64,000 bases of DNA from Planctomycetales bacterium 10988 (GTDB taxonomy: Bacteria; Planctomycetota; Planctomycetia; Pirellulales; Pb10988). Both the position numbers and the translations under genes were made by a program. Below the pieces are notes generated by a model that saw nothing but the letters and a program-made list of their open reading frames with translations, made no database searches and was not told where the DNA came from. Positions 1 to 64,000 of this stretch are shown here, one piece after another (positions within the stretch are counted from its first letter, which is position 1; every line of letters starts with the position of its first letter). Location of the stretch: assembly GCA_009664345.1 (NCBI GenBank), contig CP043547.1, positions 558,001 to 622,000 of the forward strand, given 5' to 3'.

Positions 1-2
1 AG

Positions 3-527
3 CGTTCGTCAGCAGCACGGGCGAAGCAGCTTCAAGAGGAATTGGTGCGGGTGCGGGACCAGCAGAACCGACTTCTGAACCTGCGGATTTTGGAGGAGAT
101 CGACGCCAACACGTTCGCCTCGGCTGGCCAAGAACTGCGGGATCGAGAGGCCGACTTGAAGCTCGAAATCGACGTGGCTGACCGTCGCAGGCACGAAATC
201 ATCGACATCGCGGTGAAAGCGTTTGAACTTTCGCAAAGCCTTCGGGCGAGATGGCTTACGGCTGACTACGCCGCCAAACGTCGAATCCTCGAAATCCTGT
301 GTTTGAACTGGACGCTCGACGACGTAACTCTTGCCCCCACAATGAGAAAGCCCTTCGACCTGTTGGCCAAAGGGCTTGTTTCGAAAGATAGTCGGGGTGA
401 CCGGCGATTGACATTTCTTAACGACTTTTCGGGACAAAGCCTGTTTTGGCTTGCTATGTCACAAAGTCTTGATTTCCAAGCAGATACGTTCTTTCAGCTT
501 AGTCGAGAAGAACCGAGTTTGTCGTAA
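3..527 (+). CDS. Serine recombinase, C-terminal fragment (5' end outside window)
   Basis: This is the C-terminal part of a large serine recombinase whose catalytic domain would lie left of the window. The frame is open from the first bases; no real start codon is visible, and a TTG at 42 is internal. The visible protein is a charged coiled-coil region (LQEELVRVRDQQNRL and onward) followed by a segment with RRILEILCLNWTLDDV, which is typical of the tail of large serine recombinases after the zinc ribbon. It lies directly upstream of a second complete serine recombinase in the same orientation, suggesting two stacked integration modules. Function as a recombinase tail is inferred from family knowledge. 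It could be an intact gene or a truncated remnant; the window does not show which. Confidence 0.7.
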   Translation, partial: RSSAARAKQLQEELVRVRDQQNRLLNLRILEEIDANTFASAGQELRDREADLKLEIDVADRRRHEIIDIAVKAFELSQSLRARWLTADYAAKRRILEILCLNWTLDDVTLAPTMRKPFDLLAKGLVSKDSRGDRRLTFLNDFSGQSLFWLAMSQSLDFQADTFFQLSREEPSLS

Positions 528-595
528 TCAGCTACGAGTGACTGTCCGAATCACCTCTCCAGCGGTTTATTTTCCTCCGGTCGGGAGATTTACCG

Positions 596-2566
596 ATGAG
601 TCGTTCTACTCACACAATGTTACAACCACCCTTGGAGCCTCGGAATGGTCGAGAACTGAAGGTCCTTGCGATCTGCCGTATCAGTACCATCCATCAAGAC
701 GCCCGAAGCCTTGAAGATCAAGAAACGATGTACCGCCATTGGCTCACTAAGCATACTTCCCTTCCTTTCCGGATGGAAGTGATTGCCAGTCAAGGCAGTG
801 GGGAAGCGCTGGATCGTAAGGAGTACCATCGTGCGATTGAACTTGTCGAATCCGATCAATTCGATTTAGTTATCTCGGAGGATTTAGGGAGAATTTGCCG
901 TCGTGTGCATGCTCATATCTTTTGTGAGATCTGCGAAGATTCGGCGACCCGCCTGATTGCCCTGAATGATCATGTCGATACAGCCCTCGACGATTGGAGG
1001 TTAGGTTCTTTCTTCGCGGTGATGCGGCATGAAACCTCGAATCGCGATACGTCCAGGCGTATTCGTCGTTCGTTACGAAACCGCTTTAGCCAAGGGGGAG
1101 TCGTTCAAACCACGATCTACGGATACATCAAGCCGCGTGGTGAAAACACCGACGACAAATTACATAAAGACCCGGACGCAGAACCCATTTATGAAGAGTG
1201 GTTTCAACGGTTAGAAAATGGAGAGTCGCTTCAGTCCATTGCTGATTGGCTCAATGGGCAAGGGATTCCAGTGGGGCCTTATGTTCGCGTGGATCAATGG
1301 TCAGGACCGTTGGTAGGTCGGGTTACACGAAATCCGATTCTCAAAGGTGTCCGTGTACGGAATCGTAAGATCTCCCGAAGGGTAAATCGAACTGGGCGGC
1401 GACAATGTATCGATGCGCCGCCAGAGGAACGTCTGGAACGCCACTGTCCTCATTTGGCCTTCATCGAGCCGCAGCGATACGACCGGATTGTTCAGCAGTT
1501 GAACGATAAAAACGAGATGTATCGGCGTGGAAGAGCGAAGGGGGTCGACTGCCGGAAAAATGTTCCTTTAAGACGGACTCGCTTTCCCGGCCAGATGGTG
1601 GATTGCGGTATCTGCGGCCACAAGTATGTCTTTGGTGGCCATGGCCAAACGGATCACCTCATGTGCAATGGGGCTCGCGGTTATCACTGCTGGAATGGAG
1701 TTTCCTTTGATAGCGTTCTTGCTGCCATGAAAATTTCCGAGGCGGTATTTAGCGAGTTAGAGGCACTACCTGACTTCGATTCTGCATTTCTGACGATGGT
1801 CCAGGAAGAATCGCAAAAAGCGAATGGGCAACGTGCAGAGAAACTACGATCCTCTACCAAGGAGGTGGAACGATTAGATCGTGAACTTGCCAATCTACTC
1901 AAGTTCATCCGAGAGGGAAGTAGTAGCAACACCCTTCAAGAGGAGTTGGTACGTATTGAGTCGGAGAAGTCCAATCTGGAGTATGAAATAGGATGCCTGA
2001 AAAAGTCGCCTGTTCGCGAGTTAATTCTTCCTACTGCCAAGGAACTTCGAGAATTGGCTCGAAGCGAGTTTGCAGGACTTGCCCAGGACAGCTATGAATT
2101 TGCCTCGCTGATGCGTCGACTGATCCCCAAACTGGTCGTCTTTCCGTGTCAACTTTGCGATGGTGGGCAGATTCTTTTAAGAGCAAAGTTTCGCTTGAAG
2201 TTAAGTGGACTGCTCTCAGATGCCCACGTTGAGGAAGTGTTGGCCACCCCTCTGGAACGAGTGCTTACCGTAGACCTGTTTGAACCAGTTCAACGAGCGG
2301 CGTTCCGAGAAGAAATTCTCAGGTTAAAAGCCAGTTTGAATCCGAAGACGGGAAAAAATCATACCGAAGAGGAGGTCTCTCAACTGTTAGGAATTACCCG
2401 AACGGCTGCTCAGCGATCGGCGTCAATGCAGAGAAAAATGGACCGTCTTGGAATCACCGATCCTTACATTCCCATCCTCGAACCTCCGAAGGACAATAAA
2501 AAGCTCTGCCGTCATAAACACAAGCGTTATTCATTCCAACCTTTAGAAAGCGCAGGCCAAATTTAA
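596..2566 (+). CDS. Large serine recombinase (site-specific integrase/resolvase family)
   Basis: Predicted site-specific DNA recombinase of the large serine type, expected to integrate or excise the surrounding element. The N-terminal resolvase domain starts near residue 22 with VLAICRISTIHQDARSLEDQ; the Ser of RIST is the likely nucleophile. A recombinase domain follows (about residues 170-290), then a zinc-ribbon-like segment with CGICGHKYVFGGH and a later MCNGARGYHC (about residues 335-365), then a coiled coil (about 400-470). The length (656 aa) fits the family. The ATG has GGGAGATTTACCG before it. The C-terminal extension after about residue 580 ends with a basic His/Lys-rich tail. A second recombinase tail lies upstream, and a terminator and a tiny gene follow. 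Recombinase identity is well supported; target site and partner att sites are unknown. Confidence 0.9.
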   Translation: MSRSTHTMLQPPLEPRNGRELKVLAICRISTIHQDARSLEDQETMYRHWLTKHTSLPFRMEVIASQGSGEALDRKEYHRAIELVESDQFDLVISEDLGRICRRVHAHIFCEICEDSATRLIALNDHVDTALDDWRLGSFFAVMRHETSNRDTSRRIRRSLRNRFSQGGVVQTTIYGYIKPRGENTDDKLHKDPDAEPIYEEWFQRLENGESLQSIADWLNGQGIPVGPYVRVDQWSGPLVGRVTRNPILKGVRVRNRKISRRVNRTGRRQCIDAPPEERLERHCPHLAFIEPQRYDRIVQQLNDKNEMYRRGRAKGVDCRKNVPLRRTRFPGQMVDCGICGHKYVFGGHGQTDHLMCNGARGYHCWNGVSFDSVLAAMKISEAVFSELEALPDFDSAFLTMVQEESQKANGQRAEKLRSSTKEVERLDRELANLLKFIREGSSSNTLQEELVRIESEKSNLEYEIGCLKKSPVRELILPTAKELRELARSEFAGLAQDSYEFASLMRRLIPKLVVFPCQLCDGGQILLRAKFRLKLSGLLSDAHVEEVLATPLERVLTVDLFEPVQRAAFREEILRLKASLNPKTGKNHTEEEVSQLLGITRTAAQRSASMQRKMDRLGITDPYIPILEPPKDNKKLCRHKHKRYSFQPLESAGQI

Positions 2567-2594
2567 TTGCGCCCATTATAAAGTTCCGCTATTG

Positions 2595-2622
2595 CCCTGA
2601 ACATGTCGTTCAGGGTTTTTTT
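2595..2622 (+). terminator. Rho-independent terminator after the serine recombinase
   Basis: Perfect 8-bp stem CCCTGAAC / GTTCAGGG with a 5-base loop followed by seven T. It lies just downstream of the recombinase stop and only about 20 bases upstream of the start of the next small gene, which leaves no room for a separate promoter after it. Confidence 0.85.
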
Positions 2623-2644
2623 ATGCGCCAAACAGGAGATTGAT

Positions 2645-2791
2645 ATGGATCGTGATCAACAAGCGTCGTCCGATGAGCGTTCCCATCAAGTCATCGTGAA
2701 ATTGCTACAGCTCATAGCAAAGGAAGTCGTCAGAAAACTGAAACAATCGAATTCAGCTCGGGACTCAAGTGATAAGCCGAAAGGGAGATGA
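2645..2791 (+). CDS. Small hypothetical protein (48 aa)
   Basis: I do not recognise this protein. I chose the ATG preceded by CAGGAGATTGAT, a good ribosome binding site, over an upstream in-frame ATG at 2603 that lies inside the terminator hairpin. The product is small, hydrophilic and charged, with a short amphipathic stretch (VIVKLLQLIAKEVVRKLKQS) that could be a helix. It sits between the serine recombinase and the DUF1257 module, so it is probably an accessory gene of the same element. There is no signal peptide or membrane segment. Coding status rests on the ribosome binding site and context only. Confidence 0.5.
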   Translation: MDRDQQASSDERSHQVIVKLLQLIAKEVVRKLKQSNSARDSSDKPKGR

Positions 2792-2989
2792 GAGATTTAA
2801 AGTATTAATTGAACCGTTGCGTTGATGTTTAAAGGAATCGATGTCTGCTAAATCCAAACAGATTTTGCGTCAAGTACCATGAAGGGTTTCCTAGCTATTA
2901 ATCCCACTCCTTTCTATGTTCTCGATTTAAAAATGCATTGAGCTCAATTCCCTGTGATGAGATCTGAGTTAAAAACTCTTTGTCATGGA

Positions 2990-3024
2990 TGTTCGACTCC
3001 TATGGTTGAGTTCGAGCATTTTTT
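2990..3024 (+). terminator. Rho-independent terminator before the DUF1257 gene
   Basis: Hairpin with arms TGTTCGACTC and GAGTTCGAGCA (one bulged T, one G-T pair) followed by six T. It stands about 30 bases upstream of the DUF1257 start codon, the same arrangement seen in front of several other genes here. Confidence 0.7.
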
Positions 3025-3056
3025 ATTGCCGTTTTAAAAAAATGTAGGAGATGTTT

Positions 3057-3425
3057 ATGTCACACATTGTGGAGATTCAAACGGAAGTTCGAGATGTGAA
3101 TGCGTTGCGGGCGGCGTGTGAACGGTTGCGTTTGCCGCTGCCTGTGAAGGGAACATTTCAATTGTTTAGTGGTGAAGTGGAAGGTTTGGGGGTAGAACTG
3201 CCAGGGTGGCGATATCTGGTTGTTTATAACTTAGCGAGCGGGGAGTGCCGTTATGATCACTTCAATGGCAGGTGGGGTGATCCGCAGGAACTTGACCGGC
3301 TGCTACAAAGATATGCGGTAGAAAAGGCAAAATTGGAGGCGAGAAATCGTGGCCATCTTGCTACCGAACAGCTGCTGCCGGATGGCTCAATCAAAGTGAC
3401 CATCAGCATGGGAGGTGCCGCATGA
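3057..3425 (+). CDS. DUF1257 (Ycf35-like) protein
   Basis: Small protein of the DUF1257 family, to which the chloroplast/cyanobacterial Ycf35 protein belongs. The opening MSHIVEIQTEVRDVNALRAA and the internal GWRYLVVYNLASGECRYDHF with a nearby WGDPQELDRLLQRYAVEKA are typical of the family. I chose the second of two ATGs because AGGAG lies six bases before it, whereas it directly abuts the first. The gene overlaps the DUF2997 gene by four bases and is followed by a Ycf46-like AAA ATPase. The same three families are neighbours in cyanobacteria, so the three products probably act together. The biochemical role of the family is not established; here the module travels with a recombinase. Confidence 0.85.
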   Translation: MSHIVEIQTEVRDVNALRAACERLRLPLPVKGTFQLFSGEVEGLGVELPGWRYLVVYNLASGECRYDHFNGRWGDPQELDRLLQRYAVEKAKLEARNRGHLATEQLLPDGSIKVTISMGGAA

Positions 3426-3616
3426 GGAAAGTAATTGAAATTATTGTCTCGCCGACAGGGCAAAGCCAAGTTGAGGCCAAAGGTTTTACTGGAGGTGAAT
3501 GTCGAGAGGCTAGTGAGTTTTTAAAGAAAGGTCTTGGCAAGACACACAATGAGAAGTTGACAGCCGAATTTTATACATCGCAAGAAATTGAACTTCGGCA
3601 ACAACAGCGTGGTTAG
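3422..3616 (+). CDS. DUF2997 protein
   Basis: A 64-residue protein matching the DUF2997 pattern: a short beta-strand opening (KVIEIIVSPTGQSQVEAKGF), then GGECREASEFLKKGLGKT and a polar tail. DUF2997 proteins are small and usually sit next to DUF1257 genes, as here, where the ATG overlaps the upstream stop (ATGA), implying translational coupling. A G-C-rich hairpin with a TTCG loop and T-run follows before the AAA ATPase gene. There is no signal peptide or membrane segment. Function is unknown; it is presumably a partner of the DUF1257 protein. Confidence 0.8.
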   Translation: MRKVIEIIVSPTGQSQVEAKGFTGGECREASEFLKKGLGKTHNEKLTAEFYTSQEIELRQQQRG

Positions 3617-3652
3617 ATCGATTATTTAAAGACATTGTTTCTATTTATACAG

Positions 3653-3675
3653 GCCGCCTTCGGGTGGCTTTTTTT
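3653..3675 (+). terminator. Terminator with TTCG tetraloop
   Basis: Stem GCCGCC / GGTGGC closed by a TTCG tetraloop (one G-T pair) and followed by seven T. It lies between the DUF2997 and AAA ATPase genes, about 25 bases before the ATPase start, so it may act as a partial terminator or attenuator inside the module. Confidence 0.8.
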
Positions 3676-3699
3676 GTTTACAAATACACAAGGTGAAAA

Positions 3700-5190
3700 A
3701 TGACACTTGCAGAACAACTGTCGGAATATGTGCGGGCGTGCTTTACCGGGATTTGGATCGAGTCGCATGAGCATGCTGATGCCTTGAGGGAGATGGCTGA
3801 GCTTTGCCATCAAGAAGGCTGGCAGCTTGGTTCTTGGAATATCGAATCGGGATTGAGGGTCACCGGGCAAAGTACTGAGGAGATAAATACAATCGATCCT
3901 CTGTCGGCGATTCGCTCGGTGAATGCGATGGCCACTCCCGAGGGGACGGCGATCTTGGTGCTGGAAAATTTTCATCGGTTTCTGCAATCGGCGGAGATTG
4001 TACAAGCCTTGAGCAGGCAGATTCTTTTGGGAAAGCAGAACCGAACGATCCTGGTGATTCTTTCGCCTCTTGTGCAGCTGCCGGTCGAACTGGAGAAGAT
4101 GTTTGTGATTTTACAACATGCTTTGCCGGGCCGCGAACAGCTTGATGTGATTGCTCAAGGGATCGCTACCGAAGAGGGTGAATATCCCGAAGATCGTGAT
4201 CGCGAGAGGATTTTGGATGCTGCTTCCGGCTTGACTCGATTGGAAGCAGAAAACGCTTTCAGCCTTTCCTTAGTACGTGAAGGTAGTATTGCGGCGGAGA
4301 CCATTTGGGACCTGAAAGCGCAAACTCTCAAGAAGTGCGGTGCTTTATCGTTGTGCCGTAGTGAAGAAAACTTCGAGAGCCTGGGAGGGCTGGCGGCACT
4401 AAAAACCTTTTGCCGCAGGTCGCTCTTGCAACCAAGTCGGGCGAATCCTCACAAGCGGGCCAAGGGAGTTATGCTGCTCGGGGTTCCTGGAGTTGGGAAG
4501 AGCGCTTTTTGCCGTTCTTTGGGTAAGGAAGTCGGACGTCCGACTATTACTCTGGACGTCGGGAGTCTCTATGGTTCTCTGGTCGGCGAAACCGAGCGAA
4601 AGATCCGACAAGCCCTGGCCACCCTCGACGCGATGGAGCCTTCAATCGTTTTGTTGGATGAAATTGAAAAGGCCTTCAGTGGTCTCGGGAGTTCCGGACA
4701 AACCGATAGCGGGGTTTCTTCCCGGCTGTTTGGCACTTTTCTGCAATGGCTTTCCGATCGCGAGAGTGATGTGTATGTCGTTGCTTCTTGTAATGATATT
4801 TCGAAATTGCCGCCGGAGTTTTCTAGAAGTGAACGATGGGATGGTTTGTTCTTTCTCGATTTGCCAGGCAGGGAAGAGAAAAACATTATCTGGGAGCTTT
4901 ATCGTTCTCAGTATGAAATCGATCCCGATCAACAGCTGCCGAGCGACGATCTTTTTACCGGAGCCGAAATCAAAGCGACTTGCCGACTGGCGGCTTTGCT
5001 TGATTTGCCTCTTTCGCAAGCGGTGCAAAATGTCGTCCCCGTAGCGGTCACGGCGTCGGAATCCATCGAACGATTACGCAACTGGGCTAGCGGCCGTTGC
5101 CTCGATGCCAATCAACCGGGAATTTATCACTGCCCACAGAATGAAGAGGTGGCACGGACTTGCGTGTCGGGTGATCCCTCTATCAATTAA
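3700..5190 (+). CDS. AAA ATPase, Ycf46-like
   Basis: Soluble AAA-family ATPase of the Ycf46 type. The N-terminal half (about residues 1-210) is the poorly conserved region in which family members mimic a degenerate first ATPase fold (ILVLENFHRFL). The AAA core follows: Walker A GVPGVGKS at residues 261-268, Walker B IVLLDE at 316-321, then sensor-like VASCND and a second-region Arg stretch SRSERWD. The length of 496 residues is normal for Ycf46 proteins. The ATG follows AAGGTGAAAA. Linkage with DUF1257 and DUF2997 genes mirrors the cyanobacterial ycf35/ycf46 association. The ATP-driven remodelling role is inferred; the substrate is unknown. Confidence 0.88.
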   Translation: MTLAEQLSEYVRACFTGIWIESHEHADALREMAELCHQEGWQLGSWNIESGLRVTGQSTEEINTIDPLSAIRSVNAMATPEGTAILVLENFHRFLQSAEIVQALSRQILLGKQNRTILVILSPLVQLPVELEKMFVILQHALPGREQLDVIAQGIATEEGEYPEDRDRERILDAASGLTRLEAENAFSLSLVREGSIAAETIWDLKAQTLKKCGALSLCRSEENFESLGGLAALKTFCRRSLLQPSRANPHKRAKGVMLLGVPGVGKSAFCRSLGKEVGRPTITLDVGSLYGSLVGETERKIRQALATLDAMEPSIVLLDEIEKAFSGLGSSGQTDSGVSSRLFGTFLQWLSDRESDVYVVASCNDISKLPPEFSRSERWDGLFFLDLPGREEKNIIWELYRSQYEIDPDQQLPSDDLFTGAEIKATCRLAALLDLPLSQAVQNVVPVAVTASESIERLRNWASGRCLDANQPGIYHCPQNEEVARTCVSGDPSIN

Positions 5191-5530
5191 CTTTCGCACT
5201 GGAAAGGAGAGAGCGATTCTCACCCATGCTGAACTTGCCACCGTGCGAGCGGCCCTCCGATTTTGGGAGGATGAAATGATTCCTCATGGTATCGAGGCCG
5301 CCCGCCACTACTTCGATGTTGAGCTATCCAAGGAACAATCACCCCGAGCGATTGCCCAATTACGGGCAAAGTTTCAACTACAGGCGGTTCGCTACGCCGT
5401 ACTAAGTTCGACTGACACAGCTTCTTTAGAGCGGGCTCTCTATGCCACCGAAGCGGACGCATTGCAGGCAGAGCAGGACGTCAGCCGCATCGCTACCGTC
5501 CTCTTGCCGACCGAGCCTACGGCAGGCTAA
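5141..5530 (+). CDS. Hypothetical protein following the AAA ATPase
   Basis: The downstream part (HAELATVRAALRFWEDEM, then a His/Glu-rich stretch) resembles small proteins often encoded in planctomycete mobile regions, but I cannot name a family. The start is uncertain. The ATG at 5141 lies inside the ATPase gene in another frame and has no good ribosome binding site. A clear AAAGGAGAGAGCG lies instead in front of an ATT at 5217, which would give a shorter product beginning at ILTHAELATV. The gene overlaps the end of the ATPase gene and is convergent with the controller gene. The protein is soluble, about 100-130 residues, with no visible catalytic motif. Confidence 0.5.
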   Translation: MKRWHGLACRVIPLSINFRTGKERAILTHAELATVRAALRFWEDEMIPHGIEAARHYFDVELSKEQSPRAIAQLRAKFQLQAVRYAVLSSTDTASLERALYATEADALQAEQDVSRIATVLLPTEPTAG

Positions 5531-5545
5531 CTACGTTTTTTTCCT

Positions 5546-5767
5546 TTAAAGACCCTGCATCAGCTCGGAAAGATTCACTTCCAACGCCTCGGCGATGCGT
5601 TCGATATTTCGCAAGGCAACGTTCCGCTCCCCCCGCTCGATGCCGCCGACGTACGTTCGGTCCAACCCGCATTGCAGGGCCAAATCCTCCTGCGACCAGC
5701 CTCGCTGCCGGCGGAGTTCTCTCACGCGATGCCCGAATCGCACCAAGATATCTGCTGTGTTTGCCAT
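5546..5767 (-). CDS. HTH controller protein of the restriction-modification C-protein family
   Basis: A 73-residue single-domain helix-turn-helix repressor/activator. The whole protein is the HTH fold: [19 protein letters not shown], then [20 protein letters not shown] and [18 protein letters not shown]. The [14 protein letters not shown] stretch closely resembles R-M controller (C) proteins, which are of similar length. A two-half C-box operator lies 22 bases upstream of its start, supporting autoregulation. No restriction gene is adjacent; the divergent neighbour is a small membrane protein and the convergent neighbour an unknown gene. The role is therefore inferred as a timing regulator of the element or a remnant of a lost R-M system. 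Confidence 0.85.
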
Positions 5768-5789
5768 CCCCGAATCGTGGATAATGGAT

Positions 5790-5817
5790 GACTATCAGTC
5801 TACGGACTATAAGTATC
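5790..5817 (-). promoter_or_regulatory. C-box operator upstream of the controller gene
   Basis: Read on the minus strand, the site is ACTTATAGTC, then CGTA, then GACTGATAGTC: two GACT-N3-AGTC type half-operators separated by CGTA. This is the architecture of operators bound by R-M controller proteins. It ends 22 bases before the controller ATG and faces the divergent membrane protein gene, so it may control both. Confidence 0.75.
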
Positions 5818-5920
5818 ATTTTATTTCTGCATTGTTTAGAATGAGGAGGGCTTGCTTAGCTGAAGGAAGTCATGAATCTCACAAGTACCTTTATCGCTAG
5901 GAAGAAAAGGAGACAGCGAA

Positions 5921-6367
5921 ATGTCTGAGGATGAAAGCGTTCCCTGGTATAAACATTGGGGAAATTGGGTGTTTTTCCCGGCCGTTGGGTTCCTGATTTA
6001 TTGTCTGTGGTGGAATATGACCCTCAAAAATGCGGAGCTTCGGATCGTTGGGCAGAATGATCCCGGGATATTTCAGAGCACGCTCACGATCCACGTCTGG
6101 CATCAAAACACGTACCCCCTTGAGAAGGCTCAAATCAAGCTGATGGCACAAGGGGAGACGATCGCCGGAGAGACTGAGGGTCGGGAGCACTTCTTCGAGC
6201 ATTGGAAACCCAATGGCGTGAACGCCAAAGAGTTTCAATTCCCGCTCACGGAATACGATCCACAAAAGCCCATCTACGTGTACTGTCGGCTGGATGCCGC
6301 GAATGCGAGACCCGCCGTGCTTCGCTATATCTGGAGGAACCATCGATGGGAACAACCTGAAGATTAA
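5921..6367 (+). CDS. Small single-pass membrane protein
   Basis: A 148-residue protein that I do not recognise. It starts with a short hydrophilic head (MSEDESVPWYKHWGN), then one transmembrane segment rich in aromatics (about residues 15-35, WVFFPAVGFLIYCLWW). A polar, probably beta-rich domain of about 110 residues follows. The head-then-anchor order fits a signal anchor with the domain outside the cytoplasm. A strong AAAGGAGACAGCGAA precedes the ATG. It is divergent from the controller gene with the C-box between them, so it may share that control. A strong terminator follows. No enzyme motif is visible. Confidence 0.65.
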   Translation: MSEDESVPWYKHWGNWVFFPAVGFLIYCLWWNMTLKNAELRIVGQNDPGIFQSTLTIHVWHQNTYPLEKAQIKLMAQGETIAGETEGREHFFEHWKPNGVNAKEFQFPLTEYDPQKPIYVYCRLDAANARPAVLRYIWRNHRWEQPED

Positions 6368-6408
6368 ACAACGACGACCGTAAGACGATGACCGTAACGT
6401 GTTCACGC

Positions 6409-6445
6409 CGGGTCTCCTTCGCTACCGAGGGAGGCCCGTTTTTTT
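6409..6445 (+). terminator. Terminator after the membrane protein gene
   Basis: Long stem CGGGTCTCCTTCG / CGAGGGAGGCCCG with a few G-T or mismatched pairs, followed by seven T. The next gene starts about 40 bases downstream with its own AGGAG. Confidence 0.8.
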
Positions 6446-6486
6446 ATGCGCCGATCCAATTTTCTAGGCGTTTTAGGAGAAAAACA

Positions 6487-7437
6487 ATGACAACGATTAC
6501 TGAAACCTCGACGTCGACGACCGTGCAGAATCAAGTGGCATCGACCCGGCTTCGCGCCACGATGGCTGCGGCGCGATTGAGTTTTACCTGGTTGGGAGTG
6601 AGGAAATCGCTCAATGCCCAGCAGAAAAACCAAGCGGCGGACTCATTCGGTGCGGAAGGGAGGTTCCTTTCCGCAGGGAAGAAGGTGATCGATACCACCC
6701 ATCCCGCCTACAAAGCGGTCACCGCGATCCGTAGTCAGGCCCTCAGCTATTGGAAGGGGATGAGCCTCCCCTTTCCCGAGGTCGGGATTCGGCTGATCCG
6801 CCAGGATACGCTCGGCGAGTTCGATGCCCGCATCGCCGGTTTTCGCGAGCAGCTCGAAGGGGCGGTGCTGGAGCTGGACCATCATTACGACGAGCTGCGG
6901 CAGCAAGCCCGTGAGCGATTGGGCGATCTGTTTGACCCCCGCGATTATCCGCCGACGCTGCTCGGCATGTTTGGGATCGAGCATGACTATCCGTCGATCG
7001 AACCGCCGAATTATTTGCGGCAGCTCAATCCGGAACTTTACCAGCAAGAGTGCCAACGGGTGCAGGCCCGCTTCGAAGAGGCCGTGCAACTTGCCGAACA
7101 GGCTTTTACCGAGGAATTGACGAAGTTGATCGAGCATCTCCACGAGCGATTGAGTGGTGAGACCGATGGCAATCCCAAGATCTTTCGCGATTCGGCGATC
7201 ACCAATCTGACCGAGTTCTTCGAACGCTTTCGCACGCTCAACATCCGTTCCAACGCTCAGCTCGACGAGTTGGTCAGCCAGGCCAGGGGGATCATGCAAG
7301 GCGTTCAGCCGCAATATCTACGGGATAGCGGGGTCCTCCGTGAGCAGATCGCGACGCAGCTCTCCGCCGTGCAGACTTCGCTCGATGATCTTTTAATTGA
7401 CCGTCCTCGCCGCAACATTCTTCGCAAACCACGCTAA
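6487..7437 (+). CDS. DUF3150-like protein
   Basis: A 316-residue soluble protein with the layout of phage- and plasmid-borne DUF3150 proteins. It has an early FTWLGVRKSL strand/helix (about residue 34), a segment around residues 75-110 (THPAYKAVTAIRSQALSYW), a long amphipathic region, then LGDLFDPRDYPP (about 155) where the family has its conserved loop. The rest is mostly helical. I chose the ATG after TTTTAGGAGAAAAAC; an upstream frame extension at 6388 overlaps the terminator. The family is of unknown function and common on mobile elements. It is followed after 15 bases by a small gene, probably in one transcript. The family assignment is from pattern resemblance, so moderate. Confidence 0.55.
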   Translation: MTTITETSTSTTVQNQVASTRLRATMAAARLSFTWLGVRKSLNAQQKNQAADSFGAEGRFLSAGKKVIDTTHPAYKAVTAIRSQALSYWKGMSLPFPEVGIRLIRQDTLGEFDARIAGFREQLEGAVLELDHHYDELRQQARERLGDLFDPRDYPPTLLGMFGIEHDYPSIEPPNYLRQLNPELYQQECQRVQARFEEAVQLAEQAFTEELTKLIEHLHERLSGETDGNPKIFRDSAITNLTEFFERFRTLNIRSNAQLDELVSQARGIMQGVQPQYLRDSGVLREQIATQLSAVQTSLDDLLIDRPRRNILRKPR

Positions 7438-7452
7438 AACCAGGGAAAAACG

Positions 7453-7695
7453 ATGGAACTCTTGATTCAACCAACGGGGACGGTTCGCTGTCTCTATGAC
7501 GAAACGCTGCCGCTACGCGAGCTCGGGAGCGTCTCGATCCGTCGAGGCTCACACGTCGAACCCGATGCCGACGGCCGTTGGAGCGCGGACCTCTCCCCGG
7601 TTGATGGTCCGCTTCTTGGCCCGTTCACCACTCGTTCGGAAGCCCTGGCGGCAGAAGTCCAGTGGCTTCAGCAGCACTGGCTCTTTCCTCAGTAA
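7453..7695 (+). CDS. Small hypothetical protein (80 aa)
   Basis: A compact 80-residue protein with no recognised family. It opens with an MELLIQPTGTVRCLYDE beta-rich stretch and later has VEPDADGRWSADLSPVDGP and a C-terminal Trp-rich WLQQHWLF. No signal peptide or membrane segment is seen. It sits 15 bases after the DUF3150-like gene, and the CCAGGGAAAAACG before the ATG gives a weak ribosome binding site. Compact genes of this kind recur in this element; the composition looks truly coding. Confidence 0.6.
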   Translation: MELLIQPTGTVRCLYDETLPLRELGSVSIRRGSHVEPDADGRWSADLSPVDGPLLGPFTTRSEALAAEVQWLQQHWLFPQ

Positions 7696-7746
7696 TAAAA
7701 AACACTTTTTAGATTGAAAACAAAAACCACTTTTAGAAAGGTACGC

Positions 7747-8145
7747 ATGTCATCCTCCACCGAGCCCTCGCATGCTCAGGCCGTGAGCCATCAAGTCACC
7801 GCCTTCATCGAAGGATTAAAAGAAGCGATTGTCGTCTCGATGGCCGCTGCCGCTGAAGGGATTCGCCTCGAAAGCGAAGTCGCTCGCGTCATGCAGCGGA
7901 TGGGTGCCTATCACGCGGTGCTGGAAGGAATCGAATCTCAGAAGCAAGCCCTCCGCGACTTATTGAAGCAAAACCGTAGTGCTGCGGAGAAGGAAAGCTT
8001 GCGGTTTCAGCTCAAACTCCTCGATCAGCAAACCATCGCCGTGCTCACCCGTTCCGGTCTACCTGCTGAAGTCGCCAAGCAAACGGTAACCAGGCAATTG
8101 CCTGAACCTACTCGTGACGACAGAGGCCGCTTCGCCAAGACCTAG
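7747..8145 (+). CDS. Hypothetical helical protein (132 aa)
   Basis: An unknown protein that is mainly helical: residues 10-60 (SHQVTAFIEGLKEAIVVSMA and following) and 65-115 look like two long helices, ending in a short basic tail RDDRGRFAKT. Such RGRFAK tails are common in small DNA-associated or phage-like proteins, but this is only suggestive. The ATG preceded by AGAAAGGTACGC was chosen over an upstream in-frame start without a binding site. A terminator follows. It could be a structural or DNA-binding accessory of the element. Confidence 0.55.
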   Translation: MSSSTEPSHAQAVSHQVTAFIEGLKEAIVVSMAAAAEGIRLESEVARVMQRMGAYHAVLEGIESQKQALRDLLKQNRSAAEKESLRFQLKLLDQQTIAVLTRSGLPAEVAKQTVTRQLPEPTRDDRGRFAKT

Positions 8146-8183
8146 CCATCTAAACAACGATCTCAAAACCGAATCCCAAGAAT

Positions 8184-8204
8184 AGCCCGCTCGCCGGGCT
8201 TTTT
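8184..8204 (+). terminator. Short terminator
   Basis: AGCCCG / CGGGCT stem with a five-base loop and a T-rich tail. The next start codon is about 25 bases downstream behind CTAGGAGAAAAACATC. Confidence 0.7.
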
Positions 8205-8229
8205 CTATTTTCTCTAGGAGAAAAACATC

Positions 8230-8442
8230 ATGACTCAACGTGAACTCGATCAAACCATCGCCACTCAAACCGGTGAACCGCTCGGAATAATTGAGCGAAT
8301 CGGATTTAGTTTGGTCGAACCGTTTTATATTTCGTCGATCGCCGAACGACCTGACGACGCACCGGATGTTCTTGACTGGGATGATCCCGATCACCTTGTG
8401 CCCACCGCCACCATCTCCTCTTTAGATACTTTTCAGGACTAA
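8230..8442 (+). CDS. Small acidic hypothetical protein (70 aa)
   Basis: No family recognised. The first half (RELDQTIATQTGEPLGIIER) looks like a short helical domain, and the C-terminal half is strongly acidic (AERPDDAPDVLDWDDPDHL). A good CTAGGAG precedes the start, and the next gene begins six bases after the stop, so the two are probably co-transcribed. It has no membrane segment. Confidence 0.55.
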   Translation: MTQRELDQTIATQTGEPLGIIERIGFSLVEPFYISSIAERPDDAPDVLDWDDPDHLVPTATISSLDTFQD

Positions 8443-8448
8443 GAGATC

Positions 8449-8712
8449 ATGAAAAAACGATCGGAATCATTTTTCTCACTGCCGGACTATCAGACTGCGG
8501 CTATCTATCGAAATTCGATTGATCAAAGCTTGGGCTTTTTCGCGATCGTCTGCTTTCTCAGTTCCATCTTTATCGGCCCCGGCATGATCCTCGTGTGGCT
8601 GCTAACCGCTTACGTCCTCACCGGAGGTGCCCTCTTCGAGGGTTGGCTGCCAGCCTCAACCAAGGGGTCCAAACCGAATTCCCACTGCTCTTGCAAACCA
8701 AGGAGACGCTGA
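8449..8712 (+). CDS. Small membrane protein (87 aa)
   Basis: An unknown small membrane protein. A polar N-terminus is followed by two closely spaced hydrophobic stretches, about residues 27-42 and 44-63 (FFAIVCFLSSIFIGPGMILV), and a basic Lys/Arg tail, consistent with a two-helix hairpin or one long anchor. The stop overlaps the start of the next gene (TGATG), which implies translational coupling with the sliding-clamp-like protein. Function is unknown. Confidence 0.55.
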   Translation: MKKRSESFFSLPDYQTAAIYRNSIDQSLGFFAIVCFLSSIFIGPGMILVWLLTAYVLTGGALFEGWLPASTKGSKPNSHCSCKPRRR

Positions 8713-9848
8713 TGATCACCCTCACTCGAAAACAACTTCGCACCGCTCGTTCCCTCCTACGCCGAACTCTGGGACTTCGTTCACGGAACGATCAAACACC
8801 TGTCGAAATAGCTGCCACGGCCGAAGGCACCTCGGTGCGAGCCGCGAGCCAAAAGTTTGCCATTGAATATCTCTTCCCCGGCAATCCGGAAATGGAGACC
8901 ATTGTTCTTCCTTATGCGACGCTTGCGGAGTGTGAAGGGACCCGGCAAGACCCCGTTCGGGTCCACACCGCCAAGGATCAGGTCGTGCTGCAATGGGAAG
9001 AAAAAGGGTTTCCTCAATGCATTTGGACGAATGCAAAGAGTGCTTCTAATTTTCCAGCACGGCCCGAGGAGATGCAGGAAAATCCCTCTTCTTTGATGAC
9101 ACTTCTGGCGGAAGCGGTGGCGATTACCTCAAAAGAGTCAAGCCGATTCGCACTCGACTGTCTCCGGCTTCGTGGCCATGACGGTCAGCTCGCAGCGACC
9201 GATGGCCGTCAGGCGTTGGTGCAAGCGGGGTTCGACTTTCCCTGGGAAGACGCGTTGTTGATCCCCGCCTGTCCAGGATTTACAGCGAAGGAATTCTTGA
9301 AAGAGAAGCCCGTCCGCATGGGGAAAACGGAAGACTGGGTCGCGATTCAATCCGGCCCTTGCACGATCTGGTGTCGCATAGACCAGCAGCGACATTTCCC
9401 GGATATCGATCGAATTACCCCGAATGAATCGGAGTCGAGCATCACACTCACTCTCACAGACCACGATGCGAGTTTCCTGCACTCTGCACTCTCACGACTT
9501 CCAGGCAAGGAGGAATACAACGCACCGATCACTTTGGACCTCAGCGAGAACCCCATCATTCGAGCAAAGTCCACGAGCCATCCGACAACCGAACTTCTCC
9601 TCTGTCAATCGACTTGCATTGGTGAGAAGCTGAGGTGCTGCACCAACCGTCTTTACCTCGCACGAGCGTTAGAGCTCGGGTTTCGTAGCTTTCGCTTGAA
9701 AGACGCGAACTCGCCCATCCTCTGTCATAAAAATTCTAAAACCTACTTTTGGGCACCCCTGGATCAAAGCGGAGTCCTTCCTCCAGAAGAAAACTCTCTA
9801 CAAATCGAATCCGCTCCACCGAAGCTGACAGCAACGCATGCCGCCTAA
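8712..9848 (+). CDS. DNA polymerase III beta sliding-clamp-like protein
   Basis: A 378-residue protein with the look of the beta-clamp fold: repeating beta-rich modules of about 120 residues. The stretch RFALDCLRLRGHDGQLAATD, followed by GRQALVQAGF, resembles the clamp signature in which a strand, turn and 'ATDGR' motif recur. The start overlaps the upstream stop and has CCAAGGAGACGCTG before it; longer upstream extensions overlap the membrane protein and are unlikely. If correct, it would form a ring around DNA or a decoy clamp that recruits polymerase or recombination factors for the element. A very strong terminator follows. The similarity is distant and could be misread; a structure prediction would decide. 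Confidence 0.55.
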   Translation: MITLTRKQLRTARSLLRRTLGLRSRNDQTPVEIAATAEGTSVRAASQKFAIEYLFPGNPEMETIVLPYATLAECEGTRQDPVRVHTAKDQVVLQWEEKGFPQCIWTNAKSASNFPARPEEMQENPSSLMTLLAEAVAITSKESSRFALDCLRLRGHDGQLAATDGRQALVQAGFDFPWEDALLIPACPGFTAKEFLKEKPVRMGKTEDWVAIQSGPCTIWCRIDQQRHFPDIDRITPNESESSITLTLTDHDASFLHSALSRLPGKEEYNAPITLDLSENPIIRAKSTSHPTTELLLCQSTCIGEKLRCCTNRLYLARALELGFRSFRLKDANSPILCHKNSKTYFWAPLDQSGVLPPEENSLQIESAPPKLTATHAA

Positions 9849-9905
9849 CGGCGTCAGAAAAAGCGTCTCTAACTCGACCTGATCAATAAAGTAAACCACA
9901 TCTCC

Positions 9906-9953
9906 CTCCCTCTCGCCCGGCTCCCCGGCCGGGCGAGAGGGAGATTTTTTTAG
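9906..9953 (+). terminator. Very strong terminator closing the left module
   Basis: A perfect 16-bp stem CTCCCTCTCGCCCGGC / GCCGGGCGAGAGGGAG with a six-base loop and a run of eight T. It marks the end of the gene series that began with the serine recombinase. Confidence 0.9.
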
Positions 9954-10058
9954 CTCTTGGAAGGTTCTCGAATTAGATAGGTAGGATGATAATCACCGCA
10001 AATAGTCATGGTGATGAAATTGCGAACCTTCCGTCTGAAACCTATTTTCTCTAGCATT

Positions 10059-10235
10059 TTATCTAATATACGGAGAAACCTTTTTTCCAAGTGGAGTTAG
10101 TTCGACGATCTCTTCAAGTTTAAACTTAACTCCGTCGGCTGCATCTTTTTCGATTGCCACTTCATCAAGCCTGCTTAACAAACCCCAGGTACAGAGTTCT
10201 CTTAGCTCTTTCCTAGGGCCTGATATGTACTTCCT
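10059..10235 (-). pseudogene. 3' remnant of an unknown gene cut by the IS5 element
   Basis: The frame continues from the transposase remnant into about 55 residues unrelated to transposases, including LCTWGLLSRLDEVAIEKDAA and ending ELTPLGKKVSPYIR. This looks like the C-terminus of an older gene whose upstream part was lost or displaced when the IS5 element landed. The family is not recognised, and no matching 5' half was found on the other side of the element. Confidence 0.3.
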
Positions 10236-10985
10236 GCGGTGAGTCTTGCCAGCAGGATCGCCACGAAGACCTGCTAGTGCCAGCCGGCGGGATCGACCCA
10301 GCCAAGCAAACGTCCGCTCCACCACCCAACGGCGAGGCAACAGCAGGAAGCCGCGTTTAGCTTCGGGATGCTGCACGACCTGCAGTTCAATTCTGTGTTT
10401 GGAGGCTTGGGCGGCAGCCGACTCGCCCGTATATCCCTGAACGGCGTACGCCATCGAGACGCTTTGGCCGGTCCGCCGCTGCATCTGCTCGGCCAACTCC
10501 GCAACCAGATCCCGCTACTGCTCGTTGGCCGCAGTGACCTTCAATGCCAGCAAATTTCCCAGCGTATCCATGGCAAGGTGGACCTTCAAACACTTTTTCT
10601 TTTTTTGCCCATCGTAGCCACTTCGCGAGCCGCTCTCCGGCGTCGATTGCAGCGTGCGACCGTCCAGCACAGCGGCCGAAGGGTCCGCGTTTCGCTGACT
10701 TGCCAACCGCAACAAGACCCAAGGTCGTGGCAAATCATCTCGAACACACCGGCCTGCACCCAGCGACGGGACTGCTGATAGACAGCCGTCCACGGCGGAA
10801 ATCATGCGGCAAGAACCGCCACTAGCAGCCCGTTCGCACCACGTAACGCAGGCGGTAGAACAGCTCCCGCAAGGGATAATCCCGTTGCGGAACGTCCTCG
10901 CGGAGGAGGGCGGGATAAGAGACAGGAAACTCCCACTGCTCGTCAGAAACATCACTAAGATAAGTTCGGCGTGTAGTACTCATTC
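10236..10985 (-). mobile_element. Degenerate IS5-family element
   Basis: On the minus strand the transposase can be followed through at least three frames. The N-terminus near 10980 ([14 protein letters not shown]) is in one frame, the middle with [20 protein letters not shown] in another, and the C-terminal RRWVVERTFAWLGRSRRLA in a third. These are hallmark pieces of IS5-group DDE transposases. Frameshifts and in-frame stops make it inactive. Terminal inverted repeats are not clear to me, so the ends are approximate. It abuts the methyltransferase pseudogene on its right. Confidence 0.75.
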
Positions 10986-11046
10986 CTTAACATGAATCAG
11001 AAAAAACACATAGGCCAATAAAAGGCTCTAGGGTCGGACGCGTTGA

Positions 11047-11781
11047 GGGGGGCTGGGTCAGCGCCACCTCAGTCAACTTGGTCCTGTATTCGCCCCATAT
11101 CCTGACAAGAAGGTCGGCCAGTACCCGGCCGTTTCTGAGAGTGACTTCCCAATTTGGACGGATCAATGGATAGATTTACCGTTGGGTAAACTGACTAACA
11201 ACGGCAGTGTACTCATAGTGATGGAAAAATATGTCCAGAACGGTGTAATACCGGAATTTCTTCTGATCACTCGGCTCGTACTGCGAAGAATGGGATGGAA
11301 ATAGCATATGACCCACATCTGGTTCAAGCACGACGGCCATCCCAGAGGACATCGATGGTGGCCTCAACACTGTTACGAGGAGATTCTGTGGTTTAGCCGG
11401 ACCACCCATCCCTTCTGTGATCCTTGCGCTGAGGATTCCATCGCCACGAAACTCCCAGTAGGAAAGTACGCTCCTTCCAAACGGTCCAAGGCTGACAATG
11501 ACCAGATCGTCGGAAAGATGCGAGATGTGTTGGTGGTCTCAGTCGGCGGACACTCGAAAGGTGTGGACCATCCGTCGATGTACAGCCAGACTCTTTGAGA
11601 GTCGCTTATCAAGACGTTCAGTCCCGATGGCGGAACGGTCTTGGACTGCTTCGCTGGGTCCGGCACAACGTTATTAGCAGCACGGGCAACCGGACGAAAC
11701 TTCTACTGCATCGACGTGGTGCCGAAGTACGTTGATCTCGCTCGGCGGCGACTAGCTGAGGGTGGTCCACAAGCTGCTTAA
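11047..11781 (+). pseudogene. Solitary DNA methyltransferase pseudogene (N4/N6 type)
   Basis: One frame reads as a DNA methyltransferase: SQLGPVFAPYPDKKVGQYPA, then FPIWTDQWIDLPLG, HIWFKHDGHPRGHRWWPQ with CYEEILWFSR, and a C-terminal GGTVLDCFAGSGTTLL (AdoMet-binding motif I) followed by NFYCIDVVPKYVDLARRRL. The frame is interrupted by a TAG at 11302-11304 and a TGA at 11596-11598, and a TGA at 11044-11046 blocks the 5' side. No start codon is seen. The IS5 remnant lies immediately upstream and may have removed the 5' end. The reading frame is otherwise well preserved, which suggests recent inactivation. A terminator follows at about 11.9 kb. The target sequence cannot be inferred. Confidence 0.8.
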
Positions 11782-11880
11782 CAGTTGTCTGGTAGTCGTC
11801 CATTATCAGTCCAAATTTTGTAATCAGGAGATGAGAGACGTGGTTATGAACGCCTGCTGGGTGTGAGATGCCGATTTTCA

Positions 11881-11916
11881 GAGAAGAGCCGGGGTTTCCC
11901 GGCTCTTCTCCTTTCT
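11881..11916 (+). terminator. Terminator downstream of the methyltransferase pseudogene
   Basis: A perfect 13-bp stem GAGAAGAGCCGGG / CCCGGCTCTTCTC with a four-base loop, followed by a modest CTTTCT tail. The stem is symmetric, so it could also serve the leftward operon, although that operon ends about 120 bases to the right. Confidence 0.7.
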
Positions 11917-12034
11917 GTGCAGTTCATGTGATGTAGGTCACTCTGCGGGCCGACAAGGTTCATGCGCATGTGTGACATCGCATCTAACGAATGGTCGCAC
12001 GGGGGGGGCGACTCGAAGTACCAGCGCAGAATTC

Positions 12035-12973
12035 TCATTCCGCAGAATCGGCAGACTCTTCGTCACTCGCATCGACGACAACTCGGTGTTCAGCTTCGTG
12101 TCCGAAGCCATCAGGGTACTGAAATGGAGGGCGATTGGACCGCATTAGCGGATCGCCCCATATAAGTGACGCCGTAATGTCAGCAAGCATTTGCACAGCC
12201 ACGTTGTGTCCATTGAAAGACGAAGGAAAGCAGCGGTACAACGCATCGTTCTCACTAAATTGCCCCCTCAAGCAGAAACGACCCGCCAAAGACCCGACGA
12301 AATGTGGAAGCGCATAAATGTTACCCGGAACGTCATGAACGAGACGATCTGTGAATGATGTATGCTCCGCAAACTCGTTGTCGATATGCCGCCAGTATGT
12401 CGGTGCCGTCGTTCTTCCCTCAAATCCGATGACAGCGGAAATTACCCTGCCACACCGCTGTTCCATGAGTTGATGTGGGGCGTGCCGCCGTTGTAATTGC
12501 TCAAGCACATGTCGCTTTGCTCGCATCACGTTCCGCAGCCCTTCCCGCAATGGATTGCGCCCATCCGTGTTTAGACGCTTCTTTACTTGAATGAGTCCAA
12601 GCACTGACTCGGGCTGAACAACAACAAAGTCGTCCATGCGAAAGATGGGTCGATACTCACGTTGATCGTGAATCAGAATGTCAATCTCAGGTGATGATTC
12701 AGCATTCATGTCGTTTTCGGACCTGCCGTAGATGAACCCTTTTTCGACCCCCATCCACGGAAGCAGCACACGCCGAAAATAATCTCGAAGCAACACCTCG
12801 CAGAGCGTTCCAGTGTGCAAATGATCGTGCGAATCCGGTCCGAGCAAAAAGTCGATTCGTCGATACTGAGCAAGTAGCGCCACCGCTTCGGAGCTATAAA
12901 AACGAAGCAAGCCTTCGTCTCTCGGTGGAGGGGGAGACGACGGCATCGATGGCAGTGAGGAATCTGTACTCAT
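12035..12973 (-). CDS. DUF6602 protein (possible nuclease-fold)
   Basis: A 312-residue protein with DUF6602 features: a Pro-rich N-terminal tail, then HTGTLCEVLLRDYFRRVLLP, GVEKGFIYGR, a strand with EIDILIHDQ (residues 96-104), and VLGLIQVKKRL (about 124-134). The spaced Asp and the Q-V-K pair are compatible with a PD-(D/E)XK-like core in which the usual Glu is Gln, so activity is uncertain. It is the last gene of the leftward defence operon, after the HEPN and DUF262 genes, although a 276-base gap with a broken small gene separates it from HEPN. DUF6602 genes are often seen in defence and mobile contexts. Its function is inferred only from fold and place. Confidence 0.7.
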   Translation of the reverse strand: MSTDSSLPSMPSSPPPPRDEGLLRFYSSEAVALLAQYRRIDFLLGPDSHDHLHTGTLCEVLLRDYFRRVLLPWMGVEKGFIYGRSENDMNAESSPEIDILIHDQREYRPIFRMDDFVVVQPESVLGLIQVKKRLNTDGRNPLREGLRNVMRAKRHVLEQLQRRHAPHQLMEQRCGRVISAVIGFEGRTTAPTYWRHIDNEFAEHTSFTDRLVHDVPGNIYALPHFVGSLAGRFCLRGQFSENDALYRCFPSSFNGHNVAVQMLADITASLIWGDPLMRSNRPPFQYPDGFGHEAEHRVVVDASDEESADSAE

Positions 12974-12991
12974 GTTGTTCGCCGACCTATG

Positions 12992-13188
12992 CTACACAAT
13001 ACTTACTACACCTCGTGCGCCGAGTTGCCGTAGAGTCGTATTCTTCACCGGAACGGCCTGCCCAATATCGTTTCGGAACTCGATTTCCTCGAACCCGAAC
13101 GACACATCCAGTGCCTTTCCCAGCCACGATATGATTCAAGTGCGTCGGCCACTTCGGCGAAGGCCGCTCGCAGTTCGGCTTGGTTCAT
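12992..13188 (-). pseudogene. Small frameshifted gene between HEPN and DUF6602
   Basis: A good ribosome binding site (GGAGAAGGAAGAGCAAC) precedes an ATG reading MNQAELRAAFAEVADALESY. The protein-like reading then continues only in another frame (WLGKALDVSFGFEEIEFRND and on to GARGVVSIV, stop). The distance from start to stop is not a multiple of three, so one base has been gained or lost near the middle. The family is unknown. If the shift is a base-calling error, this is a roughly 65-residue operon gene ending 18 bases before the DUF6602 start. Confidence 0.4.
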
Positions 13189-13249
13189 GTTGCTCTTCCT
13201 TCTCCTTTGCGATACCGGAGAAAAGACCCAAAAGTACCAGCCGATCTTC

Positions 13250-13714
13250 TCACGAATCGAATCGCTTCTCGATCTCTTCCACAGCTTTCACCGCAGACTC
13301 GTAATACTGTTTTATCGTTGCATATCCTATGCCTACATCTTTTCCGTGTGCGATCAAATGCCGGTTACTCACGACGCTGTCAACGGCATCCTTCATCTCA
13401 TCATCGATGTTTTTCGCAAGCTCATCCTGAAAGTCGTTTCCAAACTCAGACACTACGTCATATATCTTGTTCATCTTGGCGTTCGTAAACATTTTCAGCC
13501 GCTTACCAACAAAGTGGGCAATTTCTGGAGCCGAACGGTCTGAAGCGTAATCAGCGATCAGTGTGCGGACAGATGCTTCAACGAATCCTGACACCAATAC
13601 GCATAGATAACGAGACCAATGAGCTATTAGCTCTGGGTCAGCGTCAAGCTCCTCAACCTTCTTGAAGATTGCGTCTAGCTTCTGCTTATGGCCAACGACC
13701 TTTTTGTTTTTCAT
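13250..13714 (-). CDS. HEPN-domain protein
   Basis: A 154-residue all-helical protein with the HEPN signature Rx4H at residues 118-123 (NRHLIAHG). HEPN proteins of this RiboL-PSP-like group are usually RNases or their relatives in toxin and defence systems. The protein is soluble, with a basic N-terminal head. Its start overlaps the end of the DUF262 gene by four bases, so the pair is translationally coupled, suggesting a two-part unit: a DUF262 NTP sensor or nicking protein with a HEPN partner. RNase activity is inferred from the motif only. Confidence 0.82.
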   Translation of the reverse strand: MKNKKVVGHKQKLDAIFKKVEELDADPELIAHWSRYLCVLVSGFVEASVRTLIADYASDRSAPEIAHFVGKRLKMFTNAKMNKIYDVVSEFGNDFQDELAKNIDDEMKDAVDSVVSNRHLIAHGKDVGIGYATIKQYYESAVKAVEEIEKRFDS

Positions 13715-14850
13715 GGCACATCCCGAAAAACTTCGGTCGCCTTCGATAAGCGAACTTTGACATTCGACTCGTCGGTGGTTCCAGACGAGATGGCGTGAAT
13801 AAACTCCTCATCTTTGAGCAACGTCTCGTAGCGAGTCTTCAGTCCCGGTCCATCTGACACCGGACCTGACTCTAATCGTCGGGCAACACCCACCATGACT
13901 GCATCGTAGAGTGCAGCGTTTATGGCGGACTTAGTCTTGAACGCTCTGTCACCAACCGCACTGCGTATCAAAGACACTGTTGAGCCAAACAGATCGCTAT
14001 AATCCTGTGCCGTTGTTGCGTCTAATGTTCTGTACCTAGCGGCAAAACGATTCAAGAACTCCTTCATTGGCTTCGAGTACTGATCGGAGAGCCGGTATAG
14101 GGCAAGAAATCGAAGAATAAGCTCTCTGTCACGCATTCGGGTGCTGATGTTCCCAAACAGTGCCCTCCAGTTCTCGTCCGTATTGAGCGTCTCAAGCAAT
14201 TCAACAAGTGGGCCGTGGTAGATGCAACTACGAATTTCCTGCGGCTGAAGCAGAACACCGCCCGTATTGAGCCTTTCAAAGATGTGGTAGGCGGAACTTG
14301 GCGATGCAGCATCCTCTCCATCATCTGGGCTTTCCTGCTTCACGATGATGGCATGAATGATTGAATCGTCGAGCCTGAGTCGGTCATCTTCGCTCAGCGT
14401 GTCATACGTCTTCCCGACGAATCGTTCATGAACACCTAGCAAGCGAAATGCCCGATCCGTAGGCTCGAATACCCCGTTGTAGAAGTACTGCAATGTGCGA
14501 AGTCGCTGTTGACCATCAATCACCAGCATCTTGTTGGAGTCAAGCTCTCTCGAAAGAAACACTGCCGGGACAGGAAGTCCCAACAGGAGCGACTCGATGA
14601 AACGAGACGCTCGATATACATTCCAGACAAAGCTCCGTTGGAACATTGGAATATAGATGCTGCCAGCATTGATGCGTTTTACTAGTCCGTCCACCGGGTA
14701 ATCTGCACCGTAGCTCGAAATTGCATACTCGACGGGATAGTATTCCTCACCTACTGGGTCGGCAGCCTCTTCGACTTCCAGTGTATCGGGAGGATTGAGT
14801 TGCTCTTCGTTTAGATCACTTAGATCGTTGTCAGTTGTGTCGTCTGGCAT
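13711..14850 (-). CDS. DUF262 (GmrS-like / ParB-fold) protein
   Basis: A 379-residue DUF262 protein. An acidic N-terminal tail of about 45 residues is followed by the core: IPMFQRSFVWN (residues 67-77), ASRFIESLLLGLPVPAVFLS and the hallmark VIDGQQRLRTLQ with DGQQR at 112-116. DUF262 is the N-terminal domain of GmrSD type IV enzymes, where it uses NTPs. Here there is no DUF1524 nuclease half, and the coupled HEPN gene may supply the effector. It follows the helicase-nuclease gene by 37 bases in the same operon. It may help sense modified DNA, by analogy only. Confidence 0.85.
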   Translation of the reverse strand: MPDDTTDNDLSDLNEEQLNPPDTLEVEEAADPVGEEYYPVEYAISSYGADYPVDGLVKRINAGSIYIPMFQRSFVWNVYRASRFIESLLLGLPVPAVFLSRELDSNKMLVIDGQQRLRTLQYFYNGVFEPTDRAFRLLGVHERFVGKTYDTLSEDDRLRLDDSIIHAIIVKQESPDDGEDAASPSSAYHIFERLNTGGVLLQPQEIRSCIYHGPLVELLETLNTDENWRALFGNISTRMRDRELILRFLALYRLSDQYSKPMKEFLNRFAARYRTLDATTAQDYSDLFGSTVSLIRSAVGDRAFKTKSAINAALYDAVMVGVARRLESGPVSDGPGLKTRYETLLKDEEFIHAISSGTTDESNVKVRLSKATEVFRDVP

Positions 14851-14887
14851 AAGTCGTCTCGCTTTTGGTGTCGTATGGTTTGTGCGG

Positions 14888-17800
14888 TTAAGTGTCCACG
14901 GTGACTTGCTGTTCGCTGGCCGCAGTGGTCAGCAAGCGTTTGATGTAGGTGTTTCGGTCTTCCTTCTGGAACAGGACATGGGCCTTGGTGAACTCGTCTT
15001 TCGATAAGTCCTCGGTCCACCAGCGGACCTGCTGGAAGGGCGTGTTCGAGATGATGAACGAGTTGAGGATCACGTTGGGGTCGCCCAGACGTGCTTCCAG
15101 TTCCTTGATCGTGCGATAGAACCGAATCTTGGGATCGTCGGGGCCTTCGAGGTTTCGGATACCCTTCGGATCGACGAACGTGACGTACTGATTGTCATCT
15201 GTCAGCAGCCACAACAGGAAGTCAGGGTAGAAGTTCCCGGCCTCGAAGAAGCCGATGCCCCGGCCCCGACTCATGTTGCGGAGCAGGTAAAGTTCTTGGT
15301 CCTCGAAGAAGGTGGGGTTGTCGTCGTAGAAGGTCCGCAGATCAGTGACGAACTCCTTCTCTCCTTGGTTTAGGGAGACAGGACTAACATCTACGAAGTC
15401 ACTCTTGAAGAGAAGGAGAGGCTGGTAGAGGTGCTGACCAAACGAGATGGCGTGCAGGTTCCCGAACGACCAGTCGGCCAGCGTACCGTCTTCGATCTTG
15501 CCCTTGAGTTCCCCCAGCTTCTCGACGATGGCCTCCTGTGACTCGTCGATCAAGAGCCGGTACTCGGTGACAAAGTTCTTATCGTCTTCCCTAAGCTCGT
15601 GGTACTCGTAGAAGTCGGACTCCCACTCCTGTTTCTTGTTCTTGTAGTAGCGGTCAGTGTACTTCTTGAGCAGGGCGACGGCAATCTCTTCCCAGCGGCG
15701 CACCCGGTCGAAGCTCGTGAACTCCAACTCCTCGGGTGGGATGAACAGCTTGTACCAACGGGAGTCCAAGAGCAGTGGCTCGATGCAATCCCGGTTGAGG
15801 TTGAGGTTGTACCACGACCGCTCGTTCTTGAAGTGCTGAAGCTCGAACCAGATGGCGTCGATGTCCATGAAGGCGAGGTGCTTCTCTTCCAGCGTGCCCT
15901 CGTGCTTCACTGCCGAGTCCTCGGTCTTGGCGACACCCTTACTCTGCTGGGCTTGAATCTTCGGATACCAGTTCAGTGAGACGGGGTGCCGCAAAAGTCG
16001 CTCAAAAGGTTCAGCGAGCGTCGGCTTCGGACCATGTGCCTTGAAGTCTTTGCCTTCCTCGATGCGGACGCTCGTGAGCTTCTTCCCATTCAGGTTTTTG
16101 ACGACTGGCAAAATGAACTCGATCCGCTCCTCGTTACCGGGGAGACCTTCATCTTCGAGATACTCTTTGAACTGACGCATGTAGTCGGCACGCACGCCGA
16201 AGATGTTGAGCGTCTCCAACAGGCGGATGTTCTTGGGACGCTCGATACCTTCAAGTTGGCTACTACGTTTCAGCGTCATGTCGTGTCCCTTGAGCCGGAC
16301 CCCACGACCGAACAACTGGATGATCTCCGAGCCTTCTTTCTTGCCGACGTTCATCAGGCCCATCGTGCTGACTCGCCAACTGTTCCATCCCTCGGTGAAC
16401 TTCTTCGAGCCGATCAGCACGTTCACCGTGGAGTTGTCTTCGTTGATCTCACGGAAGAGAGAGCCTGAGAACTCTTTCTCCGTGACAATCAGGTCATCGG
16501 GGAAGTTCTCACACAGTTTGCACAGCTTGGGAGCGTCACCCACATTGATGAGGCCGAAGGCATCGTTCTCTCCGAGACGCAGAGCGATCTCGCCATCGGT
16601 GCCCTTCAGGTTCTCAACGTGCAAGGCTGCTTGGGTGGACGAGTTGAACAAGACCTTCAGGATGTCGTTGTAAATCTCCTCGCCCGACAACTTCGTTGAG
16701 ACCAAGTACGGGAAGGCGGTGGCGAAGATTTCCTCGCCTCGTTGGTTGAGCAAACCCGGCTTGCCGCTGAGCAGTCGGTCCAGCAGGCTGATCGACTCTC
16801 GCTTGTTCTTCACGAACTCGGACAGCACCAGCAGGATGTCTACCACGTCGGAGACGGCCTTCTTCTTCACAGTCCGCACGGCGTTGACCTTGCCGCCGAC
16901 AAAGACCCAAAGAGGCTTTTCCAGCAGGAAGGGACGGAAGGTGTCCGGGTTGACGTCGTAAAGCTTCTGCTGCTGGTAGAAGGCGACGAGGCAGGCGGTC
17001 AGATACAGGCGACGGCGTTCCTCGTCGGAGTCGTCGGCGAGATTGAGAATGCGGTAGTCTTTCCCGAAGCCGTCCCGGTAGAAATACTTGTACGAGTAGT
17101 CGAAGAGAATGTTCTTGGCGTAGATCGGTTCGAGGCCCTTCTTGCCTTTCATGGCCTGTCCGAAGGTGGCCGAATACTCGAAGGAGAAGCCATTCTCACA
17201 AAGGCGGTTCCGGGCGCTCATCCACGCCCCCTCGACGCTCGCACTGGCACCACGATGTCCCTCATCGACCAGTACGAGGTTGTTCCCCTCAAAAGCGTCG
17301 ATGGCGACCGTTTTCTGCCCCATCTCTTCCTTGAGCTTAGTGACTTCGATGATCTCGACCGTCTTGCCTGAAAAGAGGGACCGGGATTCCTTCGAGAACT
17401 GATCGGCGTCGATTCCCGAGGCATCGAACTCTTCGAGGTGCTGCTTGGACAGGCCCTCGTTGGGCGTCAGCAGGATGATCCGGTTCAGGCTCTTCTCTTT
17501 GTCGTGCAGCTTCAGGTAGTGCTGATACTGAAGAATGTTGACGTGCATCAAGAGAGTCTTGCCGCTGCCGGTCGCATTCCAGAAGGCCAGCTTTCGCAGG
17601 TCTTCGGGCTGGTACTCGGGAATCTGTTCCTTTGTGGATTTTCCCTCATTGAACTTGGTAACGTGCTGATTCAGGTCGGCCAGCAGCTTCTCGGGATCAC
17701 GAAAAAATCGGTCGAGGTAAACCTCGGTGAACAGCAGCGACAGGTATTGGAAGTATTTCCACTTGAGCGGCTCGGCTCGCTTCTCACTCAGGGCCAGCGT

Positions 17801-18058
17801 GTGTTTGACGATGTTCTGGTCGTAGCCGAGGAGCGTGTCACCCGGAAACTCGGCGTACTCCCAGAGCAGCTTCATCTGGTGAAGGAATCTGTGGACGTTG
17901 TTCTCGTCCAGTCCCTCCAGTTCCAGCGGCTTTAGATTCTCGGCCAGCTTGTCGAAGCTGCTCACCTCGAACAGCGACAGCATCCACTGGTTCAGGACGA
18001 GTTTCTCGTCAAACCTCAGCGGCGGCGTCTCGTTCTTCTTGGCTCGTTTCTTACCCAT
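14888..18058 (-). CDS. res: Type III-like restriction helicase-nuclease (Res-like)
   Basis: A 1056-residue superfamily 2 helicase with a nuclease tail, resembling the Res subunit of type III restriction enzymes. The helicase core shows Walker A ATGSGKT at residues 162-168, DEGH box at 265-268, SATFGQ and the later GRGVRL motif. Near the C-terminus NFYPDFLLWLL then TFVDPKG gives a PD...DxK pattern (residues 945-965) expected for a restriction-type nuclease. I chose the ATG behind GGAGATCAGTC, which overlaps the protease stop by eight bases; an upstream in-frame ATG at 18154 lies deep in the protease gene. It is expected to translocate on or cleave unmodified DNA together with the Mod-like protein, though the exact system type is uncertain. 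Confidence 0.85.
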   Translation of the reverse strand: MGKKRAKKNETPPLRFDEKLVLNQWMLSLFEVSSFDKLAENLKPLELEGLDENNVHRFLHQMKLLWEYAEFPGDTLLGYDQNIVKHTLALSEKRAEPLKWKYFQYLSLLFTEVYLDRFFRDPEKLLADLNQHVTKFNEGKSTKEQIPEYQPEDLRKLAFWNATGSGKTLLMHVNILQYQHYLKLHDKEKSLNRIILLTPNEGLSKQHLEEFDASGIDADQFSKESRSLFSGKTVEIIEVTKLKEEMGQKTVAIDAFEGNNLVLVDEGHRGASASVEGAWMSARNRLCENGFSFEYSATFGQAMKGKKGLEPIYAKNILFDYSYKYFYRDGFGKDYRILNLADDSDEERRRLYLTACLVAFYQQQKLYDVNPDTFRPFLLEKPLWVFVGGKVNAVRTVKKKAVSDVVDILLVLSEFVKNKRESISLLDRLLSGKPGLLNQRGEEIFATAFPYLVSTKLSGEEIYNDILKVLFNSSTQAALHVENLKGTDGEIALRLGENDAFGLINVGDAPKLCKLCENFPDDLIVTEKEFSGSLFREINEDNSTVNVLIGSKKFTEGWNSWRVSTMGLMNVGKKEGSEIIQLFGRGVRLKGHDMTLKRSSQLEGIERPKNIRLLETLNIFGVRADYMRQFKEYLEDEGLPGNEERIEFILPVVKNLNGKKLTSVRIEEGKDFKAHGPKPTLAEPFERLLRHPVSLNWYPKIQAQQSKGVAKTEDSAVKHEGTLEEKHLAFMDIDAIWFELQHFKNERSWYNLNLNRDCIEPLLLDSRWYKLFIPPEELEFTSFDRVRRWEEIAVALLKKYTDRYYKNKKQEWESDFYEYHELREDDKNFVTEYRLLIDESQEAIVEKLGELKGKIEDGTLADWSFGNLHAISFGQHLYQPLLLFKSDFVDVSPVSLNQGEKEFVTDLRTFYDDNPTFFEDQELYLLRNMSRGRGIGFFEAGNFYPDFLLWLLTDDNQYVTFVDPKGIRNLEGPDDPKIRFYRTIKELEARLGDPNVILNSFIISNTPFQQVRWWTEDLSKDEFTKAHVLFQKEDRNTYIKRLLTTAASEQQVTVDT

Positions 18059-18632
18059 GACTGATCTCCGACGAGCCTGCGACATTGTTCCCTTGGGCGT
18101 TGATCCTCTGCACATTCTCATCGCAGAGGAATGGCGGATCGCCGACAACATCAATGGTGGGAGCGAACTGCATTATGCAGTTGTTATGTCCGCACGTTCT
18201 GTCAATCGTCCCACCGTCGTCGTAGCAGTCCTCGGCACCCAACAGGTGAAACATCTCGTGCCAAATGAGAATCGGATCGTGATGATATACTGCGACGAGG
18301 CATCCACACCTCGCTCCCCAATGCGCATGCGGTGCTTCATTTCTCGCCTTGACTGCCAACTCCGAGTCTGAGTCACAGCAGATCACAAGGCTAGGAATTG
18401 GCCCCAGATTGTCGGCAAGCATTCCACACGTCGCAGCAGCACAATCGACAAAAGAATGCTCTCTTCCAATGGCATTTTGGATTTCGGCAACCTTATTGCT
18501 GGCGAGTGGAGAGACATGGCACACAGCGCTTTCGGCAACTTGCTTTACGATGGACGGAAACTTTTCGATGGCTTCCTTGTCCTTGCGAGCATCTTCGGCA
18601 GAGAGTTCATCGGTAAAGTATTTAATCTCCAC
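18051..18632 (-). CDS. Small metzincin-like zinc metalloprotease in the restriction operon
   Basis: A 193-residue protein I cannot assign to a named family. It has a complete metzincin-type zinc site: HEMFHLLGAED at residues 125-135 (HExxHxxGxxD, two His and an Asp as likely zinc ligands, Glu126 as base). NNCIMQFAPT follows at 150-159, with Met154 placed as the Met-turn. Several Cys residues (CC, CGC, CGHNNC) are notable. The first part (VEIKYFTDELSAEDARKDKE) is polar, with no signal peptide, so it probably acts inside the cell. I chose the GTG two bases after the methyltransferase stop with GGAGG upstream. Its stop overlaps the helicase-nuclease start, so it is embedded in the operon. Its target could be an operon partner or a phage protein; that is speculation. 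Confidence 0.7.
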   Translation of the reverse strand: MEIKYFTDELSAEDARKDKEAIEKFPSIVKQVAESAVCHVSPLASNKVAEIQNAIGREHSFVDCAAATCGMLADNLGPIPSLVICCDSDSELAVKARNEAPHAHWGARCGCLVAVYHHDPILIWHEMFHLLGAEDCYDDGGTIDRTCGHNNCIMQFAPTIDVVGDPPFLCDENVQRINAQGNNVAGSSEISHG

Positions 18633-18634
18633 GG

Positions 18635-21640
<3,006 letters not shown>

Positions 21641-21657
21641 TGTGTTCCCTCGTCCTG

Positions 21658-24534
21658 TCAAACCACTTCCCACTGGATGGTGAAGAGGTGGGTGCGGTGT
21701 GTTTTCTGGGTCATTCGTTGTTGGAGGCCGTCGATCAGATCGTCACGCTTTTCAGCGATCTCATCTTCCACCTCGAAGATTTGTTGACGCTGTTTTCGTT
21801 GCTTCTTCTCCAGATCACGGAGCTTCTGTTGGAGTTCGTTCTGCTCATCGAGTGTGGTCGCCAAGCGTGACTGTCGCCGGACGGCTTTGATCTGAGCTTT
21901 GGTGTCGGCCAAGTCCTTCTCGGCAGCGACCACCATGTCCTCGGCCCACTTCTCAAGTCGCTCACGCTCTTCGTGGAACAAGGTGTTGTTGTCTTCCAAA
22001 GAGCAAGCAGCGACGGCATCAGCGTGCAGGCTGGACTCGACACCAAGCCGAGTCTCGGCATCTTCGGGAAGACCGTCAACGAGTTCGGTCGTCGCTGCGC
22101 AGTGGAAGAGCTTCAGGCAGGTCTCTTGGTCCAGTGACTTGCCGTTCTCGTCCATAGCCGAGAAGAGCAAGTATTCCTCTCGGTCGAAGGAATCGATAGT
22201 GAGGTACTGGAGCGTGAGCCAGCCCGACTTCCCTTTTAGAGCTTCGACGACGGAGACCTTCATGGGATAGTTGGTCACGTCGAAACTGACCTTCGCAACC
22301 GGGGTCTCGGCCTGCTTGCCCTGATCGATACTCCACTCGCCCAGCGGATGCGAAAGCCGGTACAGGAAGTCGCCAGGGACGTTCTGCTGTGACTTGGAGA
22401 TCAGGTGGTACGTTCCGGGCCGACATGTACTCAGAGGTGCCTCACGAAGCTGGAACGTGAGTGTGTCGTCGCAGAAGGAGGCATGACCATACAGCACAAC
22501 TTTGGTCAGGGTCCAGAACTGGCGACCGATCCGGTCGAGGTTGGCACGGGCGTCAGCAAGACGCATTTTCAGTCGAGCGTGAACATCCTCGTCGAAATGC
22601 TCCATGAGCATCTGTCGGGTCTCATCCATCTTTGACTGGATCGTCTCGTCCATCTCCTCTTGAAGCTGCTTGAAGGCGGCATCGATCTCGTCGGTGGTCC
22701 GACACTTCTCGTAGATGGCGAGGATGCGTTTCTCGAAATCGACCCCCGACTCGATCTGCCCCAGCACTTCGTCGGACGCACCGAAAACACCATTGAACAG
22801 GTTGAACTTCTCGGCCAGCAGTTCATGGACTCGACGGTCAGCTTCGTTTCTCTCATTCAGGAAGTTGATGACTACGACATCATGCTTCTGACCGTAGCGA
22901 TGGCAGCGACCGATCCGCTGCTCGATCCGCTGGGGGTTCCAAGGCAAGTCGTAGTTGATGACCAGCGAGCAGAATTGCATGTTGACGCCTTCCGCCGCTG
23001 CTTCGGTGGCGATCATCACTGTGGCTTCATTCTGAAAGTGTTCGATCAGGGCCGTGCGGCTATCGACGGGCCGGGAGCCGGTGACTCGGCCAGAGTCGGC
23101 ATTGTCCTCGATCCACTTGGTGATGATCTGACGGGAATCAGGATCGGCGTTGGTCCCATTGAACAGGACAATCTGACCGCCGTAGCCATTCGATTCGAGG
23201 AAGTTCTTCAGGTAGTCCTGCGTTCGTCGAGACTCGGTGAAGATGAGGGCCTTGCGGTTGGCACCCATCTTGTCCATCTCGGCGAAGCCAAGTTCAAGAG
23301 CCTGCTTGAGTGACCGACTCTTGGTGTCGATGCCAATGCTCCGTGCCCACTGGGAGTAGCGAGTGAGTTCGGTGATCTCTTCGTTCAGCTTGGGAAGGTC
23401 GATCTGGTCGTCATCTTCCTCTTCTCGGTCTGTGGTCCCTTCGAGAATCTCGTCGAGGTAGTCATCTTCGAGTTCCTCTGCCTCGATCAGTTCCTCCATG
23501 AACACCTCGTCGTCCTTCAGTTTGGGAGTGTCACGCATCTCCTCCAGCCGGGCCTTCATGGTCTCCAGTGTGTTGGCGATGGCGTGAGACGATGAGGCCA
23601 GCAACTTGCGCAGGATCAGCGCAGTCAGATGACGCTGACGATGTGGAACCGAGTAGGTCTCTTCCCTGTTCAGGAAGTCCGACACCGCCTCGTAGAGTTT
23701 TTGCTCATCGTCGGTGGGACGAAAGCGGACGGTGAAAGGGATGCGCTCGGTGTACTGGATGTACTCGACGACTTGCCGCCTGAGGGTTCGCTTGCAGAAG
23801 GATAGGAGTCGGCCACGAAGAGCATTCAGATTGGCCCCCGCATTCGTGTACTGGGTCCGAAACGAATTCACGTCACCGAAGATCAAATCATCGAGGATCG
23901 TGGAAAGACCGTAGAGTTCGAGCAGCGAGTTCTGAAGAGGCGTGGCCGTGAGCAGGCACTTCTTCCGGTCCTCGATGGCCCATTTGATGTTCTGACCCAT
24001 CTTGTTGCTGGGCCGATAGGCATTGCGAAGCTTGTGCGCTTCGTCGATGACTACGAGATCAAAAGGGACGGCCCGGATGCCTCCTCGGAACCGGCTGGCG
24101 AAGTGGAACGACGTGATGACAACTTTGTCACTGGCGAACGGAGTGCCGTTGCCCCCTCGGACAGCCTGCTTGTACGTCTTGGAGTCGAGGATCATCGTGG
24201 GCATGTTGAACTTCTCTTGAAGCTCCAGCGCCCATTGTTTTCGCAGGCTGGCCGGGCAGATGACCAGCAGCTTTCGCTTTCGCTCGGCCCAGTGTTGGCA
24301 TAGGACCAGGCCAGCTTCGATTGTCTTGCCAAGTCCAACCTCGTCAGCCAGAATGACGCCCTTTGTAAGTGGGCTTCGCAAGGCGAACATCGCCGCCTCG
24401 ATCTGGTGAGGGTTCAGATCAACGCAGGCGTCGAAGAGTGCCATCGACAAACGTTCCACGCCACCCGGCTGTGCCTGCCGGGTCAACTCGTGAGCAAAGT
24501 ATTTTGCATGGTACGGCGTGGTCATCCGGCCCAT
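21658..24534 (-). CDS. SNF2-family helicase (DrmD/RapA-like)
   Basis: A 958-residue SNF2-type DNA translocase and first gene of the leftward defence operon. Walker A DEVGLGKT lies at residues 64-71, DEAH at 164-167, then LLTATPLQNS and the C-lobe with LIFTESRRTQDYL and RIEQRIGRCHRYGQ (motif VI). An acidic insertion (ELEDDYLDEILEGT, then REEEDDD) separates the lobes, and the C-terminus is a long charged coiled coil. The ATG after ACGGAGGACG was picked; a second ATG nine bases later is possible. SNF2 helicases of this kind occur in class 1 DISARM and related systems, but no DUF1998 or PLD gene accompanies it here. It probably remodels or scans DNA for the methylase and nuclease. Confidence 0.88.
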   Translation of the reverse strand: MGRMTTPYHAKYFAHELTRQAQPGGVERLSMALFDACVDLNPHQIEAAMFALRSPLTKGVILADEVGLGKTIEAGLVLCQHWAERKRKLLVICPASLRKQWALELQEKFNMPTMILDSKTYKQAVRGGNGTPFASDKVVITSFHFASRFRGGIRAVPFDLVVIDEAHKLRNAYRPSNKMGQNIKWAIEDRKKCLLTATPLQNSLLELYGLSTILDDLIFGDVNSFRTQYTNAGANLNALRGRLLSFCKRTLRRQVVEYIQYTERIPFTVRFRPTDDEQKLYEAVSDFLNREETYSVPHRQRHLTALILRKLLASSSHAIANTLETMKARLEEMRDTPKLKDDEVFMEELIEAEELEDDYLDEILEGTTDREEEDDDQIDLPKLNEEITELTRYSQWARSIGIDTKSRSLKQALELGFAEMDKMGANRKALIFTESRRTQDYLKNFLESNGYGGQIVLFNGTNADPDSRQIITKWIEDNADSGRVTGSRPVDSRTALIEHFQNEATVMIATEAAAEGVNMQFCSLVINYDLPWNPQRIEQRIGRCHRYGQKHDVVVINFLNERNEADRRVHELLAEKFNLFNGVFGASDEVLGQIESGVDFEKRILAIYEKCRTTDEIDAAFKQLQEEMDETIQSKMDETRQMLMEHFDEDVHARLKMRLADARANLDRIGRQFWTLTKVVLYGHASFCDDTLTFQLREAPLSTCRPGTYHLISKSQQNVPGDFLYRLSHPLGEWSIDQGKQAETPVAKVSFDVTNYPMKVSVVEALKGKSGWLTLQYLTIDSFDREEYLLFSAMDENGKSLDQETCLKLFHCAATTELVDGLPEDAETRLGVESSLHADAVAACSLEDNNTLFHEERERLEKWAEDMVVAAEKDLADTKAQIKAVRRQSRLATTLDEQNELQQKLRDLEKKQRKQRQQIFEVEDEIAEKRDDLIDGLQQRMTQKTHRTHLFTIQWEVV

Positions 24535-24548
24535 CGTCCTCCGTCTTG

Positions 24549-24577
24549 TTGACCAAAAAGTACAGGCAGCATACGAT
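24549..24577 (+). promoter_or_regulatory. Predicted sigma70-type promoter for the XRE regulator
   Basis: TTGACC and TACGAT are separated by exactly 17 bases, ending about 36 bases before the regulator ATG. The 79-base gap between the divergent helicase and regulator genes must hold both promoters, so the regulator probably controls both. Confidence 0.5.
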
Positions 24578-24613
24578 AAACCCACTTCACAGGCAATCAG
24601 GTGAGGACTTGGG

Positions 24614-24883
24614 ATGCAGTTTGGCGAGCGAGTTCGTGAGCTTCGAGAAGCCCGGAAGCTGACTCAAAAGGCGTTCGCTGACCGGCTCGGTGTGAGCGTC
24701 TCGTACATCAGCAAGGTCGAGAACGAGAAGCTGCACTTCGGCGACTACCCGTCCGAGAAGTTCATCCACAAGCTGGCCTCAGAGCTTGAGGCGGACGAGG
24801 ACGAGTTGCTGCTGATTGCCGACATAGTGCCTCCTCAATCCGGCAGCGAATCAGAGAGAACCCCGAAGCTTTTCGCTTACTAG
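24614..24883 (+). CDS. XRE-family HTH regulator, probably frameshifted at its C-terminus
   Basis: A helix-turn-helix regulator. MQFGERVRELREARKLTQKA and FADRLGVSVSYISKVENEKL form the HTH, followed by the FGDYPSEKFIHKLASELEAD and EDELLLIADIVP region typical of regulators beside restriction and toxin-like loci. After about residue 73 the annotated frame gives SGSESERTPKLFAY and stops. The neighbouring frame instead continues as IRQRIRENPEAFRLLATLSD, the expected ending of this protein type. One base therefore seems to be missing near 24832. It is divergent from the SNF2 helicase and likely autoregulates both arms of the island. The HTH domain is intact. Confidence 0.85.
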   Translation: MQFGERVRELREARKLTQKAFADRLGVSVSYISKVENEKLHFGDYPSEKFIHKLASELEADEDELLLIADIVPPQSGSESERTPKLFAY

Positions 24884-24906
24884 CAACGCTGAGCGACGAT
24901 GCACTC

Positions 24907-25770
24907 GTGAAGTCATTTTGGAGAAAGAAGGCTCTTCGGAACTTCCTGCGACGATCTCATGTCTCCGAGTCGTTCCTTGCCTCCCTTCCTGAAGATGAAA
25001 CGAAGCGAGACTGGCTGGACCGACTGTTTCCTCGATTGGAAGGGACCGAGAAAGGGCAATCACTCTTACAGCAGATGGCTCGTTCGCTGTCTAAACAGGA
25101 CAACTTCCCTGATCTCCTCCACTGGGAAGACTCAGAAGAAAAGATTCGAGATGCCAAAGCCGCTGTCGCAGCGTTGAAGGAGTACATCAACCGCAAGGAC
25201 AAAGAGAAGCGGGACGAGCAGGAAGTCATCCGTAACCGTCGTGAAGACGAGGAGCGGCGTCAGGCAATCGTCCGCTCCCAAATTACGTTCGACTCCTTGC
25301 GGACCAGACTCGACGACTTGTGTAAAGAGATTGGCACACAAAAGGCAGATTACGAGTTTCAAGACTGGTTCGACGACTTGATGGACTTCTTCGATGTTGA
25401 CAACAGGCGTCCTTACACAATTGACGGTCGGCAGATTGATGGATCGATCACCTTGGACGGCACGACGTACCTCGTCGAGTTGAAGTTCACTACGGATCAG
25501 TCAGACGCTACAGCCGTCGATTCACACTTGAAGAAGGTGAACGATAAAGCCGACAACACGATGGGCATTATCGTGTCAATGTCAGGGTACTCCTCCGTGG
25601 CAAGATCTGAGGCATCATTTTCGAGAAGCCCGTTGTTGCTCCTTGATGCAACTCACCTGTATTTCGTCTTGGGCAGTCTCGGTACATTCCCTGATCTCAT
25701 GCGAAGAGTACGGCGTCACTCATCCCAAGAAGGGCAGGCGTACTTGGCTGTTGCGGACTTCGGCAAATGA
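24907..25770 (+). CDS. PD-(D/E)XK nuclease-like protein
   Basis: A protein of about 287 residues with a helical, charged N-terminal half (residues 1-145, including a coiled coil with KEYINRKDKEKRDEQEV) and a C-terminal restriction-endonuclease-like fold. In the latter, GRQIDGSITLDGTTYLVELK places Asp178 and Glu191-x-Lys193 as the catalytic PD-(D/E)XK set, followed by NTMGIIVSMSGYSS. The GTG start has no good binding site, and the same frame is open upstream through the displaced C-terminus of the XRE regulator, so the true start is uncertain. It is followed with a four-base overlap by the hydrolase gene. Likely a DNA nuclease effector of the island; target unknown. Confidence 0.7.
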   Translation: MKSFWRKKALRNFLRRSHVSESFLASLPEDETKRDWLDRLFPRLEGTEKGQSLLQQMARSLSKQDNFPDLLHWEDSEEKIRDAKAAVAALKEYINRKDKEKRDEQEVIRNRREDEERRQAIVRSQITFDSLRTRLDDLCKEIGTQKADYEFQDWFDDLMDFFDVDNRRPYTIDGRQIDGSITLDGTTYLVELKFTTDQSDATAVDSHLKKVNDKADNTMGIIVSMSGYSSVARSEASFSRSPLLLLDATHLYFVLGSLGTFPDLMRRVRRHSSQEGQAYLAVADFGK

Positions 25771-26259
25771 CAAAGAGCGGCAAACTGCGAATCCTCTTCC
25801 TCCACGGCTGGACCAGCGTGCCGGGCGGTCGCAAGCCAACGTTTCTGAAGGATGCCGGACACGAAGTTCCGAATCCGGCATTGCCCGACGAGGACTTCGA
25901 GGAAGCCGTCAGGATCGCCCAGGCTGAGTTCGACGAGCACGGACCCGACGTGGTTGTCAGCTCATCCCGTGGTGGTGCCGTGGCCATGAACATCAATGTG
26001 GGAAATACCCCATTGGTCCTGTTGTGTCCGGCGTGGAAGAAGTGGCGCGGCCACAACCATCAACCCAAACTCGGTCATCTTGCACAGCAGGTCAGATGAC
26101 GTAGTGATGTTCGCCGACTCAGAGGAACTCGTCACCAACAGTGGTCTTCCACCCGAGACCCTCATCGAAGTAGGCGATGACCACCGGCTCTCCGATCCTG
26201 AACCGTTGAGAGCGATGCTGAAAGCGTGCGAAGAACAAGAGTTACAAAAGGGAGAATAG
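25767..26259 (+). pseudogene. Alpha/beta hydrolase, frameshifted
   Basis: The 5' part reads LRILFLHGWTSVPGGRKPTF, a strand followed by the oxyanion region, then VVVSSSRGGAVAMN with the nucleophile-elbow-like SxSRGG (second Ser as candidate), up to LLCPAWKKW. The 3' part continues in the next frame as AATTINPNSVILHSRSDDVV, FADSEELV and GDDHRLSDPEPL, which supplies the Asp-His of the triad. An extra C near 26046 explains the shift. Together they make a small RBBP9-like serine hydrolase of about 163 residues. It overlaps the nuclease stop by four bases and ends one base before the HEPN start. The hydrolase may be inactive here. Confidence 0.7.
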
Positions 26260-26260
26260 A

Positions 26261-26848
26261 ATGGCTTGGTTCCCAAACGCAGGTGCATCGTTACGGCGTC
26301 CAGATTCGCCTGCCATCACATTCATGACGATTGATCGTGTACTTTCAATGGCAATGGTTCTTCTGAAGACAAGCAGGGGAGGTGCAGATGCCTACGGACA
26401 GCTTCATTCGTTCATCTACGCCTGCTTGATCTACGATCAGTACGCAAGTGAATGGAAGCAGCAGCACCAACAAAATCGCTGGTCCCAGTTAAACTCTTGG
26501 AAGCAGTTGGCGACCCTTCCTTGCCTAATTGCACAGGATCAAGACACGCTCGGCCACCGCTACCACAGTCGCATTATTGGGAAGGCAAAGCTCACGTTGC
26601 CTATTCTCTCCCTCGATCCGCAGCGGGTTGGACGAGGTGCGCCGAGGCGACTCGAAGCGACTCCGGCTGCCGAATACGAATCTGAGAGTCTAGCGTTGGA
26701 TGAGTTCATCGAAGTCGCCTACATGGTTCGGTGTAATTTGCTGCACGGCTCATACGACATCCGAAACGACGAACATGCTGCTGACATTCTGATGACCGGC
26801 CTCCGCTTTACCAATCTGTTGCGGTGGATGGTTCAGAATACTGCATAG
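26261..26848 (+). CDS. HEPN-like protein with Rx4H motif
   Basis: A 195-residue helical protein of unknown family. Near its C-terminus VAYMVRCNLLHGSYDIRND carries Arg157 and His162 in an Rx4H arrangement, the signature of HEPN RNases. The N-terminal part is hydrophobic-helical (FMTIDRVLSMAMVLLKTSRG). A strong AAAGGGAGAATAGA precedes the ATG. It is the last intact gene of the rightward arm of the defence island, and a second HEPN protein sits in the leftward operon. RNase activity is inferred from the motif; no partner antitoxin is obvious, unless the hydrolase or nuclease fills that role. Confidence 0.6.
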   Translation: MAWFPNAGASLRRPDSPAITFMTIDRVLSMAMVLLKTSRGGADAYGQLHSFIYACLIYDQYASEWKQQHQQNRWSQLNSWKQLATLPCLIAQDQDTLGHRYHSRIIGKAKLTLPILSLDPQRVGRGAPRRLEATPAAEYESESLALDEFIEVAYMVRCNLLHGSYDIRNDEHAADILMTGLRFTNLLRWMVQNTA

Positions 26849-27004
26849 CAGTAGTTCGTTCTGTCTGTGATTCGTTTTCCCGTCCTCCCAACAGCAGGTG
26901 CCTCAATCGTCGCCTGCGTTCCAAAAGTTGTATTGGCCATTTCTGAAGGAGTATCAGGCACTTGCTACGTTGTCACCGGCATCCTTACTCAGGAGACGAC
27001 GATC

Positions 27005-27601
27005 ATGCCAAGTCAAACCGACATTCGCCAACAGATCACCGACCAGATCATCGCCGCCCTTCGTTCTGGCAATTTGCCGCCGTGGAAGTCGCTGAACGGT
27101 CCTCACCGCAACGTCGTGAACCAACGCAGCTACACGGGCGTCAATCCGCTGCTCTTGGAGATTTCGAGCCAGCGTTTTGATTTCACCTCTTCGCTTTGGG
27201 GCACGTTCAAGCAGTGGAAGGAACTCGGCGGCATCGTGAGGAAACGCCCCGCCGATGTGGAGCCCGGTGCGTGGGGAACCACCATTGTCTTCACCATGCC
27301 GGTCACGAAGTCGAAGACCGACAGTGACGGCACCGAGTCCGAAGACAAGTATTGGGTTCTCCGTTCCTACACGGTCTTCAATCTGGACCAAGTGGAAGGG
27401 CCTTTCGACCATCAGCGTGCCACGGTCAACGATCAGGCCAGAACATTCGAGCAGGCTGCCGAACTGATCGACGCCACGGGCGCAGACATTCGTAAGAGAT
27501 CGCAAGCGGCGTACATTCCGTCCGGCGACTACCTTACGTCGTTAGTTCGTATCTCGGAAGATCAAACCGCTCCTGCAGAGGCACAAGTAGGCACCTGCTA
27601 G
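27005..27601 (+). CDS. ArdC-like antirestriction protein, C-terminally truncated
   Basis: The first about 125 residues match the ArdC N-terminal single-stranded-DNA-binding domain: IRQQITDQIIAALRSGNLPP, WKSLNGPHRNVVNQRSYTGV with NPLLLEISS, and the later WGTTIVFTMPV and YTVFNLDQVEG. ArdC normally continues into a zinc metallopeptidase domain with a His-Glu motif; here the sequence stops soon after RSQAAYIPSGDYL and the metallopeptidase half is missing. I chose the ATG at the ArdC-like start; an upstream ATG at 26867 lacks family sequence. ArdC shields incoming DNA from host restriction, so its presence next to a restriction operon is notable. About 55 bases downstream an IS3 remnant begins. 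Confidence 0.75.
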   Translation: MPSQTDIRQQITDQIIAALRSGNLPPWKSLNGPHRNVVNQRSYTGVNPLLLEISSQRFDFTSSLWGTFKQWKELGGIVRKRPADVEPGAWGTTIVFTMPVTKSKTDSDGTESEDKYWVLRSYTVFNLDQVEGPFDHQRATVNDQARTFEQAAELIDATGADIRKRSQAAYIPSGDYLTSLVRISEDQTAPAEAQVGTC

Positions 27602-27657
27602 TACGGCAGCATCAATCCTACTTTTGTACCGGAGATCAATCATGGCGAACCACAACG

Positions 27658-27930
27658 TCAATGATATGAAGCCATCGGCTTTTTGAGAAGGGCGTTCTCC
27701 TCTCCAACTCTTTGAGCCTCTTGGCTTGATCGGTGCGAATGCCGCCGTATTTTCTTCTGCCACCTGTAGTATGTCAGCTCGTGAATCTCCAACTTGTTAC
27801 AAGCCTGAGCCACGGACAGGCCTTGGGCCAGATGGACCTCCGCTTTGCGGAGCTTGGCAATCATCTACTCGGGAGAATGTTGCTTGATGGGCATCGGTTG
27901 TCTCCTTCAAAGATTGCCCAAATCCTGATC
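27658..27930 (-). mobile_element. IS3-family remnant (OrfA 5' end only)
   Basis: On the minus strand it reads MIAKLRKAEVHLAQGLSVAQ, then ACNKLEIHELTYYRWQKK, the HTH of an IS3-type OrfA. The rest of OrfA and all of OrfB are missing. The plus-strand ATG at 27642 (MANHNVNDMKPSAF) is probably the start of an element gene cut by this insertion. A second, similar remnant lies at about 46-47.2 kb in the same orientation, and together they bracket the giant-gene block. Confidence 0.75.
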
Positions 27931-28341
27931 TGACTATACCACAGGCTGGACTCGATTCAGGAGGCCGGGTCAATCCAAGTCGGGGCGTTACTAAGAGGCA
28001 CGGACAATACCTCCCGATTCAGAGTGAAAACACTGCGTTTGATTGTTTTAGACACCTACAAATCAGTTTAGTGGAAACTTTTAAACTAACCGATTAAGAA
28101 GATAGAGTTAACCTGAGGGAGAAATGAAATAAATTGTCTCACTAATTATTAGCATTGTCACTTGATAAGCTAGTCAAGCTGCTGTATTATCCACTTGATT
28201 AATTCGCTTATATTATTAAGAAATAAAACTACCAACTTATTGCCGCTCAAACTGTCGGCTCATAGATCATGGGAAGTGATAAGAAAGTAGTGAGAATGAT
28301 CGTTTAAAAAGTCGTTTCGTCAGAATAATTTGGAAAATCAC
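27931..28341. other. AT-rich intergenic region upstream of the giant genes
   Basis: No gene is visible. The base composition changes from the G-C-rich neighbourhood to markedly A-T-rich sequence by about 28.05 kb. The promoter of the giant genes must be here, but I could not single out one clear -35/-10 pair among many A-T-rich candidates. Confidence 0.5.
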
Positions 28342-31300
28342 ATGAATATTTATTGGCTTTCACTGACCGGTATCGACTCTCAAAAGCCTATCGAAAACAA
28401 CTTTTATATGATGCTTGTGCATCATGAGCAAAAGTACAGATTGGCTTTCCTGGTTTGTAGAGAACAAGACGATCAAGAATACAATCGAGAATATCACGAC
28501 TTCTTTATGGAGTGTAAGCTTCAAGAATATTCACTTAGTGACGGAAGCCGGGACGAGTTAAGAGTATTTCTCGAAAATGAGCTTTGTCGGCAGAACCCAG
28601 ATAGTGAGAGCTGGGTAATGTATCAATTTGGCGATGATAGCTACCTAATTCCTTTTGATAGCGATGAAATAAAGATTGGTTCTGCCGGTAAATATTTAGG
28701 GATTGATCCAAACATCAGCGGGAGCTGGATTCAACGACCTTCAAGCTTTGCCTTAGGTGAAGATGCATCAAATCTAAGTAGTAAGGTAAATAGTAACTTC
28801 ACTTCAATTACGAGTCGGTTCGAATTCACTAACAACACCTATGACTTTAGTTTCGCTATATCCAATGATGGAACTGGAGATCAGCTCTTAACAAATCTTC
28901 CGTTTACTATTCGGCTTGCCGACTTCATCTCACGTAAGAAGTCTACTAGCCATCAATTCGGATTTATTGCCGTAGGACCTATGTTTGAAATAGATTGGAT
29001 TGAAAATAACATTAATTTTTATCTAGAACAGGACATTATATCGCTTGATTTTATTCTTGAAAGTAGTGTTACTTTTGAATATCCCTTGAACATTTCCCGT
29101 ACTACCTTGGTGAGGTTCACTGGTGACAATCTTGCAATCCGTATCCCCTTGGTTAAACCCGAATTACTGCCCCAACTCATAGCATTAAATTCAGATGCTT
29201 TTAGTCTCGAAGTCGAAACTGGATTAATCACAAGCCTGATTCAAACGACAGACAAATTCCGTTCACAAGCCGCAGATACTCTACAGGATGATTTAGTATA
29301 TCCAATACGGCCAGAAGCTGAGACTCTAGGAGATCAGATCCGACAAGCTAACCCCTTTTGTTTGAGAGGAGACGCAGCAGTAGTCGAAGGTAGTGGAGGT
29401 GGGATTCTACAGTTTGAAGATGGTGGAATACCCACATGGCATGAAAGTATCCAAGCAAATCCCTCTTTGTTTATATATACACAGGTTGAGTCCCAGATTT
29501 CAAATGGAATTTTATCAACGTTTGAAATAGATCTTGAAGGTTTAGGCATTAACAAGCAGGGCACGTTAGCTTTGCAAAAGGCTGGCACCTGGGTTGATTC
29601 TTCATCTATTACTGAGATTTACTTTCCCGTAGTTTTCCAATTAACCCCGGGAGTCGGGAATCCAGTTTTCCTTGAGATTTTGATAACTTATAATTTGCTT
29701 GAAATGAGGATGACAAGCACAAGGTTTATATACCGGTTTATCCAATCTCAGGATTTCATCGGTCAGGGCTCCCTATGGTACTCTTCTAAGATTGATAGCT
29801 CTAATCGTCAGATAGATTTTTCGTTGTTCGCATTAGAGGGACCATTCTCAACTGGAGCTGATAGGCTATCTGATCAAAACCAAACAGGGGAAATTGACTT
29901 TCAATTGGGAGAGCTTACCTTAGCCCCTGGTAACCTATCTAATAAAGAAGACTTTAGACTTTTAGTACCTGGGGGCGAGTACGCTTCAGCAAATAGTAAT
30001 AAGCGTTTTCGCCTTAAACTTCAGCAAATTGAATCAGGCACTCCTCTTATCAAGCAAAATACAAAATTTCAGGCTGAATATTTCCGTATTAGTCGGCAGG
30101 GTGTTTCTGTATTTGCAGAATTGCTAGAGGGGTCTGAAATAGAGCTAATTTCTGATAGTAATACTATGAACCCTCTCCATGCCAAAGCTTTAGCGCTAAG
30201 CAAGGAGGGAGAAAAAAGCCTAATTAAGCTTAACGACAACTCAGTCGAAGTGGCTCAACTATATGCACGAATGCAAGTACCAGGAACAAAAAATCTTCAA
30301 AGTGAAATCTTTGCTCGTTTTGTGCAGGAAAAAGTCCACGATAGGCACACTGCTAGTTTTCAGGCTTACTTAGGGCTAGCTGGAAACTCTTCTGAGCCAA
30401 AGGTAGGTCTTTCTAACGAGATTTTCAATGCTACGATATCCAACCCTAGATTTTGGCTGCAGTGGAATAATGAGAACTGGGATGTGGGAACACTCGTTGA
30501 CGCCACGCTAGAAGTACATCCTAGTATATCAATGTCAGATGGGATGACCGAGCTTAAGGGAAGTAATTCAATCATTGTTAAGGATCTTGATTTAGTAAAA
30601 CTACATGGAAAAACAACGAACAATCGAACTATAGAGTTAGAACTTAAAACTCGAAAATTTGCCTTCTCTCTATTTGATGCAATTGGAATAGAACTTGATA
30701 AGGTCGTTCTAAAGTTGAAGTCAGATAAAATCAATTTCTTTAGCGAGAAGGCTACGCTAGACTTTAATTTAGGAGGTGGAATACGCGGTGGAGTTCGTGT
30801 TGGGAGCCTTGATCTTGAGTGCTCAAAAAAACATATAGAAGTTTCCAGAATCACCGGTGCTGGAGTGAGCTTAAATGTTCCAGGCTTGTTTAACTTTGAT
30901 GGCGATATATCATGGGGCTCAAAAGAGCAATCAGACTCGCATTATATAGCACTCAACGGAATCCTGGAAACCACAGGGCTAAGGTTAGAAGGATTGCTAA
31001 TCTATGAGTCCAACTTTAAACGAAATGGAAGAAGAGCAGACTCCATAGTTGCAGTGGGTGGAAAAGGAAATCTGAATTACATGCTCCTTCAATCTTTATG
31101 GTGGCAGACAGCTAGTCTAGGAGCAGGATATAACAGTAAATTAGGTAATCTCTCCCAAACACCTACTAATAACGAAATTCTTCGCAAAATTGATAATTTA
31201 GAACCAATAGATCCAGAGAATTGGGATTTCGTTTCTGACGAAGGAACATATGCGACAGTAGTAGGAAAAGCCATATTTACCTCGCAACCAGCTGGTCCAA

Positions 31301-34300
31301 GGACGATATGTGGCTTTGTAATTTGGTCAGTGCTTTCTTTAGATTCTCAGTCGAGATTTATCGCAGCAGGTAAGCTTTGGCTCTTTTCAAGTCAACGTTT
31401 TGCGGAGCAAAATGCCGAGTCTCCGTCCCTAATTGCTGCTATGCATTTCGATCCTCGCAGCCCTAGTCTATCTTTAGTGGCAAAGACCAATCGGGCTGGC
31501 AAAATAGAATCTATGCCTCATTTACAACAAATCCTGAACCAAGTTGACGCCCAATTGACGATTCGGCTCGACCGCAACTTACTTGATATATATTTAGAAA
31601 GACTTAAATACCGTCAAGAATTCATAAGAAACCAGTTTGAGTTTGAAGCTACATGGCGATTCGTTATATATGACACAACTATTTTACAATACGCACGTGC
31701 TAAGGTTTCTGGAAGCTTTGGCGATTCTTTAAAAGAGGCGAATGCAGGGATCAGCTTTAAGGTAGACCTTTATTCCGGTTTAGACTATGGAGGTTTATAC
31801 GGACGCAATGGCCTACTTACATGGGGGCGATTGGATGCACAACTAACAGCTTCTATTGAAGCATTTTGTATGTTTGAAATTCGTACTCCTCATGTTAAAT
31901 GGAGAGGCTGGAAATCAACTGTTGAATGGAGAACTCACACAAAGAAATTCCCCTTTCGTGGGAAATCTTCGCTCGGTTTCACAGGTGAATACGCTTTTGA
32001 AGCCAACCATAGCATTTCGGTTGGTGGTCGGATATATGTGCATTTTCATAGGCATATATGTGGAAACGAAGTTAATATCTCACCCGAATTGAAATTTCAG
32101 CCTTCGGTACTTAAAAAAGCTCGAGATCAGACGAGAGCTTTCGAAACTAGGATTGATTCTGTCGGGCGTCCAGATTCTCTGCAAGTTTCCAACGCAAAAT
32201 TAAACAAATTATTGCTTCGCTTGGATAGATTGAATCAAACCGAATCCCGTCAAACCGAAGAATGGATTCTCGTGCCTGCTGCTCATGAAGAAGACAACTC
32301 TCGATGGGTAATATTACCTACTTTTAATACCGAATGGTTCGTTAGTACTTTTTTACCACCTGAGCAAGGACAAGAAGAGCAAATACACGTTGATTTCTTA
32401 AGTTGTGTAGAGGCGATAAATTTATATCATGATCAAGATTTAATCGAAACGATACGTCCAGCCTGGGATCAAAGAAACTGGCGAGAAACGCCGATAGGAA
32501 ATGACGCAAACGATGAGGCTATAGAACTATACCGTCTTAATGCTATGCTTGCTGAAACTGTTCCTGAACAAAACAGTCTCTACCATCAAAAGATGGAGGA
32601 GATTGAAAGAGGAAAAGGCCTTAATGAATATGAAAAGATTATCGACGAACGCCCTTACAAACGTTTAAGAGATGCACTATCGGATGAGGATCGACTAACC
32701 CTGCCTGCTGAAGTATATCCTTTCACATATCGTCCCTTGTCTAATCCATATTTTGAGAAAAAACGACGTATGATGATCAAACGTCGTCAGGGAGTTCAGG
32801 GAGTTCATGACGGATTAACTTCTTGGCATCAAGCGAGAGGAGCACTGCTTAGTTTCATTCTAGCTGGACTGGAATCTGGACGCGGGATTTTGACAAAATC
32901 TTATATTTCCTCGGAATCAAGCTACTACACAGCCTATGTGCGTTCTTCCCCTTTACCGGATAGCGCGAACCATAAGTTTAAGGTGGTTCGAGATGGAGAA
33001 GAATCAGATGTTGATATAATCTCCGCACATGATCCTCTACTTCTTTCCGAATTGAGAAATAAAATCACTGTATTTCGAGATTGTCAGGAGTTTCACGAGT
33101 TCAATCCAGAAACTAGCGCGGACCCGGGAAGTGGCGAAGTTGTTATCAAGTTACCTGTTGATATACGTGCTTTGTTTGAACCAATAAAGGTGAGAAGAGG
33201 GCACATCGAAAAAAGTTACGCTACAAATTGGTTTGAGCTGGTACAATTTGTACGCATTATACGGGGAGACTCTGAGATTATTGCTGATCAGGTTCCTCTT
33301 CCAGCGAATATTAGTCGAGTTACCGGATCAGACGAATTTGTCTTACTAGAGCCATTCGTTTGTAGCGATCAAGTCAAAGTCGATGCCAGTCAGCGACAAA
33401 AAGTTGCGTCAACCTTATCTCGAAAAAGCTATCGTTTGCAAATAGTTCCCCTGGGAATGGAATCTCTACCGATAAACCATCCACAATTAAAAAATTTGGA
33501 AATCAATTTTCCCGACGTTTATCCTTATTTACCAGGAAGAAGAATCTTTCCCAACGATCTAGCTTTGGAGTTTGACCCGTTCTGTGATAGTTCTAGTTCT
33601 ACATTAGACATCCGCCTCGTGCATATGACGTCTGAAGTCCAAAGTTTAAGGCTTGAAACTGCCACATTAACACTAGGTGACTTTGAGCTATTTTATCTAG
33701 AAGATGAAATATCAAACAACGGATTTTATTCACAGACAATCGAGGAAGATGGTAGTCTTTTAACTAATAACCAAAAAAAATATCAAGGAAAAGGTCGTGA
33801 ATCGCGAGTTGCTGGAGAGGCATCTGACTCTGAATTACGTTCTACCCACGGTCTTACACCTATTACTGTAATTTATCATGATGCAGACAATTTAGGGGTT
33901 AGCCAATACGGGCTTGAGTCAAATCTGATTGAATCAACTCTAAATAATTCAGAAAGTCCATCCGTAAAGCTAACCTTAATACAAACAAATCGTGTCGGTT
34001 TTTATCGTTTAGGATCGATTGATCCAAATAAAGTTTACAATTTTTATATTAGAGCCGCTGGTTCGTCAGACCTTGTGCCAGTAAGACATCTTCCTGTATT
34101 TGTCAGTCGGGGAACTATCGATCGCGATGGAGAAAATTTGCCTCTTGCTGTACCTGGATTGGAGATGGTGAAGCCAGTTGGACCAGAATTAATCGACTTT
34201 AACTTAAGAACCCTCTCGAAAAAAGAAGCTACCGAAAATTTTCCGTATCATCAACTAATTGTTAGTTGGACACATTTAGCAACTCAAAATCAGAGCAATT

Positions 34301-37300
34301 GGCTAGGAGGTGCGGACCTAGAGGTTTACTTGAAGCCTACAGGTCAAACATTGCTCACACAACGTATAGAGGTTCTAGAACCAAGGCATTTTCGTATCTC
34401 GCAAAAGGATTTTCGAGAACCACGCCAATGGCAAGCTATATTACCCGAGAGACTACTCAGATCTAAGTCAAACGCTAGGATATTCTCAAACTCATCTAGA
34501 AAGTTGTTTTGGGATTCACGGCGTTGGTTCTATGATGAAACTTTCGAACCAAACCCAAATTCGTTTCCTAGGTTTGAAAACTCCCCGCAGAGTGCTCCAC
34601 TTAAAGATTTATTGAACAGAATTAAGAATTACAAGGATGCTGAAATACAGGGTAACTACATTGAGTTACGTCTTTTAGTTACTTCCTTTTGGGAGAGAAT
34701 TACAGATTTTCTTGCAGATCCGCAGAACATCAACAGCAAAAATCATCTCTCTACTATTGAAGAAGTGCGATCTTCACTTTTATGCCTTATGGCTGGACTG
34801 ACTCCGACTGTTCAAGACAATACAAATTCTGCATATCCCTTCTCAAAATTGCTGGAAGAATTTTATAATCGTCGTGATAACTTCTTCCCTGGTGACTTGT
34901 CTGAACAAGATACATTTGAGAAACAGACTGACCTTATATGGGCACGCAGATTGAATGACATAGTTTACCAAAGACTAGAATTTATAGTTCCCTTTCTAGA
35001 TTTCGAGTTTCCAGAAAATGATGACTTCACAGTAGAAGAGTCTATTTTATTAGCGAATGAAGATAAAAAAAATACATATAGTCAAGCCTTAGGATTGCCC
35101 AATTCAAAACCTAGTTTGCCTTATGTCAATAGGATTATTGACGTTCTTCGGAATTGGATAGGTTTAGAGTCTCCTAACCTCAATAGACTTCCACCAGAAG
35201 TCCGTGAGACATATCCAAAGAGTTTCTGGTTTCTTGAAAGAATGCTCAGCAGGGAAAATTCAAGGCTTGATTGGGAGGATTGGCTGCAAGGACAAGACGT
35301 GGCAAAGAGAATGCATGATCCCGATCTTGGAGACTCTGATACAAATATCGTACTCAAATCACTCTATGATGTCGTAAAGTCCGAACCCAGAAGCGATGAA
35401 CCAATTCCAATCGTATATGCTGAAGCCCTCCAAAGAATACTTGGTTTGTCGACTGGAACCCTTGCAGTCTCTTATGATGATAAGCTTCGAAGACAGGACA
35501 ATGGATACTTTCAAATTCGCCCTCATCACAGTCTCACCCTGGAGATAGGTACGGAGCAGGATCCTTACATTAAGACAGTAGTTTCCACACATTTATCCTC
35601 AGACTCTCCGTTTATAGAACAACTCAACGTTAATCTTGAAAATCCTACTCTGCAATCTTGTGTATCTAGCTTTCCGGCCTTTTTAAACTTAATGGAACGG
35701 TTCGGCCTTGCGGTCGATATTGCTCTAGAGGACGAGAAACTTGGAACTCAGAAGCAGAGTCTATTAGTTTCAAAGCTCAAGACACAATTAGAAGATTATA
35801 TAAATGATCCCAATAACTTAAGAGCTAGATTTGTTATTTGTAGAGGAAAGGCTCCAGGCAGAACTTTTACAAATTCTTCGAATTTTAGTTCAACCAACCG
35901 TCAATCTTCAGAGGGAGAATTTCCATTTGTCAAATTGATTATGTTACCTGAAGGATTTATAGCAGATGAAAGTTTCTTGATCACTAGAGGTTTAAAACAG
36001 GGTGGTGTCGCCTTGGACGAGGTGACTATTAAGACACTTAGAGTTGTTACAGATCTCTGCGATGCTCTATATCAGGCTGCTGAAGAACCTCTTGAAATTT
36101 GGTTAGAGCAAAGTGGTGGCGAAGTGATCAGCATCCCATATGAAACATATGGCAATGAAAAGAAATGCACTGTTGGACTGACATTACCAGATACGATTGG
36201 GCAAAATATTGGTGTTAATGTTCGTCTATTGTCAAGATATCAGATCCTTGCTGAGTGGCTTAGGAGCGATATTAAACCGCAATCTGTCGATGTAACGCAA
36301 GACAAAGGAATTTATTTTCGTCCATTTCGAGGTGGTGATGAGATTGGCGGAATTGATCTGGATAGTGATATCAGTAACCTAAAATCTACCGAAATCCCAC
36401 GCAAACCTATCCTCCACCCAAATAGATTTGAACCTGTATTTACAACAGCGCTTCCCCCCGATGCTATTGATTCGAGGGATAACCTATTGACATCAATTGA
36501 AACAGGTTTTCGAGATATCGGATTGCGATTTTATGAAAGGGCAGTCAATGAACACCATATTAAAAGCGTATTAACAAACCTTTTGAGAAGCAACATTCAA
36601 AAGACTTCAGTCACACACTTTGAACTACTAAATCCAAATGATGCATCGACAATTATTTTTCCAAATGAACTAGGGCTATTGCCGAAACATCGACCATATT
36701 TTCTTGAAGATTCGCTGGAATCTGAATCTCATTATCAACAGACAGAGCCTGCGAAATCAAGTAATTTCCGTTCAAATAAATCGAGCTGGGCAAGTAGAAA
36801 ACCAAGAAAGATTGCCCATCGACCGGCATTCTGGCTGGGATCAAGCCCCACTGAGGGTGAATTAACAATTCATTTTTCACGTCACTTGGATCTACTCACT
36901 CCTGCAGAAATCGAAAGGTTGTCTTTACCCATATATTTTGATGTCGCGGGTTTTGCTTCATCTAAAATAGAGCTACGGCAATGTCCTGATTTGAGGTATT
37001 CTTACTTAGTTCTTTATAAGATCGAAGCAACTCAATCGAAACAACGAAAGCAATACCTTCCAAGAAGAAATTTATACGCACCTTTGTTTGAGATACTTCT
37101 ACCTTTACATCCCTCTCACGGGGGGGAAGATCAAACAACAGCAATGATTAAGAAATTCTCCAGTGAAATAGAGTCCGTTGGAGAAGAAAAGCCCCGGATT
37201 GAATTCAATAACTATCCTGAAGAGATAGAGGAAGGAAATATAATCCACTGGGAATTTGGATTGTCAGTTCCACTGAAACTTAGCGATGATTCTAATCTAA

Positions 37301-37395
37301 CACTTAGCACAGACACGCTAAAGATTCTCGCCAGCCGTGATGGATATTACCTGGGGCCGTACGATGTATCTTATCATCCGAACACAGGTTCCTAA
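28342..37395 (+). CDS. Giant protein of unknown function (about 3017 aa)
   Basis: A single uninterrupted frame of over 9 kb. I do not recognise it. There is no signal peptide and no clear transmembrane segment; the start MNIYWLSLTGIDSQKPIENN looks cytoplasmic. The first 830 residues read as alternating beta strands and polar loops. A region at about residues 830-1240 (ITGAGVSLNVPGLFNFDG, ASLGAGYNSKL, SSLGFTGEYAFEANHSIS) vaguely recalls DUF6603 proteins, which are large beta-rich bacterial proteins of unknown role. Charged, helical stretches follow (about 1400-1620), then more beta-like segments. The upstream TTG at 28330 is a weaker start. The next giant gene begins 53 bases after its stop. 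Codon use and composition differ from the flanks, suggesting transfer. Confidence 0.7.
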   Translation: MNIYWLSLTGIDSQKPIENNFYMMLVHHEQKYRLAFLVCREQDDQEYNREYHDFFMECKLQEYSLSDGSRDELRVFLENELCRQNPDSESWVMYQFGDDSYLIPFDSDEIKIGSAGKYLGIDPNISGSWIQRPSSFALGEDASNLSSKVNSNFTSITSRFEFTNNTYDFSFAISNDGTGDQLLTNLPFTIRLADFISRKKSTSHQFGFIAVGPMFEIDWIENNINFYLEQDIISLDFILESSVTFEYPLNISRTTLVRFTGDNLAIRIPLVKPELLPQLIALNSDAFSLEVETGLITSLIQTTDKFRSQAADTLQDDLVYPIRPEAETLGDQIRQANPFCLRGDAAVVEGSGGGILQFEDGGIPTWHESIQANPSLFIYTQVESQISNGILSTFEIDLEGLGINKQGTLALQKAGTWVDSSSITEIYFPVVFQLTPGVGNPVFLEILITYNLLEMRMTSTRFIYRFIQSQDFIGQGSLWYSSKIDSSNRQIDFSLFALEGPFSTGADRLSDQNQTGEIDFQLGELTLAPGNLSNKEDFRLLVPGGEYASANSNKRFRLKLQQIESGTPLIKQNTKFQAEYFRISRQGVSVFAELLEGSEIELISDSNTMNPLHAKALALSKEGEKSLIKLNDNSVEVAQLYARMQVPGTKNLQSEIFARFVQEKVHDRHTASFQAYLGLAGNSSEPKVGLSNEIFNATISNPRFWLQWNNENWDVGTLVDATLEVHPSISMSDGMTELKGSNSIIVKDLDLVKLHGKTTNNRTIELELKTRKFAFSLFDAIGIELDKVVLKLKSDKINFFSEKATLDFNLGGGIRGGVRVGSLDLECSKKHIEVSRITGAGVSLNVPGLFNFDGDISWGSKEQSDSHYIALNGILETTGLRLEGLLIYESNFKRNGRRADSIVAVGGKGNLNYMLLQSLWWQTASLGAGYNSKLGNLSQTPTNNEILRKIDNLEPIDPENWDFVSDEGTYATVVGKAIFTSQPAGPRTICGFVIWSVLSLDSQSRFIAAGKLWLFSSQRFAEQNAESPSLIAAMHFDPRSPSLSLVAKTNRAGKIESMPHLQQILNQVDAQLTIRLDRNLLDIYLERLKYRQEFIRNQFEFEATWRFVIYDTTILQYARAKVSGSFGDSLKEANAGISFKVDLYSGLDYGGLYGRNGLLTWGRLDAQLTASIEAFCMFEIRTPHVKWRGWKSTVEWRTHTKKFPFRGKSSLGFTGEYAFEANHSISVGGRIYVHFHRHICGNEVNISPELKFQPSVLKKARDQTRAFETRIDSVGRPDSLQVSNAKLNKLLLRLDRLNQTESRQTEEWILVPAAHEEDNSRWVILPTFNTEWFVSTFLPPEQGQEEQIHVDFLSCVEAINLYHDQDLIETIRPAWDQRNWRETPIGNDANDEAIELYRLNAMLAETVPEQNSLYHQKMEEIERGKGLNEYEKIIDERPYKRLRDALSDEDRLTLPAEVYPFTYRPLSNPYFEKKRRMMIKRRQGVQGVHDGLTSWHQARGALLSFILAGLESGRGILTKSYISSESSYYTAYVRSSPLPDSANHKFKVVRDGEESDVDIISAHDPLLLSELRNKITVFRDCQEFHEFNPETSADPGSGEVVIKLPVDIRALFEPIKVRRGHIEKSYATNWFELVQFVRIIRGDSEIIADQVPLPANISRVTGSDEFVLLEPFVCSDQVKVDASQRQKVASTLSRKSYRLQIVPLGMESLPINHPQLKNLEINFPDVYPYLPGRRIFPNDLALEFDPFCDSSSSTLDIRLVHMTSEVQSLRLETATLTLGDFELFYLEDEISNNGFYSQTIEEDGSLLTNNQKKYQGKGRESRVAGEASDSELRSTHGLTPITVIYHDADNLGVSQYGLESNLIESTLNNSESPSVKLTLIQTNRVGFYRLGSIDPNKVYNFYIRAAGSSDLVPVRHLPVFVSRGTIDRDGENLPLAVPGLEMVKPVGPELIDFNLRTLSKKEATENFPYHQLIVSWTHLATQNQSNWLGGADLEVYLKPTGQTLLTQRIEVLEPRHFRISQKDFREPRQWQAILPERLLRSKSNARIFSNSSRKLFWDSRRWFYDETFEPNPNSFPRFENSPQSAPLKDLLNRIKNYKDAEIQGNYIELRLLVTSFWERITDFLADPQNINSKNHLSTIEEVRSSLLCLMAGLTPTVQDNTNSAYPFSKLLEEFYNRRDNFFPGDLSEQDTFEKQTDLIWARRLNDIVYQRLEFIVPFLDFEFPENDDFTVEESILLANEDKKNTYSQALGLPNSKPSLPYVNRIIDVLRNWIGLESPNLNRLPPEVRETYPKSFWFLERMLSRENSRLDWEDWLQGQDVAKRMHDPDLGDSDTNIVLKSLYDVVKSEPRSDEPIPIVYAEALQRILGLSTGTLAVSYDDKLRRQDNGYFQIRPHHSLTLEIGTEQDPYIKTVVSTHLSSDSPFIEQLNVNLENPTLQSCVSSFPAFLNLMERFGLAVDIALEDEKLGTQKQSLLVSKLKTQLEDYINDPNNLRARFVICRGKAPGRTFTNSSNFSSTNRQSSEGEFPFVKLIMLPEGFIADESFLITRGLKQGGVALDEVTIKTLRVVTDLCDALYQAAEEPLEIWLEQSGGEVISIPYETYGNEKKCTVGLTLPDTIGQNIGVNVRLLSRYQILAEWLRSDIKPQSVDVTQDKGIYFRPFRGGDEIGGIDLDSDISNLKSTEIPRKPILHPNRFEPVFTTALPPDAIDSRDNLLTSIETGFRDIGLRFYERAVNEHHIKSVLTNLLRSNIQKTSVTHFELLNPNDASTIIFPNELGLLPKHRPYFLEDSLESESHYQQTEPAKSSNFRSNKSSWASRKPRKIAHRPAFWLGSSPTEGELTIHFSRHLDLLTPAEIERLSLPIYFDVAGFASSKIELRQCPDLRYSYLVLYKIEATQSKQRKQYLPRRNLYAPLFEILLPLHPSHGGEDQTTAMIKKFSSEIESVGEEKPRIEFNNYPEEIEEGNIIHWEFGLSVPLKLSDDSNLTLSTDTLKILASRDGYYLGPYDVSYHPNTGS

Positions 37396-37448
37396 TCAAA
37401 GTACTCAATACCAATAGATTACACCATTACAATCCATGAGATCTTTCC

Positions 37449-40400
37449 ATGACTACACAACCTGATCCGTCCATCGTTGATTCTGACTCTATCGTAATTC
37501 GCTTTGTAAGTTCGAACTTGGAGGATTATCCGGCAGAAGAATTTTTTTTACAGTTGCGTGTTTTACAGGGAGCAATCGACAAACTTAATGAGGAAGGCAT
37601 CTTCCCACTAACTCTGACGCAGAACGACATAAAAGTAGCCTCTGATGAAAACTGTTTTAATATATTCTGTCTGAAAGAGTTACTTGATATCACAACCGTC
37701 GACAAAGTCGATGTTAGGGCTTTTGTTCAAAAGTTGGACGTGCCTTGTAAGGAGTCTGAAAGTTTTCAAGCACTACAGATTGTTGCAGGAAGTGTAAGAA
37801 TTGAAACCGAATCAGAAACAGGATTCTATGACAACAATGCTAAAATTTGGGGAAATGTCATCGATACGATTTCCCAGATTGGACTTACCAGCAACTATTT
37901 AGAATTCTCCATTCGAAGGAACCAAGAAAAACATCAAATTCGCCATATTGCCAAATCTGATAAGCATAAAAATGGAATTCAGTATCGCTTTTGGGAGCTT
38001 ACTTCATGTGGAAACTTGTTACCGTTGGAGATGATTGAAATACAGTTAAAACGAATTGGTCTTGGGATTAAACAGGACCAAGCTCAAACAAGTGGAAATC
38101 AGACTATTATTAAATCGATTCCAGTATCAGAGAGCAGACCAAGGTATATTTTTCGGAGTCAGTATCAAGAGCAAACCGAAAGCCAGGCCAATGTTTATGA
38201 ATTAATGCAACCTGGAATTTCACTAGAGTACAGCGAATTTGAAAACAGACCCCGATGGACTCCAAAAAGACTAGAGATAGAACGGTTAGTGTTAGAGAGT
38301 AGCTTACCCTCGGAAAGAACTAACTTTATCTTTACCGATTTTGAACTCTTTGAACTTTCAACTATCAGTTTTGATCCTACTTCACCACAAGATCTTGCGC
38401 CTGGAGTCGAAGTAACATGGAAGAAATCCGAAGATGGGTACTCATTGTCAATTGATACTAACGATATGGAGCTTACTTTATCCTCAGCCAATACCAATGG
38501 GAATTTGTCTGAACTTCTATGGCAACATTGCGTTGTTTCTACGGATCCCGACGTCCTCGGATGGGTAGGGATTCCGCTTCCTTTAGTTGAACCTCCACTG
38601 GTCCATACTGATCCAAGAAGTGTTAACTTAACGAGTGGTGTTAGGACAAACTTTAGCGTTGATGATCATCAAGACTGGCATTTTGCTGCCATTCCTCTTG
38701 CAACCCCTCAATCTTCGGGGAATGTCGCCACAATCTTTAGCTTGGAAGATCAGCAGGTGAAAGAAATCACCTACTTTGCAAATGCGTTGTCCACTAAGTT
38801 GACAGTTACCACACCAAGTATATTTATATATGATAAGCCACTTTCAGATCCCAAATCTGTTCCAGCTGTTCCGCATCCCACAAGATACCTAACAGAAGCC
38901 CAACTTGTATTTACCAATATTAATTCTACAGGTAGAAATACCGAACCCTTAAGTTTGCAACTTAGTTTAGGTAATGATAATAGGACCTCTGCAACTTTTA
39001 CTTCTGAGAGAGCATTTAAGTATTTTGAGCCTGCTGGAAGAGGTCTGATGCATCCACTCTCTCCTGCAGGTCGAAATGTTTTTATTGAGTCTCGCGAAAG
39101 CGGGCAACCACCCTCTACCTTGCCAGACGCAAGCCGAGGACTAGTAGCGGTTGAAGTTCCAAAATCAACGAGTTTTAACTGGACTTTTCCCAATTCTTTG
39201 ACATCTTCGCGCAGCTCATTTACTTTGCTTCAAGTGTTTGGAAATTTTATTGCGACCGAACCGAAGCGATTGGCAAGTACTGCTATACACCCTTTGCATC
39301 CCTGGACTTTGTTTTCATGGGAGGAAGGAAGCGTATCGCTTTATGATTTATCGTCGCTTAGTAATCTAAAAGTATATCACCGGAATCTAATCCTCGAACT
39401 CACTGAATATCTTCGAACAGGTGATGTAAAGTTAGTGGAGACAGATCTTGAGGTTTTAGTAGCACTTGTTCGTGATCGATATGCAGAAGCTATTTCCTTC
39501 AATCCATCAGACCCAGTTGATGCTCACATTCAAAATTTTCTTCAAGGTGCTGATTTCGATGAAAGCCCAACAGCAAATTTTATCGCTATCCCGGGCGGCT
39601 GGCCCGCTGTTGTGATTGAACCAAATTCTCATCGATTAGAGGCTTTTAGAGAGGATGTAGCCCCGTCGAAATGGTTGGCTTACGATGTGAGCACATCTTG
39701 GCCAGAAGGGGCGACTTATCCTCACATTGATCCTCTCAGTAGTCGTAATTCTCAGCATCAGTTTCAACCCTTTATCGAATCTGACTCTGGGACAACTCCC
39801 AGGATTTACGATAATGCAGGAACAATTTTAAGTTATGGCCACGCCATTCATTCTGGAGGGCGTTGGCCTACTCTACAGATTCGACGTATTGAGGTGCCTA
39901 CTCACGTTGGAGAGGGCCCATATTTTGTGCTCGAGTTGGATGAGGATTTGGTCCAAAACGAGAGCGATGAAATTTATCTTTTTTGCAAGACACTGATCTT
40001 GGAAAAGTATGCAGATCGTCAGTTTAAACCTGTAAGTAAAGATATCGCGAACCTTCTTGGTAGCTATTCGAGTTGGCGATTTGGACGGAATAATAATAGG
40101 GAGTCTAGTTTTCTCGATAATGGATGGGTCCGAGTTGGAAAAATACCGCTCAGTGTGGGTAAGATTGAACGGCTTGATTTTACTGCCGATCTGACAGAAC
40201 CTGTAAACGAAGTCGAACTAGAAAAGATTATTTTCAAAGCGGTCCTACCTTCCCCTAGAGAGTTAGCATTCCAACAGGAAATCGAATGCCCTCTCTTTGT
40301 TCAAGAAGCTATACAACACCAAAAAATCATCAATGTTACTGTCGTACCTGGTGCAAGTGTGGAAGAGGCAGATGTCGCCGCAGAAGGTACGTTTCTTTGG

Positions 40401-43400
40401 AAACTCTCACAGGAATCTCCCGATAAGTATCAAGAAGGCTCCATCGCTACAGGAGATGGAATTAGTCAATTGAAAGGGGAAGCAGTCTATGGCCCAAGTA
40501 ATAAGATAGAGAAGAAAAGCAGTTATTCTACAAATGTATGGAGCCTAAATTTACCTGAAGAAAATTCAATCATAGCTCGTGTTTTGGGATCAGAACGCAA
40601 AGTTGATGCTCCGAACCTAAGAACTTTAACATACTATAAACAAAATGATATTTACTTTGCTGAAACAGAAGATTTTTCTGATCCTTCCAACTTTGGTTTC
40701 CGATTCACGTCAAACCCGCTACAAATTCCGGAATATTCTTTAGTGCTGTCGCTATCCGATCAAGAAGAGATAGACATTTTAGCAACCATTCTTGGTCGTT
40801 ACCTTTCGTCTGGCGACGAAAGTGAATATCAGCAAAGTGTTTCGATTACCAAGTCTCAAGAAGAATTACAGCTGCAAGGAATAGATGGATTTTTATCGGC
40901 TTTTGTTGCAGCAAGTGGCCAAAGTATAATGCTCACTTGGTCTGAGACAGACAGCTTTAAATTTCGATACTGGAGAGAAATTCCTTTAGAAAGTACCCTT
41001 GCCGAACTTCATATCCCAGGAAGCTCTCACACATTAGAGTTAGAGGGATACACGCAACGCTTTAACTTAGAGTCTGAAACAGGAGTGATTGAATCATATA
41101 TCAGCGGGTATTTTGAAACGCCAAATGAAGATTCCACTCAGCTTTCAACACCTGATTCGGTTCGAATCGTATTTCTCTCACAAGAGATGAAAAGGATCGA
41201 TTCTTCCGTTCCACCTCAAGAAGAGCAGCTAGAAGAGTTTTCCGTCTCTGCGCTTCTCACGGTTGAGATTGAAAAAAATAGTCAACACGATTTAGAGAGT
41301 CATCAACCTCATATTTTGACAGGAACAGTTCGCCTCCAAGTGGACCCAAGCGATCGAGATAAACTTAGCTTAATGCTTGAAGACACCGTTTATGATCTTA
41401 CTCCTACTCAAGCATCCAGAAGGTTGGCGGAGACCCAAAGGACTCGTTCAGGAAGTGAAATAGAAGATCGATCAAGCAAAGACATCTCCTTCTGGGATGA
41501 TACTGGGACGTATCGTTCGATCGATTTATACGAACTTTCGACCAACACTGCTTCCTTAATTTCACCCAGATTTGCAGCTTGGAATTTTGGCACAGATTGT
41601 TCGCCACAACCGATACCTGTCTTAATTGATGTCGATCCTGCATCGCACACCGAGGATACAATTATTGTAGAAGGGGAATATTCCAACCAGTCAAAGCAAC
41701 TCGAAGAGACAACAATTACCGAGTTGGAAGTTGAAACAGAAGATATCCTTGATGAGGAGATTCCTGAATCCCTGGAGAAGATCAATACGAAAGAAAATTC
41801 TGACAGTACCGAATTAAGTGAATCAACATCTCGCACCTTTGTATTGGCCTTCTCTAGTCAAGGGACTTTATTTGTTGCTCGACACGGCATGGACACGGGT
41901 TATCTCTATTTCAAAAAAGAAAACCAGAATTATTTAGATCCAACTGAGGTACTCTTCCCAGAGGAGAAGATCGTCTCAGCTGATTTCGCAGGTGAAGAGT
42001 TGATCGTCCTTACCGAAAAAAAGATTTGGGGATTGAAAGCTGGAGTTCTCAAACTATATCATCATGATCAAGTTGATGGACACGACAATATCAATATTTG
42101 TATTGATCCATTAAAACGTAGCGATAGTACAGACCGAGATTTAGTCATTGGAAGAAAGGAGCATTCAACATATATAGTTCGAAAATATAAATTATCGGAG
42201 GATAGGAGGTTAACTCAAGATGCTTCCGCATATTATCCCTTCAGAGCGATTGGTTGGGGATACTACCAAGTTAAATCCTCAGGCGGACCCTTTTTTATCT
42301 ACCATCACACTAATTCTTTGTATCATTTTATTTATGGAACAGATAATTCCCCTCGTTCCCTCCGACTTAAAATTATTGATGAGTTATTTGACTCTTGCTC
42401 CTCTCTAATTTTCGAGAGTCAGTCAGTTGAGACAGGCTTTGTTCTCTACCACCTAGATAGTCGGAGAGTAGAGCACCTACACATCTACAAGACAATTGGA
42501 AGCTGTAACCATAGACACATAGGCAGGATAGATTTAGAAGACGACGAGAGTCCCACTAGTCTATCCATCGTGAAGTATAATACTGGTTGGATTGTTGCGG
42601 TAACTTTAGAAATTGAAGGTTCCTCAGACCCAGAACCAACTCGTCTATATCAGTTCACACCTATCACACCTAACGGTGACGAATTTGAACAACGTAAATT
42701 GCCAATTACTTTACGACATGCCCAAAAGGTAGATTTACAGGCGACAGAATCAGGGGAGATCCTAGCAGCTACTTTAGTAGAAAACGGGGACTCGTTAGAT
42801 GTTCGTGTAGATCGGATTGCTGCACATCGGTTATATTTTGATGCTGTCAATGAGCAGGTAATTCCTTACGATCGTTGCGCCGATGGCAATAGTGCTTCAT
42901 CGCCCCAAGATGGATTTCTTAAATTACCACAAATGTGGCATCTTCAAGCGGCTGGGTCGCAGCTATTAAGCGTCTTGCCTGATACTTGGCAAGCAGTAGT
43001 ACCAGAAAGGATTCAGGCACCAGCACTGAGCTGGGAAGAAAAACAGGGAGCTGAAGCTTGGTTAATTGGCCCACTTCTTGAAATCAACTCACAAAGATTA
43101 TCTATCGTTCGTAGTAATTTAATCTTAGGTTCCCTGCTAGAGGGGACTCCCGATTCACTTCGCACCGACACACTTTTCGCCTTGAGCAGAAATGCGGACA
43201 TTGGCGTTCTTCTCAATCAGACCTCTCCTTCGGACATTGAGGAAGATCTAGATGAGAAACTTCTCAAGAATTGGCTTCGGCTTTTGGATCAGAGAGCCTG
43301 GAAAGGATTAACTCTTCATCGTCATTACAATGAAGAAGGAGATAGCATCCTCAAAATTTTGCCAAGAAAGAGAATGTCGATACGCCTATCAACTTCAGGT

Positions 43401-44969
43401 CAATTGTTAGAGACAGCCGCAGACCGCTCAAGTCTCTCGGATGAAATTTGGCCAGCTCCATACCATCTTCCCTATGATGAGTGGCAACTAATCGATACCT
43501 TCCAAGCGGAAACAACTACACCAGACGAACCTTCGAGTGATGGTTTTGAGTACAAGCCTGGAAACACCGAAGTCTCCGCTCTGGGGAGAGGACAGGATCT
43601 TCGGAGGTTTTCTTTAGATCGTCGATCCTCCTCAACGAATCAATATAGTACTATCCCAGCGGATGCGAGGAGAGCGGAACTTCTCATCGGAGAAATTGCT
43701 GCCTTCCATCAATTACCTAGAAGGCGAACAGGATACGCCTTGACAGAAAGTTCAGATGGCGGACGACCATATCTTCCTGCCACGCTTGAGATCGCACATG
43801 GTTCAGGGAAACCGGGAGCAATGATTTCTACGGGAATAACCGCAGTTATCGATAAGAAATATGGTTCCACAACCACTTTCGAACTACGTGACCCTCTTGT
43901 CTTGGCAGGCCCCACTTCACCAATGCTTGCTGATCTACAAGCTATCTCACAACCCGTCTATTTCAAGGACAATGAACTTCAAGGACTCAAACAAATCGAA
44001 GCTAGCTGGTATTTAAACTATCATCCATTACTGATTGACCATGAAACCAAGCTTCCACTTACTCGTCCTAATAGCGATAACCTATTTTTAACATACGACG
44101 AGGAGACCGAAGAGTATGGTTTTATAAACCTCAATCGCCGTATCTTTTCCCTGGTGAGTGTAGTATCAAGCGCTTTAACGGAACGACCTATTTTTACAGA
44201 TACAATTGCCGAAAACGCCTGGCGCGCAGACCCCTCCACTCGGTCTCTCCCTATTCAATCGCGAGAAATTAATGCGGGAGAGTATGCAACAGACTTGTAT
44301 TTAATTACACGGATAGAAAATATTGACGGAGAGAAAAGAGCTATCGGGGGCACTCGATCATTCAAGCCATGGATTTATCTGGTAAAAGAAATCGAAGAGG
44401 AAGATGGGTCAAAAGTCGAAGTAGGTGAAGTTAAGGAATTCATCGAAGTATTTACTGAACTTCAACCTTCAGGTGAATACTATCTTTGGAAGGCAAATAG
44501 TCAAATGGAATGGGCAGAGGTCATTAAAATGGAAATTATCTGGAGAAGTACAGAGGAAACAACCCTTTATGTATATCCTTGGAGCCCTGATGAGAACCCT
44601 GTTAAGACCTCTGAGGAAAAGGAGACCGATATAACTTCGGTCTTAGCTTTTCCTATTTCAATCCGCTCTATCCAAGGAAATACCGATCCTTTCAACAGCC
44701 TTGTAGTGAACGAGCAGGATTACGAACATCTAGGATTAACATTCAACAATATAGATGGAAAAATTGCACAGCGTGAGAGTTCCACGAGTATCGTTCGAGA
44801 ACCTAGTGGTGAAACACTACTTCAACTGTCTGTAAAATATAATGCCTCTTTTCAAATTCAGACTTTTAGTTCTTCTGATCAGTCACTTAAAGTTTGTACA
44901 ACGCTTCCACAAGGCGAAGTGTTAGGAATTGAATCAGAAATAGTAACAGAACTTCTTCAGAAAAAGTGA
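37449..44969 (+). CDS. Giant protein of unknown function (2506 aa)
   Basis: A second uninterrupted giant frame with the same A-T-rich composition as its neighbour, so they were probably acquired and act together. It has no signal peptide or transmembrane segment. The first about 1400 residues are beta-strand-like with polar loops. An acidic Glu/Ser/Thr linker spans about 1400-1462 (ELEVETEDILDEEIPESLEK and surroundings). Residues about 1462-1830 (TFVLAFSSQGTLFVARHGMD, EELIVLTEKKIWGL) have a repeating strand pattern like a beta-propeller. Further beta-rich sequence ends in LPQGEVLGIESEIVTEL. No catalytic motif is clear. It could be a surface, scaffold or toxin-delivery component, but nothing in the sequence proves this. 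Confidence 0.7.
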   Translation: MTTQPDPSIVDSDSIVIRFVSSNLEDYPAEEFFLQLRVLQGAIDKLNEEGIFPLTLTQNDIKVASDENCFNIFCLKELLDITTVDKVDVRAFVQKLDVPCKESESFQALQIVAGSVRIETESETGFYDNNAKIWGNVIDTISQIGLTSNYLEFSIRRNQEKHQIRHIAKSDKHKNGIQYRFWELTSCGNLLPLEMIEIQLKRIGLGIKQDQAQTSGNQTIIKSIPVSESRPRYIFRSQYQEQTESQANVYELMQPGISLEYSEFENRPRWTPKRLEIERLVLESSLPSERTNFIFTDFELFELSTISFDPTSPQDLAPGVEVTWKKSEDGYSLSIDTNDMELTLSSANTNGNLSELLWQHCVVSTDPDVLGWVGIPLPLVEPPLVHTDPRSVNLTSGVRTNFSVDDHQDWHFAAIPLATPQSSGNVATIFSLEDQQVKEITYFANALSTKLTVTTPSIFIYDKPLSDPKSVPAVPHPTRYLTEAQLVFTNINSTGRNTEPLSLQLSLGNDNRTSATFTSERAFKYFEPAGRGLMHPLSPAGRNVFIESRESGQPPSTLPDASRGLVAVEVPKSTSFNWTFPNSLTSSRSSFTLLQVFGNFIATEPKRLASTAIHPLHPWTLFSWEEGSVSLYDLSSLSNLKVYHRNLILELTEYLRTGDVKLVETDLEVLVALVRDRYAEAISFNPSDPVDAHIQNFLQGADFDESPTANFIAIPGGWPAVVIEPNSHRLEAFREDVAPSKWLAYDVSTSWPEGATYPHIDPLSSRNSQHQFQPFIESDSGTTPRIYDNAGTILSYGHAIHSGGRWPTLQIRRIEVPTHVGEGPYFVLELDEDLVQNESDEIYLFCKTLILEKYADRQFKPVSKDIANLLGSYSSWRFGRNNNRESSFLDNGWVRVGKIPLSVGKIERLDFTADLTEPVNEVELEKIIFKAVLPSPRELAFQQEIECPLFVQEAIQHQKIINVTVVPGASVEEADVAAEGTFLWKLSQESPDKYQEGSIATGDGISQLKGEAVYGPSNKIEKKSSYSTNVWSLNLPEENSIIARVLGSERKVDAPNLRTLTYYKQNDIYFAETEDFSDPSNFGFRFTSNPLQIPEYSLVLSLSDQEEIDILATILGRYLSSGDESEYQQSVSITKSQEELQLQGIDGFLSAFVAASGQSIMLTWSETDSFKFRYWREIPLESTLAELHIPGSSHTLELEGYTQRFNLESETGVIESYISGYFETPNEDSTQLSTPDSVRIVFLSQEMKRIDSSVPPQEEQLEEFSVSALLTVEIEKNSQHDLESHQPHILTGTVRLQVDPSDRDKLSLMLEDTVYDLTPTQASRRLAETQRTRSGSEIEDRSSKDISFWDDTGTYRSIDLYELSTNTASLISPRFAAWNFGTDCSPQPIPVLIDVDPASHTEDTIIVEGEYSNQSKQLEETTITELEVETEDILDEEIPESLEKINTKENSDSTELSESTSRTFVLAFSSQGTLFVARHGMDTGYLYFKKENQNYLDPTEVLFPEEKIVSADFAGEELIVLTEKKIWGLKAGVLKLYHHDQVDGHDNINICIDPLKRSDSTDRDLVIGRKEHSTYIVRKYKLSEDRRLTQDASAYYPFRAIGWGYYQVKSSGGPFFIYHHTNSLYHFIYGTDNSPRSLRLKIIDELFDSCSSLIFESQSVETGFVLYHLDSRRVEHLHIYKTIGSCNHRHIGRIDLEDDESPTSLSIVKYNTGWIVAVTLEIEGSSDPEPTRLYQFTPITPNGDEFEQRKLPITLRHAQKVDLQATESGEILAATLVENGDSLDVRVDRIAAHRLYFDAVNEQVIPYDRCADGNSASSPQDGFLKLPQMWHLQAAGSQLLSVLPDTWQAVVPERIQAPALSWEEKQGAEAWLIGPLLEINSQRLSIVRSNLILGSLLEGTPDSLRTDTLFALSRNADIGVLLNQTSPSDIEEDLDEKLLKNWLRLLDQRAWKGLTLHRHYNEEGDSILKILPRKRMSIRLSTSGQLLETAADRSSLSDEIWPAPYHLPYDEWQLIDTFQAETTTPDEPSSDGFEYKPGNTEVSALGRGQDLRRFSLDRRSSSTNQYSTIPADARRAELLIGEIAAFHQLPRRRTGYALTESSDGGRPYLPATLEIAHGSGKPGAMISTGITAVIDKKYGSTTTFELRDPLVLAGPTSPMLADLQAISQPVYFKDNELQGLKQIEASWYLNYHPLLIDHETKLPLTRPNSDNLFLTYDEETEEYGFINLNRRIFSLVSVVSSALTERPIFTDTIAENAWRADPSTRSLPIQSREINAGEYATDLYLITRIENIDGEKRAIGGTRSFKPWIYLVKEIEEEDGSKVEVGEVKEFIEVFTELQPSGEYYLWKANSQMEWAEVIKMEIIWRSTEETTLYVYPWSPDENPVKTSEEKETDITSVLAFPISIRSIQGNTDPFNSLVVNEQDYEHLGLTFNNIDGKIAQRESSTSIVREPSGETLLQLSVKYNASFQIQTFSSSDQSLKVCTTLPQGEVLGIESEIVTELLQKK

Positions 44970-45562
44970 ACAGTGTTGGGATCAGGAGCTATAACCGAAA
45001 GTTGTGTTCTTGCGAATTAGGAAAAAGTGGCGCATCCTGCTGGAAACATCACCCACCAGCGGCACAAGTATATGCCATGACTCAATCTACGACTCAGCCA
45101 CCCAGCACGCCGGCGGACGGGGCAACCGCTCCGGAAATCCTTGCTTTTCGACAGTCGTTTGACTCCGAAGCCCGTCTGAATTGGTCTGAAAAAAGACAAT
45201 ACGGGACTGCTGAAGTTTTACGACTTCTCGGCCGAACTCTGGAGCTACGTTCTGAAACCAAACGGACAAACGAGAACACAACATCAAGCATTAGATCTGG
45301 TAGAAAGCCGTGTACCCAATGAATGGCTCTTCGACTAAAGTAAAAAAAATAATTGAAACAAATTAAACTCTCTATTGACAGCAAGAGTTATAGCTATTCT
45401 GCTACTTTAATACACTATATTATTCTGCTTTTTGTCTTGCAGTTCTTTATATTACGCCATTTTAACGCTTGGCCAAGAAAGCCATTATTCGAAGAAAAGT
45501 GAAGTAATGAAAGATTGTTCTAGTATTTATTTGTCGATATCGATGCTTTTATGAGGAACACT
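44970..45562. other. Intergenic region after the giant genes
   Basis: Mostly without a convincing gene. A frame from about 45076 (MTQSTTQPPSTPADGATAPE) is more G-C rich than its surroundings and may be a small protein or an inserted fragment, but I found no family and no good start. The rest up to the next gene is A-T rich and likely holds its promoter. Confidence 0.35.
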
Positions 45563-46042
45563 ATGAAAAACGTAGCACATATCCACGGGATTTGCCTTAC
45601 AATTTTGTTATCGTCTACTTTATATGCCCAGCCCGTACAAGTCTGTGCAACCTTTGAGCTTTTTCCAGCCGGTACAGATTTGGGGTTAGACTTTGAATTG
45701 TCCAAATTTATCTTCCATACAGTGAGCACAGGTTCTTCTACCACAACTCCTTCCCTAATCGTAGAAGAGACAAGAAATGTAAAAACACTGAAAATTGTTG
45801 CTGACGAAGTCGAGATTACTCTTCCGTGTTTAGTTTCCAGCGTTGAATTTATAGCTGTATCCGATACTAATAATTTAGTGGAAGTTATTGCGTGCAATTC
45901 AAACGGTGACTTACTTAGAAAAATTAGCGTCTCAAACAATAAACTTCTGAAATACAGAATATTTGCTTCGGATATCGCAATGCTAAGATTTATAGGAAAG
46001 GGAAGTGTCTCTGAGATTTGTATCATTGTAGGAGGGAATTAA
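45563..46042 (+). CDS. Small exported protein (about 159 aa)
   Basis: An unknown protein with a cleavable-looking signal peptide: a basic start (MKNVAHIHG), hydrophobic core ICLTILLSSTLYA and a likely cut after YA at about residue 22. The mature part is beta-rich with several Cys (VCATFELF, LPCLVSS, VIACNSNG, EICIIVG) that could form disulfides outside the cytoplasm. ATGAGGAACACT lies directly upstream, so the ATG after AGGA was chosen over an in-frame ATG 12 bases earlier. It is the last gene of the A-T-rich block and could be an exported partner of the giant proteins. An IS3 remnant begins right after its stop. Confidence 0.6.
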   Translation: MKNVAHIHGICLTILLSSTLYAQPVQVCATFELFPAGTDLGLDFELSKFIFHTVSTGSSTTTPSLIVEETRNVKTLKIVADEVEITLPCLVSSVEFIAVSDTNNLVEVIACNSNGDLLRKISVSNNKLLKYRIFASDIAMLRFIGKGSVSEICIIVGGN

Positions 46043-47240
46043 TAGCGGTCGAAAAAGAGGGTACACCTTGGTGCGGGGTGTTGATACACCAACGCACTAT
46101 GAGGGTGAGTCGTGTGGTACTCCTTTCGCCAGTTCTCGATCAGGATTTTCGCTTTCAGGAGGGTTTCGAATATCTCTCCGTTTAACAACTCGTCTCGCAG
46201 CCTGTTCGATCTAGTAGTTTTCCCAAGGGGAGCCGGGCTCGATGAACAACGTTGTGACAGCTACTTTCTCTAGTCAGGTGCGAGTTCGTCGGGAAGTAAA
46301 CTCTGGACAGTTGTCCGAGTGAAGATACTCTGGCACACCTCGTCGAACGTCTTCAATCCGCGAACCGCTTTAAGAGCCACTTTGGCCTCAAACCGCTGCT
46401 GCTTCCGTGGCATCTGAAACCTCCTGATGACGCCACAATACCCCCTGCTATGGGAACATAAGAATCCACCTTAACCTGTGGTCCGAAAATTGGGGTCCAC
46501 TTCACAGACCGTCAGCAGTTGAAACGGCTGGTCCTTCATGAGCCGAGCATGCACGAAATAGTAACTCTACACGTGATTGGGATGGCAAGGTCACAGTCGT
46601 ACTCACGAGCCGTCATTCAGCCATAGACGCCAACGTTTGGGGTGTTTGGCTAGCACTTTCAGCCCTTCTTCTCCAAAGCCGCCCGATGTGTTTGTGATTG
46701 ACCTGCCAGCCTTCCCGCCGCAGCATCGCAGTGATCCGCCGGTAGCCATAGCGGCCGTACTCGCTCGCCAGCCGCACCAACGCTTGGACCAGTCGCGGTT
46801 CGTCCGACCGAACGTGAAGCACACGACTTTGCGCCGATCGCGGCTGTCCCAGGACCCGACACGCCCGGCGTTCGGAGGGAGACCTCACCTCTTCCCAAGG
46901 CCTCGCGAACGTCCTGTACCGCTCGGCAGCGTTTGGCTGGCGTCAAAAGTTTCCCGGGGCGGTCTCATGCAGGATTGTCTTGTCGAGTTCGGTCTTAGCT
47001 TATAGATTTTTAAGACGGGCGTTTTCCTTCTCCAGCTCTTTGAGCCGCTTGGCCTGATCGGTGCGAACACCGCTGTATTCCTTCCGCCATATGTAATAGG
47101 TTTGCTCGTGAACCTCCAGCTTATTACAAGCCTGAGCCAGAACCGGCCCTGGGCCAGATGGACCTTTGCTTCGCGGAGTTGGCAATCATCTGCTCGGGAG
47201 AAAGTCGCTTGCTGGGTTTCGGTTGCTTCCTTCAAAGAAT
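46043..47240 (-). mobile_element. Degenerate IS3-family element
   Basis: On the minus strand OrfA is recognisable near 47000-47190 (ACNKLEVHEQTYYIWRKEYS, then DQAKRLKELEKENARLK). OrfB pieces follow in several frames: EYGRYGYRRITAMLRREGWQ (an IS3 helix-turn-helix) and, at the far end, the integrase tail NWRKEYHTTHPHSALVYQHP. Much of the catalytic core is lost, so the element is dead. Its OrfA part is clearly related to the IS3 remnant near 27.7 kb, and both run in the same direction. Confidence 0.75.
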
Positions 47241-47260
47241 GTCCAAAACCTAGATTTATA

Positions 47261-47998
47261 TGGGGGCTTAGGACGCCCAGGTTGTTAAAGGGGATGCTCT
47301 CGAAGTAATTTCAGAAGGACTTTCTAAACATTATCACGGCGTTTGTTAAAACGAAACTCGGTTTCCTTCAAGTGTAAATAAAAGGTATGTTGAGGGACTC
47401 CGTTAAACTTGATCAAGCGGCGTTTGGCAAAGCTCCAAAAGGATTCGATCCCGTTGATGTGCGACCTCGGATTGGCAAATTCATTCTCGCCATGCCGGAC
47501 ACAAAGGTGCTTTTGATAGCCGACATCCACCAGGCCATTGTAGCCTCGCCAGCCGTCGGAATGAAGGATCGTTTCTAGGCTGACTTGCCTTTAAAAGCGT
47601 GGTTTTCTTGGCATCAGGCACGATCTCGGTGTAGACATTGCCGTTGCGTTTGAAGATGCCAAAGACGATCGTTTTGTCTCCTGCTCCACGACCTCGCTTG
47701 CCGCGAATGCGTTTGGGGCCAAAGTTAAGATTCATTGACTTCGATCTCTCCTTGAAAGGGAGAACTTCGTTCACAGTCCTGAGCAATTCGCCTTCGAATC
47801 TTCAGTTAAATATCATTGACTCGACGGATAGAAAGGCCTCTCAGCTCGGCGGTATCGGTGGCGGTAAAATCCATGGCGAAGGCTTTAAGCAACTGCCGGA
47901 ATTTTGCCTCTCGGATTCGTGAATTTTTGTAATAGCGATTTTTGCCTTGTTTCCTAGGGTGAAGTCTACCTCAATCACCCCTGGGCGTCCTAAGCCCC
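47261..47998 (-). mobile_element. IS1595-family element with perfect 19-bp ends
   Basis: Perfect terminal inverted repeats GGGGCTTAGGACGCCCAGG bound the element at both ends. The transposase is recognisable on the minus strand in fragments: FRQLLKAFAMDFTATDTAEL, GKRGRGAGDKTIVFGIFKRN, and the catalytic-end SHINGIESFWSFAKRRLIKF. Frameshifts and a stop interrupt it, so it is inactive by itself, though the intact ends could still be mobilised by a related transposase. The flanking eight bases differ on the two sides, so no target duplication is seen. Confidence 0.8.
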
Positions 47999-48285
47999 TT
48001 GTTTAATTAGTCATAACCCTAAAGATAGAGTCAGATGAGACGCTTCGTAAGACCTTAGAGCCTGTTATGTACTCTCGGCATCCTAAAAATCCATTTTCAA
48101 GGGGGTTATTGTGGATCCAACTTTACCAGGAGCGCTTGAGAGTCTTGTGAAGCCAAGGTCTTCAACTCAAAATTCGTCTAAAACCAGTGAAAAATGGCCA
48201 ATTGACCGATTTATAAGTCGATCACAGGCTTTAGACAGAGCAAGATTATTACGATTCCCTATTTCTAAATTTTATGGAGGATCAA

Positions 48286-49218
48286 ATGGAACGCATTCAA
48301 CAAAGCGCTTTCAACGATTTCAGTCCCGAAGCTGGCAACTGCGTTACTTTTGGCAATCTACCAAATGGTCAAATTCCTCAAGACGGCTACAAAATAGGAT
48401 GGTTTGACATTCGGCCACTTATTGGATCTGCATTTATTGTTGGCCCTGTAACAAGGGTAGTTAGTCATGGAAAGGTGTTGAGGTTTGGAGGACATGACGG
48501 CACAATTCAAATTTCCATTGACCTGCCAGTAGACTCGGTCATTGTGTCCGGTAGAACTGGGGTTCCTGACCCTCATCCTTTAGAGCTAAGAGCATTTACA
48601 GCCAGCGAAATCGGACTTGTCGACGAGCAGCTAATTCACCAGCGAAATCCAAATATATTCCAAGAAGTAACGTTAAGAGGTGAGTTATCGATTTTGCATG
48701 TACGAGCCATAAATCCCGAAGGTGAAATCGACTATATCTGCGCTGGTCCATCTAGCTCTGAATATGGATCTGAGATTCGCAGACGTGTGGAGGATGAGCG
48801 ACGTAGTAACCCTGAAATCGAGGAGCAATTTCTGAATGACCCCACACTCTTTGAGGAATTGCTATCTCGTTCAATTGCCGAGGCAAGTCAGCTTTATGGT
48901 GGAGGAGATAATGCTCGCGAAATTGTTATCGGATGGGAAAGCTCAATAGGCGCGATTATCCCTATACCTCCATTGGTGATAAAATGGCCACCACCATGGG
49001 GGTGTGTTGCGAAAAACATTGCTGCAATGGTTGCATTAACTATCGCGCTTACGACTCTTGCATCTGCCTTAAGTGTTCCCACAATAGGAGAGCTTACCGT
49101 ATCTCAAGCACTTCCTATAGTGGCTAGGTTCGGCATTTCTGCGGAAAGGGCTTATGCTGTTTTGACAGTGCTCGGAGCAAGTCAAATTGTTATGCTGGCA
49201 ATAGACAACTGCAGTTGA
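48286..49218 (+). CDS. Hypothetical protein with C-terminal membrane segments (310 aa)
   Basis: I do not recognise this protein. It has a polar N-terminal domain of about 200 residues (NCVTFGNLPNGQIPQDGYKI, FVVGPVTR-like beta strands), an acidic middle (RRRVEDERRSNPEIEEQFLN) and, near the C-terminus, two hydrophobic segments at about residues 241-260 and 281-305 (AAMVALTIALTTLASALSV). It ends with IDNCS. A clean GGAGGATCAA ribosome binding site precedes the ATG. It stands alone between two dead insertion sequences, so its original context is lost. Membrane-tethered or pore-like roles are only possibilities. Confidence 0.6.
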   Translation: MERIQQSAFNDFSPEAGNCVTFGNLPNGQIPQDGYKIGWFDIRPLIGSAFIVGPVTRVVSHGKVLRFGGHDGTIQISIDLPVDSVIVSGRTGVPDPHPLELRAFTASEIGLVDEQLIHQRNPNIFQEVTLRGELSILHVRAINPEGEIDYICAGPSSSEYGSEIRRRVEDERRSNPEIEEQFLNDPTLFEELLSRSIAEASQLYGGGDNAREIVIGWESSIGAIIPIPPLVIKWPPPWGCVAKNIAAMVALTIALTTLASALSVPTIGELTVSQALPIVARFGISAERAYAVLTVLGASQIVMLAIDNCS

Positions 49219-49805
49219 TCGTTCGACGGAGAATATTTTAAATTTCCTCCACCTAACATCATCAAAAATTTGAGGTCCCTTGAGCTTGGTTCTATATCTG
49301 ACTTCGCTCTAATTGGTACTACCCAACTCACCACTTAAGGCGTCACTCAAAGTGTAACCTGCCAGTAAAGGTAAGTTACACTTTCTCAAATAATTTAGTA
49401 GACCGTATCTGCAGCGATCATACATCCAAAAAGTGCTTTTGCTTGCCTCTAAAAAACACTTCTGATTCAGAAGCCGCTAACGCCATCGAGATGATCCAGT
49501 CCTCTGGTGACTCACTTTCTTCGATCCTCGCATCCGCCCAGGCACGCCAAACCGTCGGGGATACAAATCCTGTAAACACGATCGCGGCCCAAGCATGGCC
49601 GGTTGGCTCCATCTGCTATCTCTACTGCTTTTGAAGGGTGTAGACCGGTCTTCTTTGCCCGAAAACTTGGGGACGAACCAAATGTTTAGTTTAGAAACTG
49701 AAGAGATAGTAAGTCCAAACTTCTTTAGAGCCTGTGGTCAGAACTGATCTTTGCGAGTTTCTCTGAATGTGGAGAATGACCCTTTTTTGCACGGAGGGGA
49801 CTCGC
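49219..49805. other. Intergenic region with a possible gene remnant
   Basis: Mostly noncoding. On the minus strand around 49420-49610 a frame reads PTVWRAWADARIEESESPED and looks protein-like, perhaps a leftover of a displaced gene, but I found no start signal or family. The last part before the IS5 element contains no visible feature. Confidence 0.3.
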
Positions 49806-50575
49806 ATGACTGGCAGACTTTTGACAGACGAACTTTGGACGCAGATCGAACCCCTCTTTCCGACCTATCGACGCTCTTACAAGGGAGGGCGGCCGCCGGT
49901 GGACAACCGCACGGTCTTCGCCTGTGTTCTCTTTCTGTGCAAGACCGGCATTGGCTGGCGGGAGTTCCCCACCGAGCTGGGAGTCAGCGAGAAGTCGATC
50001 CGCCGACGGCTGAACGCCTGGAAAGACCTGGGATTATTCGAGGCGATCGCGGCTCATCTGCTCACCCGACTCCGAGCCGCCAGAGGCCTGGACCTGGCCG
50101 AAGTGCTGATCGGCGGCGGACTCGTCAAAGCCCCCTGCGGAGGCGAAAATGCGGCCCCAACCCCACCGACCGAGGCCGAAGCGGCAGCAAATGAATGTCA
50201 TGACCGACTCCCAAGGCGTCCCGCTGGCAGTCCAAGTTTCGGTGGCGAACGAACACGACGTCGGCTTTTTGCTGCCGCTTTCGCTTGCGCATTTTCCTCG
50301 CCTCGGCGGCGTGGCAGGTCGACTACCCACCAAGCCCAAGCGGTGGCGAGCGGATGTCGGTTACACCTCCGGGCCGTTGTTGAATTTGCTGGAAGGCTGC
50401 GGCATCGAGGCGGAAATCCCGCAACGCGGCCAAGACTCCGAGACCAGCCTGGAGCAACGACGCTGGCCGGTCGAACAGACAATTTCGTGGCTGAAACAGT
50501 ATCGCCGCGTTGGTATCCACCGGGAACGCCGAGCCTCTAAGAAAATTGCTGAAAGGTTTTGGGAGCTCTGAGAAA
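49806..50575 (+). mobile_element. Inactivated IS5-family transposase
   Basis: The transposase begins MTGRLLTDELWTQIEPLFPT, followed by PVDNRTVFACVLFLCKTGIG and WREFPTELGVSEKSIRRRLN. The reading frame then shifts twice, once before CGPNPTDRGRSGSK and again before VPLAVQVSVANEHDVGFLLP, and ends with RRWPVEQTISWLKQYRRVGI. At the first catalytic position the expected Asp in 'VLIDGG' is Gly (GGC for GAC). The 3' end beyond about 50535 diverges, so the element is also truncated. It cannot be active. Confidence 0.8.
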
Positions 50576-51239
50576 GAAACGTTGAGCAACGGGAGGAAAG
50601 GCTCTTTGATTTTGGAGAAAAATTTACACCAATTTCGTCCCAAAGGTATCTCCGAGGGTATCACAAAAGGTATCTCGAAGAAAATTAATAAAAAGGTATT
50701 ACCATACAATGACATAAGATATTGTCATTATTAAACTTAGTGTCCAGGGTGGCCAGGCACGGCTAGAACTTTTTGCAGGTGAAGTTGACATGATGCCCCA
50801 AAGGTTAATCGCTGCTGCAACTACTATTTTGGAAAATTTTGCATAGATCATAGATCGTAATCTGTCGCAAACGCATGCATAGGCCGGATTGACCGCAGTC
50901 AGATTCGCACACATCGTGCAATTCAGGAACACCAGGCTTCGGTGCGTTCACAGGGAGCAATGTTGTGATCAACGCAATTCCTGCACGACGGCGTCTGTTC
51001 CGTCAATGTTACGAAGAAAGAAGCCCACTCAACCCTTCGTTGACTCTCGGTTTTCGTTCTACAGAGTCTGAAGTGTTTTGTGGGGTTGTTGCCACACGCC
51101 ATCGGTGGATTGCTGGGCTCTCTTGGCGCTGCAGGAGGGGGGATTCGCTTTGAGGACCTGCGCGACCGCAGGAAAATGGAATATTGGCTTGGGATAATTC
51201 GCTGCATCAGACAACACCTTTTTTAAGCAGGAGGGCGAG
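50576..51239. other. Intergenic region before the coiled-coil gene
   Basis: No convincing coding sequence on either strand. The final stretch contains AGCAGGAGGGCGAG, the ribosome binding site of the next gene, and the promoter is presumably within the preceding 150 bases. Confidence 0.4.
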
Positions 51240-52598
51240 ATGTACCGAGCATTTTTGATTTTGAGTTCCTTGGTGGCAGTGTTGGTTCTGGGTGTGGCTC
51301 AGGACAGAAGCGATTCGGCAGAGAGCCCGGAGCGAGTAGACGGGCGGTACGAGTTGGAAGTACAGCGACGCTCTGTGCAGGCGAGTATTTCGCAGCTGAC
51401 AGAGGGACAGTCGGTGCTTAAGGCGAAACTCCGCGAGGTGGAAGAAGGCTTGGCTGCGCTTGAAGCGGCTGACAAACAGATCGCTTCACGTCGGCAGCTG
51501 ATTGCCGACGGGCATGCAACACTGGACGCCAAATGGGATGAAGTCCATGTGGCCCGAAAGCAGCTTGCCGCCTGGCCAAGCGTGTATCACGCGAAGTGGG
51601 GGGAGATCACCTCTGCTCAAGCAGGGATTCGAACATGGCGGGAACAGTATCGTCAATCCTGGGAAGGGATCGAAGAGAAGCGATCGGAGATCCAGGCTGG
51701 CCATCAGCAAATCGACAGCGGATGGAAAGTGATTGAAGAACGCCGTGACCAGATTCGTCGATCGGGCCATAAGCAGCTCGACGCTGCGTGGGAGGAAATT
51801 GAAAGCCGGCGTTCGCAAATCCGGGCGGCTCACAAAAAAATCGATGATGGCTGGGCGCAGATCGAACGAGGGCGAGCTCAAGTGAAGGAGGGCTGGAAAG
51901 AATGCGACCGCGTGTGGAGTGAAATCCAACGAAAAAAGGACCGTGACCCGTTGGGGCGATCGGGAATACGCAGTGGCCAATACAGCCGCGCGTTCGACAA
52001 GGTTAATGAGGCGATCGGGAAGTTGAACACCATCTGGAAGACGCTGGGCGAGAAGGGTGGCGAACTCAACGAGAAGCGGCGAAAGCTGAATGCCGTTACA
52101 GATGGACTCAATGCACAGGGTGCGAAACTCAATAAATCCAGGGACAAACTCAACGTGGCATGGGAAGCACTGGACTCGCAGGGAGGTCAATTGAATGAGA
52201 GTCGTGGCAGATTGAACTCGGCCACAGCCAAGCTGAACGCCTTCGGCAAAGCTCTCAACGATAAGAATTCCGAACTCAACTCCACCTGGAAGAAGTTGGG
52301 CGAATTCGGCGGTGAGCTGAATGAGCAGAATCGACAAGTGCCGACGAAACGACGTGCTCTCAATGAGCTGGCTAAGCAGCTCAATCGGCAGCGAGCCGAA
52401 TTGAATCAGGCCCACCGAAACTTGTCAGAGAAGTCTGATGCCTTGGACGCCAACAAGAGCGAGTTGCTGGCGTTTCAAGTCGCGGCACAAGCACGGCTCA
52501 AAGAGATGAATGACGCGTTGACGAAGCTACGTGACGTCGAAAGGAACTTGTCTGCGGAGGCCATCGTGACCCGTGGCGACGGCAAAAACACACGATGA
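51240..52598 (+). CDS. Exported coiled-coil protein with Leu-Asn heptads (452 aa)
   Basis: The protein begins with a signal peptide (YRAFLILSSLVAVLVLGVAQ) and is otherwise a continuous helix-forming repeat. Residues 140-220 hold Trp-containing repeats of 21-22 residues (for example WEEIESRRSQIRAAHKKIDD). From residue 262 to about 409 a Leu recurs exactly every seven residues (262, 269, 276, 283 and so on), and most of these Leu are followed by Asn (KLNKSRDKLN, QLNESRGRLN). Asn at this heptad position is typical of coiled coils tuned for register or oligomer state. It lies in series with an exported proline-pentad protein. Function is unknown; a periplasmic or extracellular filament or spacer fits. 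The AGGAGGGCGAG site supports the start. Confidence 0.7.
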   Translation: MYRAFLILSSLVAVLVLGVAQDRSDSAESPERVDGRYELEVQRRSVQASISQLTEGQSVLKAKLREVEEGLAALEAADKQIASRRQLIADGHATLDAKWDEVHVARKQLAAWPSVYHAKWGEITSAQAGIRTWREQYRQSWEGIEEKRSEIQAGHQQIDSGWKVIEERRDQIRRSGHKQLDAAWEEIESRRSQIRAAHKKIDDGWAQIERGRAQVKEGWKECDRVWSEIQRKKDRDPLGRSGIRSGQYSRAFDKVNEAIGKLNTIWKTLGEKGGELNEKRRKLNAVTDGLNAQGAKLNKSRDKLNVAWEALDSQGGQLNESRGRLNSATAKLNAFGKALNDKNSELNSTWKKLGEFGGELNEQNRQVPTKRRALNELAKQLNRQRAELNQAHRNLSEKSDALDANKSELLAFQVAAQARLKEMNDALTKLRDVERNLSAEAIVTRGDGKNTR

Positions 52599-52683
52599 GC
52601 CGTCCTGCGCGATCGCAGGAGTCGGGAGACATGGTCAAGGTAAACTGCCGCCTTCGGCGACAATTTCACAAAGGAGAATCGAA

Positions 52684-53775
52684 ATGCGTTTTCACAAGAC
52701 CCTGACGATGGCCGTCCTGGTGGCGGCAATCACCGCCAGTTCCGCCAACGCACAGTTTAAGATCAAACCGCCGCGGGTTCCTCGTATCCCGACGCCTCCT
52801 CCAATCCCGGGCTTGCCGGGCGGTGGCGGTGGTGGCAACCCTGGCCCGGTTGACCTGCCCTCGGTCAACGTTCCTTCGGTTAAGGTACCGAACATTGACG
52901 TGCCGACCATCAAGGTCCCGTCGTTCAAGCTGCCAAGCGTCGACGTCCCCTCGATTAAGGTGCCGACACTGGATCTGTCGGCAGTCGACGTTCCGAGCGT
53001 TGACGTCGACTTGCCCAAGGGCCTGGACGTCGACTTGCCTGAAGGGATCGACATCGAGCTGCCGGATGTCAATGTCCCAGACTTCAAGATCGAACTGCCC
53101 AAGCTGGACGACATCAAGGTGGAGTTGCCGAACATTGACATTAGCCACCTCAAGATCGATCTGCCGGACACTAAGCTAGACCCGGTCAAGATCGACTGGT
53201 CGAAAGTGGAGAAGCTGGACCCGCTGGCGGTTGATTGGGCGAAGGTCGATCCAGGCAAACTTCTCACTCAGATCGACGTCAGCAAGATCGACTGGGAGAA
53301 GCTCGACCCCAGCCGGTTCGACTGGAAGAAGCTGGACCCGAACATCGACATCTCCAAACTCGACCCCGCCATCGTGGCACTCGCTGTCGATCCAACCGGA
53401 AAACTCGCGGACTTGCTTCGTCACGCCGAGCAGCAAATGCTTGCCAATAGCCCCGGGTGGGATATCGAAGACTTCCTTCCTTCGGACCTGAAAGAAAAAT
53501 GGGATCGGCTGGTAAAGGAATTCACTGTTGAGTTTTGGGCGTACAAACCATTTCCCAACGCGACTACGGGCGTCAAGAGCGACTTCTTTGGCCACGGTAG
53601 CTATGAAATTGGCATGCGCAACACCACGACGTTAGACGTGGCCGTCTTCGTTATTTCATTGGCGGCTGGCCCGGCCGGTCCGACTGCTTACCTGTATGGT
53701 GGTTCCGTAGACTGGGTGGCTTACGGCATTTGGAAGGCAGGAGAACGTATCGTGAAGGAAGTTGTGCAGCCCTAG
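52684..53775 (+). CDS. Exported proline-pentad repeat protein (363 aa)
   Basis: A signal peptide (MRFHKTLTMAVLVAAITASS, cut near ANA) leads a low-complexity Pro/Gly stretch (PRIPTPPPIPG and a Gly run). Ten pentads then have Pro at residues 59, 64, 69, 74, 79, 84, 89, 94 and 104 with a Ser at 99 (units such as VNVPS, IKVPS, VDVPS). Alternating hydrophobic and Pro spacing continues more loosely to about residue 150 (DVDLPEGIDIELP), changing into KIDW / KLDP repeats around 165-230. This recalls AHNAK-like or beta-solenoid pentads and could form a thin rod. The C-terminus has a globular-looking domain (SPGWDIEDFLPSDL, TTTLDVAVFVISLAAGPAG). It starts about 85 bases after the coiled-coil gene, with AAAGGAGAATCGAA upstream. 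Confidence 0.65.
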   Translation: MRFHKTLTMAVLVAAITASSANAQFKIKPPRVPRIPTPPPIPGLPGGGGGGNPGPVDLPSVNVPSVKVPNIDVPTIKVPSFKLPSVDVPSIKVPTLDLSAVDVPSVDVDLPKGLDVDLPEGIDIELPDVNVPDFKIELPKLDDIKVELPNIDISHLKIDLPDTKLDPVKIDWSKVEKLDPLAVDWAKVDPGKLLTQIDVSKIDWEKLDPSRFDWKKLDPNIDISKLDPAIVALAVDPTGKLADLLRHAEQQMLANSPGWDIEDFLPSDLKEKWDRLVKEFTVEFWAYKPFPNATTGVKSDFFGHGSYEIGMRNTTTLDVAVFVISLAAGPAGPTAYLYGGSVDWVAYGIWKAGERIVKEVVQP

Positions 53776-54407
53776 ATGTCTTAGGGATGGCACTCCCCGC
53801 GACGACGTCTTATTAGGACGGGGAGAAAAGAAAGCATGCCGGTTTATTGTGGGGAGAAACCGATCCCGTCGCAGTGGGATTCGGTTCCGAAATTGCAGAG
53901 TTCCGGTTTCTCCGTGCTGTGCACCCTACAATCTGGAGTTCCTAATTGATGCTCTCAATGGCTACGCTCGTTATCCCGAGCCTGTGACATGTGACCATAT
54001 TAGCTTGTAAACGCCGGAGGAGGGGCGGGTCGCAACTATATTTGCCAATCGCGATAACTCGCGCCCGGCAAGGTCACAACACACGTTGAACTGGCAAGGT
54101 TTTTGGGGTGTGAGTGGTGCAAGGGTGACACAAGTCCTGAAGAGACTTGAGTCTCACGCAAAAAGCGCTTAGCGGAGTTCGTCCTGTTGCAACGATGGTG
54201 CAATCCGGCATATCAACCGGGCAGGACATCATTCTTTGGCGTGATTGTAAGCGTGTCGCTCCTCTCAAGTACTGAACGGAATTCGTCAAAAGTAATCCTC
54301 AGTTCTCCATCGGCGCACTCCGCTTGAAGAACAGTTTCGACACCATCCTCCAAAACAAATACGAAGCGTTCCAGAGTCTGATCGGGGAGCAATCCCCCAT
54401 GAACTAA
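53776..54407. other. Intergenic region between the repeat proteins and the IS701-type element
   Basis: No gene is visible apart from the part into which the transposase frame runs beyond the left end of the insertion sequence. Sequence near 54.0-54.3 kb contains no terminator or RNA that I can support. Confidence 0.4.
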
Positions 54408-55728
54408 TACTCCAGTTGTAGATCGTTAGCCCGGGGGTGGTTTTGGTTGTCTGGAGCGGTGGTGGGACTGACGGGCATAGTGCTGATGGCTGCAGCGCCA
54501 AAGGCTCCAATGCAACACCGAGGCGAGCAGCTCGCCGTGGTTCAAATAGCTCAGAAGCAAGCGTTTCAACTCGGGAGTACTCAGGCGAATCAATCCGCCG
54601 TTTTTTTCGCGGCCTCGTGCGGCTCGCGGGGCGAGTCGGCAGCACGATCAGCATTGCATGGGCCAACAGGCTCAGGGTGACGTGACGCTGCCACCCCTCG
54701 AAACTTCGCACCTCGTATTCATCCAAGCCGACTTCCCCTTTCGCCTCCTCGAAGGCTTGCTCGACTCGCCAGCGGCTCCTGGCGAGTTCGGCGAGTTTCC
54801 GCAGTCTCGTGCGGCTCGGAGCCCCGGCCACGTAGTAAGAGCGGGCTCGGTCTTCCTCCAAACTTTCCCGCACGAGGAGCCAGCGATTTCGCTTCGGTTG
54901 CAGGTCGTGATTGATCTCCAAGCGGGCAAAGCGGGATCGCCGGTCGCCTTTGCTCCCGGGGCCGAGGTCGATCGTTCGCCAACGCGAGGCAGGGATTTCG
55001 TGGGCCAATCGCTCCGCCGTCCGCTGCGAAAAGCCTTGGCTCAGCTTGAGCGTTCGGCTCACCGCCAGGACGTAGTTCTTGCCGTGCTCCTCCAAAAAAC
55101 GACGAAGCGTCGAGGCCCCGTAAACCTCATCGCCGGTGACCCACGCGAAGGGAACGCGGGCTTGGATCGCTCGGGCCAGCATCGCCTGAGCCCGTTCGAG
55201 CTTGGTGGAAAAGCCGCGATTCTCGGGGATTCCCGCTTCCCGACACCGCGGGCGGTCCTCGATCCACGCCTTCGGCAGATAGAGTTCGCGGTCGATCAAG
55301 GCACAGCCTTGCGAACTTGCATACGCCAAGAAAACGCCGATCTGGCAGGTCTCGAGGCGTCCGGCGGTGCCCGAGTACCTCCGAGCGACCCCGGCACTTT
55401 TGGTCCCCTTCTTGAGAAACCCGGTCTCGTCCAAGATCAAAACCGCCTGCGAATCGGCAAGGGCTTCGCAAGCGTAGCTCCGCAAACTGTCCGGCAAGGC
55501 ATCGGCCGACCACGAGGCTCGACCCAGCAAATTTTGAATCCCATACGGCGTGGCATCGTCGAGCTGTTCGGCCAGTTGCCAGGAGTTCTTCCGCCGGACT
55601 TCCGAGGTCAGCCCCCGCAGATACCGCCGAGCACGCTGCCAGGCTTCGCCCCTGGCAAACAGCGGCCGCAGCAAGCTCCCGACCCGCTCCAGCTCCGCCG
55701 CGGACACTTCAATCCCTTCACGATTCAT
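54286..55728 (-). CDS. IS701-family transposase
   Basis: A 480-residue DDE transposase. The first acidic motif AVLILDETGFLKKGTKSAGV places Asp100 in the conserved 'DETG' context of the IS701/IS4 group; later SRWRVEQAFEEAKGEVGLDE supplies the Glu-containing Y-REK-like region. The N-terminus has a helical SLLRPLFARGEAWQRARRYL. The frame does not stop at the left end of the element but runs about 120 bases past the inverted repeat into flanking DNA, so the last 40 residues (TIYNWSISSWGI and on) are not typical of the family. The catalytic part looks intact, so the copy may still be active. Confidence 0.85.
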   Translation of the reverse strand: MNREGIEVSAAELERVGSLLRPLFARGEAWQRARRYLRGLTSEVRRKNSWQLAEQLDDATPYGIQNLLGRASWSADALPDSLRSYACEALADSQAVLILDETGFLKKGTKSAGVARRYSGTAGRLETCQIGVFLAYASSQGCALIDRELYLPKAWIEDRPRCREAGIPENRGFSTKLERAQAMLARAIQARVPFAWVTGDEVYGASTLRRFLEEHGKNYVLAVSRTLKLSQGFSQRTAERLAHEIPASRWRTIDLGPGSKGDRRSRFARLEINHDLQPKRNRWLLVRESLEEDRARSYYVAGAPSRTRLRKLAELARSRWRVEQAFEEAKGEVGLDEYEVRSFEGWQRHVTLSLLAHAMLIVLPTRPASRTRPRKKRRIDSPEYSRVETLASELFEPRRAARLGVALEPLALQPSALCPSVPPPLQTTKTTPGLTIYNWSISSWGIAPRSDSGTLRICFGGWCRNCSSSGVRRWRTEDYF

Positions 55729-55789
55729 CGTCCTTTCTCCTTGCAGAGGAAGGAGCGAATGGTACCAAAAATAATCTACAACTGTAGTA
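54408..55789 (-). mobile_element. IS701-type insertion sequence with 16-bp inverted repeats
   Basis: Left end TACTCCAGTTGTAGAT and right end (reverse complement) TACTACAGTTGTAGAT match at 15 of 16 positions. The flanking four bases are CTAA on the left and CTAG on the right. Both fit the YTAR target preference known for IS701, but they are not identical, so a target duplication is not proved. The length of about 1.38 kb and the single long transposase fit the family. Confidence 0.75.
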
Positions 55790-55887
55790 CTAGTACCACT
55801 TACCTTGCGGTGCAGCAGCTGGGCCGACGATCGGGCGGCAGACTAGTGCCTGGCTACTAATCGAAGAGCATGCTGGCTACAGGACAT

Positions 55888-56457
55888 CTACCGCAGTAGA
55901 ACGGCGAACGGGTCTCTCAGCTCAGCGGTGAACCCAACCTTACGGACCAACTTGTATTTCTCTCCTTCCTCAACTTTGCGAGGCTTACTGCTTTTCACCA
56001 AACACCCCTTGTCAGTACGGCCTTTGAGGTAAGTTTCTGCAGCTTTTCCGGTACTAGGCCCGATACCAACTTCCAACTCATTTAGTGGTAGATCGAGTGA
56101 GCCGGGTTTGATTTCGTCGAGTACAAGAGCATGCCGAGAGCCGGTGACTGTGATTCCCTTCGGGATTGGCACCCATTCTATGCCGTCAGAAGAGTATTCC
56201 CTAGCGGGAACGATGTCAGGGTCTGCTCGTGAATCTACCGGTTCCATTACCAGCAGAATCCCACCCTGTTCCTTGAGACTAAGGCGCGCGAACGGCTGCA
56301 CTTGGCTAATGGGATGGCACGCTCCTCCGCCGTAGCCCCAAAAAGTCATACCTGTTTCTTCGAACTCTTTCCTCTTGCGTTTGAGGATGTCCTCCCATGA
56401 CTCTCCCGCATGATTCCCAACTTTCATGAAGATAAATCGTTCTGGAATATCAATCAT
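55888..56457 (-). CDS. Hypothetical protein, last gene of the ImmA operon
   Basis: A 189-residue soluble protein that I cannot assign. Recognisable points are FIFMKVGNHAGESWEDILKR, WGYGGGACHPISQVQPFARL and DEIKPGSLDLPLNELEVGIG. The Gly-rich GYGGGACHP with Cys and His could mark an active or metal-binding site, but this is speculation. The ATG overlaps the stop of the methyltransferase gene by eight bases, so the two are coupled; an earlier in-frame start at 56493 would overlap more. It is the last of a four- or five-gene leftward operon. Probably an effector-associated or small-molecule-binding protein; unknown. Confidence 0.6.
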   Translation of the reverse strand: MIDIPERFIFMKVGNHAGESWEDILKRKRKEFEETGMTFWGYGGGACHPISQVQPFARLSLKEQGGILLVMEPVDSRADPDIVPAREYSSDGIEWVPIPKGITVTGSRHALVLDEIKPGSLDLPLNELEVGIGPSTGKAAETYLKGRTDKGCLVKSSKPRKVEEGEKYKLVRKVGFTAELRDPFAVLLR

Positions 56458-57286
56458 TGTTAGTGGTCTCCAATCGTTCAAGTGTGACATCACGGGAAGC
56501 TAATTTCCCGCCGTTTGTAGGGTCACGGACGTACTGGACTAGTAGAGGGCTATTAGAACCATAAAAGTTTGCCTTATGCTCGGCAGACAAGGGGCGGCTG
56601 GTGTATGAGTCATCCAGAGTGTCGGTTTGCCGCTGGACGATCAACGAACATGAGGTGAGTTCCGGGTCATCGTCAAGATGGTAGCGGTGAAATTCTGGCA
56701 GCATCTCAGCGACTCGAAAACCGGCTTCGAGTAGAATGTTTTGCGTCGCCACTTGCACTTCATGTGTCCATTGATAGCTTGGATGGTCGCCTATCACAAT
56801 GCAGCCAAGGGCATCAGCCTGAACCCCCTCAATCCCTCGCTCTATGAAGGCTTTGACACTCGATCCGTTGTTACTCGCTCCCCAAGGTGGATTTGTATAG
56901 AAGGCATTGGCGGCGTGCCAGAAATCTTTCGGAAGTGCATCGGCTACGTTGTACAAACTGGCACGAATCCAGTCTGACTCTCCGTAATCCTCTGCGAAGC
57001 GATTCACAGAGTTGACGACCCGTTCGTCAAAGTCGAGCACTGTGATGTGCTGCGGGCGGCCCGGAAGAAGTTCGAGTGCGGCTAAGTGAGTTACTGCAAG
57101 CCCGATAGCATCACCGTCTCCAATAAAGAGCACGCTTTTACCGTCGAACCAACGGCTGATTAGCTCAGCTTGGAGGAGCATGTCCGGCAGCTTCATGTAT
57201 ATCTGATCGAAGTGTCGAAGAGGTTTCGGGCGATTGATGATCACGTCTGACAAGGCATATAGGCAGGCACGAAAGTCCACACTCAT
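56450..57286 (-). CDS. NPPW methyltransferase / BpsA-like protein
   Basis: A 278-residue Rossmann-fold enzyme. SVLFIGDGDAIGLAVTHLAA (about residues 51-70; GDGD at 56-59) is an AdoMet-binding glycine loop; ITVLDFDERVVNSVNRFAED (81-100) is the acidic strand that binds the ribose; and YTNPPWGASN places NPPW at residues 132-135, the catalytic motif of amino-methyltransferases. The order and the GDGD and D-F-D pattern also recall BpsA-type aminopropyl transferases, so the substrate could be a polyamine or a base. It is coupled downstream to the unknown 189-residue protein and follows the two-TM gene by 11 bases. In this operon it might make or modify a signal or target. Confidence 0.7.
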   Translation of the reverse strand: MSVDFRACLYALSDVIINRPKPLRHFDQIYMKLPDMLLQAELISRWFDGKSVLFIGDGDAIGLAVTHLAALELLPGRPQHITVLDFDERVVNSVNRFAEDYGESDWIRASLYNVADALPKDFWHAANAFYTNPPWGASNNGSSVKAFIERGIEGVQADALGCIVIGDHPSYQWTHEVQVATQNILLEAGFRVAEMLPEFHRYHLDDDPELTSCSLIVQRQTDTLDDSYTSRPLSAEHKANFYGSNSPLLVQYVRDPTNGGKLASRDVTLERLETTNND

Positions 57287-57297
57287 AGGTTCTCCTC

Positions 57298-57708
57298 TTA
57301 GCTGTTTCGCTCGATCAAGTCAAGAACTCTGTCGCTCGTCGGACTAAACAAGTAGCGGACAATTAAAAATATCATTCCGGCTACCTCGGCAAATACTGCC
57401 ATGATAAATGTCTTTGCAGTCCACGGTTCAAAAGTGAGTAGACCGCAGCCCATTAGAATGAATACGACGTTGATGACAGCCGTCTGTACCCCAAGTACTA
57501 TCAATAGCCACCCTGCGTAACGATCTTTTAATTTTCGATCTTGCGTTTGCTGGCTTTTCCAGGCACTGAGGATTGTTCGAAGACGGTGACTTTCGTCGGC
57601 GATATTCTGAATTCGGCTGTAGAGGTCTACGTCGCTTGATGAAACTGGCCCGCCGACCTCTTTCACAAGCGATTGCAATTCTTTCGGAAGCTGCGGATTC
57701 TCGGCCAT
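57298..57708 (-). CDS. Two-TM membrane protein (136 aa)
   Basis: A 136-residue protein with a helical cytoplasmic N-terminal part (about 60 residues, IQNIADESHRLRTILSAW) and two transmembrane segments of about 20-23 residues (WLLIVLGVQTAVINVVFILM and FIMAVFAEVAGMIFLIVRYL), with a short polar tail. This is the layout of small membrane effectors in defence cassettes, such as SLATT or 2TM proteins, but no family is certain. The ATG overlaps the ImmA/IrrE stop (TGATG), so it is coupled to the peptidase. It may form a pore or an anchor for the partners. The prediction is from hydrophobicity only. Confidence 0.65.
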   Translation of the reverse strand: MAENPQLPKELQSLVKEVGGPVSSSDVDLYSRIQNIADESHRLRTILSAWKSQQTQDRKLKDRYAGWLLIVLGVQTAVINVVFILMGCGLLTFEPWTAKTFIMAVFAEVAGMIFLIVRYLFSPTSDRVLDLIERNS

Positions 57709-58247
57709 CAACCTAACCCTAGCTGATCAACTCGAATCCCCATCGCTGACTCCGACACGTTAAACCTTCTGGCCAACTCGTCGATAGACTTCTGATTCTC
57801 CCATTCTGACTGCACCGCCTCTTCTGGCATCAGCAGTGCGGCAGCAAACATGTTGGCTTGAATTTCCTGCCTTCGTTGCATAGTTATCTCTGTCGCCTCG
57901 TCCGAAGTCTGACGAAACAGATCGGCCTCCCCGTCAACGAACTCCCCATCCTCTAACAAATGAAGAAAGTGGTGACCAAGTTCATGAGCGATGGTAAATC
58001 GTTTCCTGTACGGAGGGTCGGACTGATTCACAAGCAAGGTGGTTGACTCGCCTCTTTTTGCGATCATCCCAACCATGTTGTTGTCGGCGAACTTGGCATT
58101 GTGGACCTTGATACCAAGACGATTGGCCAAGACCACTGGATCTATAGGAATTGACACTAGGCCATGCTGCCGACAGACTTCTCTGGCCTTCTTCTCAATC
58201 TCTACCCGGGTCAAGTATGGTACTTCATGCTTTTCATCAGAGGCCAT
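57708..58247 (-). CDS. ImmA/IrrE-family zinc metallopeptidase
   Basis: A 179-residue ImmA/IrrE peptidase with HELGH at residues 88-92 in the context FTIAHELGHHFLHLLEDGEF, and a downstream Glu-bearing helix (IQANMFAAALLMPEEAVQSE) carrying the third zinc ligand. IrrE-like proteins cleave DNA-bound repressors, and ImmA cleaves the ImmR repressor; no repressor gene is adjacent here, so the natural substrate is open. The stop overlaps the two-TM gene start, and the start overlaps a small upstream gene. Together with the two-TM protein and the methyltransferase it forms an operon that could sense damage or infection. The enzyme identity is strong. Confidence 0.92.
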   Translation of the reverse strand: MASDEKHEVPYLTRVEIEKKAREVCRQHGLVSIPIDPVVLANRLGIKVHNAKFADNNMVGMIAKRGESTTLLVNQSDPPYRKRFTIAHELGHHFLHLLEDGEFVDGEADLFRQTSDEATEITMQRRQEIQANMFAAALLMPEEAVQSEWENQKSIDELARRFNVSESAMGIRVDQLGLG

Positions 58248-58453
58248 TAAATCGTTCCAGCAAGTTGGGCTAGACCAATGGATCGACGATTCATTGAAAC
58301 GAATCCATTAGGCAAGAGAAGTATCGGCACTTTAGTTTGGTCTAGAGACAAAACGATCGCAAATCGTACAACCATGAAGGGGTACCCGTTCATCGACACT
58401 GATCCAGCATTGTAAGGATTGAAGCCATAGTCAGGTTGGTTAGCGGCCTCCAA
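58247..58453 (-). CDS. Small hypothetical protein upstream of ImmA (up to 68 aa)
   Basis: A short frame ending TAA that overlaps the ImmA start codon (TAATG), the mark of a coupled upstream gene. The candidate start is TTG, and an ATG 21 codons in (MNGYPFMVVRFAIVLSL) is also possible. It is mildly hydrophobic. No family is recognised. It may be a leftover C-terminus of a regulator of the ImmA operon; confidence is low. Confidence 0.35.
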   Translation of the reverse strand: MEAANQPDYGFNPYNAGSVSMNGYPFMVVRFAIVLSLDQTKVPILLLPNGFVSMNRRSIGLAQLAGTI

Positions 58454-59053
58454 TCGTAGGGAGAATGCCGCAAAATTGCCTCCCTAGTAACACTAATGTA
58501 CTTCAAGCAAAGCGGCACGGCAATGACACTAAGTCGGGTTAGTGAGGTTCGTAGAGCGAGTTAAAATACTTCGATAACACCAAAGGCTGACTCAGCAGAA
58601 ACTTTCTGTGCTGCTCAACGAGAATGTCATCTATGTCTAAGAAGGAAGAGATGAGCGGCTTAATGTCGATTACTTCAATAAAAAACTTGTCCACAAGCTT
58701 GCCAAGGTAGTAGAAACCGAGGTGGTAGGGCTACTCGTTTTGGCTAATCGAGTGCCTGAAAGCGATTCACAGACGAATCCTCTCAAATCCAAACGTGTCT
58801 GGGCCATTGATCAAAGCCGACGACCAGCCACTAGGGTATTTTATAGTGATTCCAGTCGCTGCAAAGCAGAACTTTACCAGTTTTCTTCGGCAAGCTTCCC
58901 GCCATCGTACCACATCGGAAGCCACTCCCAACTTCCGTGTTGCTGACAAGTAATTAGGGACTCGCTGGCGTAGAATTGGGCAAATAGTGAGTTGAACTAC
59001 TTTTTGGGCCCATCTTCGGTATTCTTGTAGGTATAGATCGCACAGCGAACGTT
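58454..59053. other. Intergenic region upstream of the ImmA operon
   Basis: No supported gene. The promoter of the leftward ImmA operon should lie here. Frames of 60-75 codons on both strands lack start signals and family resemblance. Confidence 0.4.
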
Positions 59054-59263
59054 TTAACGGAATCTTTGAATTCTCGGCTCATTGCTGACCCTTGCTTGAA
59101 AGTCCAAGTGATACCAGTTCCGGTTTGAGCCGGTGATCCGATCGGCAATGTCCAAGAGCGACGTATAGAGCTCATCTTCGAATTCGATTCCGCTGTCGCA
59201 GACGATGACTTCGTAGTCGACGCCCTCGAAGGTTCGCGATATACACAGCCTACCGTTGACAAT
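59054..59263 (-). pseudogene. DUF2924 remnant
   Basis: A 69-residue frame without a start reads FEGVDYEVIVCDSGIEFEDE, then LYTSLLDIADRITGSNRNW. This matches the core of DUF2924 proteins (a 'Y-V-V...G-EYEG..Y-SLS-IA-ITG' pattern), which often sit next to serine recombinases in bacterial elements. The N-terminus and the usual WNG-FFGL end are missing, so it is a fragment. Confidence 0.5.
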
Positions 59264-60086
59264 CTAACATGCCCCCAGAAACCGCACGTTTTCTGGGAGC
59301 CTCATTCCAACACCAAATTACCTGACTACTTTGTTCGGGACCAAACTGTCCAATGAAGTTTTTTCGAATCGCGGCAAGTATTTTTATTTTTTTGATGCTC
59401 GGTAGAAACCAGCTGCCCTTTGAAACTCATCAACAATAAAGGAACAGTCGGAGACGGCCATCACTCGTCGAACAACAGGAGGGGCGGAATTAAGAAAATT
59501 TGATCCGGTGCTTCGTTTAAAGGAAAATAATTTTTGGAGCTGCTGAAGTGTTGAATTCGAGACTGAATAGCCCTTAAGTGGGAAAGTTCTAAAAGGAGAT
59601 AAATGCATAAAATCAATAATATCATACATTTAAGTATCGATAATGAAACTAAGGTTTGATAACGGTTTTCATCTGAGAGTGTTTATAAAACCTTGATTGG
59701 GTTGTTCTCGGTTTGATCGAAGTGGAAGAAAGGAGTGTCAGAAAATGATCAAAAGTATTGGTTCTTGTAGAGGATTAAAATATAGTATGTGGTGGGTGCT
59801 AAATCCGTGGAGAAAATGCGTCATGTACTGTGGGGAGTTTTTAGCTATCAACATTGTCTATTCTACAAAAATTCTCCCTCGTTCTTTATTTACAAGGCAT
59901 CAAGTTCTCTGAAAGTGTTAACTCTATCTGGGGTTTATGGTGAGCTTTCTCATTCAATCGATGCCTTAAAAAAGCCACTACCTTCGACTACATAAATTTG
60001 TTGATTGATAATTAACGTTTTCAAGGGAATAATAAAAAAGTTTACACCTTGCTCAGGAGGAGCTTCCACTTTTAAAAGGTTCATGG
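59264..60086. other. A-T-rich intergenic region
   Basis: About 800 bases of A-T-rich sequence with no convincing gene, on either strand, between the DUF2924 remnant and the recombinase operon. Short frames lack ribosome binding sites. The start of the next gene is preceded by AAAAGGTTCATGG. Confidence 0.4.
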
Positions 60087-60579
60087 ATGTTTGTAATTGA
60101 AACAGACGAGAAGACCTATCTAGTTCCGGAACCTCTTGTTTCTGCTGTTGTTCAATATGCCTCCCGCCATGCAGAACTAGTCGGAACTTTTCTTCGGCAT
60201 CCAGAGTGCCTTGGCGAGCGAGCTTGTTCGCTGCCACCTGGGGCTTTGCTTGAACTCGCAGCCGTCCTTGAACTTGGCCTCTGGGAAAGGTTGCACATTC
60301 GTCAGCAACTTGATGTCGAACTTCCTACCTTTGAAGTAGCGAAGGCTCAGTTCATCGCCCGCACCAAGCTCGGGCCAGATGCCTTCTCCGAGCCGCAAAG
60401 CGTTTTGCTTTCCTATCAGGTCCTGAAAGTCTGGCTGGAGCATTTTTCCTGGGAAGCACCCCAACAATTGGGGGCGGATATCTTGATTGCTCCGCCGGAT
60501 GATGAGGATGCCTTTGTCGAACTGTTGGCCGAATTTTTCTGGTCTCATCGAAAGGAACTAGAGGCATTGTTAGAGGTGA

Positions 60580-60605
<26 letters not shown>
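60087..60605 (+). CDS. Hypothetical protein coupled to a serine recombinase (172 aa)
   Basis: An unknown protein, mostly helical, with a beta-strand opening (MFVIETDEKTYLVPEPLVSA) and an acidic C-terminus (DDEDAFVELLAEFFWSHRKE, EVNEENEDT). Its end overlaps the start of the downstream recombinase by about 26 bases, so it is translationally coupled. It may be a directionality or regulatory partner of that recombinase, which is only suggested by the overlap. It has no signal peptide and no enzyme motif. Confidence 0.55.
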
Positions 60606-62590
<1,985 letters not shown>

Positions 62591-62708
62591 AAATACCTTC
62601 TGTTTCATAAGTTGCTTTATAGTATTGACTTGTGAGATTCGCGTGATATCATTTTTGTACCTATTATGACAAAAAAGGTATCTCCATAGTTGACTGGGAG
62701 AAACGATC

Positions 62709-64000
62709 ATGCCCCGAACCTTCAAACTCACTTGGCAACCAGGCAGCTCCGGTCGTAGTGGCCGCTGGCGAAAGAGATACAAAAGAAAGGTGTATTACTT
62801 TGATGGTGGAAATGGGAAGTCCGATCGAGCCGCCTACAATGTAGCCCTTGAAGCTTGGGTTATCTTAAAAGCTAAAATTGACCAAGCGACGCCCCGTCCT
62901 CATCAAGTGGACTACGAAAACACCATCCAGGAATGGGAGAAAGTGTTTCAATGGTCAAATCGCCATAGAGACATCAGAACTGCAGAAGAGGCTTATAAAA
63001 AATTAGAAACCTTGAAGAAGCGACTGGAGGCTCCTTCACTCAAGCCTCTGCGGAGAGAAGACCGGTTTACTTCTCGTTTTGAGCTTCCGGTGATTGAGTT
63101 GCCTGACAATCTCACGAGTGCCGCATCGAGAATTGCCCTCGAACAGGTTCAATTCGGCTCAAGCCCTAAATTGACAAAAGAAAGAGCAACTGAGATTTTG
63201 CAACTATTGGATGGAAGTCCTGAGAGAATAGCCGGTGAAGTGTGGGCAGATCGTCTCCGCTCAGAAGAACATCGAAAAATTAGTTCCAATGATACACTCT
63301 ACTCCTATGTAGAAGAATACATTCAGCACAAGGAGCAACAATATCAGACTGATGAGTTAACCTCGAATCGTCTCTATGCAATCCAGCTACACCTTTCTTA
63401 TTTCCGAGATTGGCGTGGCAAAGATACTGCCATCTCCGAGATCGACGGAAAAACCCTGATGCAATACAAGTCCCGTTTGTTGGATGAAGTGAAAAAGAAA
63501 AACTGGGGACGAACCACGGCGAGACACTATTTAGTCACCGTTAAAGCGTTCGTGCGGTGGCTCTGGCAGATCGAAGCCATCCCCTCGCGTCCTCGATAGT
63601 AAAGGGGAAGCACTTAAAATCGGACCCAACTCGCCTTCCATTGTGGTCTTCACAAAAGAAGAAATAAATACGCTCTTAAAGGCGGCGACTAACCGTACTG
63701 CTCTCTATCTTTTACTGATGTTAAATTGTGGAATGACACAAAAGGATATCTCAGACCTTAAAGTGGAGGAGGTAGATTGGAACCAAGGTCGAATCACACG
63801 CAAAAGGTCCAAAACTTCACATCATGAAAATGTTCCCACGGTGAACTATCTATTATGGCCAGAGACGTTTCAACTTCTCAAGCAAGAACGAAGTAACAAG
63901 CCAAAAGGTCCAGCACTTTTAAATAGTAATGGAACAACTTTATGTATAGAAACGATTACTTCAAATGGGAAATACAAAAAATCTGACAATATAAAAAACG
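62709..64000 (+). CDS. int: Tyrosine recombinase/integrase, frameshifted and running off the window
   Basis: The N-terminal part (MPRTFKLTWQPGSSGRSGRW, a basic arm-type start) and the helical core-binding domain (YVEEYIQHKEQQYQTDELTS, then TARHYLVTVKAFVRWLW) run to a TAG at 63597. The catalytic domain continues one frame over from 63598: FTKEEINTLLKAATNRTALY, LNCGMTQKDISDLKVEEVDW and RITRKRSKTSHHENVP. Skipping the T at 63597 joins the two smoothly. The usual first catalytic Arg position reads Met (CGM), as in some planctomycete relatives; the HxxR and Tyr boxes lie beyond the window. It sits beside the tRNA-Pro attachment site, so it is likely the integrase of an element extending to the right. 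Confidence 0.78.

Follow-up and report, generated by a model that had tools for sequence, protein, structure and literature searches.

The window analysed here, a stretch of 64,000 nucleotides from Planctomycetales bacterium 10988, carries a restriction operon on its minus strand. Its genes encode a SNF2 helicase, a DNA methylase (Mod), a metzincin-like protein, a helicase–nuclease (Res), an NsnA-like protein, a HEPN protein and a DUF6602 protein. These genes and their divergent neighbors are collected in Table 1. The true start of the SNF2 helicase is probably at about residue 18–21 of the listed ORF, and that of Mod at about residue 12.

Table 1. Coordinates of the restriction operon, the embedded protease gene and the adjacent divergent genes.
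Feature	Coordinates	Strand	Remarks
DUF6602 protein (PD-DExK/NucC-like matches)	12035..12973	(-)	PF20247 1.7e-13; PADLOC PD_DExK 9.6e-14
HEPN (RiboL-PSP) protein, overlaps NsnA-like gene	13250..13714	(-)	PF18735 1.3e-16
GmrSD_N/DUF262 protein (NsnA-like), directly after Res	13711..14850	(-)	PF03235 1.1e-27; PADLOC NsnA 6.9e-72
Res, ResIII helicase with C-terminal PD...DxK nuclease motif, 1056 aa	14888..18058	(-)	PF04851 2.4e-10; PADLOC REase_III 1.5e-234
Metzincin-like zinc metalloprotease gene, cargo gene	18051..18632	(-)	193 aa; conserved motif; without known family
HExxHxxGxxDC stretch, candidate catalytic zinc site	18225..18260	(-)	H125, E126, H129, G132, D135, C136
Mod, N6/N4 DNA methylase, type III kind	18635..21673	(-)	PF01555 2.5e-31; PADLOC MTase_III 2.5e-233
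SNF2 helicase (DrmD-like), first gene of the operon	21658..24585	(-)	PF00176 3.2e-31; NF038318 DrmD_b 668 bits, cut-off 950
HTH regulator, divergent from SNF2 gene	24614..24883	(+)	PF13560 2e-13
Mrr_cat-like protein, adjoining HTH gene	24907..25770	(+)	PF04471 0.0015, just below cut-off

In plasmid relatives of the operon, the HTH gene lies upstream of SNF2 in the same direction instead of divergently. Near the restriction operon, the product of 26867–27601 has the N-terminal domain of ArdC (anti-restriction), and two giant adjacent ORFs lie downstream of this gene at 28330–37395 (3021 aa; low GC, 0.40) and 37449–44969 (2506 aa). Overlapping minus-strand ORFs at 10059–10955 are apparent IS transposase remnants, and serine recombinase-type genes (596–2566 and 61167–62567) are found close to both ends of the window. 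The recombinase genes suggest that the region consists of one or more integrated mobile elements.

The protease gene reads from a GTG at 18632, with GGAGG 10 nt upstream, to a TAA at 18051. The original prediction placed its start two bases past the methylase stop. Both coordinates and frame hold, with a 2-bp gap separating the Mod stop codon (TAG) at 18635 from the GTG. The predicted overlap of the gene's end with the nuclease start was likewise found: the Res ATG at 18058 shares 8 bp with the protease 3' end, TAA included (ATGGGTAA). By these two junctions, the gene is embedded between the methylase and nuclease genes and translationally coupled within a type III-like operon. Its GC3 (0.57) resembles that of the downstream accessory genes (0.52–0.54), unlike that of the core (0.69–0.79).

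The encoded protein carries the zinc motif H125-E126-x2-H129-x2-G132-x2-D135-C136 and a candidate Met-turn, C152-I-M154-Q, in which M154 lies 19 residues past D135. Searched as a DNA pattern, HExxHxxGxxDC was present a single time in the window and absent from all 100 dinucleotide shuffles. Relatives were sought in fewer than 1200 distinct genomes, a partial sampling, and matches in other genomes weaker than E 1e-3 were treated as chance. A single clear homologue was identified among the genomes searched, a 201-aa protein on contig 166 of genome G466 (E = 1.7e-34). It shares 39% identity with the protease across residues 38–181 and about 32–39% overall, and retains all of the candidate zinc ligands, the Glu and the Met. 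The metzincin clan zinc motif, HExxHxxGxx(H/D), and the candidate Met-turn downstream of it, here M154 in C-x-M-Q, are kept in both proteins at the level of sequence; both elements had been noted in the original prediction. Seven cysteines are also common to the pair (38, 86, 111, 136, 147, 152 and 170), and the conserved blocks read WHE[ML]FHLLGAEDCY, TCGHxNCxMQ and VGDPPFxC. Because the homologue retains the motif residues and the seven cysteines, the gene is taken to be real and its motif to be under selection. As in M54 proteins, there may be a second, structural zinc site formed by cysteines 136, 147, 152 and 170.

The homologue is encoded on a 4.2-kb contig (L170), where it adjoins IS21 istA/istB within the stretch 790–4115, with no Mod or Res on the contig. 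The same genome has a Mod–Res locus elsewhere (L050), and the site between its Mod and Res genes is empty. A search with the protease protein alone found no close relatives in genome contigs, viral contigs, plasmids or phages, and the homologue as query gave no match in plasmids or phages. A viral scan with a synthetic motif-only alignment returned 511 motif matches and no relatives. The protease matched no family in Pfam, NCBIfam, PADLOC or PHROGs; in Pfam, no family was reached by the protease at E up to 1 or by the homologue at E up to 10. A phmmer search of PDB chains also gave no match. On these sequence searches, the protein probably represents a rare and new zinc-protease family. AlphaFold runs on alignments of one and two sequences gave unusable models (pLDDT 40.5 and 35.4), so that the metzincin label stands for the motif and not for the fold. 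No signal peptide was visible on inspection by eye, in agreement with the original prediction, and we infer a cytosolic zinc metalloprotease that would be co-expressed with the restriction genes.

The SNF2 helicase–Mod–Res operon is widespread. The best 80 genome loci with Mod relatives came from Planctomycetota, Bacteroidota, Bacillota, Pseudomonadota and others; further relatives were found in phylum-mates, on plasmids (including one conjugative Klebsiella plasmid) and on viral-collection contigs. SNF2, Mod and Res were syntenic in most of these loci. The gap between Mod and Res, measured in 93 non-redundant loci, was at most 150 bp in 51, 150–500 bp in 2 and more than 500 bp in 40, while the SNF2–Mod gap exceeded 500 bp in 18 of 76 loci. 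At empty sites, the Mod stop is usually within about 15 bp of the Res start. Nearly all of the ORFs of at least 150 aa in the slot (57 of 60) are oriented along the operon.

Cargo at the Mod–Res junction is exchangeable, and the tenants of this slot other than the protease are mostly defence genes or genes resembling them. An AAA ATPase was present in 16 loci and a DUF4276 partner in 14 (one locus pair being a duplicate), followed by Fic in 5, PHP-ATPase in 4, RhuM in 3, and NsnA-like and Abi_C genes in 2 loci each. Singletons include a YhcG-type nuclease, Schlafen AlbA_2, DUF3800 and DUF5615. The cargo was matched in PADLOC by HEC-01A (7.9e-139), HEC-01B (2.8e-78), NsnA (6.3e-103) and Ppl (5.9e-34), and in Pfam by Fic, Abi_C, RhuM, Schlafen and YhcG nuclease. 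On the Aeromonas plasmid pE31A, an annotated AAA plus DUF4276 pair lies between Mod and Res. Relatives of the window's own NsnA-like gene occupy the slot in two other loci (L078 and L094); with this gene directly after Res, cargo would seem to flank Res on either side. The protease was found at the junction in none of the 93 other non-redundant loci, leaving the window as the sole linked locus; no transposon remnant was seen in its slot. Neither the Mod–Res slot nor a metzincin in phage defence is described in the freely available literature searched. We also know of no description of a metzincin-type protease being used in phage defence.

The three closest relatives of the core (L032, L033 and L055) have Res proteins 85–86% identical to that of the window and a nucleotide identity of 80–88%. 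Identity ends exactly at the Mod stop codon in L032, 1 bp short of it in L055 and 13 bp short in L033. It restarts exactly at the Res start codon in L032 and 2–3 bp upstream of it in L055 and L033. Between these points, L032 holds a PHP-ATPase gene, L033 an AAA plus DUF4276 pair and L055 a DUF5615 PIN-like gene. The protease gene is a non-core gene in a restriction operon and is missing from the operon's other copies; it is swappable cargo and not a maturation factor needed by the core. Since the core is widespread without it and near-identical cores differ in their cargo, neither the maturation nor the restraint of Mod or Res requires the protease. The original prediction allowed that it could activate or silence a partner by cleavage; such a role as a built-in part of the system is not supported, as 93 other loci lack it, about half of which have an empty slot.

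We give roughly even chances to the reading that the gene is accessory cargo of the slot, encoding a zinc metalloprotease that is quiet until infection and then provides a second-line anti-phage defence. An accessory antiphage effector tied to the expression of the restriction genes is the most likely role because the other tenants of the slot are mostly defence genes. During normal growth, the protease would be silent or would lack a substrate; upon phage infection, it would work as the second line of defence. Its target might be an essential protein of host or phage, cleaved once restriction fails or is inhibited, which would combine the logic of PrrC with the chemistry of Lit; alternatively, it might destroy an anti-restriction protein. 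The trigger and substrate steps of this model are ones that we infer. The protease is possibly, by analogy with PrrC and Lit, a guardian of the restriction–modification system, which on the logic of PrrC and PARIS would be activated when restriction is inhibited, and it may attack a phage protein, as first suggested from the sequence. More tentatively, and with somewhat less confidence than we place in the accessory role, it may constitute a new metzincin-like protease family that acts against phage as an effector, or as a guardian of restriction, from an exchangeable cassette in the SNF2–type III-like Mod–Res slot. Accessory genes embedded in restriction operons are known; a protease-like gene among them would be new.

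The tight translational coupling of Mod, protease and Res would also suit a regulator of the restriction system, which by cutting Res or Mod would curb self-restriction or switch Res on, and the degradation of HsdR by ClpXP is an established precedent (PMC12707154). Such a role is unlikely: the core lacks the protease in 93 other non-redundant loci, half of them with an empty slot, three relatives with Res 85–86% identical hold other cargo, and proteins so nearly identical would have to be cleaved specifically in one strain only. A factor that degrades phage or plasmid inhibitors of restriction, i.e., an anti-anti-restriction protease, would fit the placement of the gene within a restriction operon, and the island also has ArdC-type anti-restriction genes in circulation (26867–27601). 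The present data do not separate it from the effector model, and we know of no case of such a protease; only a small probability is assigned to it.

As the gene is linked to Mod/Res only once, its capture there might be accidental and its role unrelated. A selfish or chance passenger without a defence role, carried for example by transposition, would account for a gene that is very rare and patchy, with one linked locus, and for the IS21 istA/istB genes flanking the homologue. Nevertheless, the swap is codon-precise with coupling preserved on either side, the slot showed no trace of a transposon, and most of its other occupants are defence genes, which makes a passenger rather improbable. With AlphaFold models unusable (pLDDT 40.5 and 35.4), the protein might also be an HExxH protein that is catalytically inactive or has a function other than proteolysis. 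With the candidate zinc ligands, Glu and Met all retained at about 32–39% overall identity, this is very unlikely.

The protease is a tangible candidate for a proteolytic step in immunity tied to restriction. Should it act as an antiphage effector or restriction guardian, we would know of no earlier metzincin in bacterial immunity. The slot itself is probably of wider interest than the protease. It offers a codon-precise docking site for defence genes within one operon, so that any tenant is a good candidate for antiphage function, and cargo swaps between near-identical cores are ready-made pairs for testing what the cargo contributes.

The operon resembles type III restriction–modification systems in that genes for a Mod methylase and a ResIII helicase–nuclease adjoin, directly so in relatives with an empty slot. 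Unlike type III systems, it has an extra SNF2 helicase, a larger Mod (about 1000 aa) and the mod/res cargo slot. The DrmD-like SNF2 helicase is a likeness to DISARM, but membership was rejected as DrmA, DrmB and DrmC are missing among the operon genes and the DrmD score is below the equivalog cut-off. As had been supposed for the classic systems, no such protease was found in the defence libraries searched.

Archaemetzincins (peptidase family M54, PF07998; 2x7m, 4axq and 3zvs) are of similar size to the protease (160–210 aa) and share its HExxHxxG core, a Cys directly after the third ligand, the C-x-M Met-turn and a further Cys about 16 residues on. The M54 pattern HExxHxxGxxHC-x4-CxM-x17-CxxC is nevertheless not matched: the third zinc ligand is Asp instead of His, the C-to-C spacing is longer, Met and Cys are separated by x15 and the last Cys of CxxC is Asn. 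The C-terminal tail (C-x-M ... C) scored above all 2000 shuffles against 4axq, and its score against 2x7m was reached by 0.25% of shuffles; this likeness is suggestive only because the tails were picked for the shared motif. Against two planctomycete M54 proteins, the tail was not above chance, and hhalign aligned the HExxH stretch alone. M54 membership was rejected, with no PF07998 match and two M54 hallmarks missing.

Snapalysin-type metzincins (M7) have the motif HExxHxxGxxD and, like the protease, Asp as third zinc ligand. They are secreted, whereas the protease has no visible signal peptide and no Pfam match. The Lit protease of E. coli is likewise a small HExxH zinc protease, acting in phage defence by cleaving EF-Tu. 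It belongs to a different family and its gene lies outside any restriction operon. BrxL of BREX is a component of a methylase-based defence operon that was annotated as protease-like (Lon-like), but is an AAA+ DNA-binding assembly and not a zinc protease (PMC12707154). PrrC, embedded in the EcoprrI type IC locus and active once restriction is inhibited, offers the likeness of an accessory effector gene within a restriction operon (PMC12707154). PrrC is a tRNA nuclease in a type I locus, whereas here a protease-like protein is housed in a type III-like one.

What the first reader, a model, noticed from the sequence alone, without database searches (positions are those of the whole stretch)
52684..53775. 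Exported proline-pentad protein with an AHNAK-like periodicity
Pro falls at every fifth residue for ten units, then the pattern changes to DW/LDP repeats before a globular end. The two-stage repeat after a signal peptide, next to the Leu-Asn protein, suggests a pair building an extracellular or periplasmic structure.
Basis: partly seen in the sequence, partly recalled or inferred. Interest (0 to 1): 0.52.

Follow-up and report, generated by a model that had tools for sequence, protein, structure and literature searches.

The report
Exported orphan protein with proline pentads
A bacterium makes an exported-looking protein whose front half repeats a five-residue proline pattern; the pattern is real and seems kept by selection on the protein, but the gene is almost unique to this genome and its job is unproven.

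Summary
Window 52684-53775 (+) encodes 363 aa: a signal-peptide-like start, a Pro/Gly linker, ten units [VL]P[STN][VIFL][KDN] (nine with Pro, Ser at residue 99), a DLP[KE]G-type stretch, DW/LDP repeats and a 123-residue end. Eight consecutive prolines sit at exact five-residue spacing (at most 7 in 50,000 shuffles). Synonymous codon positions in the pentads are saturated, so this is not a fresh DNA array.

The protein and the upstream Leu-Asn protein both look exported and operonic, but the pair is not conserved. The Leu-Asn protein was found in none of 191 other genomes of its order. This protein has one real relative (30/78 identity over the LDP module), fused there to a helical tail. The C-terminal 126 residues have no clear relative in 385 other order genomes. 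'AHNAK-like' is an analogy; periaxin's pentapeptide region is closer. Similar tracts follow signal-peptide-like starts in a BBP7 barrel, a PEP-CTERM protein and an S41 peptidase of the same order.

Best reading: a lineage-restricted envelope spacer protein paired with a helical rod, lying between insertion sequences. Structure models were too weak to decide between disorder and a solenoid.

The parts
51240..52598 (+). Neighbouring Leu-Asn protein (452 aa): signal-peptide-like start, Trp-bearing helical repeats of period 21, then L-N heptads; predicted helical rod
   Evidence: lag 21 z 8.2 in residues 91-240; lags 7/14/21 z 7.6/8.0/10.9 in 241-410. Family hits are coiled-coil in kind, nearly all below curated cut-offs.
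52670..52676 (+). Ribosome-binding-like AAAGGAG, 7 bases before ATG
   Evidence: Sequence
52684..53775 (+). Pentad protein, 363 aa and stop
52684..52752 (+). Signal-peptide-like N terminus (residues 1-23, cleavage SANA-Q, by eye)
   Evidence: Sequence; hydropathy
52753..52854 (+). Pro/Gly linker (residues 24-57)
52855..53004 (+). Ten pentads [VL]P[STN][VIFL][KDN] (residues 58-107)
53005..53169 (+). Acidic DVDLPKG / DVDLPEG / IDIELP stretch (residues 108-162)
   Evidence: 24-bp DNA repeat at 53002-53057
53170..53403 (+). DW/LDP repeats, units of 9-10 (residues 163-240)
   Evidence: 30-bp DNA repeat at 53273-53339
53209..53436 (+). Module shared with G092 protein P0003 (residues 176-251)
   Evidence: BLASTP 30/78 identical, E 3e-13; profile search
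53404..53772 (+). C-terminal part (residues 241-363) with a hydrophobic stretch 314-337 and a predicted terminal helix; no known relative
49767..50540 (+). IS4/5-type transposase frame upstream (context)
   Evidence: DUF4096 E 3.9e-20
54286..55728 (-). DDE transposase downstream (context)
   Evidence: DDE_5 E 2.4e-42

Best explanation
The gene encodes a Sec-exported envelope or surface protein built as a spacer. After signal cleavage, about 140 residues of proline-punctuated hydrophobic/charged repeats hold an extended, non-helical chain. The DW/LDP module that follows forms short repeated turns and is the conserved contact unit. The C-terminal part, with a hydrophobic stretch and an amphipathic end, anchors or docks the chain at a membrane. 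The neighbouring Leu-Asn protein is exported from the same operon as a helical rod and probably works in the same layer. Shown: the sequence anatomy, signs of selection on the pentads at protein level, the single relative, and similar tracts in other exported-type proteins of the order. Inferred: export, the spacer role, the anchor, and the partnership.
For: Signal-peptide-like starts on both proteins, same strand, 85-base gap, ribosome-binding-like sites. Pentad regularity beyond chance. Within the pentads, third-position identity at same-residue codons is 0.39 over 105 non-independent pairs, against 0.31-0.37 expected for saturation, while second positions are 0.90 identical. No DNA tandem array over the pentads. 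Of 40 inspected loci, 22 hold a tract of 4 or more [VILFYM]P.[VILFYM]. units. Three of the coding ones were scanned, and all three are of exported kinds with the tract soon after a signal-peptide-like start: BBP7 barrel (L011), PEP-CTERM protein (L014), PDZ-S41 peptidase (L016). The one relative, P0003, has the same order of parts (signal-like start, LDP-rich repeats, shared module) and then a helical tail.
Against: No function, localisation or expression data. The pair is not conserved. Both AlphaFold models are poor (mean pLDDT 36 and 45). Several of the 22 tracts lie in frames that look non-coding (for example L004-L007, L012), and others are not near a signal peptide (L010 family, L047, L060), so recurrence is partly a low-complexity effect. 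The hydrophobic C-terminal stretch peaks at only 1.56 Kyte-Doolittle over 19 residues, borderline for a membrane helix.
Confidence: 0.45

Rival explanations
1. The pentads fold as a solenoid: each unit is read as phi-[D/K/N]-phi-P-S, the two hydrophobic residues point inward as in pentapeptide-repeat proteins, and Pro sits at each corner. The protein is then a rigid beta rod displayed outside the cell.
For: Hydrophobic spacing of 2 and 3 inside each five (period 2.5, 0 of 4,000 shuffles reach it) is the inward i-2/i pattern described for pentapeptide-repeat proteins (PMC2964730, passages read). D or N is at the i-1 place in 6 of 10 units. Hydropathy is on the folded side. The DW/LDP part models as regular three-residue turns with bridges at block-mean pLDDT 50-74.
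Against: No Pfam pentapeptide model matches even at E 10. i-2 residues are bulky and Lys fills i-1 in 4 of 10. Only ten clean pentads, 2.5 coils. No structural match.
Confidence: 0.15
2. A recently arisen or decaying lineage-specific orphan in a mobile region, with low-complexity tracts of no particular function.
For: No relative in genome contigs by pattern scan, plasmids or phages. Transposases on both sides and recombinases, an integrase-like gene and restriction-type genes in the window.
Against: Intact frame, coding-type GC3 0.717, good ribosome-binding-like site, saturated synonymous divergence with conserved residues in the pentads.
Confidence: 0.25
3. Remnant of a phage tail: tape-measure-like protein with a coiled-coil neighbour.
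For: Residues 49-112 match phrog_33360, tail length tape measure, E 4.1e-9; the neighbour matches tape-measure families at 2.7e-5 and weaker.
Against: Both matches lie in repeat or coiled-coil sequence. Both proteins have signal-peptide-like starts, which tape-measure proteins lack (general knowledge). No tail gene was recognised among the neighbours scanned. No phage match by tblastn.
Confidence: 0.04
4. A lipid-handling pair: pentads lie on a lipid surface like the ApoB-100 beta region, and the Leu-Asn helices resemble the tunnel-forming helices of MCE proteins (both structural roles recalled).
For: Only PDB sequence match is ApoB-100, several stretches of the same pentad kind. MCE family model matches the Leu-Asn protein at 6.2e-12.
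Against: ApoB E is 0.64, not significant. The MCE match is 45 bits against a cut-off of 140.5 and its best stretch covers the Leu-Asn helices only.
Confidence: 0.05

Closest known systems
   Same: Signal-like start, proline/LDP-rich repeat, shared module (30/78 identical) ending in ...DPxIxALAxDP(S/T)G
   Different: Repeat is KPNLKLDP, not phi-P-x-phi; the C-terminal part is a long helical tail unrelated to this one; no Leu-Asn gene beside it
L-periaxin PEVK-rich region (vertebrate myelin; PMC7072810, passages read)
   Same: Consecutive pentapeptides [AGLMV]-[CEPQRS]-[DEKL]-[AILMPV]-[AEHKPQR]; mixed charge; evenly spaced Pro; described there as probably extended or disordered
   Different: Eukaryotic scaffold with a PDZ domain; no sequence homology shown; the pentads here look more hydrophobic
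AHNAK repeats
   Same: Recalled: DVDLP-like acidic/hydrophobic/Pro periodicity, most like residues 104-166 here
   Different: Recalled: repeats of about 128 residues in a giant intracellular protein; not compared by any search
N-terminal pentad tracts of order-mates: BBP7 barrel (L011), PEP-CTERM protein (L014), PDZ-S41 peptidase (L016)
   Same: phi-P-x-phi-x units after a signal-peptide-like start
   Different: Attached to unrelated domains; the tract lacks the alternating K/D
Pentapeptide-repeat proteins (quadrilateral beta-helix)
   Same: Hydrophobic spacing 2+3 per five; D/N before the central residue in 6 of 10
   Different: No profile match; Pro at i+1, bulky i-2

Membership tests
Pentapeptide-repeat family | Sequence match to the family's curated profile | tested here: not met
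   No such family for whole protein at E 1 or for fragments at E 10
Pentapeptide-repeat family | Quadrilateral beta-helix fold | tested here: inconclusive
   Models of mean pLDDT 36 and 45; no Foldseek match at E 0.001; second look inconclusive by its own rule
AHNAK/periaxin family | N-terminal PDZ-like domain | tested here: not met
   No Pfam family in P0001
AHNAK/periaxin family | Homologous repeat sequence | not tested
   No AHNAK or periaxin sequence was aligned; likeness rests on the motif given in PMC7072810 and on recall
Phage tape-measure (phrog_33360) | Match across the long protein and neighbouring tail genes | tested here: not met
   Best stretch is 64 positions of a 1,239-position profile; no tail genes recognised among neighbours scanned
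Exported proteins | Cleavable Sec signal peptide | tested here: inconclusive
   Judged by eye and hydropathy; no predictor or experiment
Conserved two-gene system | Both genes together in other genomes | tested here: not met
   Leu-Asn protein in 1 of 192 order genomes, its own; the one relative of the pentad protein lacks it beside it

The most novel reading that the evidence does not exclude
Proline-cornered pentads [VIF][DKN][VL]P[ST] form an exported beta-solenoid rod, a variant of the pentapeptide-repeat fold with Pro at each corner, continuing into a DW/LDP solenoid. The same tract was invented repeatedly as a stalk in exported proteins of this bacterial order.
Probability: 0.12. Interest if true: 0.6.

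Novelty: new variant of a known kind. Interest (0 to 1): 0.3.

Why it matters
If the tract is a stiff stalk, it would be a simple sequence code for an extracellular spacer that recurs on unrelated exported proteins of this order, testable with short recombinant pieces. If it is disordered, it is an ordinary lineage-specific spacer. Either way the shared LDP module, seen in two families of one order in different contexts, is a small unclassified module worth a name once more members are found.

Tried and rejected
Full-length P0001 hits in 37 of 196 order genomes. I read the frames of 40 fetched loci. Only G092 shares more than low-complexity sequence; the remaining rows without a fetched locus were not read. 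Phylum search with the module gave 5 of 392 genomes including its own; three of the four others were read and are chance frames, the fourth (L040) was not read. C-terminal part: 14 of 386 at E 0.1 including its own; the other 13 have E 0.0127 or worse and were not read one by one. Class search with residues 159-363: 3 of 397 (own, G092, and G112, a simple IDPGK array at a contig end). Profile A1: 3 of 396 (own, G092, and a weak G005 match whose surroundings show no such protein). These genome samples overlap one another, so the counts must not be added.

Viral-contig hit L046 is a 40-residue match inside a 1,963-aa phage-like protein: chance. P0002 and P0003 gave nothing in viral contigs. Idea that P0001's C terminus equals the gene next to P0003: no similarity. 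P0002 against the P0003 tail: only a 37-residue match, E 0.004, of helical kind. P0003 is not kept in its genus: 2 of 4 genomes match, one being itself and the other over the repeat only. Idea that the organism is Kolteria: rejected, genome 7,613,473 bp (PMC12288469, passages) against 6,649,480. Structure libraries gave nothing usable: Foldseek PDB and viral, no match at E 0.001; pentapeptide-repeat structures are absent from the eight weak rows. The 'knotted solenoid' paper (PMC13123833; abstract and passages read) concerns mainly Caulobacteraceae/Brevundimonas and is not a match. Paper searches for planctomycete proline pentads (listings only) showed none; that is no proof that none is in print. 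The apoB paper search (listing only) was not used. The planctomycete label itself is my inference from order-mates (BBP7, PEP-CTERM); no tool named the genome. The promoter/terminator scan found no more sites than shuffles.

Full report
WHAT IS THERE. The ORF at 52684-53775 (+) is intact and is preceded by AAAGGAG seven bases before its ATG. It reads as a signal-peptide-like start (1-23), a Pro/Gly linker (24-57), ten pentads (58-107), an acidic DLPxG-type stretch (to about 162), DW/LDP repeats (163-240) and a last part of 123 residues. The ten pentads are LPSVN VPSVK VPNID VPTIK VPSFK LPSVD VPSIK VPTLD LSAVD VPSVD. Nine have Pro. Eight in a row are at exact spacing 5, and no shuffle in 50,000 reached 8.

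IS IT KEPT BY SELECTION? Codons for the same residue differ freely between units. Third positions agree in 39% of 105 same-residue pairs, against 31% expected from codon use of six window genes and 37% from the two genes of the pair themselves, while second positions agree in 90%. Tandem Repeats Finder sees no array over the pentads, only short ones at 53002-53057 and 53273-53339 in this protein. The pairs are not independent, so this is an indication, not a test with a p-value. It argues that the pentad pattern is old and held at protein level, while the DW/LDP part grew more recently.

CONSERVATION. The genome is the only one held for its family. Full-length search of 196 order genomes gave 37 with some match at E 0.01, nearly all low-complexity as far as read. 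One is real: G092 encodes P0003 (602 aa), with 30 of 78 identical over residues 176-251 of the window protein. A two-row profile found the module in G092 and the own genome only, plus one weak chance match, among 396 order genomes. A search with residues 159-363 in 397 class genomes gave the same picture. The C-terminal 126 residues gave no match better than E 0.0127 outside the own genome, in 386 order genomes. Pattern scans of genome contigs found no relative of either protein. Nothing was found for the pentad protein in plasmids or phages. The Leu-Asn protein matched 1 of 192 order genomes, its own.

THE PAIR. The Leu-Asn protein (51240-52598) lies 85 bases upstream on the same strand and begins with a stronger signal-like segment. 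Its repeats are helical: period 21 with Trp in the first half, then L-N heptads. Its many family hits are of coiled-coil kind, and nearly all fall below curated cut-offs; DUF4200 alone passes, at 31.3 against 29.7 bits. In G092 the LDP module is fused to a helical tail in one chain. That arrangement suggests module and helical rod working together, but direct similarity between that tail and the Leu-Asn protein is only E 0.004 over 37 residues.

RECURRENCE. Among 40 loci inspected, 22 contain four or more phi-P-x-phi-x units. Several are in frames that look non-coding. Of the credible genes, three were scanned against Pfam: a BBP7 putative porin (L011), a PEP-CTERM protein (L014) and a PDZ-S41 peptidase (L016), all with the tract soon after a signal-peptide-like start. 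L008 looks closely similar to L011 by eye; its own scan failed. Other credible genes have the tract far from the start (L010, L013, L017, L020, L056, L057) or no obvious signal (L047, L060). The loci were drawn by similarity to this protein, so the set is biased and gives no rate. The own genome has no second tract of this quality.

STRUCTURE. AlphaFold without an alignment gave mean pLDDT 36 for the whole and 45 for residues 159-363. The DW/LDP part of the second model reaches block means of 50-74, with regular short turns. No structural neighbour was found at a useful level. Hydrophobic residues in the pentads have period 2.5, as expected from the inward positions of pentapeptide-repeat proteins (PMC2964730, passages), and hydropathy is on the folded side. 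Sequence profiles of that family do not match. The question of solenoid versus extended chain is open.

SETTING. An IS4/5-type transposase lies upstream and a DDE transposase downstream. The window also holds recombinases, an integrase-like gene and restriction-type genes. The pair is GC-richer (0.556, 0.573) than the window (0.491) and than five sampled stretches of the genome (0.456-0.555).

VERDICT. A real, regular, lineage-restricted exported-type repeat protein, most likely an envelope spacer with a helical partner. AHNAK is an analogy; periaxin's PEVK-rich pentapeptides (PMC7072810, passages) are the closer one. Moderate to low interest, raised somewhat by the recurrence of such tracts on unrelated exported proteins.

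Noticed in passing
28330-44969: Two adjacent giant frames (3,021 and 2,506 aa) of low GC (0.40-0.42) on the same strand, with no annotation made here.
   Followed up: no
13711-25770: Block of restriction/defence-type genes: GmrSD N-terminal domain, type III restriction-like helicase, methyltransferase-like frame (by eye), SNF2-like helicase (by eye), weak Mrr-like nuclease.
   Followed up: partly
596-2566 and 60580-62567: Serine recombinase near each end of the window; the second one is split between two overlapping frames, which suggests a frameshift.
   Followed up: partly
48274-49218: 314-aa orphan with a hydrophobic C-terminal part; no Pfam or PHROG family.
   Followed up: partly
L036:6777-7628 (-): Gene after P0003 in G092: 283 aa, with a DEVYQRHDEGYG stretch that recalls phospholipase A2-like motifs (recalled); no Pfam match.
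   Followed up: partly
L010, L013, L017, L020, L056, L057: A family of about 1,400-aa frames in one family of the order carries M/L-P-x pentad tracts near residue 400.
   Followed up: no
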